Below the pieces are notes generated by a model. That model did not search any database. It was not told where the DNA came from and worked only from the letters and a program-made list of their open reading frames with translations. Positions 1 to 64,000 of a DNA stretch of 64,000 nt are shown here, one piece after another. Position 1 is the first letter of the stretch. Every line of letters begins with the position of its first letter. The stretch comes from Microbacterium arborescens (GTDB taxonomy: Bacteria > Actinomycetota > Actinomycetes > Actinomycetales > Microbacteriaceae). The translations under genes were made by a program, and so were the position numbers. The stretch covers positions 2,852,001 to 2,916,000 of the forward strand of contig NZ_CP128474.1 of NCBI RefSeq assembly GCF_030369635.1, in the 5' to 3' direction.

Positions 1-1571
1 GTCGCGCGGTGCAGTTCGAGGTACAGCTCCCCCACCCATACCGGCGGCTTCGGCAGCTCGGCCATCGCGCGTTCGAAGAACGCGTCGGGGTGCTCCCACT
101 GCACGCGTGCGCTGCCTTCGAGGTCGGCGAGGCGCTCGGCCTTGCCGGTCATCTCGCGGGTCGTGCCGCCGCCGCCGTCGCCCCACCCGACGGGCGCGAT
201 GGATCCGGATGCCACACGCGATTCGCGGAACTGCCGCGACGCCTTCGCCACCTCCATGCCCGACAGCTGCGAGTTGTAGGTGTCCATCGGCGGGAAGTGG
301 GTGAACATCCGCGACCCGTCGATCCCCTCCCAGGCGAAGGTGTGGTGCGGGAACTTGTTCACCTGGTTCCACGAGATCTTCTGCGTGAAGAACCACTCGA
401 AGCCGGCGCGGCGCATGAGCTGGGGCAGCGCGGGCGAGTATCCGAACGAGTCGGGCAGCCATACGCCGCGCGAGCGGATGCCGAACTCCTCCTCGAAGAA
501 GCGCTGACCGTAGAGGAACTGGCGGGCGATCGCCTCGCCGGTGGGCATGACGGTGTCGGACTCGACCCACATGCCACCCAGGGGCAGGAAGCGCCCCGCG
601 GCGACGGCATCCTTGACCTTCGCCCACACCTCGGGACGATGCTCCTTGAGCCAGGCGTACTGCTGCGCACTCGACATGCCGTACCGGAAGTCGGCGCTCT
701 CCGCCAGCAGCTCGGTCATCGTGGTGCTCGTGCGCGCGACCTTGCGGATGGTCTCACGCACCGGCCACAGCCACGCCGAGTCGATGTGGGCGTGGCCGAT
801 GGCCGAGATGCGGTGCGCGCTGGCCTCGGCGGGCGACGCCAGCACCTCGGCGAGCGCGGCCCGCGCGTCCGCGGCGGTCTCGGCGATGTGCTGCAGGTCG
901 ACACGGTCCAGCGCGTCGTCGAGTGCCTGCAGGATGCGCATGCGCCGGGGCGCGGTCTCGGGCAGCTCCGCCTGCAGTTCGACGAGCACCTCGAGGTCGA
1001 GCGCGAGCTCGTGCACCTCGGGCTCGAATACGGCGAGGTCCATGTGCCGGACCGTGTAGAGGGGCCGGGGCGAGGAGGTCTGGATGTCGCCCTCCTGCGT
1101 CGGGAGGAAGGGGTGGTAGTCCAGCAGCACGGGGTTGGCGGCGGCCTCGATGTAGAACTCGACCTCTTCATCGCCGGCGGCTTCCTCGGCGATGCGCACC
1201 CACTGGTTGCGGGGGTTGAGCGACTTCACCGGCTCGCCGCTGGGGAGGTAGACGAGCCCTTCGCACTGGAAGCCGGGCATGTTCGGGTCGAAGCCGAGGT
1301 CGACGACGGCCTCGACCCGGCGACCCGCCCACGCCGCCGGCACCCGCCCGCGCACGCGGAACCAGGTCGTCGACCATGCCGGTCCCCACGGAGATCCCGC
1401 CTCGAACGGCTCGAACTCCAGCGCCAGACCGGCGGCAGGCGCGATGGGCTCGCCCGGCAACCGGTTCGCCGAGATCTCGAGCGGGATGCGCGCGGAATGG
1501 ATGGCGGGGCGGATGCGCTCGGTGAGCACGCGTGCGGCGCGGCCGGTGGTGAGAGGGATGTCGTCGTGCAT
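1..1571 (-). CDS. GH38 alpha-mannosidase (3' end cut by window edge)
   Basis: Removes alpha-linked mannose from mannosides and N-glycans. 523 codons are visible with no stop before the window edge. Residues 259-264 read GHAHID, the zinc-binding signature of GH38, followed by SAWLWPVRET. Residues 370-380 read VWLPDSFGYSP, whose Asp374 matches the family nucleophile. The last visible residues, GELYLELHR, are also typical of GH38. There is no signal peptide, so it should act in the cytoplasm. It is the last visible gene of the sugar importer operon, 50 bp after the GH5-type gene. Whether it cleaves alpha-1,2, -1,3 or -1,6 bonds cannot be read from the sequence. Confidence 0.93.
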   Translation of the reverse strand, partial: MHDDIPLTTGRAARVLTERIRPAIHSARIPLEISANRLPGEPIAPAAGLALEFEPFEAGSPWGPAWSTTWFRVRGRVPAAWAGRRVEAVVDLGFDPNMPGFQCEGLVYLPSGEPVKSLNPRNQWVRIAEEAAGDEEVEFYIEAAANPVLLDYHPFLPTQEGDIQTSSPRPLYTVRHMDLAVFEPEVHELALDLEVLVELQAELPETAPRRMRILQALDDALDRVDLQHIAETAADARAALAEVLASPAEASAHRISAIGHAHIDSAWLWPVRETIRKVARTSTTMTELLAESADFRYGMSSAQQYAWLKEHRPEVWAKVKDAVAAGRFLPLGGMWVESDTVMPTGEAIARQFLYGQRFFEEEFGIRSRGVWLPDSFGYSPALPQLMRRAGFEWFFTQKISWNQVNKFPHHTFAWEGIDGSRMFTHFPPMDTYNSQLSGMEVAKASRQFRESRVASGSIAPVGWGDGGGGTTREMTGKAERLADLEGSARVQWEHPDAFFERAMAELPKPPVWVGELYLELHRA

Positions 1572-1593
1572 GGGTGGGTGGATCCGTTCGGTC

Positions 1594-1621
1594 GGGTCGG
1601 GTCGGGTCGGGCCGGGTCGGG
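1594..1621. repeat. GGGTC pentanucleotide tandem repeat between two glycosidase genes
   Basis: About six near-perfect copies of the GGGTC unit fill the 50-bp gap between the GH5-type gene and the GH38 gene. The plus strand has more than four GGG runs spaced by two bases, which fits a G-quadruplex pattern. The operon mRNA would carry the C-rich complement close to the GH38 start codon. Confidence 0.8.
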
Positions 1622-2920
1622 TCAGGGCAGGGTGGCGGCGGCGCCACCGCCGAGGACGGGGGTGGGTGCGCCTCGGTCGGCGGCATCCACTCGCTCCATC
1701 CTCGAGATCCCTCGTGCGGCGAGCAGCGCGGCATCCGTCTGCCGCGAGGCGAGGACGACCTGCGGGCCGCGGCCATCGCGTTCGGCGGCGCGCACCCAGG
1801 CTTCGAAGAATGCGCCGCCCGGTGCACAGTCGGCGCGGTAGGGGCGGGAGTCGTCGAGTACCAGGCCGACGGGGGATGCCGCCGGGCGGGGTGCGCCGCG
1901 CAGTTCGCGCGCCAGCTCGGCGAACCGGCGACCGGTCGGTTTGACGGCGCCGTCCTCGTCGATCAGTCCGAGGTCGTACTCGACCGGCGGGAAGTCGAGC
2001 AGGGAGCGGGCGACGTCGTGGGAGCACCACCACGTGACGGCGGAGAGCACGGGGACGTCGGCGGCGCGACGCACCGTCTGTTCGAGGAAGTCGGCCGCGT
2101 CGCCGCGATCGACGACGGTGACGGGCACGCCGACCTCCTGGAGCCAGACCGGGCGATCGGCGAGAGCGTGCCACGCGGCCGCGAGCTGCACGAGGTACTC
2201 GGCGTGCCGCACCGATCCGGCGCCGAGGCCGCCGTGACGCTGGGCCGCGCCGTTGAAGACCCAGGAGTGCACGACGGTCTGGTCGCCGTGCTCGGCGGCG
2301 TGAGACGGCAGGAAGGGTTGACGCTCGTCGTACCAGGTCGCGTCGTAGGCGGCGTGCGTGATGAGGCCGGGTGCGCTCTCGCGTGCGACGCCGAGGAGAC
2401 GCACGAGCCACTCCTCGGCCTGCGCTTCGTCGATCGGATGCGGGTGCGGGTGCGGCCTCGCGGCGAACTGGTTGACCTCGTTGCCGAGGGTCAGCCCCAA
2501 GACGTTGGGGCGCGGCCGCAGCACCTCTCCGAGGGCGCGCAGGTACGCCTCCTCGCCCGCGAGGGCCACGGGGTCGGTGAAGATGTTGCGCTCGTGCCAC
2601 GTCGTGACCCACGCGGGCAGGAAGTCGAAGCTCGACAGGTGCCCCTGCAGCGCGTCGACGTTGACATCGAGGTCGAACTCGGCCGCAGCATCCACCACCG
2701 CGCCGATGTCGGCGAGGGCCGCGGGCCGGAGCAGTCCGCGGTTCGGCTGCACGAGGTGCCACAGCGGGAAGAGGCGCACATGGTCGGCCTCGAGCCCGGC
2801 GACCGCCTCGAAGTCGCGGCGCACCTCGTCGAGGTCGAGGTCGAGCCACGCATGGAACCAGCCGGCGCGGGGCGTGTAGTTCACGCCGAATCTCATCACG
2901 GGGTCGATCGGGGAGGTCAT
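1622..2920 (-). CDS. GH5-type glycosidase, probable beta-mannosidase (GH5_18-like)
   Basis: 432 residues with a TIM-barrel glycosidase pattern. Residues 143-151 read LTLGNEVNQ, placing the acid/base at Glu148 after an Asn. Residues 259-264 read WLQEVG, placing the nucleophile at Glu262. GH5_18 enzymes of bifidobacteria remove the beta-mannose joined to GlcNAc at the N-glycan core and sit beside GH38 genes, as here; this assignment is by context. There is no signal peptide, so it should be cytoplasmic. The start has a GGAAGG site 4 bases upstream; an internal Met9 is possible. A His-rich PHPHPHP stretch follows the acid/base. Confidence 0.8.
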   Translation of the reverse strand: MTSPIDPVMRFGVNYTPRAGWFHAWLDLDLDEVRRDFEAVAGLEADHVRLFPLWHLVQPNRGLLRPAALADIGAVVDAAAEFDLDVNVDALQGHLSSFDFLPAWVTTWHERNIFTDPVALAGEEAYLRALGEVLRPRPNVLGLTLGNEVNQFAARPHPHPHPIDEAQAEEWLVRLLGVARESAPGLITHAAYDATWYDERQPFLPSHAAEHGDQTVVHSWVFNGAAQRHGGLGAGSVRHAEYLVQLAAAWHALADRPVWLQEVGVPVTVVDRGDAADFLEQTVRRAADVPVLSAVTWWCSHDVARSLLDFPPVEYDLGLIDEDGAVKPTGRRFAELARELRGAPRPAASPVGLVLDDSRPYRADCAPGGAFFEAWVRAAERDGRGPQVVLASRQTDAALLAARGISRMERVDAADRGAPTPVLGGGAAATLP

Positions 2921-2986
2921 GGGGCCTTCCGGGGTCGGGGACGACGGGGCGGAGAAGGGGGCGACGCGAGGAAGCGGGGGTGGGGC

Positions 2987-3874
2987 TCAGCCCTTGACCC
3001 CGCCCTCCTCGACACCCTTGAAGAAGTGACGCTGCAGCACCGCGAAGACGATCGCGATCGGGACGAAGGCGATCATCGAGCCCGCGGCGATCATGCGCTG
3101 ATCGTTGGAGAACGTGCCCGACAGGTATTGCAGGCCGATCGTGAGGGTGAACTGGTCGGGGCTCGTCAGCACGATGAGCGGCCACAGGAAGTCGTCCCAG
3201 GCGCCGATGAAGCTGAAGATCGCGATGACGGCGACCGTTCCCTTCACCGACGGGAGCGACACGCTCCAGAACCGCTGCAGGGCGTTGGCGCCGTCGATGA
3301 TCGCCGCCTGGTCGATCTCTTCGGGCAGCACCCGGAACGCGTTGTACATCAGCAGCACGTTGAGGGTGGCGACCATGCCGGGCAGCGCGACACCGAGCAG
3401 GGTGTCGGCGAGGCCGAGGTTGCGGATCGTGACGAAGTTGGCGATGATCGTCGCCTCGCCCGGCAGGATCAGCGTCGCGAGGAACAGGCCGATGACGATC
3501 TTGCGTCCCCGGAACCGCAGGCGCGACAGAGCGAAGCCGGCGAGGGTCGAGAACACGACGTTGCCGCCCACGGCGAAGACCGCGACGAACAACGAGTTCC
3601 CGATGAACTGCCACACCGGGATCGCATCCATGACGCGGGTGTAGTTGTCGAGCGTGGGCTGGCTCGGCCACAGCTGCGGGATGCGGGTGTAGATGTCTTC
3701 GCTCGTGCTCTTCAGCGATGTCGAGAGTTGCCACAAGAACGGGCCGATGCTGATGAAGAGCACGAGGACGAGCAGCCCGTACCGGGCGACGATCTCGCCC
3801 GGCCGCATCGAGCCGAACCCGCCGCGGCGACGTCGGCGGGGTTCGACCCGCTCGCGGGTGGCGGTGGCGCTCAT
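2987..3874 (-). CDS. Sugar ABC transporter permease, MalG type
   Basis: 295-residue inner-membrane permease of the CUT1 sugar ABC family with about six membrane segments. The EAA loop that contacts the ATPase is visible (EEIDQAAIIDGA, then PSVKG). Its ATG overlaps the stop of the MalF-type gene in an ATGA, so the two are translationally coupled. It pairs with that permease and the binding lipoprotein to import an oligosaccharide, inferred to be a mannose-rich N-glycan. No ATPase gene lies in the window; CUT1 systems in Actinobacteria often share one encoded elsewhere. Confidence 0.93.
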   Translation of the reverse strand: MSATATRERVEPRRRRRGGFGSMRPGEIVARYGLLVLVLFISIGPFLWQLSTSLKSTSEDIYTRIPQLWPSQPTLDNYTRVMDAIPVWQFIGNSLFVAVFAVGGNVVFSTLAGFALSRLRFRGRKIVIGLFLATLILPGEATIIANFVTIRNLGLADTLLGVALPGMVATLNVLLMYNAFRVLPEEIDQAAIIDGANALQRFWSVSLPSVKGTVAVIAIFSFIGAWDDFLWPLIVLTSPDQFTLTIGLQYLSGTFSNDQRMIAAGSMIAFVPIAIVFAVLQRHFFKGVEEGGVKG

Positions 3875-4848
3875 TCGCTGCTCCGGCTGTTGATCTTGGC
3901 GAGGACGAGCATCGGTACGAGCGTGACGAAGAACATGAGGATGCTGAGCGCGCTGGCGTAGCCGAGGTCGCCCGAGAACCCGCGGGAGTACTGCTGGATG
4001 AGCATGACCATCGTCATCGCCTCACCGCCGGCGCCGCCCGTGCCCCCGGTCATGATGAACACCTCGCTGAAGACGCGGAGAGCGGCGATGCACACCAGCA
4101 CGGCGATGAGGAACATCGCTCCGCGGACGGCGGGCAGGGTGACGGAGAAGAAGCGTCGCACCGCGCCGGCGCCGTCCATCGCGGCGGCCTCGTGCAGGTC
4201 GCGGCTGACGTTTCCGAGGGCGGCGAGGTAGATGATCATGTAGAAGCCGAGACCCTTCCACACCGTCAGGCTCACGGCGCTGAGGATGATGAGCCAGCGG
4301 TCGGTGAGGAAGGGCAGCGGCTGCTGGATGATCGACATCGCCTGCGCGAGGCCGTTCACCAGCCCCCGGTCGTCGAGCATGAAGGTCCAGATGAGGGCCA
4401 CGACGACGGCGGAGGCGATGACGGGCGTGTAGAACGCCGTGCGGAAGAAGGCGATGCCGGGGAGCTTCTTCTCGACCAGGAGTGCGATGAGCAGCGGGAG
4501 GATCGTCAGCAGCGGCAGGCACACGAGCATGAACACGACGCTGTTCAGCAGCGCGCCCATGACCTGGTCGTCGCGGAGGATCAGCTCGAAGTTCCGGAAG
4601 CCGACGTATTGCTCGTTGCCCCCGAGCGGCTTGGCGTTCGTGAACGCCATACGGATGGTGTTGAGCGAAGGCCAGATCGAGAACACCGCCAGCCACAGCA
4701 GGGCCGGGGCGAGGAAGAGCCACGGCGTCCACGAACGGGTCGCGTTCGCGGGGCCGTGCCCGACGGGACGGCGCCGTCGTGCCGCGGTGGCGGCGGGCGC
4801 CCCCGCGACCGGGGCGAGCCCGGCCGCGGGGAGGTTGGTGAGGGTCAT
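3871..4848 (-). CDS. Sugar ABC transporter permease, MalF type
   Basis: 325 residues with a basic, Ala-rich N-terminal tail, then about six membrane segments. The EAA loop reads HEAAAMDGAGAVRRFF. It starts 8 bp after the stop of the solute-binding protein gene, with an AAGG site, and overlaps the next permease by 4 bp. This order (binding protein, MalF, MalG) is the standard CUT1 operon. The adjoining mannosidase genes make a mannose-containing oligosaccharide the likely cargo. Confidence 0.93.
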   Translation of the reverse strand: MTLTNLPAAGLAPVAGAPAATAARRRRPVGHGPANATRSWTPWLFLAPALLWLAVFSIWPSLNTIRMAFTNAKPLGGNEQYVGFRNFELILRDDQVMGALLNSVVFMLVCLPLLTILPLLIALLVEKKLPGIAFFRTAFYTPVIASAVVVALIWTFMLDDRGLVNGLAQAMSIIQQPLPFLTDRWLIILSAVSLTVWKGLGFYMIIYLAALGNVSRDLHEAAAMDGAGAVRRFFSVTLPAVRGAMFLIAVLVCIAALRVFSEVFIMTGGTGGAGGEAMTMVMLIQQYSRGFSGDLGYASALSILMFFVTLVPMLVLAKINSRSSE

Positions 4849-4856
4849 GGCCGGCC

Positions 4857-6128
4857 TTACTGCCGTGCCAGCAGGTCGTTGAGCTTCTCGACCGACTTGT
4901 CGAGCGCTTCCTGGCCCGAGATGTCACCGCGGATGGCCAGGGCGATCTGCTGGTTCAGGTAGTCGTTCATCGCCCCGTTGACCGAGTAGGGGGTGAGCAC
5001 CTCGGCGGTCTTCAGCGACTCGAAGCCGGTGATGCGCGCCTTCGCCGACGGGGTGCCGTCGTCGTCGGTGAAGTAGGGGTCGGCGTCGGACCCCTGGGTC
5101 GAGGGGAAGACGTTCGCGATGTGGGCGAAGGCGTTCTGGTTCTCGGCGTTGGTGACGAATTCGGCGAAGGCGAGCGCTGCGGCCAGGTTCTCGCTGCTCG
5201 CAGCCACGCTCACGCCCTGCACGTACAGCGGCGAGATGTTCAGGGCGGGGGTGATGGCGACGTTGCCCTTCAGACTCGGGTTGTTCTCCTCGAACGAATC
5301 GATGGCGGTCGCGCCGCCGGTCGTCCACGCGACCTTGCCCTGCGTGAACAGCTGCGCGTTCCCGAGGTAGTCGGCGTTCAGCACGGTCGGCGGCATCTCG
5401 CCGTTCGCGTAGGCCTCCGCGTAGCGATCGACGAGCGCGGCCGCCTCGGGGGTGTTGAACACGAACTCGGTGCCGTCGTCGTTGAGGATGTCGATGCCCT
5501 CGAGCGTGAAGTCGCCGATGCCGGGCACCCGGCTGATCAGGAAATCGTCGGGGCAGGCATCCGCCATCGTCGCTGCCTGCGCGAAGAGCTCGTCGGTCGT
5601 CTTCGGCGGGTTCGCCGAGTCGAGGCCGCACGCGTCGAGCTGGGTGGAGTTCCAGTAGTTGACGTCGGTGCCGAGGTACCAGGGATAGCCGTACACGCCT
5701 TCGACGCCGTCGAAGCGGTAGGCGTCGACCGAGCCCGCGAAGTAGGTCGACTCGAGGTCGGTGGCCTTGCTGACGTCGTAGAGCAGGTTCTGCCGGGCGA
5801 GAGGAAGGGCGAAGTCGGGCGGGAGGTTCACGACGTCGGGAAGCGTGTTCGTCGACGCCTGCGACAGCACCTTCTCGGAGTACCCGTCGCCGGGCTGGTC
5901 GAGAAGTTCGACGGTGACATCGGGGTACTTCTCCTCGAAGGCGTCGATGACGCCGTCGAGGTACTCGGCATAGGTGGGCGTGAGCGACCAGGTCTGGAAC
6001 CGGATCGATCCCGCGACCTCGCCGTCGGGGTCGGAGCCGGCTCCGGGCCCGCTCGAGCACCCGGCCAGAAGCGCGGTGGCGGCGAGCAGTCCGAGCCCTG
6101 CCAAAGCGGGGGTTCGCGAGTTCCTCAT
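4857..6128 (-). CDS. Extracellular sugar-binding lipoprotein of the ABC importer
   Basis: 423 residues, solute-binding protein family 1. A lipoprotein signal peptide ends in LLAGC, with the acylated Cys at residue 24, so the mature protein is anchored outside the membrane. An ATG 24 bases further upstream exists, but the start at 6128 has an AAGGAG site 9 bases away and gives a normal signal peptide. It would capture the glycan released by the Endo H-like enzyme. Two LacI-type operator dyads lie in the 107-bp gap to the divergent lacI gene. Confidence 0.93.
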   Translation of the reverse strand: MRNSRTPALAGLGLLAATALLAGCSSGPGAGSDPDGEVAGSIRFQTWSLTPTYAEYLDGVIDAFEEKYPDVTVELLDQPGDGYSEKVLSQASTNTLPDVVNLPPDFALPLARQNLLYDVSKATDLESTYFAGSVDAYRFDGVEGVYGYPWYLGTDVNYWNSTQLDACGLDSANPPKTTDELFAQAATMADACPDDFLISRVPGIGDFTLEGIDILNDDGTEFVFNTPEAAALVDRYAEAYANGEMPPTVLNADYLGNAQLFTQGKVAWTTGGATAIDSFEENNPSLKGNVAITPALNISPLYVQGVSVAASSENLAAALAFAEFVTNAENQNAFAHIANVFPSTQGSDADPYFTDDDGTPSAKARITGFESLKTAEVLTPYSVNGAMNDYLNQQIALAIRGDISGQEALDKSVEKLNDLLARQ

Positions 6129-6179
6129 GGTGTGCAACTCCTTCGTATGCAAACGGTGCGACGGGGTATAGCCTGAGCA

Positions 6180-6195
6180 ACTAAACCGAGTAAGT
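6180..6195. promoter_or_regulatory. LacI-type operator, site 1
   Basis: The sequence ACTAAACCGAGTAAGT is an imperfect dyad around a central CG, as is usual for LacI-family operators. It matches the sites at 6204 and 11390. It lies between the divergent binding-protein and lacI genes, so it could control both. Confidence 0.6.
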
Positions 6196-6203
6196 CAAGG
6201 ATC

Positions 6204-6219
6204 ACTTATCCGGTTCAGC
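6204..6219. promoter_or_regulatory. LacI-type operator, site 2
   Basis: The sequence ACTTATCCGGTTCAGC has the same central CG and ACTTA half-site as site 1. It starts 24 bp from site 1 and lies just upstream of the lacI start codon, suggesting autoregulation. It is the weakest match of the three at its right half. Confidence 0.5.
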
Positions 6220-6235
6220 TCGCGAGGAGAAACCG

Positions 6236-7276
6236 ATGACCACACCGCGCAAACGGGCGACCATCGCCGACATCGCCCGGCGGCTCGGTGTCTCGAAAGC
6301 GGCCGTGTCGTTCGCGCTCAACGACCGTCCCGGGGTGAGCGTCGAGCTGCGCGAACGCGTGCTCGCCGTCGCCGCCGAGCTTCGGTACCGACCCAACTCC
6401 GCGGCGCTCGCGCTCGGGCGCTCGCGCGTCGACGTCATCGGGCTCGTCATCAACCGCCCCGCGCGGACCCTCGGCACCGAAGCGTTCTTCCCCGAACTCA
6501 TGGCCGGCATCCAGGCGGGACTGTCGGAGACCCACACCGGCCTGCAGACCCTCGTCGTCTCGTCACTCGAGGAGGAGCTCGCCGCCTACAGCACGTGGCA
6601 GGCGACGCAGCGCGTCGACGGGGTGATCGTCGTCGACCCGCGCCGCGACGACGCGCGCATCGCGCTCCTGGCCGAACTCGACCTGCCGGCGGTGCAGATC
6701 GGCAGCCACCCGAGCATCGATGCGGCGATCCCGAGCGTCTGGATCGACGACCACGCCGTGGCCACGGCACTCTTCGAGACGCTCTTCGACCTCGGGCACC
6801 GTCGCGTCGCGCACGTGACGGGGCCGCTCGACTTCGAGCACACCGAGCTGCGCCGGTCTGCCCTGAGCGAGTGCGCTCGGCGCTACGACGCCCCGGCGCC
6901 GCTCTCCGTGGCGACGGACTACTCCGCCGAGCAGTCGGCTGAGGCCACCCACTCGTTGCTCGCCGGCGGTGACCGACCGACCGCGATCGTCTACGACAAC
7001 GACGTCTTGGCGCTCGCGGGTCTGCGGGTCGCCCAGGAGCTCGGTGTCTCGATCCCCGGCGACGTCTCGGTCGCGAGCTTCGACGACTCGATCGCGATGA
7101 GACTCGTGCGCCCCTCGATCACGGCGCTCACGCGCGACACCTATGCGCTCGGGGAGCTCGCCGCGCGGACCTTGATGGATGTCATCGGGTCGGACGGCCC
7201 GGTGGCATCCGTCGCCGCGGCCCCGCCCGCGTTGTCCGCGCGCGAGAGCACCGGCCCGGCGAAGACCTCCAGCTGA
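6236..7276 (+). CDS. LacI-family transcriptional regulator of the N-glycan locus
   Basis: 346 residues. An N-terminal LacI helix-turn-helix (TIADIARRLGVSKAAVSFAL) is followed by a periplasmic-binding-like sugar-sensing domain. The normal C-terminal LSAREST signature is present, so the protein is full length. It is divergent from the ABC importer operon and has two operator-like dyads in its own upstream region, with a third in front of the Endo H-like gene. It most likely represses all these genes until a mannose-containing ligand is present. Its last 136 bp overlap the 3' end of the GH92 gene on the other strand. Confidence 0.93.
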   Translation: MTTPRKRATIADIARRLGVSKAAVSFALNDRPGVSVELRERVLAVAAELRYRPNSAALALGRSRVDVIGLVINRPARTLGTEAFFPELMAGIQAGLSETHTGLQTLVVSSLEEELAAYSTWQATQRVDGVIVVDPRRDDARIALLAELDLPAVQIGSHPSIDAAIPSVWIDDHAVATALFETLFDLGHRRVAHVTGPLDFEHTELRRSALSECARRYDAPAPLSVATDYSAEQSAEATHSLLAGGDRPTAIVYDNDVLALAGLRVAQELGVSIPGDVSVASFDDSIAMRLVRPSITALTRDTYALGELAARTLMDVIGSDGPVASVAAAPPALSARESTGPAKTSS

Positions 7277-10200
7277 GCGAGATCGATCCGGGTCACCGCT
7301 TCGAAACGCACCCATGCGATGTCAGGGACCCCACCCCGCGTAGCGAACGGCCGGGTCTGCGACGCGATGTGGAGTTCTTCACCAGAAGGTTCGTCGACGC
7401 GTTCGTCGAGGTCGAACCACTCCCCCGACGGGGTGCGCCCGCGCAGCCGCCAGGACACCGTCGTGACCGCTGCGGGCGAGCCCGGGTCGGGACACCTCAC
7501 CGGCAGCGGCGCGGGCCGCCCCGCGAGCGTGACCGTGTAGAGCCCGATGCTCGACGAAGCGCGCAGCGGGAGGTCGACGGCGTCGCCGGGTTCGAGGCAC
7601 AGGACGCTCTCGCCGATGTCGTCGGTGACCGATCGCGGCACGACCTCGAGCAGGTCGACGAGCGGCGGTGCGTCGAACTCGACGCTGAAGGATGTGGGCC
7701 GTGTCGTCTTCGCCCACCCCGCTGGTTCGTCCGAGAGCTCCACCTCGATGAGTTCGGCTCGACGGACGACATCCGCGGGCACCGCGATGCGCTCCCACAC
7801 CCGCCCGTCGATGCGCACCTCTCGGATGTACGGCCGCCCGGCGCCGGTCGTGATGATCTCGAGGGGGCGCTCACGCCCCTCCGGATGCAGCACGACGCGG
7901 GGCAGCAGCGGCGGCGTCAGCACGAACTCGCCCGCGCCGGGAACCAGCGGGTAGAGGCCGAGCACCGCGAAGAGGTACCACGCCGACATCTCGCCGTTGT
8001 CCTCGTCTCCGGGATAGCCCTGCCCGATGTCCGAACCGGCGAACAGGCGGTCGCGGGCCTCGACGACGATCCGGTGGGCGTCGTCGTGTCGCCCCGCGAA
8101 GCAGTACATGAACGGGATGTGGTGCGCGGGCTGGTTCGACAGCCCCAGCATGCCCATGCGAACGTCGCGCGCCTCGCTCATCTCGTGGATGACGAACCCG
8201 TACGAGCCGACGAGGTCGGGGGCGGCGGTCTCGGGCGTAGCGAAGAAGACGTCGAGAGCGGCGCCGAGCCCCTCCTCGCCGCCGTGGAGGGTGGCGAGCC
8301 CTGCCCCGTCGTGGGGCGCGGTGAACATCGTGCCCCACGCGTTGGTCTCGGTGTAGTCGTGCCCCCACTCGGCGGGGTCGAACTCGTCCGCGCTCACGCG
8401 CCACTCGCCGTCGGGGCGTCGCCCCAGGAAGAAGCCGAGATCGTGGTCGCCGCGTCGATGGAGGCCGGGACGGAACACCGAACGGTAGGCGAGCGCGCGG
8501 CGCGCGAGGTAGTCGGCCTCGGCGGCGAGACGGTCGCGCTCGGCGGCATCCGTCTCGTCCCGGATCAGCGCACGGGCGAGCCGGGCGGCGGCGGCGTCGT
8601 TGATCGCGTTGTCGAGCGTCCACGACATGCCCTCGTGCGTGTCGGTGTCGGTGAAGCCGCGGAAGATCGCGGGACGGAGCCCCTTGCGACCGACCCGCGG
8701 ATCCGCGGCGGGCACGGTCGCGTGGCGCAGGGCCGATCGGTAGGCCTGCCGCGTGTCGATCGCGACCCCGAGCGCCTCGAGCCCCGCGAAGACCGTGTCG
8801 CTGGTCGTGCCGGTCATCGAATCGACCGGCCCCGGCGCGCTCCACCGGGCGACCCATCCGGCGTCACGGAAGTGCTGCACGAAGCCGTCGGCGAGGGCCG
8901 CGGCGGTGCGCGGGGCGAGGAGCCCGAGGAACGGCCAGGCGGTGCGGTAGGTGTCCCAGAATCCGTTGTTCGAGGAGTAGGTGCCGGACCGCACGACACC
9001 GTCGACCGGGCTGCGGTAGCGGGGGCCGCCGGGCGACGGCTCGTCGTGGGCATTGGGGTAGCTGAAGACGCGGGCGAGGGATCCGGCTATCGAGCGGAGG
9101 GTGTCGTCCGAGACGGCGCCCGGCGCTGAGATCTCGAACCGTTCGAACACCCCGCGCCACGCCGCCTCGGCCGCGGCGCGCATGTCGTCGACACCGCCGG
9201 CGGCACGGGCGTTCTCGGCCGCTTGAGCGGCGTCGATCGTCGACATCCCCACGACGATGTCGACGGCGGGTCGCTCGAAGACGATCGCGCCGCGCAGCGA
9301 GCCGCGTGAGAGCGCGAGGTCGTGGCGGCGAACCCCCGGCAGCACGGCGTGCACATGGTGGTCGGGGCGACCGCCGCCGTCGCGGAGGTGGACATCGAGG
9401 TGCAGTGCCCCGTCGTGTTCCGCCCACGCGGCCGAGACCGCTTCGCCCAGGTGATCGACGACGACCGACAGCTTGTCCGAGTGCGAGCGGAACCGCATGC
9501 CCACGGCATGGCGGGCCGCGGTCAGCAGCACCGAGACTCCGTCGAGCTCGACCCGGTACTCGTGCGGGGATGCGTGTTCGCCGGCCCTGGCGAATCGGCG
9601 CGCCCGCTTCCGACGGTCGCGCTGGGGCCTCTCGTTCGGGCTCGGCATGAGCTCGAACACACCACGGTCGCCGATCCACGGACTCGGGATATGACTCGTC
9701 GCGAACGCCTGGATCGCCGGGCGGTCGACCTGGTAGCGATAGGGCCAGTTGCCCGCCGAGGCATCGGTCATCGGCAGCGCGAACACGCCGCCGTGGGGCA
9801 GGGTCACGATGGGCGCGGTGTTCCCGCGCGAGAAGCGATCCGATCCCCGGGTTCCGCGGCGGGTGTCGGCCCATCCCATCAGGTGCTCCGGGCGGTGCGG
9901 CACGGGCTCGATGACGGGTGGGGCGACGAACACGATGCGCCCGCCCCGACCCGGGCCGACAACGACGCGCACGCCCGCGATCCGACGCCCGACGACGGGC
10001 GAGAGGTCGACGGTGCGGCGGTTCCACTGATCGACCCAGAGGCGCTTCGAGCGTGCCTGCGCGCCGGGGTCGACGGCGTCGCCGTACTGGTCTCGCGCGC
10101 CGGCCCCCGAGAGGGTGGTGCCGTCATCGAACACGAGGTCGACGGCCACGGCGGTCGCCGCGTAGCGATCGTCAGGCATCCCCTCACGGGACTCCGCCGC

Positions 10201-10416
10201 GACGGGGAACACGTCGACGGTGAGCTGTTCCCCCGCCGCGACACGGCGCCCGCGCAGGTCGGGCTGCTCGTTCGCAGCGGGCAGGTCGGTCACGGACGGG
10301 CCGGCACCGACGTCGATCCGGAAGCAGCGACGCCGGTCGGATTCGGCGGTGTCGGCGGGTGCGAAGGCGGGGACGGCGCGGCGGACGCGCTGACCCCGCG
10401 TAGGAATGTCGACCAT
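7141..10416 (-). CDS. GH92 alpha-mannosidase
   Basis: 1091 residues. GH92 enzymes are calcium-dependent alpha-mannosidases, often exo-alpha-1,2. Family-type motifs are visible: FWDTYRTAWPFLGLL, YTETNAW near residue 690, NQPAHHIPFMY, and DEDNGEMSAWY around residues 804-814. A probable beta-sandwich C-terminal region ends in IDLAQLEVFAG. No signal peptide is seen, so it is predicted to be cytoplasmic, unlike many GH92 enzymes. The ATG at 10416 overlaps the Endo H-like stop codon (TGATG), so the pair is coupled. The 3' end runs 136 bp into the lacI gene. Exact linkage specificity is unknown. Confidence 0.92.
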   Translation of the reverse strand: MVDIPTRGQRVRRAVPAFAPADTAESDRRRCFRIDVGAGPSVTDLPAANEQPDLRGRRVAAGEQLTVDVFPVAAESREGMPDDRYAATAVAVDLVFDDGTTLSGAGARDQYGDAVDPGAQARSKRLWVDQWNRRTVDLSPVVGRRIAGVRVVVGPGRGGRIVFVAPPVIEPVPHRPEHLMGWADTRRGTRGSDRFSRGNTAPIVTLPHGGVFALPMTDASAGNWPYRYQVDRPAIQAFATSHIPSPWIGDRGVFELMPSPNERPQRDRRKRARRFARAGEHASPHEYRVELDGVSVLLTAARHAVGMRFRSHSDKLSVVVDHLGEAVSAAWAEHDGALHLDVHLRDGGGRPDHHVHAVLPGVRRHDLALSRGSLRGAIVFERPAVDIVVGMSTIDAAQAAENARAAGGVDDMRAAAEAAWRGVFERFEISAPGAVSDDTLRSIAGSLARVFSYPNAHDEPSPGGPRYRSPVDGVVRSGTYSSNNGFWDTYRTAWPFLGLLAPRTAAALADGFVQHFRDAGWVARWSAPGPVDSMTGTTSDTVFAGLEALGVAIDTRQAYRSALRHATVPAADPRVGRKGLRPAIFRGFTDTDTHEGMSWTLDNAINDAAAARLARALIRDETDAAERDRLAAEADYLARRALAYRSVFRPGLHRRGDHDLGFFLGRRPDGEWRVSADEFDPAEWGHDYTETNAWGTMFTAPHDGAGLATLHGGEEGLGAALDVFFATPETAAPDLVGSYGFVIHEMSEARDVRMGMLGLSNQPAHHIPFMYCFAGRHDDAHRIVVEARDRLFAGSDIGQGYPGDEDNGEMSAWYLFAVLGLYPLVPGAGEFVLTPPLLPRVVLHPEGRERPLEIITTGAGRPYIREVRIDGRVWERIAVPADVVRRAELIEVELSDEPAGWAKTTRPTSFSVEFDAPPLVDLLEVVPRSVTDDIGESVLCLEPGDAVDLPLRASSSIGLYTVTLAGRPAPLPVRCPDPGSPAAVTTVSWRLRGRTPSGEWFDLDERVDEPSGEELHIASQTRPFATRGGVPDIAWVRFEAVTRIDLAQLEVFAGPVLSRADNAGGAAATDATGPSDPMTSIKVRAASSPSA

Positions 10417-11330
10417 CAGCCGACGTAGACCGCTTCCTGACCCGAGAGCTGGCGCGTGAACGACGACACGTACGAGCTGCGGTCGCCCGCGGTCAGGTTG
10501 TAGGTGACGTAGACGCCGTACCCCTCGTCCACGGTACGGCGGGCGAGGTTCGCCGCCGTCGTCGCCGACGTCTGCGTCAGGTCGATCGCGGCGGGACCGA
10601 GGCGGTCCTTGCCGACCCCCGGGTAGGCGGGGATGTTGTACTGCCCGTAATAGGGGTTCCAGATGTAGTCGAGCTTGTCGAGCACCGATGCCGGAGCGGA
10701 CTTCAGGCTCGCGGCCGCGGCGCCGATGTCGTAGAGCGAGATGATGCTGCCGGCCGGCAGCTTCGCATCGAGCGCGTCGACGAGCCACCGAGCGGAGTCG
10801 GCGTTCGCCGCCGGCACGCCGTTCGAGCCGTACGTGACCCACTCGTCGTCGATGTCGACGCCGTCGAGACCGTACTGCTCGACCACGGCGGCGACCTGGT
10901 CGGCGAAGGCCGCGGCGGCGGCCTGCGACGGGAAGTTGGCGAAGCCGGCAGCCTGATGGTTGCCGAGCAGCGACAGGGTGACCTTGATGCCCTTGTCCTG
11001 CAGGGGCCGGATCTGCGTGTCGGCATCCTCGAGGGTGGCTGTCACCTGATCGTTCAGGTGCAGCACGGCCCCGGTACCGTCGTGGTTGATGTTCGCGGCG
11101 AAGATGATCGCGACGTCGAACGCGTTCGAGCCGTCGGCCAGCTCGTAGTCGCCGACGGTCCGGAGCTCGTTGCTGTTGACCTCGACGTACGCAACGGTCA
11201 GCGGGTCGGTCGACGCGGCCGACGCGGCCGACACGGCGGTACCGGGCGCGAATGCGGCTGTGGCCAGCGCGGCCGCCGCGAGCGCGGCGAGCGCGGCGGA
11301 ACGGCGGGCGGGGCGGGGGGTCCTCGACAT
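10416..11330 (-). CDS. Endo H-like endo-beta-N-acetylglucosaminidase (GH18), secreted
   Basis: 304 residues, close to the size of Streptomyces Endo H. It cuts between the two core GlcNAc residues of high-mannose N-glycans, releasing the glycan from glycoproteins. A twin-Arg-free Sec signal peptide covers about residues 1-38. The GH18 motif DGVDIDDE spans residues 156-163, with catalytic Asp161 and Glu163. LLGNHQAAGFANFPSQ and ARRTVDEGYGVYVTYNL also match Endo H closely. The start at 11330 has GAGGAG 4 bases upstream; ATG 11342 lacks a site. A LacI-type operator lies 60 bp upstream. It is translationally coupled to the GH92 gene. Confidence 0.95.
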   Translation of the reverse strand: MSRTPRPARRSAALAALAAAALATAAFAPGTAVSAASAASTDPLTVAYVEVNSNELRTVGDYELADGSNAFDVAIIFAANINHDGTGAVLHLNDQVTATLEDADTQIRPLQDKGIKVTLSLLGNHQAAGFANFPSQAAAAAFADQVAAVVEQYGLDGVDIDDEWVTYGSNGVPAANADSARWLVDALDAKLPAGSIISLYDIGAAAASLKSAPASVLDKLDYIWNPYYGQYNIPAYPGVGKDRLGPAAIDLTQTSATTAANLARRTVDEGYGVYVTYNLTAGDRSSYVSSFTRQLSGQEAVYVG

Positions 11331-11389
11331 GATGCTCCTCATTGAGTTCGCTGTCGTCGGCACGGTGCCGACGCGTGCCAGAGAACCCG

Positions 11390-11405
11390 ACTTAACCGAA
11401 TTAGT
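11390..11405. promoter_or_regulatory. LacI-type operator upstream of the Endo H-like gene
   Basis: The sequence ACTTAACCGAATTAGT is a dyad around a central CG and matches the two sites by the lacI gene (common pattern ACTWANNCGNNTWAGT). It lies in the short gap between the SDR gene and the Endo H-like gene, so it would bring the endoglycosidase and GH92 pair under the same regulator. Confidence 0.65.
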
Positions 11406-11436
11406 CAACGGGCGCGGCCCCGGGTTCGGCGGAGCG

Positions 11437-12459
11437 TCAACGACGCTGCAGTAGCGACCTCGCTCCGGCGATGACCCCCACGACCGCCGCGGACGCCGCC
11501 GCCGACGCTGCGGCGTACAGCGGCGCGCGATGACGGATGGCCCAGGTCTGCAGGCTCTCGCCCCGCGCCCGGTCGTCGAATGCGCCGTGCGCACCATGGT
11601 CGCCCGGCACCGGCTCATACAGGTTCGGCGGTGTCGCGGAGGCGTCCGACCCGGGGGCGAACTGGCCTTCCCACGCGTTCTTGGCGAGGTACCAGTCGAG
11701 GAAGCGGCCCGCGACGCGCGTGCCGAGGATGAGACCGACGGTCGATTCCCCCACCCATGTCCGCCGGCGCGGCCGGTCGGCGACGTCAGCGACGGCCCGC
11801 GCTCCGACCTCGGGCTGGAAGATGGGCGGCACCGGCTGCGGATGCTGCGCGAAGTTCGACTTCACCCAGCCGAACTGGGTCGTGTTGAGGGCGGGCATGT
11901 CGACGATCGAGACGGCGACGCGGCTCTTCTCGTGGGTGAGCTCGGACACGACGGCATCCGTGAATCCGTGGATCGCGTGCTTCGCACCGCAGTAGGCGGC
12001 TTGCAGGGGGATGCCGCGGTGGGCGAGCGCCGACCCGATCTGGATGATGTGACCGTGGTCGCGGTCGCGCATCCGCCGGAGCGCCGACCGCGTGCCGTTG
12101 ACGGCGCCGAGGTAGGTCACCGCCGTGGCGCGGTCGAAGTCACCCGGCGTCGTGTCGAGGAAGGTGGCGATCGCCCCCGACATGACGTTGTTGACCCACA
12201 GGTCGATCGGTCCGAGGCTCTCCTCGACATCGGCTGCCGCGCGGTCGACGGCATCCGCGTCGGCGACGTCGACCGACACCGCGAGCGCGCGGCGTCCGGA
12301 GGCCTCGATGTCGGCGACGGCGCCGTCGAGGCCGTCACGGCCGCGCGCCAGGACTGCGACGTCCCAGCCACGGCGCGCGAGCTCGCGGACGATCGCCCGC
12401 CCCAGGCCCGCGCTTCCTCCGGTGACGACGGCGACTCCGCGCCCGCTCGATGCGACCAT
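11437..12459 (-). CDS. SDR-family oxidoreductase with C-terminal membrane anchor
   Basis: 340 residues. The NAD(P)-binding TGGSAGLG motif is near residue 14, with NNVMSG and the catalytic YCGAK further on, as in short-chain dehydrogenases. After the SDR core comes a linker and a hydrophobic C-terminal helix (AAASAAASAAVVGVIAGA) with a basic end, suggesting membrane attachment. The start at 12459 has AAGGAG 6 bases upstream; longer in-frame ATG starts lack one. Substrate is not predictable. It lies upstream of the Endo H-like gene on the same strand, but the operator and gap between them argue for separate control. Confidence 0.88.
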   Translation of the reverse strand: MVASSGRGVAVVTGGSAGLGRAIVRELARRGWDVAVLARGRDGLDGAVADIEASGRRALAVSVDVADADAVDRAAADVEESLGPIDLWVNNVMSGAIATFLDTTPGDFDRATAVTYLGAVNGTRSALRRMRDRDHGHIIQIGSALAHRGIPLQAAYCGAKHAIHGFTDAVVSELTHEKSRVAVSIVDMPALNTTQFGWVKSNFAQHPQPVPPIFQPEVGARAVADVADRPRRRTWVGESTVGLILGTRVAGRFLDWYLAKNAWEGQFAPGSDASATPPNLYEPVPGDHGAHGAFDDRARGESLQTWAIRHRAPLYAAASAAASAAVVGVIAGARSLLQRR

Positions 12460-12601
12460 GACGATCTCCTTCCACCGAGGCATCCACGGTGGAAGCTCGC
12501 GATCGCGACCATTGTCGGCACGTGCGCGAGCGAGAGCGCAGCCGTTGCCAGGCCGCGAGGAATGGTCTAGGGGACGGTGCAGGGGAACGGTCCGGGCGCG
12601 C

Positions 12602-12970
12602 TCAGCGCATGCCCGACATGCGGTCCCATTCGATCGACTTGAACTGCAGGAAGGTGCAGAGGTTTCCCGCGAAGGCGACCTCTGCGGCGAGACCAGCCAT
12701 CTGGTACGGCGTGAGGGTGAGGTCGTCGGAGCGGGCGGTGAGCGTCGCTTCCCATTCGGGGTCGTCGATGGCCCGCGGCTGCATGTAGACGTCGGCAGGC
12801 GCATTCTCGAGGTGCACGATGACGAGCCCGGTGTCGAGCCCGTCCGACCCGTCTTGAATGGCCACCTTGACCGAGACGCCGGGCGCCTTCCCCTGCTCGA
12901 GGAACTCGGCGACCCACTCCTCGAGGAGAGTCTTCGTCCGCACGGGGACGCGGTGGATATCGTCGCTCAT
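12602..12970 (-). CDS. Hypothetical protein, 122 aa
   Basis: Small acidic soluble protein with no recognised domain. It begins MSDDIHRVPV and contains alternating charged and hydrophobic stretches typical of a folded alpha/beta protein. An in-frame ATG at 12988 would add six residues; neither start has a strong ribosome site. No signal peptide or membrane segment is seen. It stands alone between the SDR gene and the Mur ligase gene, both on the same strand. Confidence 0.65.
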   Translation of the reverse strand: MSDDIHRVPVRTKTLLEEWVAEFLEQGKAPGVSVKVAIQDGSDGLDTGLVIVHLENAPADVYMQPRAIDDPEWEATLTARSDDLTLTPYQMAGLAAEVAFAGNLCTFLQFKSIEWDRMSGMR

Positions 12971-13040
12971 CACGTCGAATCTTGCCATAACCCGAATGAA
13001 AACGCCCGCCGTTTCCGGCTGGACGCGGTGCTGGATCGAA

Positions 13041-14528
13041 CTACCGCGCGTCGGGCAGCAGCGCGTGCCGCTCACGCCAGGACCGCAGCGCGCCGGCGGC
13101 GATCGAGACGTCGTCGGACGCGACGGCGTCGTCGCCGACGATCTGCACCGATTCGTGCCCCTTGCCGGCGATGAGGATCGTGTCGTCGGGTGCGGCTGCG
13201 GCCACCGCTTCCGCGATCGCCGAGGCGCGGTCACGGATGACGCGGACCCTCTCGAGCGAGCGGAACCCGGCGAGGATATCGGCGACGATCGCGTCGCCGT
13301 CCTCGTGATGGATGTCGTCGTCGGTGACGATGATCGTCTGGGCGATCTCTTCGGCGATGACCGCCATCTCGGGTCGTTTGCCGCGATCGCGGTCGCCCGT
13401 GCAGCCGAACACCACGCTCAGTCGTCCGGGACCGCTCGAGAGGGCGATGAGCGCCTGGCGCAGCGCGTCGGGCGTGTGGGCATAGTCGACCACGACGTGC
13501 GGACCGACCCCGGGCGAGACGACCTGCATGCGGCCGGGAACCCGGCGGATGGCGCGCACCGCTGCCGCGATCGCGTCGGGCGCGGTGCCTTGCGCGTGGA
13601 GGACGCCAGCCGTCATCGCGAGGTTGTCGACGTTGAACCGGCCGATGAGCGGTGAGGCGACGTCGTAGCTCTCACCGTCGATCGTCAGGATGAAGTCGGC
13701 GCCGTCGGGGCGCACCCGGATGTTCCCGGCGCGAACCGTCGCGGTCGGCGCACCGACCGTCGATACCCCGACATCGGCCAGCCCGGCCGGCAATGCGATG
13801 CCCGCGACGTAGGGGTCGTCGAGGTTGCGGACTGCGGCCCGGACCCCGCGCAGGCGGAAGACGCGCTGCTTGGCCTGCCCGTAGGCCTCCATCGACTCGT
13901 GGTAGTCGAGGTGGTCGCGGGTGAGGTTGGTGAACGCGGCGATGTCGAAATGGCATCCGTCGACCCTCCCCTGCGTGAGCGCGTGCGAGCTCAGCTCGAT
14001 CGCGACCGCGTCGGCGCCCGCGTGACGGATGTCGGCGAGGAGTTCGTGCATGTCGACCACCGACGGAGTGGTGAGCGAGGTCTTGGCGAGGGCGCCGAAC
14101 AGGCCGGCGCCGAGCGTGCCGATCGTGGCCGCGCGATGACCGAGGATCTGCCAGCTCTGCGCGAGCAGCTGCACCGTCGACGTCTTGCCGTTCGTGCCGG
14201 TCACCCCCACGAGGGTCATGTTCGCAGACGGGTGTCCGGTGTACTGGTCGGCCAGGCGCCCGATGACAGTCGTCAGGTGCGGGATGCCGCGCACGCGGTC
14301 GTCGACGTGGGTGACGCTCGCGTCGGTCAGGACGAGGGCCGCGCCGCGTTCGAGAGCCTGCGTGATGTGCTCGCGCACCCGCTCGTCGCGGCCGAGCGCG
14401 ACGAAGACGTCGCCGGCTTGCACCGTGCGACTGTCGCCGCGCAGGCGTCCGCCGGGTACGTTCCCCCCGGCGACCCCCGTCGCCCACCATTCGGGGTCGA
14501 GGTTCCGACCCTGCCCAGCGTCCTGCAT
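13041..14528 (-). CDS. murE: Mur ligase, MurE type (UDP-MurNAc-tripeptide synthetase)
   Basis: 495 residues with the three Mur ligase regions. The ATP loop VTGTNGKTS is at residues 109-117, and the central domain carries FTNLTRDHLDYH. It would add the third amino acid to UDP-MurNAc-dipeptide in the cytoplasm. The DNPR motif that marks meso-diaminopimelate addition in MurE is replaced by DDDIHHED. That fits Microbacteriaceae, whose type-B wall has other diamino acids, or a paralogue with a different substrate. It is not in a division/wall cluster, so a second murE may exist elsewhere. The start is uncertain; a GTG 15 bases upstream is possible. Confidence 0.85.
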   Translation of the reverse strand: MQDAGQGRNLDPEWWATGVAGGNVPGGRLRGDSRTVQAGDVFVALGRDERVREHITQALERGAALVLTDASVTHVDDRVRGIPHLTTVIGRLADQYTGHPSANMTLVGVTGTNGKTSTVQLLAQSWQILGHRAATIGTLGAGLFGALAKTSLTTPSVVDMHELLADIRHAGADAVAIELSSHALTQGRVDGCHFDIAAFTNLTRDHLDYHESMEAYGQAKQRVFRLRGVRAAVRNLDDPYVAGIALPAGLADVGVSTVGAPTATVRAGNIRVRPDGADFILTIDGESYDVASPLIGRFNVDNLAMTAGVLHAQGTAPDAIAAAVRAIRRVPGRMQVVSPGVGPHVVVDYAHTPDALRQALIALSSGPGRLSVVFGCTGDRDRGKRPEMAVIAEEIAQTIIVTDDDIHHEDGDAIVADILAGFRSLERVRVIRDRASAIAEAVAAAAPDDTILIAGKGHESVQIVGDDAVASDDVSIAAGALRSWRERHALLPDAR

Positions 14529-14646
14529 CTCCCGCCCCACTGCTCTCTGACCCGATGGTCCCCGGAACGGGCGGTAACCCGGAGCAAGGACTCGATGGAG
14601 TCTGAGATTGGCACTGTAACGTAAGCGCCGCTTAAGCCAGCGGACA

Positions 14647-14949
14647 TCAGCCCTGGGGTTCGGGCACCATCCGCAGGCCGTCGGCACTGTTGGCCGATTC
14701 CATGAGGGCGTCGATCCACTTCGGGTTGATCTGCGGCTGCCGGCTGCCGGCGAACTGGAACTGCACCGAGATCGTGGGGTGCAGCCAGAAGTCGCGGCGG
14801 CTCGTGCCGTGGGGCGAGGTCGTCTCGAACATCAGCGGTTCGCCGCGCCGCAGCTTGGTCATCAGGACCAGCCGGAGGTGCGCGAGCGCCCGATCGTCGA
14901 TCTCGACGAAGTTGGCCGCGTTGTCGTAGAAGAATCTGCCCACGGGCAA
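14647..14949 (-). CDS. Small conserved protein, DUF7882-like
   Basis: 100 residues beginning MPVGRFFYDNAANFVEIDD. It matches a family common in Microbacteriaceae (GxFxYGNAANxIEIxDRxLAHL...TKLRRGE) that databases often label ATP-dependent DNA ligase, although it is far too short for one and has no lysine active-site motif. The function is unknown. It is a soluble beta-rich protein with no signal peptide. It sits just upstream of the Mur ligase gene on the same strand. Confidence 0.8.
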   Translation of the reverse strand: MPVGRFFYDNAANFVEIDDRALAHLRLVLMTKLRRGEPLMFETTSPHGTSRRDFWLHPTISVQFQFAGSRQPQINPKWIDALMESANSADGLRMVPEPQG

Positions 14950-15007
14950 AGCTTAGGTGGCGGTGGGGCGCGCGGGGGCGGCGGCTATCATCCGGCGTGG
15001 GCCGGGC

Positions 15008-16468
15008 TCAGAAGAAGAACCCGTGCCGTTCGAGCATGCTGACCGCCTCGCTGCGGCTCGAGACGCCCAACTTGGCGTAGAGCGAGCGCAGCTGCGACTT
15101 GATCGTGTTGATCGAGACGGTGAACTGGTGCGCGAGTCCGGCGTACGTCTTGTCGTCGCGCAGCGCCATGGCCACGGATCGTTCGCGGGGGGTGAGCGCG
15201 GGAAGAGCCTGCCTCGGCGGGCGGGAGTCGCGAAGCCGCAGGGGCTCGATGGCCGCGCTGATGCGTGCGGCGAGATCGGGGCGCCGGTCGCGGAGTCGGT
15301 TCTCCAACGGGGCGAGCTGCGCGTGCGGGATCGTGACGAACGGCGCGATGAGGTCGCCGGTGTGCAGGGCGAGGCCGCAGGCCTCGTCGAACAGGGCGTC
15401 GGCGGCGTCGGGCTGCTCGAGGCGGTCTCGCGCCACGGCGCGGCGCACCAGGACGATGGCGAGGGTGCGCGGGCAGTGCTCCGCGCCGAGCGCGAGGCAA
15501 ACGTCGGTGGCATCGAGTGCGGCGCGTTCGTCGCCGAGCGCGAGGTGGGCGGCCGCGCGCTGCGCCTCGAAGCACACGGTGTGGCTCGGTGTTGACGTGG
15601 GGCCGTCGAGCAGGGACAGCGCTCGGCGGGCAGCACCTTGGGCCAGGGTGGCGTCCGCGAGGGCGGAGAGCGCGAGCTCACGGATCAGCCGGTGGCTGAG
15701 ATGCGACCAGGCGCCGCCGAGCGCCGTTCGCAGGCCGGCGACACCAGCGGTGAGGTCGCCGACGATGACGTGGGCGAGGGCGTCCGCCGTCGCGGCCGCG
15801 TGCTGCGCGTAGGGGTCGCGGGGAGCGCGCGACCGTAGCGCTGCGGCAGCGCGCGAGACGCGGGCCGCGTCGAACGCGCCGACCGCGAGAAGGATGTCGG
15901 CGAGGGCGAGGGCGTAGTCGGTGTCGGCGACGTTCCAGCGGTTCGCGCGCCCCAGCTCGGCGCACATATTGCGGGATCTCGCCGCGGCGTCGAACTCGCC
16001 GTTCACCGCGAAGACCAGGGTCTGCACGGCCGCGGCGCGGTAACGCACGGCGTGGCTGTCGGCGAAGGTGAGCGCTCGCGATGCGTAGAGGCCGGCATCG
16101 CGCGGGCGTCCTGCCGCCGCGTACACCTCGGCCACCGCCGCGAACAGCGATCCCAGCGCATCGAGCCCCAGCACGGCGCGGGCCCGCAGACGCCCCTCGG
16201 TGAAGTGGCCGTCGACGAGGGCGAGCGCGCCGTCGAGGTCGTCGAGTCGCACGCGGGCGATGAGCATCCCTTCGAGCAGGTGCACGTTCGACTCGGTCCA
16301 CAGTTGCGGCGTCGCGCCGACGTCGAGCGTGCGCAGCCGCGCCAGGTCGACCTGGGTGGGTCGCCCGGGCCGGGCGCCGGGCAGACTGCCCGCGACGACG
16401 CGATGCGCGGTGGCCCGCAGCTCGTGGGTGCGGCTGGGATGCGGGATGGCGCGGCGCTCGATCGTCAC
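15008..16468 (-). CDS. LuxR-family regulator with TPR-like N-terminal region
   Basis: 486 residues. The N-terminal 400 residues are Ala/Leu-rich helical repeats resembling tetratricopeptide units. The C-terminal part (LTPRERSVAMALRDDKTYAG, then VSINTIKSQLRSLYAKLGV) is a LuxR DNA-binding domain. It lacks the ATPase domain of large MalT-type regulators. The GTG at 16468 is chosen because CGGAGA lies 7 bases upstream; in-frame ATGs at 16519 and 16513 lack such a site. The target genes and signal are unknown. Confidence 0.85.
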   Translation of the reverse strand: MTIERRAIPHPSRTHELRATAHRVVAGSLPGARPGRPTQVDLARLRTLDVGATPQLWTESNVHLLEGMLIARVRLDDLDGALALVDGHFTEGRLRARAVLGLDALGSLFAAVAEVYAAAGRPRDAGLYASRALTFADSHAVRYRAAAVQTLVFAVNGEFDAAARSRNMCAELGRANRWNVADTDYALALADILLAVGAFDAARVSRAAAALRSRAPRDPYAQHAAATADALAHVIVGDLTAGVAGLRTALGGAWSHLSHRLIRELALSALADATLAQGAARRALSLLDGPTSTPSHTVCFEAQRAAAHLALGDERAALDATDVCLALGAEHCPRTLAIVLVRRAVARDRLEQPDAADALFDEACGLALHTGDLIAPFVTIPHAQLAPLENRLRDRRPDLAARISAAIEPLRLRDSRPPRQALPALTPRERSVAMALRDDKTYAGLAHQFTVSINTIKSQLRSLYAKLGVSSRSEAVSMLERHGFFF

Positions 16469-16621
16469 GATGGGTCTCCGGAGTGTCTGGATCACGCGAT
16501 GCGGTCGTCGCATCGTCATATGAGGGACGCCGCGAGGCCCGCATCGTGACGCGACTTCACGAGATCGCTTCGCGGCCCGCGAATGCTCACGTGCGAACGG
16601 AGAGCACCGCCGGCCGATACT

Positions 16622-16706
16622 CCCCAGGGACAACGCCGGCCCAGGGGCCACGCCGAACCCCGAGGGGCAGTGCCGAACCCCACGGGACAACGCCGAACCC
16701 CACGGT
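16622..16706. repeat. Imperfect 20-bp tandem repeat after the DUF222-HNH gene
   Basis: Four to five imperfect copies of a unit close to CCCCACGGGACAACGCCGAA run up to the stop codon of the HNH gene at 16706. The units differ by a few bases each. They separate that gene from the LuxR-type gene. Confidence 0.75.
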
Positions 16707-18106
16707 CAGAAGGGTGGTGGTTCGTGCGACGGCGCTCCGCCGGTCCGGCCATCCGGTGGCGGGTCCACCGTGCCGGTGGTGAAGCACACGGCCGGCGTCG
16801 GTACGTCTTCGCGGTAGACCCGCCCCAGGGGCGAGGTCCATTCGAGGACCCCGCCGCCGATCTGCCGCACGTCCCATCTCGTGAATTGCTTCATCGAATG
16901 GTGCCGCTGGCACAGGTGGGCGAGGTTGTGGAGGTGGGTGTGCCCGCCGAGGGCGTAGTCGATGGTGTGGTCGAGTTCGCACCGGATCGCGGCTCTGCGG
17001 CATCCGGGGAACCGGCAGTGCTGGTCTCGGGCGGTGAGGAGCTTCTTCATCGCGACGGTGGGCCGGTACGTGTCGATCTCAACCGGGGTGCGGGTGATCG
17101 GGTCGATGAACAATCGATCCCATTCGGAGACCTGCGCGGCGAGCTGGCGGGCGGTGTCGGCATCGATCAACCCGGCGCCCACGGCCTCGGCCGGGTGCTC
17201 GTCGTCGCCGGTCAGGGTCTGCGCGGTGACGGCGACCTGGACGCGTGCGCGGATCGCCCCGAGCCCACCGGCCCGGTCTGTCCCGTAGGTCGGATCGACC
17301 ACGGGTGCTCCGCTGAGGACGAGGTCGCCGAGGATGTCAGCCCGCAGCTGATCCATCGTCCTCGCATCCGGCACAACCTCCGAACCCGCACCGCCCGCGG
17401 CATCCGCGCCCGAACCGCCAGCCCCCGCAGCATCCGCACCCTCCGCCCGGGCGTCCTTCACCGACTGTCCCATCTGCGTCAGCCGGTCAAGCATCCCCGC
17501 AGCGATGACGGTGGGCAGGTTGGCGACGAGGTTCGACATCCCGTCGGTCCCGTGGAACACCCGCACGCACCGCTCCGCCGCCGCAGCCGTGTGCCGCTCC
17601 GTGAACGATCGCGGGTGCACCCGCGCCGCCAACGCGTCCAGCGCGCCCCGTACGCGTGAGGGCACATCCCGCTCGCACACGCCGATCGCAGCCTCCGCGA
17701 ACTCACCGCGCACCTCGTCCGGCAGCCCCGCCCCGGCCTTCACGACCACATCGACGTGTCCGCGTTCGATCCGCCGCTCCACCCACGCCGCGAACACAGC
17801 CGGGTAGTCATCGATGACGGTCATCGCGTGGTCGATCTCGCCCTGCAACCGGCGGTCGGTCAACCGCGCCATCCCGGCAGCTTCAGCCGCGACCGACCGC
17901 AGTTCCATGTCGGACGCCATGCCCCGCACCCCATCGCGCCGGGCCTCCCGCAACGCCGACCTGCCCAGGTCAGCCAACGCACGCATCCGCGCAACATCCG
18001 CGGCATGCGAGAGATCGAGCGCTTCCGCGTACCTCGCGAACGCGAGCACCTGTGGGGGCGCGGAGTCACCGCATCGCACCTCGCCGCTCCCGTAGTTCGC
18101 TGCCAT
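16706..18106 (-). CDS. DUF222 / HNH endonuclease protein (13E12-like), copy 1
   Basis: 466 residues. An N-terminal DUF222 region is followed by a C-terminal HNH nuclease motif (CRFPGCRRAAIRCELDHTID, then GG.T...NL..LC..HH), and it ends in HEPPPF. It is strongly similar to the genes at 52148 and 63428. The family includes the 13E12 repeat proteins of Mycobacterium tuberculosis. The ATG is set by the context TGGGAACATG shared by the copies. A LexA-like box lies 35 bp upstream. The middle of this copy has an extra Ala/Gly-rich insert absent from the 52148 copy. A nuclease role is expected but the biological function is unknown. Confidence 0.92.
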   Translation of the reverse strand: MAANYGSGEVRCGDSAPPQVLAFARYAEALDLSHAADVARMRALADLGRSALREARRDGVRGMASDMELRSVAAEAAGMARLTDRRLQGEIDHAMTVIDDYPAVFAAWVERRIERGHVDVVVKAGAGLPDEVRGEFAEAAIGVCERDVPSRVRGALDALAARVHPRSFTERHTAAAAERCVRVFHGTDGMSNLVANLPTVIAAGMLDRLTQMGQSVKDARAEGADAAGAGGSGADAAGGAGSEVVPDARTMDQLRADILGDLVLSGAPVVDPTYGTDRAGGLGAIRARVQVAVTAQTLTGDDEHPAEAVGAGLIDADTARQLAAQVSEWDRLFIDPITRTPVEIDTYRPTVAMKKLLTARDQHCRFPGCRRAAIRCELDHTIDYALGGHTHLHNLAHLCQRHHSMKQFTRWDVRQIGGGVLEWTSPLGRVYREDVPTPAVCFTTGTVDPPPDGRTGGAPSHEPPPF

Positions 18107-18140
18107 GTTCCCATTGTGGCAGCGAGGTACGACATCGCGA

Positions 18141-18156
18141 TCGAATCTCTGTTCGA
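18141..18156. promoter_or_regulatory. LexA-like SOS box of HNH copy 1
   Basis: TCGAATCTCTGTTCGA differs by one base from the actinobacterial SOS consensus TCGAAC-N4-GTTCGA. It lies 35 bp upstream of the DUF222-HNH start. M. tuberculosis 13E12 genes are known LexA targets, so damage-induced expression is likely. Confidence 0.65.
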
Positions 18157-18231
18157 TCACAAAAGTCAGCGAACGGCGCCACGTGGGGAGGAACCAATGG
18201 TCCCACCAGGGCGCCATCCCACCCTCACCAT

Positions 18232-18287
18232 CCCGCGACCACCATCCCGCGACCCCCACCCCGCGACCCCCACCCCGCGAAACCCAC
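18232..18287. repeat. 14-bp tandem repeat, four copies
   Basis: Four consecutive 14-bp units on the pattern CCCGCGACCCCCAC, the middle two identical, lie in the gap upstream of HNH copy 1. The rest of the gap from 18157 to about 18550 shows no gene I can support. Confidence 0.8.
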
Positions 18288-18671
18288 CCCGCACCCGATC
18301 TCGCCCGGCAAGGAATTCCGCCTTTTCGCGTCACGATTCGCCATCGCCGGTGTCTCATCAGCATGCACGCTGCGACGAACACGCTCCCGGCGCCTCCGGC
18401 GACGAGAAGCCGGACCCGGACCCGGCCCTCCTTCCGACGCGCCGGCGACCGCGCCCGCACCGGCGCCCGCAACCGCCGGCACCAGCTGAACCACTCCCCC
18501 GACCAGCCCCACACCCCTACGCACCACTATCCCCGGACCCCGTCCGCGGCATGTCTGAGCACGATCACCTTCCGGTCAGCCGCGTGTCCGATCGGTCGCA
18601 TACGAACCCGCCGAAGCAGCACTCCTGCCGGAGCGATCCGCCCGGCCACGGTCGAGATCAGCGGCGCGACC

Positions 18672-18977
18672 GTGCGGGTCACTTGGGGTTGGTCGAGCAC
18701 CCGCGAACACTCGTGGCATCGCCGCGATGTCGGGTTCGTGTGCTCGTCGCGCGTTGCGGACGACGACAGCGCCACTGCCCGCCTCATTCTCATCACCGAC
18801 AAGTCGCGCGGCGACGCGGTGATCGCCACTCTCGCCTGCGACGGCTTCTCACCCGAGGTCTACGCGACTCTCACCCGTCATCTGCGCAACGTCGAGGCGA
18901 TCGGCGATGCCGAACGATCCGACCCGCTCGCCCGGCTGGGTGCCGGACCGTCCGCCTACCCCCACATGTCGCGATGA
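18672..18977 (+). CDS. Possible small protein coupled to the sigma factor gene
   Basis: An open frame ending at 18977 overlaps the sigma factor ATG at 18974 in an ATGA, suggesting coupled translation. The stretch after DDDSATARLILITDKSRGD looks like real protein (balanced charge, hydrophobic core), unlike the shadow frames. The GTG at 18672 gives 101 residues; the frame stays open further upstream, so the start is uncertain. No family is recognised, and no clear ribosome site is seen. Confidence 0.35.
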   Translation: MRVTWGWSSTREHSWHRRDVGFVCSSRVADDDSATARLILITDKSRGDAVIATLACDGFSPEVYATLTRHLRNVEAIGDAERSDPLARLGAGPSAYPHMSR

Positions 18978-20983
18978 CGACGGCGCCGCACCGCTTGAGG
19001 TTGGCGTCTTCCGACGACAACGAGCCGCGCACACCGACCGCCGCAGCGTCCGATGACGAGCTCGTCGAGCGCGCCCGGAATCATGATGAACGCGCCTACG
19101 GCGAGCTCTGGCTGCGCCACTCGGCCGCCGCTCACGCCGTCGCTCGCGCATACTCGTCGCTCGATCCCGATGATGTCGTCGCTGAGGCGTTCGCCCGCAT
19201 CCTGTCCGCCATCCGGCGCGGTGGCGGGCCTTCGATGGGGTTCCGACCGTACCTGTTGACGTCGGTCCGCAACGTCGCCCACAAGTGGGGCGCGCAGCAG
19301 CAGCAGGTGTACGCCACCGACCTGGAGGATGCCGCCGACGAGACGGCTCCCGACGCCGAATGGTCGACGATCGCGGGCTTCGACTCGAGCGCTGTCGCGT
19401 CGGCGTTCGCGACCCTCCCCACCCGCTGGCAGGAAGCCCTCTGGTACAGCGAGGTCGACGGTCTGAAGCCGCGCCAGTTCGCACCGCTGCTCGGTCTCGC
19501 CCCGAACGCGGCATCCGCTCTTGTCGTGCGCGCACGGCGCGGTTTCCGCGATGCGTGGGTGTCGGCGCAGCTCCGCCGCGCCGACAACGAGGAGTGCCGC
19601 GAGACCCTCGAACTGCTCGGGGCGCATTCGCGATCGGGCCTGTCGCGGCGCGACACGCGGCGCGTCGAGCAGCACCTCTCGACGTGCGAGGGATGCGCGC
19701 TCGCCTGGGTCGAGGCACGCGACGTCTCATCGCGGCTGGCGCTCGTGCTCGTTCCCCTCGTGGTCGGCATCCCGGCTGCCGCGTCGTACACGGCGTGGAC
19801 GCAGTCGGGTGCTGCGCAGGTCGCGACCTTCGCCCTCGGCCCCGCAGGTGCGACGGGCGCGACCGGCGGCACCGGCGCCGGCATCACCACCAGCACCCCG
19901 CGCGGCACCACCACGGGCGCACCGACCTCACGACGAGCCGCACGATCCGCCACGCGGTCGGGATGGCGTCGTCCCCTGTTCGTCGTCGTCGCTGCCGTCG
20001 CCGCGGCGGGAACGGCGATCGCCGTCACCCTGCCGCTCACCGAACCGACGACTGCTCCCCCGCGGGCGACCGGGTCAGAGCCGCACCCGCACCGCACATC
20101 GTCCGACGCGCGCGCGGCCGGCGCTGTGTCTGAGAGCCCGACCTCCGAGGCGCCCCCGGTCGCCGAACCGCCTGCGCAGCCGCCGCACGACGCGACCCCT
20201 GACGCGCACGAGCGCTCTGCGCCCAGCCCTCGCCTCATCCCCGCGCCGAACGCTCCCTCGGTCCCGAGCTCGCCTCGACCGCAGGCAGACGCTACGGCTT
20301 CACCGAACTCTCCCGTCGATACCGGCACCTCGGAGCACACCCCGACCCCCACCCCGACGCCGAACCCCACCCCGACTCCCGGCACCTCGCAGCCGCCCGT
20401 CGTCACCGCGCCCGCCGCGCCGACGATGACGGTCGACAGCAGCGCCGGGCCGAGCGTCTACCCGCTGATCTCGGGCACGGCGACCCCCGGCGCGGTCGTC
20501 GAGGTCATCGACGAGAACGGCACGGTCTGGGCCCGCACCGAGGCAGACGCCGACGGCGCGTGGACGGCATCCGACCTCTCGGGCGGACGCGACCAGACGG
20601 ATGCCGCGGCCTACCTGCCCCCGGGCCGGCATGCGCTGTCGGCACGGCAGCGCGTCGACGGGCAGCTCTCGTCGCTCTGCCCGCCCGCCGCTGTGACGGT
20701 GTCGCCGCCACCGACGTTCACCGCTCCCCTCGCGAGCTCGTCGGTGCCGGCATCCGGGTTCGACATCGGCGTGACGGGTCAGCCGAACCTGGTGGTCCAG
20801 CGCGCCCGTGTCGACGACGCCGCACCTTGGCGCGACGACCTGATGCGCCTCGACGCCGACGGGACCTTCGTGTCGCGATACATGGTGCCGGCACCCGGCC
20901 CGGTGACGCTCGCGGTGCGATACATCGATCCCGCCACGGGCCGCTTCGGTCCGCCGTCGTTCGTGTCGTTCACCACGTTCTGA
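18974..20983 (+). CDS. ECF sigma factor fused to zinc-finger, transmembrane and Ig-like domains
   Basis: 669 residues. Residues 30-105 form sigma region 2 (LDPDDVVAEAFARILSAI) and 140-195 region 4. Next comes H234xxxC238xxC241, as in zf-HC2 anti-sigma factors, then hydrophobic segments at about 255-273 and 333-353. A long Pro/Thr/Ser linker (with PTPTPTP repeats) leads to a bacterial Ig-like domain (SGTATPGAVVEVIDENG) and a second beta-rich region. The tail would be outside the membrane. This puts sigma factor, anti-sigma element and surface sensor in one chain; release of the sigma part, perhaps by proteolysis, is an inference. It converges on the SulP gene 40 bp away. Confidence 0.88.
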   Translation: MTTAPHRLRLASSDDNEPRTPTAAASDDELVERARNHDERAYGELWLRHSAAAHAVARAYSSLDPDDVVAEAFARILSAIRRGGGPSMGFRPYLLTSVRNVAHKWGAQQQQVYATDLEDAADETAPDAEWSTIAGFDSSAVASAFATLPTRWQEALWYSEVDGLKPRQFAPLLGLAPNAASALVVRARRGFRDAWVSAQLRRADNEECRETLELLGAHSRSGLSRRDTRRVEQHLSTCEGCALAWVEARDVSSRLALVLVPLVVGIPAAASYTAWTQSGAAQVATFALGPAGATGATGGTGAGITTSTPRGTTTGAPTSRRAARSATRSGWRRPLFVVVAAVAAAGTAIAVTLPLTEPTTAPPRATGSEPHPHRTSSDARAAGAVSESPTSEAPPVAEPPAQPPHDATPDAHERSAPSPRLIPAPNAPSVPSSPRPQADATASPNSPVDTGTSEHTPTPTPTPNPTPTPGTSQPPVVTAPAAPTMTVDSSAGPSVYPLISGTATPGAVVEVIDENGTVWARTEADADGAWTASDLSGGRDQTDAAAYLPPGRHALSARQRVDGQLSSLCPPAAVTVSPPPTFTAPLASSSVPASGFDIGVTGQPNLVVQRARVDDAAPWRDDLMRLDADGTFVSRYMVPAPGPVTLAVRYIDPATGRFGPPSFVSFTTF

Positions 20984-21023
20984 TCGGCGGCCGCGACCGG
21001 ATTCCGCACCCCGGCCCGCTCGA

Positions 21024-22550
21024 TCAGGACGCGCCGACGTTGCCGGTGAGGCGTCCGTGCAGAGCGGATGCCGTGGCGTTGAGACCCTCGATCGTCACGG
21101 TCTTGCCGTGCCGCTCGTACTTGTTCACGACAGCGTCGAGCGCGGCCACCGTCGAGGCGTCCCAGACGTGCGACCGGCTCATGTCGATGATGATGCGCGC
21201 GGGGTCGTCGGCGTAGGCGAACTGCGTGGTCAGGTCGTTGCTCGACGCGAAGAAGAGTTCACCGTCGACCTCGTAACGCGCCACCGGCTCGTCACCGGCC
21301 GAGGCGAGAGTTCGGGTGACCGTCACGAAATGCGCGACGCGTCGGGCGAACATCACCATCGCAGCGATGACGCCGAGGATGACGCCGACGGCGAGGTTGT
21401 GGGTCCACACCGTGGCGACGACCGTGATGACCATGACGGCTGTCTCGCTCTTCGGCATCCGCCGGAGGGTCGCGGGCCGGATGCTGTGCCAGTCGAAGGT
21501 CGCCACCGTGACCATGATCATGACCGCCACGAGCGCAGCCATCGGCATGATCGCGACGACGTCGCCCAGGACGAGCACGAGGATCAGGAGGAAGACACCG
21601 GCGAGGAAGGTCGAGATGCGCGTGCGCGCCCCCGACGCCTTCACGTTGATCATCGTCTGGCCGATCATGGCGCACCCGCCCATGCCGCCGAACGCGCCGG
21701 AGAGGATGTTCGCGGCCCCCTGTCCGAGCGCCTCGCGGGTCTTGCGCGAGCGGGTGTCGGTGATGTCGTCGACGAGCTTGGCCGTCATGAGCGATTCGAG
21801 CAGCCCCACGACCGCCATCGCGAGCGCATAAGGAGCGATGATGCGCAGCGTGTCGAGCGTCAGCGGAACGTCGGGCACGAAGAGCGCGGGCAGGCTCGAC
21901 GGCAGCTCCCCCTGGTCGCCGACCGTCGGCACCTGCCAGCCGAACGCCACGACCGCCGCGGTGAGCAGCACGATCGTGACGAGCGGCGCCGGGATCACCT
22001 TCGTCAGCCGCGGCAACACGACGAGGATGACGAGCCCCGCGGCGACGAGCGGCCAGACGAGCCACGGGATGCCGTCGCCGAAGAGCTGAGGAAGCTGCGC
22101 GAGGAAGATGAGGATCGCGAGCGCGTTGACGAAGCCCACCATCACCGAGCGCGGAATGAATCGCATGAGCTTCGCGACGCCGAGCACCGCCAGCACGATC
22201 TGGATCGCGCCGCCGAGCAGGACGGTGGCGATGAGGTAGTCGACGCCGTGGTCACGCGCCACCGGCGCGATGACGAGGGCGATCGCACCGGTCGCGGCCG
22301 TGATCATCGCCGGACGGCCGCCGAGGAAGGCGATCGCGACCGCCATGATGAACGACGAGAAGAGCCCGACCCGGGGGTCCACTCCGGCGATGATCGAGAA
22401 CGCGATCGCCTCGGGAATGAGCGCGAGGGCGACGACGAGTCCCGCCAACACCTCGCGGGTCAGGAGCCGGGGGCTGCGCAGAGCCTGCAGGACGGTGGGT
22501 TCGATGCGGTAGCGCGCGGCGCTGTCGCGGGCGGGGGTGACGGCGGTCAC
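21024..22550 (-). CDS. SulP-family anion transporter with STAS domain
   Basis: 508 residues. About ten to twelve membrane segments, starting at VLAGLVVALALIPEAIAFSI, are typical of SulP sulfate/bicarbonate carriers. A C-terminal cytoplasmic STAS domain follows (ARIIIDMSRSHVWDASTVAALD). The GTG at 22550 has GAAAGG 7 bases upstream; longer starts run into the divergent merR gene. Anion specificity is unknown. The MerR regulator lies divergently 136 bp away and may control it. Confidence 0.92.
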   Translation of the reverse strand: MTAVTPARDSAARYRIEPTVLQALRSPRLLTREVLAGLVVALALIPEAIAFSIIAGVDPRVGLFSSFIMAVAIAFLGGRPAMITAATGAIALVIAPVARDHGVDYLIATVLLGGAIQIVLAVLGVAKLMRFIPRSVMVGFVNALAILIFLAQLPQLFGDGIPWLVWPLVAAGLVILVVLPRLTKVIPAPLVTIVLLTAAVVAFGWQVPTVGDQGELPSSLPALFVPDVPLTLDTLRIIAPYALAMAVVGLLESLMTAKLVDDITDTRSRKTREALGQGAANILSGAFGGMGGCAMIGQTMINVKASGARTRISTFLAGVFLLILVLVLGDVVAIMPMAALVAVMIMVTVATFDWHSIRPATLRRMPKSETAVMVITVVATVWTHNLAVGVILGVIAAMVMFARRVAHFVTVTRTLASAGDEPVARYEVDGELFFASSNDLTTQFAYADDPARIIIDMSRSHVWDASTVAALDAVVNKYERHGKTVTIEGLNATASALHGRLTGNVGAS

Positions 22551-22666
22551 TCGGTGCCTTTCGGTCGGTGCCTCACCCGAGGTGGCAGGCGATCGCATGG
22601 GCGCGCGCAGCGGCGACTGCCGGGCGCGGGAAGAATGGGGGCGGCGCACGATGCGCCGACGAGAAT

Positions 22667-22681
22667 CTAACGTAACGTGAG
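22667..22681. promoter_or_regulatory. MerR-type operator dyad
   Basis: CTAACGT-A-ACGTGAG is a near-perfect inverted repeat (one mismatch) with the short-spacer form typical of MerR-family sites. It lies directly before the merR start, in the gap shared with the divergent SulP gene. Confidence 0.55.
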
Positions 22682-22686
22682 GTTTG

Positions 22687-23064
22687 ATGGCGAATCGCGA
22701 TGAGGTCACCATGCGCATCGGAGAGGTGACCGAGCGGACCGAACTGTCGTTCCGCACGCTCCGGCACTACGACGAGATCGGCCTCGTCACCCCGTCGGCA
22801 CGCACCGAGGGTGGCTTCCGCCTCTACACCGAGGACGACATCGCCCGAATCCTGTTGATCCGGCGCATGAAGCCCCTCGGCTACAGCCTCGACGAGATGC
22901 GCGAACTCCTCGACGTCGTCGAAGCCCTCGCGGCCGCACCCGACGACGTCGAGCTGCGCGACCGCCTGGACTCGATCCGCGCGGGCGCCGCCGAGCGTCG
23001 CGAGAAACTGACCCGCCAGGTCGCGATGGCCGACGAATTCCTCGAGCAGCTCAGCGACATCTGA
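22687..23064 (+). CDS. MerR-family transcriptional regulator
   Basis: 125 residues. The N-terminal winged helix-turn-helix reads MRIGEVTERTELSFRTLRHY, then DEIGLVTPSARTEGGFRLYT. A dimerisation coiled coil follows. There is no cysteine set for metal binding and no sizable effector domain, so the signal is not obvious. The ATG at 22687 follows GAGG by 5 bases; ATG 22711 is also possible. It is divergent from the SulP transporter gene and likely binds the dyad at 22667. Confidence 0.9.
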   Translation: MANRDEVTMRIGEVTERTELSFRTLRHYDEIGLVTPSARTEGGFRLYTEDDIARILLIRRMKPLGYSLDEMRELLDVVEALAAAPDDVELRDRLDSIRAGAAERREKLTRQVAMADEFLEQLSDI

Positions 23065-23103
23065 CCCGAGGATGGCGAGGATGGCGCCGCCCGCCCCGGC
23101 GAC

Positions 23104-23370
23104 TCAGGCGTAAGCGCGGTGCACATGCCACCCGCCCTCACCGCAGTACACATCGAAGACGAACGCCTCACCGTCCGAGTCGGTGGCCTGAAAGCGCCAG
23201 CCGTAGAGGCCGCGCCGCCGGTCATCGTCCGCGGCGAGCGACCATACCGAATCGCGCAGCCGGGTCGGGATGTCGCTGACGGTCCAGCGCCGACCCGCGT
23301 AAAACATCCGCGCGGGGATGTCGTCGACGAGCCAGAGGGTGACGTCGTGTGCGCTCGTCGTATCGGTCAT
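23104..23370 (-). CDS. Small conserved protein, DUF6504-like
   Basis: 88 residues. The pattern (W..DD.P.RM.YAGRRWTV.D.PT.LRD, then GWRFQATDSDGEAFVFDVY) resembles a small actinobacterial family often placed near DNA polymerase IV genes, here alone. No signal peptide or membrane segment is present. Function is unknown. It converges on merR and is divergent from the downstream SDR gene. Confidence 0.75.
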   Translation of the reverse strand: MTDTTSAHDVTLWLVDDIPARMFYAGRRWTVSDIPTRLRDSVWSLAADDDRRRGLYGWRFQATDSDGEAFVFDVYCGEGGWHVHRAYA

Positions 23371-23449
23371 GACACACGAGGATAGAACACATCTTCGATC
23401 GTTGCTAGACGCTTCATCCGAACGGACTTTCGGTCAATACGCTGGCGGG

Positions 23450-24205
23450 ATGGATCTGCACAGTCTCTTCGGGCTCTCCGGCCGACGCGCCCTCGTGACG
23501 GGCGGGAGCTCGGGCATCGGCCGCGGGATCGCCCGGGCGTTGGCCGCGGCCGGCGCCGAGGTCATCGTCGCGGCACGCGGATCGGACCGCGTCGACGAGA
23601 CCGTCGAAGAGATCCGCATGGAGGGCGGACTCGCGGCGGGGATCGTCGCCGACCTCTCGTCCCGCGCCGGCTGCCACGAGCTCGCCGATCGGGCCGGCGA
23701 CATCGGCATCCTCGTCAACTCGGCGGGCATCAACATCCGCCCTCCCCTGGCAGAACTCGACGAGCAGTCCTGGGATGCCACGATGGCGGTCAACCTCGAC
23801 GCCCCCTTCATCCTCGGCCAGCGGCTCGCGCCCGGGATGATCGAGCGCGGTTACGGCCGGATCATCTCGATCAGCTCGCAGCAGGCGAGCCGCGCGTTCG
23901 CGTCGAGCGGTGCCTACGGCGCGTCGAAGGCCGCCCTCGAAGGCCTCGCCCGGTCGCAGGCGGAGGCGTGGTCGGCATCCGGGGTGACGTCGAACGTGCT
24001 GGTCCCGGGCTTCGTCCTCACCCGGCTCAACGAACGGCTCGCGAGCGATCCCGACGTGGTCACCGCTCTCGCGGCCCGCACCTTCGTCGGACGCAACGGG
24101 CGGGCCGACGATTTCGCTGCCGCAGCGATCTTCCTCGCCGGACCGAGCTCGGCGTACGTCACCGGTCAGGCGATCGCCGTCGACGGCGGGTTCTCGGTCC
24201 ACTGA
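23450..24205 (+). CDS. SDR-family oxidoreductase (gluconate 5-dehydrogenase-like)
   Basis: 251 residues, the classical SDR length. TGGSSGIG binds the NAD(P) cofactor, NSAG follows at strand 4, and the catalytic Ser (ISSQQAS) and Tyr-Lys (YGASK) are in place. The end (YVTGQAIAVDGGFSVH) is the standard tetrameric SDR C-terminus. Closest overall pattern is gluconate 5-dehydrogenase or 3-ketoacyl reductase-like sugar/polyol dehydrogenases, but the substrate is not fixed by sequence. Confidence 0.92.
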   Translation: MDLHSLFGLSGRRALVTGGSSGIGRGIARALAAAGAEVIVAARGSDRVDETVEEIRMEGGLAAGIVADLSSRAGCHELADRAGDIGILVNSAGINIRPPLAELDEQSWDATMAVNLDAPFILGQRLAPGMIERGYGRIISISSQQASRAFASSGAYGASKAALEGLARSQAEAWSASGVTSNVLVPGFVLTRLNERLASDPDVVTALAARTFVGRNGRADDFAAAAIFLAGPSSAYVTGQAIAVDGGFSVH

Positions 24206-24315
24206 GGCATACCTTCCTCTGCCCGTACCAGGTGAGCGCTCCCACGGGAAGGGCTCCCCTTCGCCGGATCGCTCGGACAGACTGAGCCGCTAGGCCGATC
24301 AGTACGGGAGTCGTC

Positions 24316-24771
24316 ATGACACTGCAGGGTGAGACATCGTCGGCGTCGGCAGTCCTCGATGCGCTGTGGGCCTACGAGGCCGCGGAGGGAGCCATCCGGC
24401 TGCGGCTGCGCGACTCGATGCTGGTCTGCGAGAACGACCTCATCGCACTCGAGAAGCTGATCGAGGCGCAGGACTGCGACATCACCCTCACCCCCTCGAA
24501 CATCACGCAGGAGCTCGGGATCTCATCCGCGAGCACGACCGCCATGCTCGATCGCCTCGAGCGTTCCGGGTATCTGCGACGGCAGCCGCATCCGTCCGAC
24601 CGCCGCAAGGTGTTCGTGACGCTCGGCGACCGCCCCGTCGAGAGCCTCCGCCGATCCGGATCCGACGTGCAGCACCGCGTCGAGGACGTCATCGCCGACA
24701 TGCCCGCCGGGTCCGCCGCCGTTCTCGTCGACTTCCTCTCCCGCATGCGCGTAGCCGCCGAAGCCGCCTGA
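24316..24771 (+). CDS. MarR-family transcriptional regulator
   Basis: 151 residues. The winged helix-turn-helix reads LTPSNITQELGISSASTTAM, then LDRLERSGYLRRQPHPSDRRK, the standard MarR wing. GGGAG lies 5 bases before the ATG. It is on the same strand as the SDR gene about 110 bp upstream but has its own likely promoter. Ligand unknown. Confidence 0.92.
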   Translation: MTLQGETSSASAVLDALWAYEAAEGAIRLRLRDSMLVCENDLIALEKLIEAQDCDITLTPSNITQELGISSASTTAMLDRLERSGYLRRQPHPSDRRKVFVTLGDRPVESLRRSGSDVQHRVEDVIADMPAGSAAVLVDFLSRMRVAAEAA

Positions 24772-24812
24772 CACCCCTCGGCCGCGGCGCGTGCCGCGTG
24801 CCGCGTGCCGCG

Positions 24813-24892
24813 ATGCAAGGCATCCGATCCGACACCCCGGTCCGGATGCCGCGGCCGCGGCGTGTCGCCCACGATTCCTAGCATCCGCGCAC
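24813..24892. repeat. 80-bp direct repeat, copy A
   Basis: Matches copy B at 25126-25205 in about 70 of 80 positions. Each copy holds a GCATCCG...CGGATGC hairpin with a three-pair inner stem and a short loop. It lies just downstream of marR and on one side of the lacI remnant. Immediately before it is a GTGCCGC heptamer repeated three times. Confidence 0.85.
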
Positions 24893-24926
24893 GCGGGCAG
24901 CACGACAGATCTGCCCGGCGGGCACC

Positions 24927-25125
24927 TCAGACGGCGGCGGTGGATGCCCGCACGACCAGCTGCGGCTCAACGATTAGATGATTCGGTCGCTGTCCGTCGA
25001 CACATCGAGCACGTCGGGTTCGAGTCCCGCTTCGCCCATCGCGTCGCGATAACCGCGCTCGCGATCCACCGCCTCGTTGCGCGTACCCGGCCCCGCGATG
25101 TGGAGGATGGCCGCCGCGGCCCGCG
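24927..25125 (-). pseudogene. Remnant of a LacI-family regulator gene
   Basis: Reading the minus strand gives ILHIAGPGTRNEAVDRERGY and further LacI-like ligand-domain text. A short deletion and a frameshift follow, then EPQLVVRASTAAV and a stop, which is the typical LacI C-terminus. The DNA-binding half and most of the sensor domain are missing. The remnant ends exactly where 80-bp repeat copy B starts. A tRNA T-arm look-alike within it is part of this gene. Confidence 0.75.
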
Positions 25126-25205
25126 ATGCAATGCATCCGATCCGACACCCCGGCCCGGATGCCGCTCCCCCGGCGCGTCGCCCACGATCCCTTGCACCCG
25201 GGCAC
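25126..25205. repeat. 80-bp direct repeat, copy B
   Basis: Same orientation as copy A with about 88 % identity, and the same hairpin. It sits between the lacI remnant and the 3' end of the LuxR gene. The changes between copies leave the seven-pair outer stem intact. Confidence 0.85.
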
Positions 25206-25232
25206 CCGGCAACCCGGGCACCCGCCCACCCG

Positions 25233-26939
25233 TCAGCGCCTGCCGCCGAGAACGCGCGCGATCTCGCGGCGGCTCGACACCCCCAGGCGGCGCATGATGT
25301 TGGCCACGTGGTAGTCGACCGTCCGTTTCGACAGGTGCAGCAGCCCGGCGATCTCACCGCTCGTGTAGCCCTGTCCCACCGCGTCGGCCACCTTGCGCTG
25401 CTGTTCGGTCAGTCGCGCGGTCGGGTCGGCGCCCCGTGACCCGCGCTGCATCTCGGTCGTCGTCGCGGCGACGGCCTCGTCGTAGCGACGCGCGAGACCG
25501 ACCGCGCCGAGCTCCAGCAGTTCGGCGCTGGCGTCTTCGTAGACGGCGAGCGCGCGCCGCGGATCCGGCCGTCCCCGAGCACCGAAGAGGCTGTAGTGGA
25601 TGCCGGCGACGACGCGCACCCATGCCCGCCCCAAGGGGTCGTGGTCGAGCGTCAGCAGCCCGAGGGCGCGGTCGACGGCGGTCGTCGCCTCGGCGTAGCG
25701 CTCGTCGTGCTCGGCGAGGATCGAGACGAAGGCCCAGGCGTACGGGCTCGCATCCGACCCCGGTTGCGCCATCCATGCGGTGACGCCGCGCCTGACCTCA
25801 TCGACACGGCCGAGATGCCACGAGGCGAGCGAGTTCAGCATCCGCCATTCGTCGTCGCGGTACGGATGCCGGTACCCGGGCTCCGCGGCGTCCTCGAGGG
25901 CACGACGCAGTCCGGCCCAGTCGCTCAGCGAGATCGCCATCATGATGCGCGCGTGGGTGATGACCATCTGCGCGAGGAACGACGGGGTGTCGCGGCACAG
26001 CAGCGCGGCCCGGTCGAGGACGGGCCGGCTCGCCGCCATGTCGCCTCGGAGCGCGAGCAGCAGCCCGTGCACGGCGAGCGCCTGGGGCTCGAGCCAGTCG
26101 TGCTCGATCAGCCCCGACGGGGGCGCCGTCGCGCGCACGACCTCGGCGGCATCGCGCCACCATCCCTGGCGCACACGCACGAACGCGAGCTCGACCTCGG
26201 CATGGAGACGCACCCCGTGCCGCCAGGCGGGCGCGAGCCGGGCTCCGCGGGCGAGGTTGAGCGCGGCTTCGCCGAGACGCCCCGACAGGTGATCGACGCT
26301 GCCGAGGCACACGAGGGCGAGCGCGTGGAGGTCCGACAGGCTGTTACGCATCCGCAGCGGGGCGAGGGTCTCGGTGAGCACGCGGCGGGCGGCATCCCCC
26401 GCTTTCGTATGCTGCTCGACCATCGCGTCGAGTCCGAGCAGGTCGAACGGCACATGGGCGGGAGCCGGCACCCGGCCCTCGACAGCGGATGCCGCGGCCA
26501 TGGCCGCGCGGGCCGCATCGATGCACCGCCGCGCGTTCACCCAGGATGCCGAAGCGACGCTGCCGGTCGCGAGGTACGACAGCAGCATCGGCAGCAGCAT
26601 CCCCTCGCTCTCCAGCGGGTCGATCGTGCCGCTCTCGGCAGCCTCATCGCTCTCGGCCAGGGTGAGGATGCGGAGCGCGGCGCCGTCGAGGTCGCCGGTG
26701 CCGATCTGCAGCATGGCCAGCACGCCCTCGCGCAGCACCCCGTCGGGCAGAGCGGCCACATCGTCCCGGTGGGCGGCGAGCATGTCGGCGCGGTAGCCCC
26801 GCATCCCGATCGAGCAGGCCAGCGCGAGGCCGTCGGGATCGCCGGCGTCGTGCGCGGCGAGCGCGGCGCGGACGGCGGTCTCGGTCTCCCGACGTCGCCA
26901 CGCGGTGCGGGCCTCGTCGAGAAGAGGGGGTCGTGGCAT
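25233..26939 (-). CDS. LuxR-family regulator with TPR-like region
   Basis: 568 residues. Most of the length is Ala/Arg/Leu-rich helical repeat. The C-terminal LuxR domain reads LTEQQRKVADAVGQGYTSGE, then LLHLSKRTVDYHVANIMRRL. No Walker A ATPase motif is present, as in the LuxR gene at 15008, so both belong to a truncated LAL-like group. A weak AAGG site precedes the ATG. Regulated genes are unknown. Confidence 0.88.
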   Translation of the reverse strand: MPRPPLLDEARTAWRRRETETAVRAALAAHDAGDPDGLALACSIGMRGYRADMLAAHRDDVAALPDGVLREGVLAMLQIGTGDLDGAALRILTLAESDEAAESGTIDPLESEGMLLPMLLSYLATGSVASASWVNARRCIDAARAAMAAASAVEGRVPAPAHVPFDLLGLDAMVEQHTKAGDAARRVLTETLAPLRMRNSLSDLHALALVCLGSVDHLSGRLGEAALNLARGARLAPAWRHGVRLHAEVELAFVRVRQGWWRDAAEVVRATAPPSGLIEHDWLEPQALAVHGLLLALRGDMAASRPVLDRAALLCRDTPSFLAQMVITHARIMMAISLSDWAGLRRALEDAAEPGYRHPYRDDEWRMLNSLASWHLGRVDEVRRGVTAWMAQPGSDASPYAWAFVSILAEHDERYAEATTAVDRALGLLTLDHDPLGRAWVRVVAGIHYSLFGARGRPDPRRALAVYEDASAELLELGAVGLARRYDEAVAATTTEMQRGSRGADPTARLTEQQRKVADAVGQGYTSGEIAGLLHLSKRTVDYHVANIMRRLGVSSRREIARVLGGRR

Positions 26940-27096
26940 CCGCCGCCCTTCTGTCGGCGTTCATTCTGCCAGGTGCGGGACCCTTTCCCCCGTCGTAGGC
27001 GATGCGCAATCGGGCCGAGTGTTCGGCTACCAACGCGCGATCCCGACTCTCCTTCGTCCATGACGCGGCCGGTCGCGTCGAGAGCACCGCAGGCCA

Positions 27097-27112
27097 CATG
27101 CCATATGGCATG
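27097..27112. promoter_or_regulatory. 16-bp perfect palindrome upstream of a lipoprotein gene
   Basis: CATGCCATATGGCATG is self-complementary over 16 bp. Its 14-bp core recurs at 54166, and both copies follow a GCAGGC hexamer three bases earlier. It lies 83 bp before the lipoprotein start, so it may be an operator. Confidence 0.5.
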
Positions 27113-27194
27113 CCACCGTCTTGCCGCCCCCTCACGAGCCGGGCGTTCCCTCGGTAGGGTGCGGGCAGGTCGCACCGACGAAGGGAGAGACAGC

Positions 27195-28676
27195 GTGGGC
27201 GGACCCTCGGAGCGCACGGATCGCACCGCTCGCCGGGCCGTCGGCGTCGCTCTCGTCGCGGTCACGGCTCTGCTCGTCTCGGGCTGCACCGGCGCACAGC
27301 CCGAAGAGGCGTTCTCACCACGCTGGGAGACGACGTTCGACGTGACGACCCGGGTGGTGGCATCCGGCGACGGAGTCGTCATCGTCGCCTCGGAACAGGG
27401 GCAGACGCTCGCGGCGCTGAACACGCGCAACGGCGGCACGAGGTGGAGCCTGCCGTTCGCCCCGATGCCTTCTGCCGTCACGGTGCGCGGCGATGTCGTG
27501 ACGGTGCAGCAGCGGCTCGAATCGGGCGTGCACGTCTCGGCGGTGAGCGCATCGACCGGCAACCCGATGTGGAATCGCACCGCGAACGGCGGCTCTGTGA
27601 TCGGCGCGTTCTCCGATGGCCGGGTCGCCACGATGCGTGACGACGCCGTGTCGATCACCGATGTGGCGAACGTCCGCACAGCCGAGCCGTGGATGCCGCA
27701 GAAGTCGTGCTCCGTGGGAGACGCCGAGCTCTCACCCGGCAAAGAGCCATGGTTGGCGGTTCTCGAGGTGTGCGACGAAGAGCCGTCTCACCTCGTCCGT
27801 TTGGATGATTCCCTGCGAGAGGTTTGGCGTTCGCCGACCGCGACCGCGACCCGGTTCGACTTCATCGACGGCCTCGCGGCGGCGAGCGACGACGGGGCGA
27901 ACCTGTGGATCGTCGGCGACGACGGCACGCTCGTCCAGACGCTCTCCGGCTCGATCCCGCCCGGCACGGACGTGGTGCACCGCACCTTCGAGAACGACGT
28001 CGTCGCGGTGTCCGGCTCGGGTGAACTGCATCCGACTGCGGGCTACCTGCGCGTGAAAAACGCGTCTGATCTCGCCGTGCTGAGCGTGGTCCGCGCCGGC
28101 GACGGGCCCGACACGGCGTTCGCGACGGTCGTCGGCCGCGCCGGTGAGCTCACCCCGCTGACGGGTGACGACTACCTGCTCTCACGCCAGGTCGGCGGCG
28201 CGACGGTATTGACGCTGTGGCGCTGGCAGACAGGCGGCCCGCCGCCCGACGACATCCGCTCGTGGCCCGGCAGCTTCGCGGTCCACGCCGGTTCCGCCGG
28301 ACGCCTGACGGCGACAGCGGTCGGCGACCCAGGCGATCTCGACTTCGCCCTCGTCGACGATGCCGCCGGTGCACGCTTCGCCACGGTTCACGCCGCCGCC
28401 CTCGCGACCGCCGCGTCGGCGCGTACGGCGTTCGAGCTGACGAGATCGCCCGACGACACGACCGACGACACGACCGACGACACGGCGGGCGCCGCACCTG
28501 ACGCCACACCGGATGCCGCGGCGACCGTCCGTCGCGCAGACGGAACGATCACCGCGGTCCGCGGCTCGTGCCTGGTGTCCGTGCGTCTGGACGCAGCGCC
28601 CCTCGCCGCCGACGATGAGGCGACTCTCCTCGACGCGATCTTCACCGCAGAGACCACGGGAGCCTGCGATGAGTGA
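27195..28676 (+). CDS. Lipoprotein with PQQ/WD40-like beta-propeller
   Basis: 493 residues. A lipoprotein signal peptide ends in LLVSGC with Cys31. The mature part has repeats such as LAALNTRNGGTRWSLPF and VSAVSASTGNPMWNRT, as in PQQ-type beta-propellers, usually protein-binding or structural. Near residues 416-425 lies a short TTDDTTDDT repeat. The GTG start has AGGGAGAG 5 bases upstream. Its stop overlaps the start of the next gene by 8 bp (ATGAGTGA), so both surface proteins are coupled. Role unknown. Confidence 0.82.
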   Translation: MGGPSERTDRTARRAVGVALVAVTALLVSGCTGAQPEEAFSPRWETTFDVTTRVVASGDGVVIVASEQGQTLAALNTRNGGTRWSLPFAPMPSAVTVRGDVVTVQQRLESGVHVSAVSASTGNPMWNRTANGGSVIGAFSDGRVATMRDDAVSITDVANVRTAEPWMPQKSCSVGDAELSPGKEPWLAVLEVCDEEPSHLVRLDDSLREVWRSPTATATRFDFIDGLAAASDDGANLWIVGDDGTLVQTLSGSIPPGTDVVHRTFENDVVAVSGSGELHPTAGYLRVKNASDLAVLSVVRAGDGPDTAFATVVGRAGELTPLTGDDYLLSRQVGGATVLTLWRWQTGGPPPDDIRSWPGSFAVHAGSAGRLTATAVGDPGDLDFALVDDAAGARFATVHAAALATAASARTAFELTRSPDDTTDDTTDDTAGAAPDATPDAAATVRRADGTITAVRGSCLVSVRLDAAPLAADDEATLLDAIFTAETTGACDE

Positions 28677-29907
28677 AGCGAAGGGACCCTCTCGCTGGCT
28701 GCCCGACGAGCCGCGCAAGCGCGTGGTCGTGGCGGTGGGCGGCATCATCGGCGCCCTGATCGTCGCGGTCGTCGGCGCCCTGATCGGGGTGTTCGGCGAG
28801 AACATCCGAGCCGCCACCGACGACTGGTTCGCGAAGCCGCCCGCTCCGGGGCAGCCCGTGCAGATCCGGGTCGCAGCGAGTGGCATGTCGGCGGAACGTC
28901 TGTACGCGGTGGCCGAGGCCGATATTCAGTCCGCCGCCGTCGTCGGCGAGATCGTGTCGGGGGTTCGTCCCGCCGCAGCGATCCCCATCGGTCGACGGCT
29001 CGACTCGTGGACCCTCCGCGCGACGGGCAGCGAGCCGGTCACGCTCCTGAGCATCAGGGCGGTCGATGTCACCGCGTCGCCCGCGCACGACGACGTATTC
29101 GTCGACTTCGGGACCGGCGGCGAGGGCGGTGGCGACGACGTGCCAGAGGTCCACAGCCTGGATCTCGATCTCGCCTCGGGCGACTTCACCGCCGCCGACG
29201 GCCAGCCCTCCTTCCGGTCGCAGGCGATCACGGTGCGGAACGACGTCAGCACGGTGCTGCACATGGGAGTGATCGCGCCGGGCGGGTACTCCTACACCTG
29301 GATGCTGCGCCTCGACATCGAGACCGCCGACGGCGAGCAGTCGCATCTGTACGCCGGCGCGTCGGGCGAGCTCTACGCCGAGAAGGCGGCGGTGCCGCGC
29401 GGAGACGTATTCGAGATCACCGCGCGGTCGGCCGAGTACGACCGGCGCTACATTCCGGACGGTGCAGGCCTGATTCAGCTCGCGCCGTCGGGAGAGCCGG
29501 AGGCGCAGCATCCCCCCGGCACGCCGCCGGAACTCGCGGGTCGGTGGTGTCCGCTCACAACGAGCGATCCGTGCATCGACACGACGACCATCGCCGCGGA
29601 GTACCCGCAGTCGAACATCACGAGCATCACCGGCCAGGTCTCCGGTGCGACGGACTACCGCGTCTGCTTCCGCACGGATGCGAACGGCGCCTGCCCGATG
29701 GCCGATGCGATGTTCCTGCGCTACTTCCCCGTCGACGCCGATTGGGACTGCGGCGCGCACGCGTCATGGCTCGGTCGCTGCGACCCCGATTTCTCGGCCG
29801 AACACGACCTCTCGCGAGAGCGGGTGGTCAGGCTGCTCAACCACCAGCAGGGCGACAGCTATGTCGACACCCCGCCGGCCTACCGCGACCGCTCGACGGG
29901 AGGGTGA
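28669..29907 (+). CDS. Membrane-anchored extracellular protein of unknown function
   Basis: 412 residues. A short basic cytoplasmic N-terminus, one membrane segment at about residues 19-43 (VVVAVGGIIGALIVAVVGAL), then a large extracellular part. The latter has a beta-rich section and a Cys-containing C-terminal section (RWCPLTTSDPCIDT, DWDCGAHASWLGRCD) likely to form disulfides. No family recognised. It overlaps the propeller lipoprotein gene by 8 bp, so the two probably work together at the cell surface. Confidence 0.8.
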   Translation: MSEAKGPSRWLPDEPRKRVVVAVGGIIGALIVAVVGALIGVFGENIRAATDDWFAKPPAPGQPVQIRVAASGMSAERLYAVAEADIQSAAVVGEIVSGVRPAAAIPIGRRLDSWTLRATGSEPVTLLSIRAVDVTASPAHDDVFVDFGTGGEGGGDDVPEVHSLDLDLASGDFTAADGQPSFRSQAITVRNDVSTVLHMGVIAPGGYSYTWMLRLDIETADGEQSHLYAGASGELYAEKAAVPRGDVFEITARSAEYDRRYIPDGAGLIQLAPSGEPEAQHPPGTPPELAGRWCPLTTSDPCIDTTTIAAEYPQSNITSITGQVSGATDYRVCFRTDANGACPMADAMFLRYFPVDADWDCGAHASWLGRCDPDFSAEHDLSRERVVRLLNHQQGDSYVDTPPAYRDRSTGG

Positions 29908-30160
29908 GGCCACGACGCGCAGAGCCCTGGTACGAAATACGAGTCGCCCGCTCAGGTTCGAGCAAATTTTTTCCACGCTGATCAGTGCATTTCAGCGGGT
30001 GTCCACCGGATGGCCTACTTAAGCCGCGCCTATGAAACCGATACCATCGGCACGGGAGGGGCGCCCGTTAGCTCGGTGATCCCGATTTCACATGCGCGAC
30101 ACACGCGCGGCGTACGATCCCTCTCCCAGCAACTCATCGCGAACCGCACGGGAGGATGTC
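29908..30160 (+). promoter_or_regulatory. Intergenic leader before the exopolysaccharide cluster
   Basis: 253 bp with a local AT-rich patch (AAATTTTTT near 29967) that is unusual for this window and could hold the cluster promoter. No confident -10/-35 pair, operator or riboswitch could be identified. A short GC-rich inverted stretch lies near 30056-30070. Confidence 0.3.
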
Positions 30161-31735
30161 ATGCCGTACGACTCCCCCACTGCGCCTTCACCGGCTGCCT
30201 CGCCCGCTTCCGACACGTTCGGTGCGCCGTCCGCATCCGGCGCGTCCGCGGATCGCGACGAGCACCCCGCCGCGGCTCCGGCCGCGTACCGCGGTCCTCG
30301 TGATTGGCGACGCCGGTACGCGTCACTGCTGCGGCTGACGGATCTGCTCGTGCTGGTCTGGGTCGTCTACGGAACGCAGATCGCGTGGTTCGGCTTCGGC
30401 AACGCGGAGGTGTCGATTCGCGAAGACTCGCGCATCACCGACATCTCTTACTGGCTCTTCTCCGGAGGCCTGGTCGCCGCGTGGATGTGGACGCTCAGCC
30501 TCGCCGACACCCGCGACCACCGCATCATCGGCGCCGGGGCGGAGGAGTACGCGCGCATCGCACGGTCGAGCCTGTCGCTCTTCGGCGTCATCGCGATCCT
30601 CGCCTTCCTCGCGCGAGTCGACGTCGCCCGCGGATTCCTGCTCATCAGCCTGCCCGTCGGCATCGGGATGCTGCTGTTCTCGCGGTGGCTCTGGCGCCAG
30701 TGGCTCGTCGCGAAACGATCCGTCGGCGAGTACTCCGCGCGCGTGCTGCTCGTGGGGTCTGAGGCATCCGTCACCTACCTTGCACGCGAACTTCAGCGCA
30801 CCCCCGGCTCGGGGTACCGGGTCGTCGGGGCGTGCGTTCCCTCGGGCCGTGTCGCCGGCACCGTGGAGGGCACCGACATCCCCATCATGGGAAGCGTGGA
30901 TGCCGTCACCCAGGCCATGGCCTCCACGGGAGCCGACACCGTCGCGGTCACCAGCACAGACGAGCTTCCGCCCGACAAGGTGAAGCAGATCTCGTGGGGC
31001 CTCGAGGCCGGCCGCCAGCATCTCGTGCTCGCGCCGAGCATCGTCGACATCGCCGGCCCCCGCGTGCAGACGCGGCCCGTCGCGGGCGTGCCGCTCATGC
31101 ACGTCGAGACCCCGCGCTTCAGCCGGGGTCAGCTCTTCTTGAAGCGCACGGTCGACATCGTCGCGAGCGCGATCGGCGTCGTGGTGCTCAGCCCCGTGCT
31201 GCTGTTCCTCGCCCTCAGCGTTCGGCTGTCGAGCCAGGGTCCGGTCTTCTTCCGGCAGACGCGGGTTGGCCTGCGCGGGCGAGAGTTCACGATGCTGAAG
31301 TTCCGCACGATGGTCGTGAACGCCGAAGACCTGCTCGAGGCTCTTGCCAAACAGCAACGGGATGCCGGTAACGAGGTGCTCTTCAAGATGAAGAACGACC
31401 CGCGCGTCACCCCCGTCGGCCGCGTCATGCGCAAGTTCAGCCTCGACGAACTGCCCCAGCTCTTCAACGTCATCGGCGGATCGATGTCGCTCGTCGGGCC
31501 CCGGCCCCCGCTGCCCTCCGAGGTCGAGCGCTACGCGGACCACGTGCACCGCCGGTTCCTCGTGAAGCCCGGCATCACCGGCCTGTGGCAAGTGAGCGGC
31601 CGGTCCAGCCTGTCGTGGGAGGACTCGGTGCGCCTCGACCTGTCGTACGTTGAGAACTGGTCGCTTGTGAGCGACCTCGTGATCGTTGCAAAGACCGCCC
31701 GAGCCGCTCTTTCGCCCGGCGAAACCGCTCACTGA
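30161..31735 (+). CDS. Polyprenyl-phosphate sugar-1-phosphate transferase (WbaP/CpsE type)
   Basis: 524 residues. Four membrane segments at the N-terminus are followed by a CoA-binding-like cytoplasmic domain (RVLLVGSEASVTYLARELQR), another membrane helix, and a catalytic bacterial sugar transferase domain. The latter shows KRTVDIVAS, FRTMV, DELPQL and SLVGPRPPLPSE, then KPGITGLWQVSGRS. It starts polysaccharide synthesis by loading the first sugar phosphate onto undecaprenyl phosphate. ATG 30161 has GGGAGG 6 bases away; an upstream in-frame ATG lacks one. It heads the exopolysaccharide cluster. Confidence 0.94.
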   Translation: MPYDSPTAPSPAASPASDTFGAPSASGASADRDEHPAAAPAAYRGPRDWRRRYASLLRLTDLLVLVWVVYGTQIAWFGFGNAEVSIREDSRITDISYWLFSGGLVAAWMWTLSLADTRDHRIIGAGAEEYARIARSSLSLFGVIAILAFLARVDVARGFLLISLPVGIGMLLFSRWLWRQWLVAKRSVGEYSARVLLVGSEASVTYLARELQRTPGSGYRVVGACVPSGRVAGTVEGTDIPIMGSVDAVTQAMASTGADTVAVTSTDELPPDKVKQISWGLEAGRQHLVLAPSIVDIAGPRVQTRPVAGVPLMHVETPRFSRGQLFLKRTVDIVASAIGVVVLSPVLLFLALSVRLSSQGPVFFRQTRVGLRGREFTMLKFRTMVVNAEDLLEALAKQQRDAGNEVLFKMKNDPRVTPVGRVMRKFSLDELPQLFNVIGGSMSLVGPRPPLPSEVERYADHVHRRFLVKPGITGLWQVSGRSSLSWEDSVRLDLSYVENWSLVSDLVIVAKTARAALSPGETAH

Positions 31736-31761
31736 CCACCCGACACTTCTCCAAGGGACGC

Positions 31762-32871
31762 ATGCCTTCTGTCGCGATCATCGGTACTAGGGGTTACCCG
31801 AGTTTCTATGGAGGATTCGAAACCGCGGTCAGGCGCCTGTCACCTTTCCTCGTCGATCACGGATGGGATGTCACGGTTTACGGTCGGCCAGGCGCGGTTC
31901 GTGACGATAGCGCCGATCGAGACCCGCGCGTTCGGAGCGTGACGACCCGCGGCGTGGAATCCAAGTCCCTCAGCACTCTCTCGTACGGCCTGACGGCCAC
32001 GATGGACGCGGTCGTGCGCCGGAAGCCCGACGTGGCTCTCGTGATGAACGTTGCCAACGGCTTCTTCCTGCCGATGATGAAAGCGCGCGGCATCCCCACC
32101 CTCGTCAACGTGGACGGCATCGAGTGGGATCGCGATAAGTGGGGCCGCGTCGCGAAGACCATGTTCCTTACGGGGGCACGACTCACGGCTCGGTTCGGGA
32201 CCAACCTCGTCTTCGACGCCCGCGCGATCGAGCACCGCTGGAAGCAGCAGTTCGGTCGGGATGGCGTGTTCATCCCATACGGCGGGACGGATCCCGGGCC
32301 GCTCGAAGTCCCGCTCGGGTTGCCGTCACGGGGCTATGCGCTGATAGTCGCCCGATTCGTTCCGGAGAATAGCGTTCCCGAGTTCCTCCGCGCCGCACGC
32401 CAGATCGCCCTCAAACACCCGGTGGTCATCGTGGGCTCCAGTGGCTACGGGGGGCAGCTTGACGAGGAAGCAGAGCAGTTGGCGGCTTCCTCGCCGAACG
32501 TTCGGTGGCTCGGCCATCTCAGCGACGATGCCCTTCTCTTTGCACTGCTCCAACACGCTGGCGCCTACTTCCATGGGCACAGTGTTGGCGGCACTAACCC
32601 GGCTCTCGTCCAGGCGATGGCGTGCGGAGCGCCGATCGTGGCGCGTGACACCGTCTACAACCGCGAAGTCGTAGGCCCCTCGGGTACGTTCGTGCCGCCG
32701 GCCCCCGAGGCCATCGCGGCCGGGGTTATCGCAATGATGGAGTCGCCCGAGCGACAGGAAGAGGCAACGGCGTCCGCGCTGAGCCGAAGCGAAGAGTTCT
32801 ACACCTGGCAAGCGGTCTGCTCAAGCTACGAGCGGGCGTTGAGGGAGTTGCTGGATGCGCCTGCTCTTTGA
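31762..32871 (+). CDS. Glycosyltransferase family 4 (DUF1972 N-terminus)
   Basis: 369 residues, GT-B fold. The N-terminus VAIIGTRGYPSFYGGFETAV is the DUF1972 signature found in rhamnosyl- and related transferases. The C-terminal half has the GT4 donor site around HSVGGTNPALVQAMACGAPI. It would add a sugar to the lipid-linked repeat unit. The gene overlaps the next glycosyltransferase by 17 bp. GC content is visibly lower than in the flanking regions. Confidence 0.9.
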   Translation: MPSVAIIGTRGYPSFYGGFETAVRRLSPFLVDHGWDVTVYGRPGAVRDDSADRDPRVRSVTTRGVESKSLSTLSYGLTATMDAVVRRKPDVALVMNVANGFFLPMMKARGIPTLVNVDGIEWDRDKWGRVAKTMFLTGARLTARFGTNLVFDARAIEHRWKQQFGRDGVFIPYGGTDPGPLEVPLGLPSRGYALIVARFVPENSVPEFLRAARQIALKHPVVIVGSSGYGGQLDEEAEQLAASSPNVRWLGHLSDDALLFALLQHAGAYFHGHSVGGTNPALVQAMACGAPIVARDTVYNREVVGPSGTFVPPAPEAIAAGVIAMMESPERQEEATASALSRSEEFYTWQAVCSSYERALRELLDAPAL

Positions 32872-33943
32872 CGGGTTCTGGTGGGTGCGCGGTCCGCTCG
32901 CGAATCAAACTGTGATGCGGGAGTTCGTCCACGCTTGGTCGAGGGCATTTCCCGGTGACGAACTGCTGGTGGCGATCCGCCGCAAGCACGTTGCGATGTT
33001 CGAGGAACCCGAAGGCGTCCGACCGGTGACGACGAGACTTGGCCCCCAAGCAGTCTCGAACGCCATCGAGCTTCCTCTGCTTGCTCGGCTCCATCGTGCG
33101 GACTTCGTCGTGAGCCACAACTATGCGCCGATCACCGGCAGATCGTTGGTGTTCATCCACGACCTTCTCTTCGAAGACAACCCCCAATGGTTCTCGCTGA
33201 AGGAACGGGTCTACTTCTCTCCGATGGCGGTATTGGCGCGGCGGGCTTCGATCGTGGCGACGTCTTCAGAGACTGAGGCAGCCCGCATGCAACGCCTCCA
33301 CCGCGAACTCGCGCCTGTGCTGACGACCGGGCTCGGCGTTTCATCTGGACTCACCCATGCGACCGCGCGCCGACCGGCGGGTTTACCGGAAGTCGCCAAC
33401 TTTGTGCTTTCGGTCGGGCGCCTGAATGCACGCAAGAACTTGGCGACGGTCATCGCAGGCGCCATGCGAAGCGCGAGCATCACAGCCAACCGACCTCTCG
33501 TGATCGTCGGCAGCGCGGAGTATTCGGGTGCCCAAGCAGACCTGCCGCCCGCCGTCGCGGAATTCGTCTCGGACGGGCGCCTCATCTTCTTGGGGCGGGT
33601 GTCAGACGGCGAACTTCGCTGGCTGTACGAACGCGCAGATTGCCTCATATACATGTCGTTGGACGAGGGTTACGGCCTGCCCCCTGCAGAGGCGCTGCAC
33701 TTCGGAGCACCGGTGATCGCATCGGACATTGCTGTGATGCGCGAGACCGTGGGGCGTCGAGGGGCGTTGGTGCCGCCGGACTCGGCCGAGAAGCTGGCTG
33801 CGGCGCTGGAACGTATCGCGCCTCGCACGACCAGCGCTCCAGCGACCACGACCCGCGACGCAGAATTGCAGTGGGAGCGAGCGGCCGGGTCTATGCGTGC
33901 GGCGATGCTGTCCTTCGAAGCCGGGAGAGAACACAATGCCTGA
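32855..33943 (+). CDS. Glycosyltransferase family 4
   Basis: 362 residues, GT-B fold. Signatures include NFVLSVGRLNARKN in the second Rossmann half and the donor-site EGYGLPPAEALHFGAPVIAS. It is a cytoplasmic enzyme of exopolysaccharide repeat-unit assembly; donor sugar unknown, perhaps mannose by family habit. It overlaps the previous gene by 17 bp and the next by 8 bp, forming one tight operon. Confidence 0.9.
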   Translation: MRLLFDGFWWVRGPLANQTVMREFVHAWSRAFPGDELLVAIRRKHVAMFEEPEGVRPVTTRLGPQAVSNAIELPLLARLHRADFVVSHNYAPITGRSLVFIHDLLFEDNPQWFSLKERVYFSPMAVLARRASIVATSSETEAARMQRLHRELAPVLTTGLGVSSGLTHATARRPAGLPEVANFVLSVGRLNARKNLATVIAGAMRSASITANRPLVIVGSAEYSGAQADLPPAVAEFVSDGRLIFLGRVSDGELRWLYERADCLIYMSLDEGYGLPPAEALHFGAPVIASDIAVMRETVGRRGALVPPDSAEKLAAALERIAPRTTSAPATTTRDAELQWERAAGSMRAAMLSFEAGREHNA

Positions 33944-34883
33944 CGGCGCCCACCGCCGGCCCCGCCTTTCCGTCCTGATGGTCACGTACAACAGCGCGGA
34001 AGTAGTAGCGGCGTCCCTCAACGCACTCCCGGCAGACGTTGAGGTCATCGTCGTCGACAACGCTTCCGCGGACCACACACGGTCCGTGGTGCTCGACAAC
34101 CGCCCCGATACGGAGTGGGTGCAAACGGGAGCGAACCTCGGATTCGCGCCGGCGGTGAACATCGCCGCGAAGCGCGCCCGGGGCGAGTTGTTCCTCCTCC
34201 TCAACCCAGACGCAATGATCGCGGAACGCGCCATCAATGACGTTTTGGCCGTCTTCGACAAGCATCCCGACGTCGCGGTCGCCGCGCCGATAGTCGTCGA
34301 AGCAGGGGGTCACCTCACCACGATGGCCGGTGGTTTCGAACCGACTATTTGGCGCATGTTCACGCACTCCAGCGGCCTATCGCGACTAGCCAAGAAGATA
34401 CCCCTCCTACGTGGCCACTACCTTCTGCAAGGCCAGCAGAAGCGCGAAGGGCTTACCGACCTCGACTGGGTATCCGGCGGCTGTCTCTTCGTGCGTCGAT
34501 CCGCCTGGACGGAGCTCGGCGGTCTCACTGAGCGCTGGTTCATGTACGCCGAAGACGTGGAGTTCTGCTTGCGGATCCGGGATCAGGGGCATCGTGTCGT
34601 TCTGGCACCTTGGGCCGAGGCTGAACACGCCGTCGGTGGCAGCAGCTCCGGCACGAGTGCTGTGCGTACACAATGGCTCGAGAACCTCTTCGACCTGTAC
34701 CAGATGCGCTACCGGGCCGGCTTCATACGTTCATGGATCTGGCGATTCGTCGTAGCTGGAGGCTATGCCGCACGCGCACTGGTGCTGCGCGTGACCTTCT
34801 CGGCTCGGGGAGATCGAGCTGCGCACCAGCGCTTCGCCTCGTACGCGCGCGCCATCGTGTCCTCGAAAAGACGTGGCGAATGA
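33936..34883 (+). CDS. Glycosyltransferase family 2 (rhamnosyltransferase-like)
   Basis: 315 residues, GT-A fold. SVLMVTYNSAEVV, VDNASADHT, GANLGFAPAVNIAA and LLLNPDA are typical of rhamnosyltransferase-like GT2 enzymes. The central WVSGGCLFVRRSAW and FMYAEDVEFCLR motifs complete the active site. ATG 33936 has GGGAGA 7 bases upstream and overlaps the previous stop by 8 bp. Its stop overlaps the next ATG (ATGA). Confidence 0.92.
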   Translation: MPDGAHRRPRLSVLMVTYNSAEVVAASLNALPADVEVIVVDNASADHTRSVVLDNRPDTEWVQTGANLGFAPAVNIAAKRARGELFLLLNPDAMIAERAINDVLAVFDKHPDVAVAAPIVVEAGGHLTTMAGGFEPTIWRMFTHSSGLSRLAKKIPLLRGHYLLQGQQKREGLTDLDWVSGGCLFVRRSAWTELGGLTERWFMYAEDVEFCLRIRDQGHRVVLAPWAEAEHAVGGSSSGTSAVRTQWLENLFDLYQMRYRAGFIRSWIWRFVVAGGYAARALVLRVTFSARGDRAAHQRFASYARAIVSSKRRGE

Positions 34884-35119
34884 CAGCGGGGTCGCACACG
34901 GGGCTCAGCGGGATTCTCAGCAGCATCTCGGTAGGTTTCGCGTCCCCCGGGTTGCGCGCGGGGCTCCGAATCGGCCTACTTCTCGACTACAGAGACTCTG
35001 CGGGCCCGGTCGCGCTCTGGAAGACGGCCCGATTCGATTGGGTCGAGAGTTCGCTTCGGGTCGCCCGCCGTAGCGTTGGACCAGCCACTTTCGTACTTCT
35101 TCTGCGGGAGAAAATATGA
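34880..35119 (+). CDS. 79-aa protein coupled on both sides between glycosyltransferases
   Basis: The ATG overlaps the upstream stop (ATGA) and its own stop overlaps the next ATG (ATGA), so it is probably translated as part of the operon. The protein is basic with weakly hydrophobic stretches (SVGFASPGLRAGLRIGLLL, ATFVLLL) but no clear membrane helix. No domain is recognised. It could be a leftover of a larger gene, or a small accessory protein. Confidence 0.6.
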   Translation: MTAGSHTGLSGILSSISVGFASPGLRAGLRIGLLLDYRDSAGPVALWKTARFDWVESSLRVARRSVGPATFVLLLREKI

Positions 35120-36153
35120 TCAACCACCTTGAGGTACAGTTCCCCGGCAGCGTCGATGCGGTTGCGTGGGAACAGGCGCACCGCGAAGGGTCCAGGCCCA
35201 GTCGCTGGCCCTACGGTCTGCACAGCCTCGTGACCGAGATGGCGGAGGATATGCGGGTGAGCGTTGGATCGACACCGCCCTCGTCGTACGTAGCACTGGC
35301 GCGCGCCCAGTTCGCAAGCAGGCCCCCCGCGCTCGCCGTCGCGAAGGCCGCCCTCACCTGGGATGAATGGTCAGCGACGCGAGTCATCTCGGCGAATCTA
35401 GACACGCCCGTGCTCTCGGGAGTCATCTGGGCGACTGATCGACCCACATCGCGTCGCAGAACGGCGCAGCGCTTGCTGATGCAGCGTATTCTTCGGCGCG
35501 CCCGAGGACTATGGGTACTGAGCGAGGCTCAGCTGCCTCACCTCCAACAATGGCTAGGGCCCGGGGCGCCCACGTCGAGATATATACGGTTTGGTATTGA
35601 CGAGGACTTCTTCCAGCTCGCGGACTACCCAAGCGATCCTCTAATTGTCAGTGTCGGCGGCGACCGCGACCGCGACACCGCCTCGCTCTACAAGGCTTTG
35701 GGTTCCGTAGCAGATACTCACCCAGCGGTCAGAGCGATTGTGCAAACGTCTTCTCCCTTGCCTCCACCGCCCAACACCACGGCGGTCCCTCATCTGTCCC
35801 ACATCGAGCTCAGAGAGTTGTATCGGCGCGCGACAGTTGTCGTGGTCGCGACCCTGCCGAATTTGCACGCGTCGGGTATGACGGTTTCGCTCGAAGCGAT
35901 GGCCACGGGGCGACCGGTCGTCATCACGGCGACACCCGGACTCGAGGATTACATCGAAGACGGAGCGACGGGAACCCTGGTTCGGTCCCACGAACCGCAA
36001 GGCTTAGCCCGCGCGATCTCGAGATACCTCGACGCCCCCGCCGCAGCAGCCGAGGCGGGGAAGATGGGCCGCGAGAAGGTGCTTCGCGACCACCGAAGCA
36101 CGTCGATGGCCGCCGAACTAGCGAAATTCGCTCGACAGGTTTTGAGGAGTTGA
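35116..36153 (+). CDS. Glycosyltransferase (GT-B type)
   Basis: 345 residues. The N-terminus (FPGSVDAVAWEQAHREG) is unusual, but the C-terminal half is a standard GT4-like donor domain: LPNLHASGMTVSLEAMATGR, then PVVITATPGLEDYI. It would act on the lipid-linked exopolysaccharide unit. Start overlaps the 79-aa gene stop by 4 bp. The sugar specificity is unknown. Confidence 0.85.
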   Translation: MINHLEVQFPGSVDAVAWEQAHREGSRPSRWPYGLHSLVTEMAEDMRVSVGSTPPSSYVALARAQFASRPPALAVAKAALTWDEWSATRVISANLDTPVLSGVIWATDRPTSRRRTAQRLLMQRILRRARGLWVLSEAQLPHLQQWLGPGAPTSRYIRFGIDEDFFQLADYPSDPLIVSVGGDRDRDTASLYKALGSVADTHPAVRAIVQTSSPLPPPPNTTAVPHLSHIELRELYRRATVVVVATLPNLHASGMTVSLEAMATGRPVVITATPGLEDYIEDGATGTLVRSHEPQGLARAISRYLDAPAAAAEAGKMGREKVLRDHRSTSMAAELAKFARQVLRS

Positions 36154-36156
36154 GCC

Positions 36157-36405
36157 TTGCTGGATCAATTGGCCGCTCACGTCGCAAGCTCCGTCAGAAG
36201 ACGCATACTCGCGATCGCAGTTTTCTTCGCTGTCCCAGTCGGTGAGCGGCGCGGACTGAGTATTGAGTTACGGGTCATGGTGCAAGGCGCGCATCATCTC
36301 GAATCGCGCGTGTTGATCGGCCCCAGTGTGCGTGTCCACACGGGCACTCACCCCACATCGGACTCGGGTCCGCGCTCAGGCGTTGAGGGGAGCGCGAGGT
36401 GCTGA
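36157..36405 (+). pseudogene. Probable remnant of a hexapeptide-repeat acetyltransferase
   Basis: An 82-codon frame from TTG 36157, preceded by GAGGAG, that overlaps the next gene start by 7 bp. Its middle reads ESRVLIGPSVRVHTGTHPTS, very like the core of maltose/sugar O-acetyltransferases (RVLIGPNVxIYTATHP). The rest of the left-handed helix domain is missing. It may still be translated, but it is too short to be an active acetyltransferase. Confidence 0.5.
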
Positions 36406-37259
36406 CAGTTTTCGTGCGAGCGACGCCCAAAAGTAACGGGAAACCGCGGCCCGACTGGTATTCGAAGGAGATCTGCATCGCGTCGGTGCTCGACTCTGCA
36501 GAGCAAGCGCGTGCCAATGGCCGAGTCGTGAGATGCACTCTGGCCGTTGATACGAGTTCTGGCCTTGCGCTTCCACCGGGCCTCGCATCATTGACTTCCC
36601 GGTTCGATGACGTGCTGGAAATCGACGGCGGATCATCGATGCGTTCATGGCGGGCCTTACTTCCGCATGTCGAGCACGCGGCTCGACGCTCCGCACTTCG
36701 TGCTGCGGCTGATGTGATCTACATTGTGGAGGACGATCACCTTCACCGGCCGGGAGCACTGACGGAGTTGCTATCGACAGAGGCCGACTACCGCTACCTG
36801 TACTGGACCGACGACGACCGAGCCTTCGGCTCGCGGCGCACGGCAGATACCACGACTCCACAATGGGTGCCGATCGAAAGCGGCGTGTCCAGCTTTGGAG
36901 TGACCGCGCGGGCGTTCATGAGGGACCGGTGGTTGCACCGTGTCTTCTCCTACGGCGGTGGCTCGTGGGACGAGCTGATCTGCCGAGCTCTCGGTGGCGG
37001 CGCCCGTCGTGTGTATGGAAGCGGCCTGAAGTACGTTGCGTGGCCACTGACCCGACGCTCCCCGTGGGGGATCCGACGGTTGCCGTGGGCGGCCTGGCAC
37101 GCGACGTTTCGTGCCATGTCGTTGATCGTCGCGAGCGCTCGCAAGCCCGCGACGATAGTGGGGAGCCAGCCGCCGCAGTCCACCCACGCCGAGCCAGGAC
37201 TGATCGCGCGCGGTTCCGATTGGTCGCAGATCGCCAACTCCGTTAGATCGACCGAGTGA
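36399..37259 (+). CDS. Glycosyltransferase-like protein (GT2/GT-A)
   Basis: 286 residues starting at GTG 36399. The segment DVIYIVEDDHLHRPGALTEL resembles the DXD metal site of GT-A enzymes, and FVRATPKSNGKPRPDWYSKE the N-terminal strand. No membrane segment. It overlaps the acetyltransferase remnant by 7 bp. The family match is weaker than for its neighbours, so another GT-A-like role is possible. Confidence 0.7.
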   Translation: MLTVFVRATPKSNGKPRPDWYSKEICIASVLDSAEQARANGRVVRCTLAVDTSSGLALPPGLASLTSRFDDVLEIDGGSSMRSWRALLPHVEHAARRSALRAAADVIYIVEDDHLHRPGALTELLSTEADYRYLYWTDDDRAFGSRRTADTTTPQWVPIESGVSSFGVTARAFMRDRWLHRVFSYGGGSWDELICRALGGGARRVYGSGLKYVAWPLTRRSPWGIRRLPWAAWHATFRAMSLIVASARKPATIVGSQPPQSTHAEPGLIARGSDWSQIANSVRSTE

Positions 37260-37441
37260 AACACACGCGCGCACGCAGGCGCCAACTTGATGGCCACCAC
37301 ACCTCTGCCACTACAACTTCGACAATCACAGAAGCGCAGCTCGTGCAGCGAGATGGGGCTCCGAAGGACCTATCTATTGGCAGGACCGCCGGCCGTATAC
37401 GTGGTCTCTCATAGCTCTACCATCCGACCGAAAGAACCCTT

Positions 37442-38458
37442 ATGCCTTCTCTCAACACCGCTGCACTCGCCCGCATCCGCGATCAGTCTTACGCGCTACT
37501 GGCGGAGCTGCTCCGACCCGGTACCCGCGCCGCTCTGGTCGATTTTCCGAACCACGAGAACGCCGGAGATCATCTGATCTCGCTCGGGCAAGACGCCTAC
37601 TTTGCCCGACTCGGCCTCAAAATTGACTACGTCGGAGACATAACGCGATACGACAAGGATGATCTGGATCATTTCGTTCCGGATGGCCCGATTCTGATCC
37701 AGGGCGGTGGGAACTTCGGCGACCGCTGGACCGAAATCCAGAAGTTCCGCGAACGCGTGATCTCTGAGAACCATGACCGGCGCATCATCCAGCTACCTCA
37801 GAGCGTCGACTTCACCACGCAGACGGGGCTCCGGCAAGCGCAGGATGTCTACCGCGCGCATCCGAACCTGACACTCCTGATCAGGGATCGGGCAGGTGCG
37901 CAGCTGACGGCTGAACTCTTCCCGCAGAACACAGTTCGGTTCTGCCCAGACCTCGCGCTGGGCGCGCCCCTCGACTCGCGTTCAGCGAAGACCGGCGAGC
38001 CCCGATTCGACGTGGTCTACCTGAAGCGAGGTGACTCGGAGTCCACTGGGTCCGCGGTCTCGTTGCCGCGCGCGCTAACCGCGCTGTCGTCCGACTGGGG
38101 CCTCGGCAGAGCCGACAAGGTGAAGTGGTGGGCGATGCATGCGCCTGGCGCGCTTTCGCGCCGCTTGCCCCTGATGCGACGTCCGCTCTATCCGCTTCAG
38201 CATCGGCTTTACACCCAGATGTCGCGGCTGAACGTCGACTCGGCTCAGAGATTAATTCTACAAGGATCCGTCGTCGTCACCGATCGTCTCCACGCGAGCG
38301 TCATGGCCATTCTCCTGGGGAGACGCGTCGTTGCAATGGACAACGCCAACGGCAAGGTCAGCGCGATCTACGGCGATTACCTTCACGACCTGGGACTGAT
38401 GACGCTGGTCGCAGACGGTCGTGAGGCGTCTGACGTTTTAAGTAGCATCCAGATCTGA
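37442..38458 (+). CDS. Polysaccharide pyruvyl transferase family protein
   Basis: 338 residues. HENAGDHLISLGQDAY, IQGGGNFGDRW and VVTDRLHASVMAILLGR are the standard motifs of the WcaK/CsaB family, which put ketal-linked pyruvate on sugars; some members act as glycosyltransferases. A 180-bp gap before it lacks a gene and may contain a separate promoter. Here it should decorate the exopolysaccharide with a negative charge. Confidence 0.92.
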   Translation: MPSLNTAALARIRDQSYALLAELLRPGTRAALVDFPNHENAGDHLISLGQDAYFARLGLKIDYVGDITRYDKDDLDHFVPDGPILIQGGGNFGDRWTEIQKFRERVISENHDRRIIQLPQSVDFTTQTGLRQAQDVYRAHPNLTLLIRDRAGAQLTAELFPQNTVRFCPDLALGAPLDSRSAKTGEPRFDVVYLKRGDSESTGSAVSLPRALTALSSDWGLGRADKVKWWAMHAPGALSRRLPLMRRPLYPLQHRLYTQMSRLNVDSAQRLILQGSVVVTDRLHASVMAILLGRRVVAMDNANGKVSAIYGDYLHDLGLMTLVADGREASDVLSSIQI

Positions 38459-38477
38459 AAGCCGCGACCTTCGGAGT

Positions 38478-38738
38478 TCAGCGGGTGCGACGCGCCTGAC
38501 GAGCACGCGAGATCCTCTCGAGACGCCGACCACGCTCACGATCTTCGCCGCACGGTTCGCCCCCCCCCTGCACGAGGATGTCGCCATAATCGGCGGCGAG
38601 ATCTCCCTGCGTACGGGGTGCCCCGTCAGGACGAACGATCTCAATGGCCACTCCCTCGTCTCGCTCGATGGCCTGGTACTCAGCGTTCAGCTGGAGCAGT
38701 CGCAGGGCATGCTCCTCCGTTACGCCGACTGCACGCAC
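38478..38738 (-). CDS. Possible small antisense-oriented protein, 86 aa
   Basis: The only plausible frame in the 313-bp gap between the pyruvyltransferase-type gene and the flippase gene. From GTG 38738 it reads VRAVGVTEEHALRLLQLNAE and continues with balanced composition, then becomes Arg-rich. No ribosome site or family is recognised. It includes an 8-C run near 38559. It may be a remnant rather than a gene. Confidence 0.3.
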   Translation of the reverse strand: MRAVGVTEEHALRLLQLNAEYQAIERDEGVAIEIVRPDGAPRTQGDLAADYGDILVQGGGEPCGEDRERGRRLERISRARQARRTR

Positions 38739-38771
38739 AGTCGGGGACTCTCCGCGCGGTAGTCTCCCACT

Positions 38772-40271
38772 GTGCCCGAGCCGAAACGACACCGCGGCAT
38801 CTCCGCCATCCTGAGCAGCTCGGCAGCGGGTCTCCTCTCGATCGCGACGGGCATCCTGCTCCTGCCGCTGATCATCTCGACAGTAGGCAGCGGCCCGTAC
38901 GGCGTGTGGCTCGTCCTGGTCGCCGTCGCGGCGTACCTGCAGCTCACCGACCTTGGTATCGGGTCGGCGCTCGTGCACTTCGGATCACGAAGCCGCGGCG
39001 GCGACAAGTTCGACGCCACGCCTGGCGGCATGCTCGGCGCCGCGCTGATGTGGAACACGGCCGTGGGCATCCTCGGCGTCACCGGGTTCGTGGTCGCCGC
39101 GGGCCTCTACGTCTCAACGCCCGACGTCGCCGCTGTCCTCGACCCGTCCACGGGCACGGCACTCGCGCTGCTCGGGGCGGTCGCCCTCAGCAGCATCCTG
39201 CTGAAGCCGTTCGACGCTGTCTTGACCGGTGCCGGCGAATTGCCGGTCGAACGCCGGAACGTCTTCGTCGGGCTCAGCGCCCGGATCATTATCACTGTGC
39301 TCGGCTGCCTCGTGTTCGAGTCCCTCCTGATTGTCGCGATCGCCGAAGTCGTGGGCATCGTCCTGCCGTCGCTGATCTCCATGGTTATCGTGCTGCGCCG
39401 CGTCGTCCGGCCGCACTGGTCTCGCGCGACGATCGCGACGCTGCGATTCATGTGGAGGTTCAGCCTCCGCTCGTTCGCGACCGCGTCGGTGAGCATGCTC
39501 ATTTTGCAGGTCGGCACCGTGCTCGTCGCGATCGTCGCGACGCCCAGCGCCGTGACCTACTTCACTGCCGCATTCCGGGTCTACACCGGGGTGCGGCAGG
39601 TCTTTTCATGGACCACTGATCCTTTCAAGTCGATGCTCGCCCGAGTGTTCGTTGGCGACCACCGGCAGGGCCGCCAAATCGTCATGATCCTCGGGTTCAT
39701 CTCCCTGCTGGTTGCCGGGACGGGGTGCGTGACCATCACTCTCCTCGCGGACGACTTCACTCGGATCTGGCTCGGTTCCGACGCGCCCACCGGAACGATC
39801 GCGCTCACCATCACGATCCTCCTTAGCGGTATCGTGCTCAACGCCATACACCTGCAGTTCGTCCCCGCCGCCGACGCGCTCGGCCGGCCGGCAGCGTTCC
39901 TCGACCTACAAGTGCTCTGGCTCGTGGTGTACGTCATGCTTGGCCTGTGGCTCGGATCACTGTGGGGCATCGTCGGCGTCGCCGCGGCGTTCGTCCTGCC
40001 GCTGCTCATCGTCGAGCCTCTCTACGTCTTGCGCGCACGTCGGGTCATCGGATTCTCGATTCTTGGATGGCTGCGCGCGAGCGTGCTTCCGGCGGTGTTC
40101 ATCGTCGCCCCGCCATCGCTCATCGGCGCGGTCGCGGCGGTACTCCTGCCGGACATCGGGCCGTTGATAGGCGCGTCACTTGTCGCGGCAGGGGTGCTCG
40201 CTGCTCTCGTACTGTCACGCCGCCGGGCCCCGGTCGCGCTCGTGCCGAGACTGCTGCGGACCGAGCTCTAG
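38772..40271 (+). CDS. Polysaccharide flippase (Wzx/MOP superfamily)
   Basis: 499 residues with about 12-14 membrane segments and almost no extra-membrane domains. The pattern (LLSIATGILLLPLIISTVGS, then GPYGVWLVLVAVAAYLQLTD) is typical of O-unit flippases. It would move the lipid-linked repeat unit across the membrane. GTG 38772 lacks a clear ribosome site. GC is higher than in the glycosyltransferase genes. It converges on the Wzy-like gene. Confidence 0.92.
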   Translation: MPEPKRHRGISAILSSSAAGLLSIATGILLLPLIISTVGSGPYGVWLVLVAVAAYLQLTDLGIGSALVHFGSRSRGGDKFDATPGGMLGAALMWNTAVGILGVTGFVVAAGLYVSTPDVAAVLDPSTGTALALLGAVALSSILLKPFDAVLTGAGELPVERRNVFVGLSARIIITVLGCLVFESLLIVAIAEVVGIVLPSLISMVIVLRRVVRPHWSRATIATLRFMWRFSLRSFATASVSMLILQVGTVLVAIVATPSAVTYFTAAFRVYTGVRQVFSWTTDPFKSMLARVFVGDHRQGRQIVMILGFISLLVAGTGCVTITLLADDFTRIWLGSDAPTGTIALTITILLSGIVLNAIHLQFVPAADALGRPAAFLDLQVLWLVVYVMLGLWLGSLWGIVGVAAAFVLPLLIVEPLYVLRARRVIGFSILGWLRASVLPAVFIVAPPSLIGAVAAVLLPDIGPLIGASLVAAGVLAALVLSRRRAPVALVPRLLRTEL

Positions 40272-41509
40272 ACCGCGCGCCTCGCGGCAGCCGTGCCGCT
40301 ACTACCGGCTGACACTTCGCTCATTGCGCCAGTCAGGCTGATTTCTTCCCTCTCGCCGGAGCGATCGCCTACGGCTATCGCTCCGTAGGCAAGGAAGAGC
40401 GCGGCTGTGACGTACCAGGCCATGAAATCGAACGACAAACCCATCCCGACGAGCCCAACCCATCCAGGCAAGTGCGCACGATTGCGCCGCGCGATCGCGA
40501 CTGTCAGGCCGATGATCGCACATAGAACCAGCGCCGCTCCGACGATGCCTCCCTGCACGAGCAAAGAGACGAACTGATTATCGACGGCGTAGAAGCCGTC
40601 GTTGAAGAAGATGCCGTTTCGATAGAGCTCTGTCACGCTGCTGTAGCCGCTTCCGAAGATGGCAGCGCCCAGGTCTCTTTCGAAGAGGAGGTTGGGGATC
40701 GCTGCGATCGAGTTGATGCGATGACCCGCGTTGCGCTCGTCGAGTTCCTGTTCGAGGACTGCGGACGTGAGGCCTTGAGCCGTGACGAGCAGGATCACGA
40801 TGGCAGCGGACAGGTAGGCGAAGGTGGCGGCAACCGGAGACGTGCGGTTGAGGTACCAAAGCGCAGCCACGATGATCGCGACGACGAGCCCGGACGAGCT
40901 ACCGGTGAGCGCGGTTCCGACGACGAGCGCTGCCGCGATGAGCAGTCTGAGAAGAGTTCGAGTGCGTCTTGCGCAAATCAGGCCGATGCCGACAATCTGC
41001 ACGAAGCTGAGCACGAGGGGGTGCGCGAGGGTGCCCTGTGCGCGGGGGCGTCCGGGGAAAAACGGGTTGTCGGGCGTAAGGACGAACGGTTGCCCCACGA
41101 GTACCCCGGTGCCCAGGAAGACCTCGGCTGCTCCGAGTGCCGTCTCGATCAGAGCGAGAAAGACGATGCTGGCCGCTATGACTGCCCGGTCGCGCGATGT
41201 TGACGAGAAGACGACCCAGTAGGCACCGAGCGCAACGACCGGGATGAGCAGGGAGAATGGGTTCGCCGTACCCGAGAACGTGGTCGCGAGGGTCGCAAGT
41301 ACGTAGAACCCGAGCAGAGCTCCGCTCAGTGGCGGCCGACGCATACTACGCCGCTGACTCACGATCCCGATCGTCAGCGAGACGATGGCGAAGATCACGG
41401 CGTAAAAGCTACCCAGCGGAAGAGCAGCCGTCGCGCTGGACGGAAGAAGCGTCAGCGCGTAGAGGGAAGCGATGACCGAGATGCACAGTGTCCGATTGCT
41501 CCCCGCCAT
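40268..41509 (-). CDS. O-antigen ligase/polymerase-like membrane protein (Wzy type)
   Basis: 413 residues with about ten to twelve membrane segments and a large outside loop (NPFFPGRPRAQGTLAHPLVL to the FGSGYSSVTELYRNG region), as in Wzy/WaaL proteins. With the flippase it completes a Wzx/Wzy-type polysaccharide assembly system. It is on the strand opposite to the rest of the cluster, and its stop overlaps the flippase stop by 4 bp in a tail-to-tail arrangement. Confidence 0.88.
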   Translation of the reverse strand: MAGSNRTLCISVIASLYALTLLPSSATAALPLGSFYAVIFAIVSLTIGIVSQRRSMRRPPLSGALLGFYVLATLATTFSGTANPFSLLIPVVALGAYWVVFSSTSRDRAVIAASIVFLALIETALGAAEVFLGTGVLVGQPFVLTPDNPFFPGRPRAQGTLAHPLVLSFVQIVGIGLICARRTRTLLRLLIAAALVVGTALTGSSSGLVVAIIVAALWYLNRTSPVAATFAYLSAAIVILLVTAQGLTSAVLEQELDERNAGHRINSIAAIPNLLFERDLGAAIFGSGYSSVTELYRNGIFFNDGFYAVDNQFVSLLVQGGIVGAALVLCAIIGLTVAIARRNRAHLPGWVGLVGMGLSFDFMAWYVTAALFLAYGAIAVGDRSGEREEISLTGAMSEVSAGSSGTAAARRAV

Positions 41510-41519
41510 GAGCGCGAGT

Positions 41520-41835
41520 CTAGGGCGCCCTGAACACTGACCGCGATTCGGATCTCCGCCGCCACCTCGTTCCTATCGTTCCTAGACCTCGTGATCGGCA
41601 AGGCGACACCACACCGCATAGCGCGACGAGTGCGACGCCTAGCAGGATGCTCGCGACGGTGTAGCTCGAGCCGAGATCTGGCCGCAACCCGACCCGGGGC
41701 CTGACGAGGCCCTCAGCGCCCGCGAAGATCTGCACCCGGCCGAGGGGCTCGATCCTGACGGACTCATCCTTGGCGTTCGCGTCGCTCGCCGATCGCAGTT
41801 GGGCGGTCCGCGAGCTTCTATACTTCCCGGAGAAC
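41520..41835 (-). pseudogene. Possible remnant of a chain-length (Wzz-like) protein
   Basis: The minus strand reads ESVRIEPLGRVQIFAGAEG, then a hydrophobic helix (YTVASILLGVALVALCGVV) and a stop at 41520. This resembles the C-terminal end of Wzz-type chain-length regulators, where a similar segment precedes the second membrane helix. There is no good start codon, and an in-frame stop lies upstream. The assignment is tentative. Confidence 0.3.
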
Positions 41836-41859
41836 GCAATTAGGGGTTAGGGGATCAAG

Positions 41860-44061
41860 GTGCCATCAGGGCATGTATTCAGTCGCGGGTGGCTGAACCG
41901 GCATCTTCCCAGTGCAACATCGAGGGGCAACCTCCGGCCGGACATTCAGGGCCTCCGAGCACTCGCGGTGACGGCTGTCATCGCGGACCACCTGGTGCAG
42001 TGGCCCAGTGGTGGTTTCGTCGGCGTGGACATCTTCTTCGTCCTCTCGGGGTTCCTCATCACGGGTATCCTGCTGCGCGAGCATGAGAGCACCGGGTCGA
42101 TCTCCTTTGTGAATTTCTACCGGCGCCGAGTGAAGCGGATCGTGCCCGCCGCGACCCTTGTGCTCGCAGCTACCGTCGCCGCTTCCGCCTTCATCTTCAA
42201 CCAGGCCCGAGCTGGTCAAACTTTCGGGGACGCAATCTGGTCGTTCTTTTTCGCCGCGAACGTCCGTTTCGCCTCCATCGGCACAGATTACTTCCAAGCC
42301 GCCGGCCCGGTCTCGCCGTTGCAACACTATTGGTCGCTGGCCGTCGAGGAGCAGTTCTACTTCGTGTGGCCTTGGCTGATGTGGGCTGTCTTGGCGATTG
42401 CAGCTACCCGCGCCGTGCGACTGCGTCGGCGGCCCCTGACCGGACTCCTCATGGCCCTAATCGTTCTCGCATCATTCTTGTGGGGCATGTGGGAGTCGGT
42501 GAACAACCCGACCGTGGCCTACTTCTCGACCTTCACGAGGGCGTGGGAGCTGGGCCTTGGGGCGGTGCTGGCGATCTGCGCGCCGTGGTGCGGGCGAATT
42601 CCTGACGCGGTCCGGCCGTTCATGGGATGGATCGGTCTCGCGATCATCGTCGCTTCTCTTTTCCTCATCCACGACGAGATGCCCTTCCCCGCGCCGTGGG
42701 CGTTGCTCCCCGTGGCGGCAACCTTGATGGTCGTTGCCGCCGGCACGGGCGGCCCGCAGCGCTCGCTCTTTCCTCTGACCAATCCCATTAGCTTCTATGT
42801 TGGCGACATCTCGTACTCGTTGTACCTCTGGCACTTCCCCGTGATCATCTTCCTTGGGGTGCTGTTCGAGGGATTCGCGTTCTATGCGCTCGCGCTACTG
42901 TCGATGATCACGCTGGCGGCCCTCTCATTCCACCTGGTGGAGCGGCCGATTCAAAGATCCCCCTGGCTGGAGCGAATATCCGCATCGTCACCGCGCCGAC
43001 GTCGGGAGAGGCGCGCCGAGAAATGGGCGAACTGGCGGCGTGAGTTCGGCCCTTCGTACAGGTGGGGCGGCCTCTCGGCTCTCGTGCTCGCCGTGACAGT
43101 CCTCGTCCCGCTTTCCTTGGCGTCCACCACAGGGACCACGACCGGTGTTGCGGAGTATGTTGCGGCGCCAGACTGGAACAGCGAACCGACGCCCTCGGCG
43201 TCTGCGACTCCGCCCGCGCCTCTCGGTCCCGAGGCCTCCGCGATCGCCGCCGAGCTGAGCGAGGCGGTGCGGCTCGCAGAATGGCCTGCCACAGAGCCGA
43301 CTTTGGATTTCGTTATCGAACGTGATCAGATTCCCGCGGGCGTTGGGCCTTGCGGGGACATCGAACTCCTTCCCGAGTCCGAATGCACATTTGGGGCTGA
43401 GTCAGCGACAAAGACCGCCGTGCTCGTGGGCGATTCCGTCGCACTCTCTTGGGTTCCCGCTCTCCTTCCTCTGCTAGCAGAGGGAGAGTGGAAGCTGGTC
43501 ATCCGAGCCATGTACGGGTGCCCATTTGTCGACGTCGTGAAGGCGGACGATGCGCAGAAGATGGAGGCCTGCCAGGAGCGAAAACGTGAAGCGATGGCAA
43601 CCATCGAGTCTCTCACACCCGAGCTTGTGCTCGTCTCGAACACCTACGAGCTACCCCTCGACGCAGAGAGCGGCGGAGAGATGTCGTCGTCCGCGTGGGG
43701 CGGAGGACTCGATCGGTTGTTGGAGCAGGTGCGCACGTCGGCTGCGCAGGTGGTTTTGCTGTCCGCGCCGCCGGCCGACGTCGATATTGTTCAGTGCTAC
43801 TCTCCGCTGTCGGATCCAGCTGACTGCACTGGCTCCGTCACTGCAGAATGGCAGAACGTGAGCCAAGTCGAACGTGAAGTTGCCAGCCGTCTCGGAGCCT
43901 CGTACGTCGATGCGTCTCCGCTCTTTTGCGTGGGAGGTCGCTGCCCGCCGGCAACATCCTCCCTACCGATCAAGCGGGATGTAGCTCATATGACGATGCC
44001 CTACGCGGAGCATTTAGCTCCTGCGTTGCGTGAGATGCTCGCGGCCGCCGGCGTCGCGTAG
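41860..44061 (+). CDS. OafA/YrhL-type acyltransferase with SGNH domain
   Basis: 733 residues. The N-terminal acyltransferase-3 membrane domain begins RPDIQGLRALAVTAVIADHL and has FVGVDIFFVLSGFLITGIL, then HYWSLAVEEQFYFVWPWLMW. About ten helices follow. The C-terminal extracellular SGNH domain has VLVGDSVALSW near residue 525. It would O-acetylate a surface polysaccharide, most likely the one made by the cluster. GTG 41860 is the first start. Confidence 0.93.
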   Translation: MPSGHVFSRGWLNRHLPSATSRGNLRPDIQGLRALAVTAVIADHLVQWPSGGFVGVDIFFVLSGFLITGILLREHESTGSISFVNFYRRRVKRIVPAATLVLAATVAASAFIFNQARAGQTFGDAIWSFFFAANVRFASIGTDYFQAAGPVSPLQHYWSLAVEEQFYFVWPWLMWAVLAIAATRAVRLRRRPLTGLLMALIVLASFLWGMWESVNNPTVAYFSTFTRAWELGLGAVLAICAPWCGRIPDAVRPFMGWIGLAIIVASLFLIHDEMPFPAPWALLPVAATLMVVAAGTGGPQRSLFPLTNPISFYVGDISYSLYLWHFPVIIFLGVLFEGFAFYALALLSMITLAALSFHLVERPIQRSPWLERISASSPRRRRERRAEKWANWRREFGPSYRWGGLSALVLAVTVLVPLSLASTTGTTTGVAEYVAAPDWNSEPTPSASATPPAPLGPEASAIAAELSEAVRLAEWPATEPTLDFVIERDQIPAGVGPCGDIELLPESECTFGAESATKTAVLVGDSVALSWVPALLPLLAEGEWKLVIRAMYGCPFVDVVKADDAQKMEACQERKREAMATIESLTPELVLVSNTYELPLDAESGGEMSSSAWGGGLDRLLEQVRTSAAQVVLLSAPPADVDIVQCYSPLSDPADCTGSVTAEWQNVSQVEREVASRLGASYVDASPLFCVGGRCPPATSSLPIKRDVAHMTMPYAEHLAPALREMLAAAGVA

Positions 44062-44251
44062 GGTTCGGCCGCCCGGATGGGCCCTGAAGGGGATGGGCTG
44101 CGGGCTCTCCCCTCACCTGATGGCCCGCTCCACCGAGCTTGGACCGCGATGAAAGGTGGGGCGCACGCGGCACCCGAGCTGTCTCGCACTATTCATCACG
44201 ACCCCCGCCCTTACGTACGGCATCCGCGTCGCCCTCCCCTAACCTGACGGC

Positions 44252-44524
44252 ATGAGCGCGAGCGAGCTACGGTTCCAGACGACCATCGGGGTCGCCATCA
44301 AAGGCGAGACGTGGAGCTGCGTCGAGATCCCCGGCTCGGCCGAGTTCTTCGGCACGGGCAAGACGGTCCGCGTCGACGCGACGATCGACGGCATCCTGCT
44401 CGAGAACGTCGGCGCCATGGTGACCGGCACCGGCGGGCACATGGTGTCGCTCAACGCGAAGGTGCGCACAGCGCTCGGCAAAGACGTCGGTGATGTCGTC
44501 GACGTCGTCATCGCTCCGCGCTAG
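44252..44524 (+). CDS. DUF1905 family protein, copy 1
   Basis: 90 residues. The pattern ATIG-like start, GETWSCVEIPGSAEFFGTGK, RVDATIDG and MVSLNAKVRTALGKDVGD matches DUF1905, a small beta-barrel domain of unknown function. It is about 80 % identical to the copy at 63046. No signal peptide. The next gene downstream is a truncated HxlR regulator on the other strand, sharing the last 4 bp. Confidence 0.88.
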   Translation: MSASELRFQTTIGVAIKGETWSCVEIPGSAEFFGTGKTVRVDATIDGILLENVGAMVTGTGGHMVSLNAKVRTALGKDVGDVVDVVIAPR

Positions 44525-44808
44525 CGGATGTCGTTGTCGGGATGCTGCGCGTCATACGCCTGTCGCGCGTCCGCGATGCCGCCGCAGTTCTCGAGCGACC
44601 AGTCGGCGAGCGCCTTCACTGGGTGAGTCAGGCTCGCGCCGGTCTCGGTGAGGTGGTAGTCGACCTGGGCCGGAACGGTCCGGATGACCAGGCCGTCGCG
44701 CTCGAGCCGGCGCACGGTGAGGGTTAGCATCCGCTGCGAGATGCCGCCGATCGCGCACTGCAGCTCGCGAAAGCGACGCCCCGCTCGCCAGCTCGACCGT
44801 GGAAGCAC
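44521..44808 (-). pseudogene. 5'-truncated HxlR-family regulator
   Basis: The remaining frame reads RRFRELQCAIGGISQRMLTL, then VRRLERDGLVIRT and VDYHLTETGASL, the second half of an HxlR winged-helix. The normal N-terminus (CPV... and the GGKW helix) is missing; it has been replaced by unrelated text upstream of 44775. The broken 5' end faces the broken 5' end of the fcl remnant. Confidence 0.7.
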
Positions 44809-44891
44809 TCGAACAGGGGCCTAGACTGGATCGACACCGTGAAGCTCGCCTCGTGGGGTCACAAGTGACCGCGAGCGACGGCCTGAGCTAA

Positions 44892-45836
44892 ACGCCAGGC
44901 GAGCTCGACCGTGACGCGACGTTCTACGTTGCGGGGCATCGCGGGCTCGTCGGTTCCGCCATCGTGCGGCGACTCGAGAAGGCCGGGTTCACCAACGTCG
45001 TCGGCGATACTTCGAAAGAACTCGACCTCAAGAACCGCGATGATGTCTTCGCGTACCTCGGCGAGATCATGCCGAAATACGTCGTGTTGACGGCAGCCGA
45101 GGTCGGCGGCATCATGGCGAACAGCACGCACCCCGTCGAGTTCCTCAGCGACAACATGCGCATCCAGACGAACGTGCTCGATGCCGCACCCGCGAATGAC
45201 GTCGAGCGTGTCGCTTTTCTCGGTTAGTCGTGCATCTACCCGAAGTTCGCCGAGCAGCCCATCCGCGAGGACTCGCTGCTGACGGGCCACCTCGAACCGA
45301 CGAACGATGCCTACGCGATCGCGAAGATCGACGGCATTCTGCACACGCAGGCGGTTCGGCGACAGTACGGGCTGCCCTGGATCTCGGCCACGCCTACGAA
45401 CCTCTACGGGCCGAATGACAACTTCTCGCCCAGGGTCGCACGTGCTGCCCGCGCTCATCCGTCGTTACGACGAGGCGGCGCGTTCGGGTGCGAGCTCGGT
45501 GACGAACTGGGGCACCGGAACCCCGCGCCGCGAGTTCCTGCACTCCGACGACTTGGCGGATGCCGTGCTCCACTTGCTTACGACGGCCCCGAGCAGGTCG
45601 CTATCGACACCGGGTCAGACGTCACCATTCGCGAAATCGCCGAGACGATCGCCGACGTCACCGGCTTCCAGGGCGAGACCGAGTGGAACACCTCGAAGCC
45701 CGATGGAACGCCGCAGAAGCTGCTCGACGTATCGAAGCTCGCCGACGCCGGGTAAACCGCTCAGATCTCGCTGCAAGAGGGCCTGGAGCGCACCGTGGCC
45801 TGGTACCACGACAACGTCGAGCGCATCCGCGAGTGA
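44892..45836 (+). pseudogene. fcl: GDP-L-fucose synthase pseudogene
   Basis: Reads ATFYVAGHRGLVGSAIVRRL and on through FLG, then an in-frame TAG where other Fcl proteins have Ser (FLGSSCIYPKFA). Frame changes occur near 45430 (after GPNDNFSP) and near 45585. A second stop, TAA, replaces the Trp of the GWT motif near 45753. The end [19 protein letters not shown] is intact. The start codon is lost. At least two nonsense and two frameshift lesions make it inactive. Fcl makes GDP-fucose, so the strain or its ancestor once had this sugar for surface glycan synthesis. Confidence 0.92.
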
Positions 45837-46120
45837 GCACGTTCCGCCACATCGTGCTGTTCCGCATCCACGATGAGGTCTCAGACCAACAAGTGACCGA
45901 AGCGATCAACGCGCTTCGGTCACTCGCCGTTCTGCCAGGTATCGAATCGTGGACGGTCGAGCTGTCGCTGGACCAGCGGAAGGGTCGCGTCATCGTCGAG
46001 GATGGCGTCTTCGGCGATCAGGCCGCGTTCGAGGCGTTCCATGCTGATCCGCAGCATAGGTCGACCGCGGAAGTGATGGCCGAGATCTCAGACTGGTGGG
46101 TCGGCGACTACCAGGCGTGA
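45833..46120 (+). CDS. Dabb (stress-responsive A/B barrel) domain protein
   Basis: 95 residues. [34 protein letters not shown] and a C-terminal HPxH-like [18 protein letters not shown] are typical of the Dabb domain, a dimeric ferredoxin-like barrel. GTG 45833 overlaps the stop of the fcl remnant (GTGA). The function is unknown; some relatives are small enzymes of polyketide or stress pathways. Confidence 0.85.
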
Positions 46121-46221
46121 CTTGAGCGCATGGGGAGCTGTCGTGGGGTGCCGCTACGGTGCCCACATGCGTGATCAACATCGATTCTCTGCCCTGGAGA
46201 GGGCATTGCGAGGCGGCGACG

Positions 46222-46847
46222 ATGGGCTTTGATGCACCCCGCTTCTTCAAACTCACACTCGACAACGTGTACCGATTCGCCTGCGGAGTCACGTTCCTCG
46301 GAGCAGTCGTTGGCGCTTTGAACGAACTGCTTCCCACCGAGCAGCTTCGCGCATTCATGGAATGGCTCGGGGTCCCGGCAGGCTGGTTGGTTTCAGCCGG
46401 CCATGGATCAACGAGCGCGCCGACCTCGTGGCACTCGCCGCAGCTCTCCTACTTATCGTCGCGATAGCCTTCGCCAGCGCGAACGGTGTGGAGAACCGTT
46501 CGGGCTCAACGGCGTTGCTGGCTGTTTCTCTCCTACTCGAGGCGGGCCGACAGGCTGAGGTGCTGCTGGGGATAGCAGCGACGATCGCGGTAGCGGTCAC
46601 CGTCACCGGGGTGGTGATGGTGGCTAGGCGGCGATTGGACGGCAGCCGACCAGCGTGGGTCGACACCATGTGGGGGACGATCGGTCGAGTCGCGGCTGCT
46701 CTCGTGGCCGGAGGTTTCTATGTCCTCTCTCCACTGGGCTGGTTGATCTCACAAGAACCACGAAACGAGAGGGGCAGCCCGGCCAGACCGCTCTACATCG
46801 AGCAGTTACCTGAAACGAGTCCGACGGGAGCCGCACAGGTGCGCTAA
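46222..46847 (+). pseudogene. Membrane protein gene with a frameshift
   Basis: The first frame from ATG 46222 gives MGFDAPRFFKLTLDNVYRFA and a membrane helix, up to GWLV near 46390. A second frame then continues FSRPWINERADLVALAAALL with three further helices to 46847. One extra T in the GGTTTC near 46390 would join them into a protein of about 208 residues. No family is recognised. It may be a real lesion or a sequencing error. Confidence 0.6.
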
Positions 46848-46884
46848 TGCCGTCATCCGCGGGCGCAGTACCCCGAGTACGCGA

Positions 46885-47150
46885 TCTGCGCTGTTCATCC
46901 ACCAGGGCAGTCGCAGTCACCGCCGCTGTGGCAGGCGCACCAGCCGGGCAGGCCCGTCCATGAAACGGACTGGTAGCTCGGCTGGTGCCGAGCACGATGA
47001 CCTAGGGCGTTCCCATGCTGGTCACCGCTTCGAGCTCGAGCGCATCGTTACAAATGATGAGCGAGCATGACGGTGCGAGGGCAGCCGACTGCGCTGCAGC
47101 GGTCGTCCGGAAGTCGATGCACCCGGCGTCGGTCAGAGGAGCCCAATATC
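46885..47150 (-). pseudogene. Decayed copy of the 49714-type lipoprotein gene
   Basis: The minus strand here matches the 3' half of the lipoprotein gene at 49714-50499. Shared landmarks include the DALELEAVT text, the tail around GTSR and the CGGCGTCGGTCAGA segment near 47125. Stops and small deletions break the frame. The region from 47151 to 47419 shows no other gene I can support. Confidence 0.65.
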
Positions 47151-47419
47151 ACCTCGCCCTGCACCGGTCGACGGTTCAGGCGGTGACGAAGAGCTCAGGT
47201 TCCTCAATCGGCGACTGCCCCGCCAAACCGAGAAGCAGTGCAGGCTGCCGAAGAGCGAGACCACACCGCCCACGCCGGGCCCCGAGAGGTAACCGCCCAA
47301 TTCTCCGGATCCACTCCCGTCGACTCGAGGAGGGTGCATGATGAACCTAGCCGACAGGCAACGCAGGGCTTCGACCGATGACAGTCCTACTACACCAGCA
47401 TCTTCAAGGGTGGTTCGAA

Positions 47420-49057
47420 ATGACATTCAGCGCCTCTTTCGAGTGCTTCGAACTTGCGAGCGGCCAGGTCGTGACGCTCTCCGAAAAGGGCGTCACGTGT
47501 GTGGTCGGCGCGAACAACTCCGGAAAGTCGCAGCTGCTGAAGGACCTCGTCGAGTCCGTTCGTCAGGGCGAGGGAGACGTCGGGCACTTCGGAGTGGAGG
47601 CGAAGGCGCGACCACTCGTCGCGAAATCCAGATTTAGACTCAGCGACCTCGACGACGACGCGATTGCCGCGTGGCTACATCGAAACGCGGTAGGAGTGGA
47701 CGGTGGCCACCCGACGAACATCTCGCTACCGCCCGGCGCACTGCAGGTGGGACGAGACGGAATCGCACCCATTTTGCGGAGCGCTGAGCACGGATCAGGT
47801 CTGCAATACTTGACAGAGGCAGTTGTCAGGCGTATTCCCGCGGGAGGGCTGACATCATATGCCGAGGGCACCCTCCGCACTGACATGGCGCCGGAATCGC
47901 TTCGAAACTGGTTGATCCGTCGTCTAATGGAAGACGGAGCACTCGAACGCGAGTTTACCCAGATCATGAATGACTTGTTCGACATTCCGTGCTTCGTTGA
48001 CCGAGTGACGTTTCCACCGAGACTCAAGGCTGGCCGCATCGAAGTCGAGATTCCGCCCGCCAACAACATCAGCAAGGAATACGCGGATGCCGTCACCGCA
48101 ACTCGAAATCTCGACGAACAAGGCGACGGCATGCGCAGTTTCGCGGGACTCGCCCTCATCGTGCTTGCGTTGTCGCCGCAAGTCCTACTCCTAGACGAAC
48201 CCGAGACCTTTTTTCACCCTGCTCAGGCAAGAGCCGTCGGACGCTGGCTGTCAAGAGAGGCGCAGGGTCGCGCGATGCAGGTGATAGTGGCAACGCACGA
48301 CCGCGACCTCCTCGTAGGCCTACTGGAGGGTGGCGAAGCCGGGGTGGAGATCATTCGTTTACGAAGAGGGCCGGATGGCGCCTCCGTGAAGAAATTGTCG
48401 ACATCGGAGCTAGAACGCTATCGCTTGCAACCGTCCCTGCGTTACTCCACTGTTCTTCAAGGACTTTTCCACCAGCGCGTCGTCATATGCGAGGGCGACG
48501 CCGATTGCCGATTCTACTCAGCCGCAGCTGACGAGTTGGCCACAAGTCGAGACATTCAAAGCGTCGCAGACAACACTCTCTTCGTCCCGAGCAGTGGCGA
48601 CGGTGGCATCGCCAAGCTCGGCGCGCTACTTGGGGACCTCGACGTCAGCGTCTCGGCAATCGTTGACTTCGACACACTGGAGCGGGTTCACGTCTTGAAG
48701 TCCATCGTTCGAGCTTTCGGCCAGGAGTGGGACGATGAATTGGAGTCCAACTGGACCGACATCCAGAAACACGCGAAGGGGGTCTCGGACTTCTGGACGC
48801 GGCTGAAGAATGGTGGGCTGGCGGGCGCACCCGCCGGAAATGCCTCGCGCTCCGTCCGAGCCTTCATCGGTGCACTGGCGTCAAAAGGTGTGATCCTGGT
48901 GCCGGTGGGGGAGCTCGAGGATTTTCATCGCGACGTAGGTAAGGGCCCCGAGTGGATCAATGCCGCGTTAGACGCAGATGCGCACCTCGACCCGGTGGTG
49001 CGACAGCTCATTGAAGCCGCGGTCCCGGAGCTCGCCGGCACCGGGACCGCGCGCTGA
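47420..49057 (+). CDS. OLD-type ATPase/TOPRIM nuclease, possible phage defence
   Basis: 545 residues. Walker A GANNSGKS is at residues 30-37. An ABC-type segment (GDGMRSFAGLALIVL) and Walker B VLLLDEPE near residue 258 follow, then VIVATHD. The C-terminal part is TOPRIM-like: VVICEGDADCRFY with Glu near 357 and AIVDFD near 415. This is the layout of OLD nucleases and of fused PARIS (AriA-AriB) proteins. No partner gene is adjacent. ATG 47378 is an alternative start. GC and codon use are lower than in the core regions, and remnants surround it, which suggests transfer. Confidence 0.85.
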   Translation: MTFSASFECFELASGQVVTLSEKGVTCVVGANNSGKSQLLKDLVESVRQGEGDVGHFGVEAKARPLVAKSRFRLSDLDDDAIAAWLHRNAVGVDGGHPTNISLPPGALQVGRDGIAPILRSAEHGSGLQYLTEAVVRRIPAGGLTSYAEGTLRTDMAPESLRNWLIRRLMEDGALEREFTQIMNDLFDIPCFVDRVTFPPRLKAGRIEVEIPPANNISKEYADAVTATRNLDEQGDGMRSFAGLALIVLALSPQVLLLDEPETFFHPAQARAVGRWLSREAQGRAMQVIVATHDRDLLVGLLEGGEAGVEIIRLRRGPDGASVKKLSTSELERYRLQPSLRYSTVLQGLFHQRVVICEGDADCRFYSAAADELATSRDIQSVADNTLFVPSSGDGGIAKLGALLGDLDVSVSAIVDFDTLERVHVLKSIVRAFGQEWDDELESNWTDIQKHAKGVSDFWTRLKNGGLAGAPAGNASRSVRAFIGALASKGVILVPVGELEDFHRDVGKGPEWINAALDADAHLDPVVRQLIEAAVPELAGTGTAR

Positions 49058-49156
49058 CCCCGGGAACTCGGCGTCGAAAGCGTCATGGGCGAGCCCGTGA
49101 AGCTCAATGGCTCAATTAGATGGCCACCCTGGCGCTGCCCTAGAGACCGCGCACCC

Positions 49157-49339
49157 TCAGTGCAGGTCGCGCACCCGGAGGAGCGAAAGCTTGCGATGCG
49201 TGAGCCCTGAGCGGACTCGCACCATGCTGCATCCGCCCTGCACGAGTTCATCGCGGATATCAGCGGTCAGGATGAAGGGCTGCACCTGGCGCCAGCCATC
49301 GGCTGCGTCGTAGATGTGAGTCACTCGATACTTGCGCAT
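49157..49339 (-). CDS. 60-aa conserved small protein, copy 1
   Basis: Sequence starts MRKYRVTHIYDAADGWRQV and ends SLLRVRDLH. It has GGGGAG 5 bases upstream. A second copy at 53808 keeps 50 or so of 60 residues, with many silent-type changes, so the protein is under selection. A single beta-rich domain is likely; no family is recognised. It is divergent from a 32-aa membrane peptide 240 bp away, and this arrangement is duplicated. Confidence 0.8.
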   Translation of the reverse strand: MRKYRVTHIYDAADGWRQVQPFILTADIRDELVQGGCSMVRVRSGLTHRKLSLLRVRDLH

Positions 49340-49579
49340 GGTTACTCCCCTTCCGCAGACCGCCCCTGATCGATGCACGTCGGCACCCCGCTCCCGACAG
49401 AACGCGACGATACGCCGCTTACGCCGCGGGCACAGGAGGCCTGAGCAAACCCAGGGCTACCACCCGTATCGACTACCGGTCGGGTTGCGCCGGCACTGAG
49501 GTTCCGCCACAACCGGGCCGCCCGCGGCATCCGTCGTCCGCGTAGCGTGGCATGCACCCGCCCACCGTGGGGAGCCACC

Positions 49580-49678
49580 GTGGACACCACCGTCTTCTTC
49601 ATCGCCGCATTGCTCGCCGTCGCCGCGATCGCGACGGCCGCCGTCTACGGCCGACGCCGCAGTCGCCGCAGTCGCTGA
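49580..49678 (+). CDS. 32-aa single-helix membrane peptide
   Basis: From GTG 49580 the peptide has one membrane helix (FFIAALLAVAAIATAAVYG) followed by a basic tail RRRSRRSR. GGGGAG lies 5 bases before the start, a strong ribosome site for this genome. The duplicated copy at 54249 keeps the helix and basic tail but has lost the start. It could be a small membrane protein or a toxin-like peptide; neither is shown. Confidence 0.5.
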   Translation: MDTTVFFIAALLAVAAIATAAVYGRRRSRRSR

Positions 49679-49713
49679 CCGAACGCGCACGTGGCTGTCA
49701 CCCGGTGACGGCT

Positions 49714-50499
49714 CTATCCGCCCGGGCAGTCGCAGTCGCTTCCGCTGTAACAGTCGCTCCAGCCGGGCGGGAAGTCCGACTCCGCGTCATCCTCGTCCTT
49801 CCCGCTGATCTCGCCCGTCCAGTCGACGGAGTGGTAGCCCCGGCTTGTGCGGAGCACGACGACGAAGGGTATTCCGGCGCCGGTCACCGCTTCGAGCTCG
49901 AAAGCGTCGTATTCGATCACGAGTGTGGATGAGAGCGCGGGGGCAGGGGCCCGCACCGCAGCGGGCGTCCGAAAGGCGATGCCCACCGACTGGTTGTCGC
50001 ACATCGCAAACGCCGAGGGAAGGTCGTCGACGGTGTAGGGCTCACCGTTCTGATACATCCCCGCGACTCCCCAGTCAGCCCAGTAGCGTTCGACCATCCC
50101 GTATGACGATTCGTCGACCGTGCATCCGGCGTCGGTCAGATGAGCCCGATATCCGGCGATCACCTCCCCCGGGTCGCCGCTCGCAGCCGCAACGAGCCAC
50201 CGAGAGGAACGCGAGCAGGTCCACGCGCTGAGATCCTGGACCCACCAGTTCCTTCGCCCCGGGGAGCAGACATCCGTGGTCTCCGTGGTCAGCACGACCC
50301 CGCCGGCCGCTCGCGAAAGCGCTGCTTCGGCCGCCGCCGCGGCATCCGCACGCTGCGCCACCGTGTACGGGTCGTACTCCTGCGGGTCGACTCGTCCCTG
50401 CGAACACGCGGCCATCGCGAGCACGAGGACGACGCACCCGACGGTCGCGACGAACAGGCGGCGCGGCCTTCGCGCCACGCTCCGTCGCATCACGTTCAA
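49714..50499 (-). CDS. Lipoprotein of unknown function
   Basis: 261 residues. Basic N-terminus, hydrophobic helix and lipobox LAMAAC with Cys32. The mature part has several Cys residues (VCSPGRRNWW, AWTCSRSSRW, DAGCTV) and ends in a Cys/Asp-rich tail (DCYSGSDCDCPGG). No family recognised. A decayed copy of its 3' half lies at 46885. A start at Met4 is equally possible. Confidence 0.8.
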   Translation of the reverse strand: MNVMRRSVARRPRRLFVATVGCVVLVLAMAACSQGRVDPQEYDPYTVAQRADAAAAAEAALSRAAGGVVLTTETTDVCSPGRRNWWVQDLSAWTCSRSSRWLVAAASGDPGEVIAGYRAHLTDAGCTVDESSYGMVERYWADWGVAGMYQNGEPYTVDDLPSAFAMCDNQSVGIAFRTPAAVRAPAPALSSTLVIEYDAFELEAVTGAGIPFVVVLRTSRGYHSVDWTGEISGKDEDDAESDFPPGWSDCYSGSDCDCPGG

Positions 50500-50696
50500 T
50501 TGGTCACCGCCCGGCTCGAGCGGGCACCGCCGCGTCTGCCGAAGCGACCGAGTGTCCCCGCGGCGTCACTCTAGCGATCACGGTTACCTGCGTGCCTTTC
50601 GCGCGTCCACGCGAGTGACATCGGCGCGACCTGACGGGCGAAGTCACATGCCCGGCACCGTCACGGCGGCGAGGCGCCCACCGGCAGAATCGCCTT

Positions 50697-51994
50697 ATGA
50701 GAGTCCTCGCGACAATGCTCTTGCGTAGCCGACGGCCGCCTCGTGATGCCTCGCTGAGCGCACCCGCCGACACCGATCCGGTTGCCGAAGAGGAATCGGT
50801 CGCGGACGATCTCGCCGACTTGCTGCGAGCCCATGACGAGGACTTCTCGCAGTACGCGCGGACTCTGGGCGCAACGCTGGGGCGCGGAGTCGCCGTCCTC
50901 ACGCTCGTCTCACTCTTCGCCCTCACCCAGCTCAACCCAGACGCGCCGCGGCTCGTCCTGCCGCGGTTCGACGGCGGCGACGCACTCGCCGCGTTCGGTG
51001 TAGTCGGCCTGTTCGTCACCACTCTGCAACTCGCCGTCCGAGACCCTGGGGCGCTTCAACAGCCCACTGCATCGGGGGGGGGGGACGGCAGCAACTCCTC
51101 CCACTGATCGCCGCGCTGCTCGTGCCCACGTCACTCGGCTTGGGCATCTACATCGCCATCCCATACATGATCGAACCCGCACCGACCGGCATCGACCTGG
51201 TGCGCGGCTTCGGCCCGATAGCTCTCGGAATTCTCCTGGCGCTATTCGCGGCAGACGCCGCGGCGGCAGTCCCCCTCCCCCCGACCGACCCGGCTGTGCG
51301 ACGCACGCGCCGAAAGATCGCCGCGGAAGAGCAGCGCGCAGCTCTCACCGCGCTCAAGCGCCGCGCGGGGCCGCCATCTATGCGAGGGGTGATCAGTGAC
51401 ATTGCGCGCGTCATCGGTCTCATGGTCGCTCAGCTCCTCATGCTCAACGCGGTCGCCCCTACCGACACTGACGTGGTCATCCTCGCCATGGTCGGCGTCT
51501 CGGGGACGATCGTCATCGCGAGTATCGAATCGGCCGACGGGACGAACCCGATCGGCGCTGCGGCCGACGCTCTTCTTCGATTCACCGTCGTCACCTGCAG
51601 CAACGCCGGGATGGCGTTCTACCTCACCGGCCGGCGGCGGCCGCGCTCCGACGATGGCCCCGCCGAGAGCCGGCTTCTCCGGGCGATCGCAATCAAGCTC
51701 GCAGAGGGCAAAGCGAACCGGCTCGACGACGGTGTCCTGCGGGACGAAAGCAAGCGCCCTGCGACGCTGCCGTTGAACCGGCTCGCTGTCATCAGCCCGT
51801 TCGTCAGCGTCGTGTTCCCCCTCGGGCTGATACTCGCCGCCGCAGCGGGCGAACAGATCGCCACGGCCTCACCGCCGAAAGAGCGCGGCGAAGGGTGGGC
51901 GCGAGCTGCGGAGGTGATCTCGTGGGCCGTTGCAAGCCTTCTGCTGATCGTCCCCGCCGTGGCGCTCGCGATTTCCACCGCAACTATCACGTGA
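50697..51994 (+). pseudogene. Multi-spanning membrane protein split by an 11-G tract
   Basis: The first frame (50697-51107, 136 residues) has two membrane segments and stops just after an 11-G run. A second frame, open through the run, continues with RQQLLPLIAALLVPTSLG and more helices to 51994. Together they make about 432 residues with about eight helices. Adding one G or removing two would restore the full frame. Thus it may be switched by slippage or be a dead gene; a GTG at 51122 could allow restart. No family is recognised. Confidence 0.75.
51074..51084 (+). repeat. Homopolymer of 11 G inside a coding region
   Basis: Eleven consecutive G bases lie where the two halves of the membrane protein change frame. 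Such runs are prone to slippage in replication and to sequencing error. Confidence 0.9.
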
Positions 51995-52097
51995 GTCGTC
52001 ACTGCCAACCTGCCGAATCCCGACTCGGTGTAGAGGAGCGGGCTCCGCCGCGGCCGTCCATTCCTCCACAACCGAGCCGCAAAACAGTTCTCCACAG

Positions 52098-52113
52098 CCG
52101 TACGGATATTCGA
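52098..52113. promoter_or_regulatory. Weak LexA-like box of HNH copy 2
   Basis: CCGTACGGATATTCGA matches the SOS consensus TCGAAC-N4-GTTCGA with three mismatches. Its position, 35 bp before the start codon, is close to the same as in the other two DUF222-HNH copies. Confidence 0.4.
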
Positions 52114-52147
52114 GGAGAATGTCTGACTCCCTCGCAATAATGGGAAC

Positions 52148-53506
52148 ATGACATCGAACGGCGAAAGCTCATACGAACCGGATGCCGGCTCGTCGAGCGT
52201 GCCGTACGCGGGCGTCATCGATCGGGTGTCCGAGGCAGACGACCTGCTCCACGCAGCGAACATCGCGATGACTCGTGCGCTCGCCGAGGCGGGGCGCAGC
52301 GCTCTGCGCGTCGCTGCGCGCTCGGGCGAGCGGCCGCGTGGCATGGGGTCCGACATGGAGATGCGCTCGATCGCCGCCGAGATCGCCGGAGTGAGGCGGT
52401 CGCACGACCGCCGCGCGCAGAACGAGATCGACCACGCGCTGACCATCGTCGACGACTACCCCGTCGTCTTCGAGGCATGGGAGCGGCAGCGCATCACGCG
52501 CGAGCACGTCGACGTCGTCATCCGGATGGGATGCGGCCTCGCCGACGACATCCGCGACGACTACGCACGGCAGGCGATCCTCGTCTGCGAGCGCGACATC
52601 GCCTCCCGGGTGCGCGAACCGCTCCGCAACCTCGCCGCCCGGATGGGGTCCGAGTCCTTCGCCGAGCGGCACCGCAGCGCCGCGGCGAAGCGAGGCGTCT
52701 GGGTGACCCACGGCACCGACGGCATGTCCGAACTCAGCGCCACCCTGCCGACGGTCATCGCCGCAGGCATCCACGACCGCCTCACCTCCATGGCGCAGTC
52801 CGTCAAAGACGCACGCGCCGCCGCCGGTGGGGCGCCGGTGGAGGATTCTGCACCCGACGTCCGCACGATGGATCAGCTCCGCGCCGACATCCTCGGCGAC
52901 CTGCTGCTGGGCGGCGCCCCGGTCGTCGATCCCACGTACGGCAGCGACGCCGCGGGGCCACTGGGTGCGATCCGGGCGCAGGTCCAGGTGACGCTGAGGT
53001 CCGAGACGGTGACCGGCACCGACGAGGCCCCCGCCGAACTGGTGGGCGCCTCGCTCATCGACGCCGACACCGCCCGCAGACTCGCCGGCCGCGCCAGGAT
53101 GTGGAACCGGCTCTTCATCGACCCCATCACCCGCACCCCGGTCGAGGTCGACACCTACCGGCCGCCCGCGGCGATGAGCAGACTGCTCAAGGCAAGAGAT
53201 CAACACTGCCGATTCCCCGGATGCCGCCGGGCCGCGATCCGGTGCGAACTCGACCACACCATCGACTACGCCCTCGGTGGGCACACGCACATCTTCAACC
53301 TTGCCCACCTGTGTCAGCGACACCATTCGATGAAGCAATTCACCCGGTGGGAAGTCAGACAGATCGGCGGCGGGGTCATGGAATGGACCTCGCCCCTGGG
53401 CCGGGTCTACCGCGAAGATGTTCCGGTTCCGTCGGTCTGTTTCGTTCCCGACACTGGCGCCGCGCCACCACCCGAGGCGAGCAGGCACGAGCCACCGCCC
53501 TTCTGA
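52148..53506 (+). CDS. DUF222 / HNH endonuclease protein, copy 2
   Basis: 452 residues with DUF222 followed by the HNH motif (FPGCRRAAIRCELDHTIDYA, then GG.T...NL..LC..HH), ending in HEPPPF like copy 1. The N-terminus is closest to the copy at 63428. ATG 52148 has the shared TGGGAACATG context. It is expected to be a DNA-binding or cutting protein under SOS control. Its presence in the decayed island and three copies in 64 kb suggest a mobile or self-spreading family. Confidence 0.92.
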   Translation: MTSNGESSYEPDAGSSSVPYAGVIDRVSEADDLLHAANIAMTRALAEAGRSALRVAARSGERPRGMGSDMEMRSIAAEIAGVRRSHDRRAQNEIDHALTIVDDYPVVFEAWERQRITREHVDVVIRMGCGLADDIRDDYARQAILVCERDIASRVREPLRNLAARMGSESFAERHRSAAAKRGVWVTHGTDGMSELSATLPTVIAAGIHDRLTSMAQSVKDARAAAGGAPVEDSAPDVRTMDQLRADILGDLLLGGAPVVDPTYGSDAAGPLGAIRAQVQVTLRSETVTGTDEAPAELVGASLIDADTARRLAGRARMWNRLFIDPITRTPVEVDTYRPPAAMSRLLKARDQHCRFPGCRRAAIRCELDHTIDYALGGHTHIFNLAHLCQRHHSMKQFTRWEVRQIGGGVMEWTSPLGRVYREDVPVPSVCFVPDTGAAPPPEASRHEPPPF

Positions 53507-53807
53507 CACGGGTGGGTCGCTACCTGCGCCTCGGTCAGCTCGAGGAGCATGGCTAATCCCGTGCTTCCCGGCCGCGTGGCACTCGACGGGGCCTCCGCAG
53601 CGCACTCGCACGTCGTCTGAAGATGGCGGGCGTCCAGCTCGACGCTCACGGTCGGACGCTTCTTCTCGACCCGGTCGTCGACGAACCGATCACCCGCGAG
53701 AGGAGCGATTCACTCGTGACCTCCAGAGCAACGGGAAGCACGAGGAGCAGTGACACTTACGGCGATCGTGCTCGGCTGGACCCCTATTCCGCAGTGATCT
53801 GGGCACC
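53507..53807. other. Intergenic stretch with no supported gene
   Basis: 301 bp after HNH copy 2. A short plus-strand frame reading MAGVQLDAHGRTLLLDPVVD near 53623 looks protein-like but is short and without a ribosome site, so it may be a remnant. No repeat or terminator was recognised. Confidence 0.4.
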
Positions 53808-53990
53808 TCAGTGCAGGTCTCGCACCCGGATGAGCGAGAGCTTGCGATGCCCGAGCCCCGAACGGACTCGCACCATCGTGCATCCGTCCCGTATGAGTTC
53901 ATCGCGGATGTCAGCGGTCAGCACGAAGGGCCGCACCTGTCGCCAGCCGTCGGCTGCGTCGTAGATGTGGGTCACTCGGTAGTTGCGCAT
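53808..53990 (-). CDS. 60-aa conserved small protein, copy 2
   Basis: Starts MRNYRVTHIYDAADGWRQV and ends SLIRVRDLH, the same length as copy 1 at 49157 with conservative changes (Q to R, I to V, V to I). GGGGAGG lies 3 bases upstream. Function unknown. It lies at one end of the duplicated segment. Confidence 0.8.
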   Translation of the reverse strand: MRNYRVTHIYDAADGWRQVRPFVLTADIRDELIRDGCTMVRVRSGLGHRKLSLIRVRDLH

Positions 53991-54165
53991 GTTCCTCCCC
54001 GTCCGCAGACCACCCTTGATCGATGCGCGTCGGCACCCCGCTCCCGACAGAACGCGACGATACGCCTCTCACGTTGCGCGCACCTCAGGCCTGAGGGAAC
54101 GCAGGGTTAAGACCGGTACCGGCTCACAGTCCGGGTGTGCTCACCCTGAGGTTGTGGCAGGCGGG

Positions 54166-54179
54166 ATGCCATATGGCAT
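54166..54179. promoter_or_regulatory. 14-bp palindrome matching the one at 27097
   Basis: ATGCCATATGGCAT is self-complementary and identical to the core of the 27097 site. Both follow GCAGGC plus three bases. No intact gene starts directly after it on the plus strand. Confidence 0.45.
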
Positions 54180-54248
54180 ACACACCTCGCGTACACTTCA
54201 AGCGCACACACCGACCCCGCACCGAAGGCCCGAGACCGACGCATCCGT

Positions 54249-54329
54249 TTCATCGCCGCATTGCTCGCCGTAGCCGCCATCGCGACAGCCGCCGCCTACG
54301 GCCGGCGACGCGGCCGACGCAGGCGCTGA
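54249..54329 (+). pseudogene. Start-less copy of the 32-aa membrane peptide
   Basis: Reads FIAALLAVAAIATAAAYGRR and more basic residues to a TGA, matching the 49580 peptide. No ATG, GTG or TTG with a ribosome site lies upstream in frame, so it is probably not translated. Confidence 0.65.
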
Positions 54330-54397
54330 CCGAAAGGACGAGTGGCCGAAGCGATCGACTCGCTCCGGCCACTCCCCCCATCTGAGGCGCTTCTCCG

Positions 54398-56962
54398 CTA
54401 CTCGACCGCCCCGACGGAGTGGGCGTGCCGCGAGCGAGATGCCATCAGCACCGCGGCCCCGATCGCGAGCATGAGAAGCGCAGACCCCGTCGCCCACCAC
54501 ACGACCGCGTCACCGCCCAGCACACCGGTGGCCGCGAGATCACCCGGGTCACCCGGGACCGTGGCGGCGACCACTTCTGGCGCGGTGAGAGTGTTCGTCA
54601 GCGTCACCTCGACGACCGTGCCGTCACCGATCGCGACGGTGGCGGGGCTGAACGCCGGCGCCTCCCACGTCGCGCCCTCGACATCGGCGGGTGCGAGCTC
54701 GGTGAGAGTGACCTGCGCGCCGTAAGGCAGCTGCGGGCTGGTCACGGTCTCACCGGCTGCGACCGTCAGCTCACCTTCGGCAGCGCCGAATCCGACACCG
54801 GCGGGGTAGGCGTAGTGCACGGTGAACTCGGCGTCGGCGGGAACGCGACCTGCGGCATTGCCGTCGATCACCTTATGCAGCGAGAAGGCGCCCGTGTTCA
54901 GCTCGATGAGGTTGGTCAGCGTGATCCGCGCGGTCTCGTCCTGCACGACCGTGATCGTGTTGCCCGGCTCGAAGGTCGGCGCAGCCCACGTCCCTCCGGT
55001 GATCGCGACCGGCTTCTCGCTGAGGGTGACCTCGGCGCCGGCGGGCGCGGTGACCGTCACGGCATCCTCGTCTGCCATGACCGAGACCGTCCCCGACCCT
55101 GCCTCGATGCCGAGCTCGCTGTTCGCGGGCCAGGCGTAGTCGACCTCGAACGTGCGGTCGATGACCAGGTCGGCGGCATCGCCGGTGAGCTTCTTCTCGA
55201 TGGCGAAGTACCCGACGTCGCGAGCGATTACGTTCGTCGCGGTCACGGTCGTCCCGACCGAGTCCGGTCCGATCACCAGCGTCTGCGGCGAGACGGTCGA
55301 GCCGGTCCACGTGCCACCGGCAACATCGGCAGGCGTAGTCTCGGCGAAGCTGACCTCGGCACCGACCGGTAGCGCGGGGAACTCCACGACCGATCCGTCG
55401 GCGGGCAGCGCGACCGATGCAGAGCCCGCCGCGATCGCGAGGTCGGGGCTCGCGGGCCACGACGCCGTCAGCTCGAACGCCGTGCCATCCGGCATCCGCA
55501 TCCCGTCGGGGTTGTCGAGCTGCTTCCGCGCCTGCACGGCCTGCGTCTGCAGCGTCGCCGCGTTCGTCAGGGTGACCGCGAGCGGGGTCGTCGAGTGGGT
55601 CGTCGTGAAAGTGAACGAGCCGTCTCGCAGCGGCGCGACGGGAGCACCGTCGAGCGTCAGCACGGCCGAGCCGTCGACGTTGCTGGGCCACGGGTCGACC
55701 TCCGCCAGCGTCACCGTCGAACCGGCGTAGATGTCGGGGCTCGTGTACGACCAGTCATTCCCGGCGTCGAGAGTGATGGTGCCCGAGGTGGGGGCGGGGA
55801 CGCCGCCCGGGTACTCGATCGTGTAATCGACTCGGATGCCGTCGGGGGCGATGACCGTGGCGTCGATGTCCCACGTCTTCTGCAGCTGGAAGCGGGCGTA
55901 GCTCCGGCCGATGGCCGACCCGCTACTGCTGTAACGGGTCGCGGTCGCGGTGGTCTCCTTGACGGCACCGTCGATCTCGATCGTCGCGTTGTTGTCGTAC
56001 GAGCCCGGCCCGGACACGCCCTTGCCGCCGTCTTCGGCGATGGTGTCCCAGTTCACCTGGTACACCGATCCGGTCAGCGCGACCGCGTTCTCACCGGCAT
56101 CCTGGCCGACGCACCCCTCGCCCGCGGTCGTCACGAACTGCACGCGCCGACCACCGTCGCTCACGGTGTACTGCGAACGGTCGAGGTCGACCCACACGAG
56201 CGACGGATCGTTCCACTCGCTCACCGCGACGCAGGTCGCGCGCTGCACCCGCGGCGACCCCTCGACGAGAGTGAACGGGTTGTTCTCGTCGAACCTGTCG
56301 GTGACGGTGATCGTCTGCCCCGGCGCGAGCGACAGCCCGCCGTCCGCCGATTGGATGCCGTCGCCGCGCGTCGGCACGCCGACCCACCAGTGGACGGTGT
56401 CGTTCGGGTTGTCGTACCAGCCGCTCTTCCACGGCCCCCAGACGCCGCCGTACTCGCAGTTCTCGGCGCAGAAACGCGAGTCGACGTGCACGGGCGGGGT
56501 CGAAACGCCGCCCACCGTGAACGTCGCGCCCGGAAGCGCCTCGGTGTTCTTGAGGTCGACCTGCGCCCGGATCTCGAACTCGCCCCGGATGTCCAGCGGG
56601 TTCTCGAGCACGTAGTCGTCGTCGACGACACACTCGACCCGGTTTGCGGTGACGGTGCACGTGCCGTTGCCGATGCTGAACGACGTGCCCTGCCCGATGA
56701 GCTCGGCCGGCAGATCGAACGCGACGTGAAGCGGCGGCGTGGCCGGCGACTCGCTCGCGTGCCACGCCACCTTGAGCGTCTGAACCGACTGGTCCTGGAA
56801 GGTGTCGTTCGCGAACTCGACGCTGTCGAGCACCGCCGACGACCCGGCGGCGACCGCCGGCGTGGCGCCGCCCCAGAGCCCGATGGCCATCACGACGATC
56901 GCGAGCACCGCGCTCGCCATACGCCCGCGGCGTGGACGCGCACCTGCCTCCGTACGTTGCAT
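54398..56962 (-). CDS. LAATG-anchored surface protein with DUF5979-like repeats
   Basis: 854 residues. A signal peptide spans about residues 1-39. The N-terminal beta-rich region has several Cys (CAENCEYGGVWG). About four repeated ~100-residue modules follow (FAIEKKLTGDAADL, FSLHKVIDGNAAGR types), as in DUF5979 proteins. The C-terminus has LAATG at residue 809, a membrane helix and a short charged tail, the pattern of class E sortase substrates. So it should be joined to the cell wall. ATG 56962 has GGAGG 4 bases away. Likely adhesion or surface structure; unproven. Confidence 0.9.
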   Translation of the reverse strand: MQRTEAGARPRRGRMASAVLAIVVMAIGLWGGATPAVAAGSSAVLDSVEFANDTFQDQSVQTLKVAWHASESPATPPLHVAFDLPAELIGQGTSFSIGNGTCTVTANRVECVVDDDYVLENPLDIRGEFEIRAQVDLKNTEALPGATFTVGGVSTPPVHVDSRFCAENCEYGGVWGPWKSGWYDNPNDTVHWWVGVPTRGDGIQSADGGLSLAPGQTITVTDRFDENNPFTLVEGSPRVQRATCVAVSEWNDPSLVWVDLDRSQYTVSDGGRRVQFVTTAGEGCVGQDAGENAVALTGSVYQVNWDTIAEDGGKGVSGPGSYDNNATIEIDGAVKETTATATRYSSSGSAIGRSYARFQLQKTWDIDATVIAPDGIRVDYTIEYPGGVPAPTSGTITLDAGNDWSYTSPDIYAGSTVTLAEVDPWPSNVDGSAVLTLDGAPVAPLRDGSFTFTTTHSTTPLAVTLTNAATLQTQAVQARKQLDNPDGMRMPDGTAFELTASWPASPDLAIAAGSASVALPADGSVVEFPALPVGAEVSFAETTPADVAGGTWTGSTVSPQTLVIGPDSVGTTVTATNVIARDVGYFAIEKKLTGDAADLVIDRTFEVDYAWPANSELGIEAGSGTVSVMADEDAVTVTAPAGAEVTLSEKPVAITGGTWAAPTFEPGNTITVVQDETARITLTNLIELNTGAFSLHKVIDGNAAGRVPADAEFTVHYAYPAGVGFGAAEGELTVAAGETVTSPQLPYGAQVTLTELAPADVEGATWEAPAFSPATVAIGDGTVVEVTLTNTLTAPEVVAATVPGDPGDLAATGVLGGDAVVWWATGSALLMLAIGAAVLMASRSRHAHSVGAVE

Positions 56963-57033
56963 GGTTCCTCCCCCAGCGCACAGGGGTGTCACCCCGAGCG
57001 CATCGTGTCTCGCGCCGCCCCAGATCGGCGACG

Positions 57034-57066
57034 GTTGTTCGGTCGCGCTCGTGGCGACCGAACAAC
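57034..57066. promoter_or_regulatory. 13-bp perfect inverted repeat before the LAATG surface gene
   Basis: GTTGTTCGGTCGC and its exact complement flank a 7-base loop. There is no T run on either side, so it is not a simple terminator. It lies 72 bp before the surface protein start and may be an operator or a leader hairpin. Confidence 0.55.
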
Positions 57067-57103
57067 GGTCTCAGCCCCAAGACGCGCCAGGACGGTCAGG
57101 AGG

Positions 57104-57148
57104 AAGGACTTAGTCCTTTCGGCCGCGATTTCACTCCCGGACTAGTCC
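57104..57148. promoter_or_regulatory. Two phased palindromes (operator-like)
   Basis: AAGGACTTAGTCCTT (57104-57118) and GGACTAGTCC (57139-57148) share the GGACT/AGTCC half-sites. Their centres are about 32 bp apart, near three helical turns. They lie between the LuxR gene and the surface protein gene and could be its binding sites. Confidence 0.45.
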
Positions 57149-57160
57149 CGGTCGTGCCAC

Positions 57161-59773
57161 TCACGGCACGTGCGGCGAGGAGTTCGAGTCGAGGATGCCG
57201 AGCTCGCGGGCCACATCGCAGGCGGCTCGGCGCGACGTCACACCGAGCTTGCGGTAGATCGACTGCAGCTGCGCCTTCACGGTCGACGGCGAGACGAAGA
57301 GCGCTGCGGCGACGTCGCGGGTGTTCCCATGCTTGTCGACCGCCGCGAGCACGACCTTCTCGCGATCGGTGAGCTGAACGGCCGGCGGCCGGGCGGCACC
57401 GCGAACCCGACCCGGGGTCTTGAGGTAGCGCTGCAGCACGAGCGAGTTCCGCTGCGCCGCGAAGTCTCCCAGCGCGAGGCGATCACGAGGCGGCAGCAAC
57501 GCGACGTGCATCCGTGCGCCGTAACTGTCGGCGGCCAGGGCCGCGGCCCCGAGCCAGGTCCAGGCGCGTTCGTCGTCGCCCACTCTCAGCGCCGCGATCG
57601 CGCCCGACGTCTGCACCTCGGCGCGCGAGCGGATGGTGTGCCCGGGCAGCTCGAGCTCGGCCTCAGCCCGCTCGAGGGCGGCGGCGTCGCGGTGCTCGGA
57701 CAGCAGCCACATCACGCGCGCGTGAGACAGGTACGGACTGTCGGACGGTTGCGGATCCAGCACCTCGGCGGCACGGCGGTGGTCGCCGGCGGCGAGCCAC
57801 GCCAGCCCGAGGGCGGCGTGCAGCTGCTGGCTGGCGACGTTGGCCCCCACCCCGGGCAGGTCGCCGTGGCCGAGCTCCGTCGCGACACGCTCAGCTTCCG
57901 CCGCCGCGAGCCCCTTGCCGTGCCAGACGGCGAGGCTTGTCGCCGTGAGCAACGGCCAGCGTTCGGAGTGCGGCGCGTTCGGCATGAGCTTCAACTGCTT
58001 CGCGGCGCCACGGAAGTCGAGCGCGTCCAAGCTGATCCATGCCTGGGCGAGGACCGCCAGACCCTTGGACGACACCAGGCCGTTCTCGAGCGACCAGGCG
58101 GTGCGATCGATGCTCGCCAGCAGGGCACGAGTCCGTTCGGTGTCACCCGCCGAAGCGATCATCGCCGCGGCGACGACCGTCGACGAGTTGCGTGACGCCG
58201 GTGTCGAGCACACCGCCGCCGACCGCGTCGCCGCCGTCATCGCTTCGTGCAGACGACCTCCCTGCCAGAGCGACAGGCTCAGCTGCCGCAGCATGGCACC
58301 CAGGTGCTCTCTGAAGCGCGAACGGACATCGGGATCGATCTGGTCGATCAGTTCGACGGCACGCCTGCTCCACGTGATCGGAGTGCACCAGTCTCCGCGC
58401 AGGCGCGCGGCGGTCGCGCCCACGCTCAGCCGGGTCACCTCATCGAGCGCGGGGGCGAAGTACGTGGGGTACGACGGCGCATCGATCACCATGTCGAAGA
58501 GGCGAGCAGCCTCGGGCCACCGCAGCGGATTGGCCGAGAGAGACAACCCCAGGCCGAACGTGAGCATCGGATGCCACGGCAGAACGTTCTCGGGCACGCG
58601 CTCGAGCACCGGCAACAGGCTGTCATCCGCGTAGCTGTCGATACTCGCTGCGAAGAGGTGAGCCAGCGCGCGATCAGCGAGCGCCCAATCCGCGCCCTCG
58701 ACGGCCAGCTCGAGGGCGCAGACGAGGCCCATGCCACCCTCGAGAATCGACTGCGCCGCTGTCACGCACAACCGCCGGTATCGGTCGCCGTCCCGACGAG
58801 CGCGAGCACGGAACGCGTCCCTCACGGTCTCGGCGTACTGGAACACGCGCCCACCCGACGCGTAGGGGATCCATCGCCCGAACCCGTCTCTCTCGAGCGC
58901 CGTGAGCAGCGCCTCGGCATCCGGATTGCCGCTCAGCCGTCGGGCGAGGTCGGCGTCGACGGACCGCGCGACGGCGGTGTCGGTCATGAACTCGACGGTC
59001 GCGGGGTCGTGCAGCGACGACGCGATCCGATCGGCCACGACGCCGTGCCACTCGCTCGAGTCCAGTCGAGGAATGTGGCCGACCTGCGCGATCGCGCTCA
59101 CCACCGCACACACCGTGAGCGCGAATCCGCCGGTGGCCACGACCACCTGATGCGCCGCCCTCTCGTCGGCCATGCGCGCCTGCTCGCGCATGAGCGTGAC
59201 GACCTCTGCGGGCGTGAAGGCCAGCTCGCTGCGCGAGAGCACGCGGGTGATCCCGTCATCCAGAGCGGCGACCGACAGGGCCGTCTCCCCCCGAGTCGCG
59301 ACGATGACGCGCAGCATCGGGTACATCGCGAGGAGACGCGCGAGATCGGCGTCGATCCGCTCGGTCAGCTCGCCGAGCCGCTCGTAGGCGTCGAGCACGA
59401 GCACGGCCGGGCGATCCAGCGCGACGACACGGCGGGCCGCCTCGACCGGGTCGGCGCCCGCCTCGACCAGCCGGCCGGCGCGTGCGACCACGTCGGCCGA
59501 CACGTGCCCGGTCTTCGCGGCAGCGGTGATGACCCGATGCCACAGCATCCGGCTGCCGTCCACTTTCTCGGGCACCGAAACCCACACGACCGATTCGGGG
59601 CGCTCCGTCCGCAGCGTCCAGGTGCGCAGCAGCGTCGTCTTGCCGGCCCCGCTCGGTCCTTGGACGACGCACAACCGGACCATGGGTGACTCGAGCACAC
59701 GTGTCAGTCGAGGCCGGTCGGGCACACCGGTGGCCGACTCGATCCCTGCTCCCCCAGCCGAGACCCGATTCAT
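57161..59773 (-). CDS. Large ATPase LuxR regulator (MalT/LAL type)
   Basis: 870 residues. Walker A GPSGAGKTT is at residues 39-47, Walker B-like LVLDAYE near 122. A long helical repeat region follows, and a C-terminal LuxR domain reads LTDREKVVLAAVDKHGNTRD, then LFVSPSTVKAQLQSIYRKLG. Such proteins need ATP and a ligand to activate transcription. ATG 59773 has AGGGG 5 bases away. It lies directly upstream of the LAATG surface gene on the same strand, which it may control. Confidence 0.92.
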   Translation of the reverse strand: MNRVSAGGAGIESATGVPDRPRLTRVLESPMVRLCVVQGPSGAGKTTLLRTWTLRTERPESVVWVSVPEKVDGSRMLWHRVITAAAKTGHVSADVVARAGRLVEAGADPVEAARRVVALDRPAVLVLDAYERLGELTERIDADLARLLAMYPMLRVIVATRGETALSVAALDDGITRVLSRSELAFTPAEVVTLMREQARMADERAAHQVVVATGGFALTVCAVVSAIAQVGHIPRLDSSEWHGVVADRIASSLHDPATVEFMTDTAVARSVDADLARRLSGNPDAEALLTALERDGFGRWIPYASGGRVFQYAETVRDAFRARARRDGDRYRRLCVTAAQSILEGGMGLVCALELAVEGADWALADRALAHLFAASIDSYADDSLLPVLERVPENVLPWHPMLTFGLGLSLSANPLRWPEAARLFDMVIDAPSYPTYFAPALDEVTRLSVGATAARLRGDWCTPITWSRRAVELIDQIDPDVRSRFREHLGAMLRQLSLSLWQGGRLHEAMTAATRSAAVCSTPASRNSSTVVAAAMIASAGDTERTRALLASIDRTAWSLENGLVSSKGLAVLAQAWISLDALDFRGAAKQLKLMPNAPHSERWPLLTATSLAVWHGKGLAAAEAERVATELGHGDLPGVGANVASQQLHAALGLAWLAAGDHRRAAEVLDPQPSDSPYLSHARVMWLLSEHRDAAALERAEAELELPGHTIRSRAEVQTSGAIAALRVGDDERAWTWLGAAALAADSYGARMHVALLPPRDRLALGDFAAQRNSLVLQRYLKTPGRVRGAARPPAVQLTDREKVVLAAVDKHGNTRDVAAALFVSPSTVKAQLQSIYRKLGVTSRRAACDVARELGILDSNSSPHVP

Positions 59774-59882
59774 CTGCACCCCTATTCGCCATGCCGAAAC
59801 GACAAGCCTAGGAAGCTCACCTTGGAGAACCCGGACTCCGCCGTGGCCGCGTGAGGGCAACCAGGGTCGAGCGACAGCGAGG

Positions 59883-60959
59883 TCAGCGCGCGATCGCGCC
59901 GGGCGACCAGCCGATCCGGTTACCCGAGACCTGTCCGCTCTGCACGATCAGCCGTTCGACGAGCGGGATCTGCGCGGTGGGAATGCTCACTCGGGTGCGC
60001 AGCATCGCTATGCCGACGAGGGCGATGAACCCCGAGAGCATCTTGTCGATGATCGACGTGAGGATGTTGGCCGAGAACGCCGCCGCGACGACCGGCAGCC
60101 CGAGACCGGCGATCGACGACGTGACGTTGTCGGAACCGTGGCCGGAGTACCCGCCGAACATGAGAACGCCCAGCGGAGCCCCCACCAAGGAGCACGCCAC
60201 CGCGACGAGCAGCGTGAGATTGACGTAGCGGAACAGGTCCGCCCCCATGCCGAAGCGGCGGATGCCGTACCCCCACACGAGCGCTCCGGCGACGTTGACG
60301 ATCGCGAAGGGCGCGGCTCCGGGGGCTCCGACGACGAAACCAAACACGTTCGTGCTCAACCCGACGATGACCCCGGCCCACGGCCCGAAGATCATCGCCG
60401 CCACGCCGGTTCCGGCCATGTCGAGGTAGATCGGCAGGTGCAGCAGCTGCACCGTCGACATCCCGATGAAGTTGACGATGAGGCATCCGAGCATGATCAG
60501 CGCCTGCACGCGGCGCGACACGAGCGGATGCGGCGCCGCCAGCGGGGTCGCCGGCAGCTGCGGCGTCGGACGCGGCGACGGTGGGAGGGCGGAGCCCGGG
60601 GACGGGCGCGGGCGGGGCGGGGCGGCGACCCGCGGAGCGACGTCGTCGGGCCGGCGGGTGGCCTGATACCGACGGATCCAGCGATCGGCCTCAGCGGTGT
60701 CGGCGCCCAGCGCGAGCACGATGTCGCGCAGCAGGCCGACATCGATCCGGGCCCGGCCCGGTCGGAACGCGTCGTACACGGTGGTGCGCGGGGGCTGCGC
60801 GGCCGCGGGGTTCACGCCACGCTCCACCCGCAGCTGCGCGATGCGACGCACGAGTTCGGCGTACGACACGGGGCCTGCGGCATCCTTCAACGCGAGCAGA
60901 TCGCGCGCGATCGCGTCGAGCGAATCGGGCTCGCCGAATCGCTTCTCGTCCTCCTGCAC
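59883..60959 (-). CDS. HTH domain fused to an ECF transporter S-component
   Basis: 358 residues. The N-terminal ~100 residues (SYAELVRRIAQLRVERGVNP, TTVYDAFRPGRARID) are an XRE-like actinobacterial HTH. A Pro-rich linker leads to six membrane helices (LIMLGCLIVNFIGMSTVQLL, IFGPWAGVIVGLSTNVFGFV) typical of energy-coupling-factor S components, which bind vitamins or metals. No ATPase or T component is nearby. Such a fusion may act as a membrane sensor. The start at GTG 60959 has GGGGGAG 5 bases away; longer starts exist. Confidence 0.82.
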   Translation of the reverse strand: MQEDEKRFGEPDSLDAIARDLLALKDAAGPVSYAELVRRIAQLRVERGVNPAAAQPPRTTVYDAFRPGRARIDVGLLRDIVLALGADTAEADRWIRRYQATRRPDDVAPRVAAPPRPRPSPGSALPPSPRPTPQLPATPLAAPHPLVSRRVQALIMLGCLIVNFIGMSTVQLLHLPIYLDMAGTGVAAMIFGPWAGVIVGLSTNVFGFVVGAPGAAPFAIVNVAGALVWGYGIRRFGMGADLFRYVNLTLLVAVACSLVGAPLGVLMFGGYSGHGSDNVTSSIAGLGLPVVAAAFSANILTSIIDKMLSGFIALVGIAMLRTRVSIPTAQIPLVERLIVQSGQVSGNRIGWSPGAIAR

Positions 60960-61191
60960 AGACACTCCCCCACCCTTGGTGCGATCGCATGTCGCAAACC
61001 GCATACGCGCGGCGCGACCCCTCGCCCCGCGGCGCTCACTCTATCGATGCCGGCCGCCGGCGTGTTCGGAGTTGTTCGCACACGGCCGTGGCGGGCCTGA
61101 ACGGCCGTTGTGATCGGGCGACCGATGCCAGCGTGAGATCGACGGCTCGCCGACTGGGGCGCGGGTCGCAATCCGTTCCCGATGAGGATCC

Positions 61192-62880
<1,689 letters not shown>

Positions 62881-62897
62881 CGTCGTCGTCGTGACAG

Positions 62898-62940
62898 GAC
62901 GTGCGGGGCACCGGCCATGGGGGGCGGTGCCCCGCACGTC
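62898..62940 (+). terminator. Strong hairpin terminator after the surface gene
   Basis: A 16-bp perfect stem from GACGTGCGGGGCACCG and its complement flanks an 11-base loop, followed by TTCTAT. It lies 17 bp after the stop codon of the LAATG protein. Confidence 0.85.
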
Positions 62941-63045
62941 TTCTATCCGGCTGCGGCTCCCCGGGGGTGCATCGGTGCGCGCTCACCGGGGCGCGCTGTC
63001 ATCGGCGGTCTCTCCACCGCGTTGGCGTTGATCTACCCTGGCTGC

Positions 63046-63318
63046 ATGAGCGAGCGCGAGCTGCGGTTTCCGGCCACCATCGGCGTCGAGGTGAAGGGCG
63101 AGACGTGGAGCTGCGTCGACATCCCGGGGTCTGCGGAGTTCTTCGGCACGAAGAAGACGGTGCGCGTCGACGCCACGATCGACGATGTGAGGCTGGAGAA
63201 CGTCGGGGCGATGGTCACCGGCTCGGGCGGACACATGGTGTCGCTCAGCGCGAAGGTGCGGAAGCAGCTCGGCAAAGACATCGGTGACGCCGTCGACGTC
63301 GTGATCACGCCTCGGTAA
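63046..63318 (+). CDS. DUF1905 family protein, copy 2
   Basis: 90 residues with the same length and layout as the copy at 44252 (GETWSCVDIPGSAEFFGTKK, RVDATIDD, MVSLSAKVRKQLGKDIGD). Small cytoplasmic domain of unknown function. It is followed 109 bp later by the third DUF222-HNH gene. Confidence 0.88.
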   Translation: MSERELRFPATIGVEVKGETWSCVDIPGSAEFFGTKKTVRVDATIDDVRLENVGAMVTGSGGHMVSLSAKVRKQLGKDIGDAVDVVITPR

Positions 63319-63377
63319 AGCCTCCGCGCCCGCCGCCCATTCCTCCCCAACGCCGCGGCACAGCGACCTTTCCTCGA

Positions 63378-63393
63378 TGGAACATATCTTCGA
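63378..63393. promoter_or_regulatory. LexA-like SOS box of HNH copy 3
   Basis: TGGAACATATCTTCGA matches TCGAAC-N4-GTTCGA with two mismatches and has the favoured ATAT centre. It lies 35 bp before the HNH copy 3 start. Confidence 0.6.
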
Positions 63394-63427
63394 TATGAAT
63401 GTCGTACCCCACTGCCAAGATGGGTAC

Positions 63428-64000
63428 ATGCAAGCGAACGAGTCATCGAACGACGAACCGGATGCCGGCTCCTCCGGCTCGTCGCTCGCGAGCCTCATCG
63501 ATCGGGTGTCTGAGGCCGACGATCTGCTCCAGGATGCGCACATCGCGATGACGCGCGCTCTCGCCGAGGCGGGACGCAGCGCTCTGCGCCAGGCGGCGCG
63601 CTCCGCCGCGCGTCCCCGAGGCATGGGATCCGACATGGAGATGCGCTCGATCGCAGCAGAAGTCGCCGGAGTGCGACGGTCGCACGATCGCCGCGCCCAG
63701 AGCGAGATCGACCACGCGCTGACCATCGTCGACGACTACCCCGCCGCCTTCGAGGCATGGCAGCATCGGCGCATCACCCGCGACCACGTCGACATGGTCG
63801 TCCGGATGGGCTGCGGTCTCGACGACGACATCAGACCCGAGTACGAGCGCCAGGCCATCTCGATCTGCGAGCGCGACATCGCATCACGGGTGCGCGAATC
63901 GCTCCGCAATCTCGCCGCGCGGCTGGGGGCCGAATCGTTCACCGAGCGGCACCGCACTGCGGCGGCGAAGCGAAGCGTCTGGGTGACGCACGGCGCCGAC
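63428..64000 (+). CDS. DUF222 / HNH endonuclease protein, copy 3 (cut by window edge)
   Basis: 191 codons of the DUF222 part are seen, about 80 % identical to the copy at 52148. The HNH part lies beyond the window. ATG 63428 has the shared context TGGGTACATG. The upstream LexA-like box is at the same distance as in the other copies. Confidence 0.9.
   Translation, partial: MQANESSNDEPDAGSSGSSLASLIDRVSEADDLLQDAHIAMTRALAEAGRSALRQAARSAARPRGMGSDMEMRSIAAEVAGVRRSHDRRAQSEIDHALTIVDDYPAAFEAWQHRRITRDHVDMVVRMGCGLDDDIRPEYERQAISICERDIASRVRESLRNLAARLGAESFTERHRTAAAKRSVWVTHGAD

Follow-up and report, generated by a model that had tools for sequence, protein, structure and literature searches.

The window, by which we mean the whole stretch of 64,000 nt analysed (bases 2,852,001-2,916,000 of a one-contig Microbacterium genome of 3.37 Mb, completeness 100; coordinates below refer to the window), very probably carries a LacI-controlled regulon for high-mannose N-glycans, in which the glycan would be released first, imported whole and trimmed inside the cell. 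Our analysis added a palindromic LacI-type site that precedes both operons of the locus and recurs in five other genera. This is a new arrangement of a feeding system of known type; searches of the open-access literature met no title or abstract opening that describes the operator or a cassette of this Microbacterium type.

Two operons on the minus strand lie on either side of a LacI-family regulator gene (6236-7276, plus strand; PF00356 52.7 bits, PF13377 103.4 bits). The first, from which the regulator gene diverges, encodes in order the solute-binding lipoprotein (SBP) of an importer (4857-6128), ABC sugar permease 1 (3871-4848; PF00528 40.8 bits), ABC sugar permease 2 (2987-3874; PF00528 56.2 bits), a GH5_18-type beta-mannosidase acting putatively on Man-beta-1,4-GlcNAc (1622-2920) and a GH38 alpha-mannosidase, whose 5' part occupies 1-1571 and which continues left of the window. 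The second contains a secreted Endo H-type GH18 endo-beta-N-acetylglucosaminidase gene (10416-11342) followed by a GH92 alpha-1,2-mannosidase-type gene (7141-10416; 1091 aa). Profile and structure-chain matches recovered every gene that a preliminary description had placed in this one locus, namely GH18, GH92, GH38, GH5-type, sugar importer and LacI genes. The closest named relative by GH5_18 among the matches listed was Microbacterium sp. AG238 (98%). Elsewhere in the window, the region 31762-44061 has a GC content of 0.64, against about 0.70, and encodes glycosyltransferases, a polysaccharide pyruvyl transferase and an AT3-SGNH acyltransferase; it is possibly a horizontally acquired surface polysaccharide cluster. 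Next to it, an OLD-like gene (47378-49057) encoding AAA_21 and TOPRIM domains is possibly a defence gene.

The GH18 protein passed the curated cut-off of the Endo H equivalog model (NF045482, 341.8 bits against 300) and matched the solved chain 6ve1 with 303.7 bits. It carries the DxxDxDxE motif, the residues of which are catalytic, as LDGVDIDDEW aligned with LDGVDFDDEY of 6ve1. The hydrophobic N-terminal segment (hydropathy 2.30) agrees with the preliminary description, which took this Endo H-like enzyme to be secreted. Endo H-type enzymes are able to release alpha-1,2-capped glycans. The gene is present in one copy in its own genome, and its stop codon is overlapped by the start codon of the GH92 gene (TGATG), an overlap that three close relatives (L009, L010 and L011) have too and that L014 and L024 lack.

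Both Pfam domains of GH92 were found in the adjoining protein, the catalytic one (PF07971) at 306.9 bits against a cut-off of 24.6, and TIGR01180 scored 282.2 (cut-off, 249.55). The closest solved chain was 7nsn (539.7 bits), a GH92 alpha-1,2-mannosidase. Alignment with solved GH92 chains located the His-Glu pair, which has a role in linkage specificity, in VIHEM, and the GDEDNG motif in GYPGDEDNGEMSAWY. The IHE and GDEDNGE motifs are kept in the window enzyme and in all 37 related sequences compared; because secreted relatives carry them too, they are no mark of a cytosolic type. The GH92 gene is likewise single in its own genome. At its far end it overlaps the LacI gene tail to tail by 136 bases (7141-7276), a length repeated in L009, L010 and L011, and the overlap is absent in L014 and L024.

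As a proxy for location, we used the highest 12-residue hydropathy within the first 60 residues, which is not a signal-peptide predictor. The values were 2.30 for Endo H, 2.06 for the SBP (with lipobox), 1.25 for GH38, 0.73 for GH92 and 0.61 for GH5_18, the last having no hydrophobic segment at its N-terminus. The margin was wide for the window GH92 (0.73 versus 2.30 for Endo H) and narrow for some relatives (up to 1.97 versus 2.05 for the weakest Endo H shown). By this measure, no hydrophobic segment was seen at the very N-terminus of the window-type GH92 of L009, L010, L011, L014, L021 and L024, nor in eight Curtobacterium GH92 genes unlinked to Endo H, and inspection by eye revealed none in L108, L109 or L110. 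A hydrophobic N-terminus was present in GH92 of Leifsonia L090 and the remoter L101, L105 and L106 (2.13-2.52). The window GH92 is predicted from its sequence to be cytosolic. A GH92 tree of 37 rows separated the window type from a second type with full support; it was midpoint-rooted for drawing only, with L117 dropped as the same genome as L024, and is therefore silent on whether the signal-less state has one origin or two.

The full GH38 gene (L002:14548-17571; 1007 aa) runs 1,453 bases outside the window edge. Its N-terminal Pfam domain (PF01074, GH38N) scored 304.1 bits, and its closest solved chains were 7ufs, 7ufr, 7ufu and 7uft (683-813 bits), which we take to be B. longum enzymes. The GH5-type enzyme of the preliminary description was present and could be refined to the subfamily 18 type: it had no Pfam match in the profile search and was close to the solved enzymes 7lr7 (ScGH5_18, 455.9 bits), 9y4v, 7lqx, 6gvb and 6mp2 (364-456 bits), so that the assignment reflects closeness to solved GH5_18 enzymes and not a curated subfamily model. 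The SBP was recognized by PF13416 (118.2 bits) and by an LLAGC lipobox in the translation. We attempted to read its ligand from solved relatives, and the best match (98.6 bits) was uninformative because the SBP is too distant from solved proteins.

No ATPase gene for the importer was seen in the locus; the own genome has two MalK-OB matches elsewhere. About 7 kb left of the window (L002 2879-9082), inspection by eye revealed another sugar ABC system, which has two ATPase genes and a LacI gene of its own. Profile searches of the own genome found no GH125 and no GH76 (GH85, GH99, GH20 and further GH38 genes were outside the search). A manA gene over the cut-off lies elsewhere in the genome, as does a NagA-like gene slightly below its curated cut-off (219.8 versus 225.65). 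The preliminary description had called the route complete, which is too strong, because the importer ATPase and the GlcNAc and mannose steps would be encoded outside the locus.

Pattern searches placed one operator-like site between the SBP and LacI genes (6178-6197, minus strand), where relatives have sites too, and another upstream of Endo H (11388-11407, minus strand). The two sites have TGACTnAnTCGGTTnAGTnG in common, and the window contained two matches at up to three mismatches against 0.20 expected. They are the sole matches without mismatch in the 3.37-Mb genome, the pattern having been built from these two. At up to three mismatches, a reversed-pattern control gave four matches in the genome, equal to the four for the pattern itself; therefore, only exact or near-exact sites count. 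A strict palindrome, GACTNANNCGNNTNAGTC, was then searched with at most one mismatch in 16 loci of our own choosing, in which L012/L108, L013/L109 and L015/L110 are each one genome. Twelve of the 16 loci, from 10 genomes, together yielded 24 sites, 23 of them distinct, versus shuffle-control means of 0-0.075 per locus and at most 2 in any one shuffle. Among these loci, L015, L016, L023 and L110 had no such palindrome; L110 has a weaker site at its GH92 start, with two mismatches to a stricter pattern.

Each of the 24 sites is a short distance upstream of Endo H, GH92 or LacI/SBP. For the 17 sites in L009-L024, the distance to the estimated start of Endo H, GH92, LacI or SBP is 16-152 bases. 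In L108 and L109, too, the sites are next to Endo H, GH92 and LacI/SBP; the start called for GH92 in L108, which is uncertain, is overlapped by the GH92 site. Sanguibacter, Serinibacter, Labedella, Frigoribacterium, Leifsonia and M. suaedae provide sites independent of the pattern, whereas the window, L009, L010 and L011 do not. Endo H is preceded by a site in the five other genera (Sanguibacter, L108; Serinibacter, L109; Labedella; Frigoribacterium; Leifsonia) and the importer in Sanguibacter, Serinibacter and Labedella. Sanguibacter and Serinibacter also have a site before GH92, which is located there 9.2 and 15.0 kb, respectively, from LacI, and in M. suaedae Endo H, the importer and GH92 each have one. 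In the window, a common palindromic site, a predicted operator, stands upstream of all units, as in a LacI regulon.

Two further groups were searched and gave no such picture. None of the nine stretches containing an unlinked Curtobacterium GH92 had an operator beside that gene (one had masked bases at the gene start). In 18 Curtobacterium loci, GH38 is followed by Endo H, and the best operator match upstream of Endo H had 5-8 mismatches, so Endo H has no operator of its own there. Of 17 loci searched for the second Microbacterium cassette type, only 2 had the palindrome (L117, which belongs to the window's type, was set aside).

This second type emerged from a survey of 149 Microbacterium genomes, 20 of which have Endo H and 38 a GH92 match. 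All 20 Endo H-bearing genomes have GH92, close to Endo H in 19; one of these 19 is the fragmented G056, in which only part of GH92 is visible, at the end of the contig carrying Endo H. In the remaining genome, G055, Endo H and the importer are present and GH92 is about 0.3 Mb away. A GH92 match without Endo H was found in 18 of the 149 genomes (18 of the 38 with GH92). Beyond the own genome, 18 of the 20 Endo H-positive genomes were compared at the locus level, G056 being left out. The window's cassette occurs in two Microbacterium genomes, its own and G076, and the divergent second cassette in 16 of the 149 (L111-L116 and L118-L127), with the same genes in another order. Identities between the second cassette and the window were 49-57% for Endo H, 51-54% for GH5_18, 44-49% for the SBP and 36-41% for GH92. 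Within the second type, only Endo H, GH92 and one permease are present on L115, a short contig; GH38 was not found in the stretches fetched for L112, L121 and L122; and LacI of L112 and L121 gave only a weak match of 28-29%.

We also compared GH5_18 loci, keeping the best 80 of a set of at least 579. The order LacI / SBP-permease-permease-GH5_18-GH38 was found in 65 of these 80, adjacency not being required; this proportion is skewed toward near relatives because only the best 80 were kept, and some of the 15 that did not match are short contigs. Within this set, the LacI/importer/GH5_18/GH38 core spans Microbacteriaceae to Actinoplanes and Streptomyces, and 25 of the 80 loci have Endo H in their flanks, whereas 6 have GH92 there. 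GH92 was present in all 34 genomes reached via GH5_18 loci (a set that excludes L011) and Endo H over the cut-off in 28; in 9 of these 28, Endo H and GH92 are no more than about 5 kb apart. Curtobacterium has a related GH92 that is unlinked to Endo H. In L110 (1284-18864; G006, a Microbacteriaceae MAG), we noted by eye Endo H, GH92 and GH5_18 near Dpp/Opp-like peptide-type permeases, a possible swap of the importer from the sugar to the peptide (Dpp/Opp) type.

The preliminary description had proposed an order of release, import and trimming; family assignments, N-terminal hydrophobicity, the shared operator-like sites and conserved linkage all speak for this order, shorn of the word complete. 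In the route that we favour, secreted Endo H would cleave the glycans of glycoproteins between their two core GlcNAc residues with no prior trimming, and the lipoprotein and two permeases would import the resulting Man(n)GlcNAc with energy from a MalK/MsiK-type ATPase that is shared and encoded outside the locus. Inside the cell, GH92 would remove alpha-1,2-mannoses, GH38 would remove alpha-1,3- and alpha-1,6-mannoses, and GH5_18 would split Man-beta-1,4-GlcNAc, the mannose and GlcNAc entering general metabolism via the manA- and nagA-like genes. LacI would repress both operons through the common palindrome until a pathway sugar binds. These enzyme activities, the importer ligand and the repression by LacI, like the location of GH92, are predictions from sequence. 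Fungal N-glycan cores are a possible source of the glycan under this explanation.

Fungi are met by a soil or plant bacterium, and GH92 and GH38 enzymes also act on yeast mannan according to PMC10154615. The food might accordingly be fungal or yeast mannan, or mannoproteins generally, with Endo H as an accessory and the importer taking short manno-oligosaccharides. We regard this as improbable: the own genome has neither GH76 nor GH125 (GH99 being outside the search), Endo H and the importer have an operator in common, and a characterized GH5_18 enzyme, that of C. acnes, is an exo-beta-1,4-mannosidase that cleaves the mannose-GlcNAc bond of the N-glycan core (PMC6160142).

A second alternative, to which we give equally little credence, concerns the side of the membrane on which GH92 works. 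The S. pneumoniae EndoD/SpGH92/NgtS system resembles the window in having a GH92 without a known secretion signal, a GH38 and an ABC importer of Man-GlcNAc glycans. PMC5215778 reports that SpGH92 was undetected in the authors' fractionation, that they argued it to be extracellular since inside it would never meet its substrate, S. pneumoniae being unable to release alpha-1,2-capped glycans, and that NgtS binds Man5GlcNAc; trimming is proposed there to precede release, EndoD being limited to Man5 or smaller. By analogy, the window GH92 could leave the cell through non-classical secretion and the importer take Man5GlcNAc. However, a signal is encoded by the adjoining Endo H gene, with which the GH92 gene partly overlaps, and not by the GH92 gene itself. 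The pneumococcal argument, moreover, needs an endoglycosidase unable to release alpha-1,2-capped glycans, whereas Endo H-type enzymes can release them. Unlike in S. pneumoniae, Endo H would allow release first here; the locus endoglycosidase is Endo H, and the genome has no GH125 (GH85 was outside the search). With the pneumococcal obstacle removed by Endo H, a cytosolic GH92 makes sense in the release-first route.

That the Endo H-GH92 pair and the GH5_18 operon are chance neighbours with different substrates is highly improbable. In favour of it, Curtobacterium GH92 is unlinked and without an operator, GH92 is missing from the flanks of 74 of the 80 GH5_18 loci compared, and GH92 occurs without Endo H in 18 Microbacterium genomes. 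Against it, operator sites are in common even where the pair is distant, Endo H lies within 25 of those 80 loci, and both divergent Microbacterium cassette types hold the set.

The release-first route resembles in outline that of B. longum, whose high-mannose N-glycan system is reportedly described by Cordeiro et al. and where three GH38 enzymes and GH125 do the trimming. From its genes, the window is proposed to combine endoglycosidase release outside, whole-glycan import and demannosylation inside, as in B. longum; GH38 has its best solved relatives in 7ufr-7ufu, and GH5_18-type enzymes are known from bifidobacteria. In contrast, the window has a GH18 Endo H and would trim with GH92 and a GH38 (one in the locus, to which the count refers), its genome having no GH125. 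The preliminary description was half right in calling a cytoplasmic GH92 unusual, as a review (PMC10154615) reports that neither B. longum nor B. thetaiotaomicron processes the high-mannose glycan ahead of the GH18/GH85 step and that models for them already place demannosylation inside, S. pneumoniae being the one that trims outside first. The B. thetaiotaomicron locus (BT3987 and three GH92; PMC10154615) resembles ours in surface GH18 release, import and GH92 inside. Unlike that organism, the window relies on a Gram-positive ABC importer. Import in the B. thetaiotaomicron locus is of the outer-membrane SusCD type, with periplasmic enzymes. C. acnes likewise has a GH38 and GH5_18 pair without signal, and differs in a locus with GH20 and an EndoT-like GH18 without signal (PMC6160142). 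Streptomyces and Actinoplanes loci share GH38 and GH5_18 together with LacI, SBP and permease genes, the Streptomyces ScGH5_18 having been solved (7lr7/7lr8); unlike the window, those fetched had no Endo H or GH92 match in their flanks. Actinobacterial GH5_18 enzymes are also said to have been studied by Higgins et al. in 2021.

On balance, we lean towards the broader view that actinobacteria with the two divergent cassette types use a Gram-positive route of releasing first, importing whole and trimming inside, in which an ABC importer would accept glycans up to Man8-9GlcNAc and a cytosolic GH92 would perform the alpha-1,2-trimming, reversing the pneumococcal order with the same enzyme family. 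If true, soil and plant-associated actinobacteria would be able to take up very large branched glycans through an ABC importer, within a regulon that has a defined candidate operator. The pair of systems would also offer a natural contrast in which the site of trimming, outside or inside the cell, follows from how far the endoglycosidase reaches.
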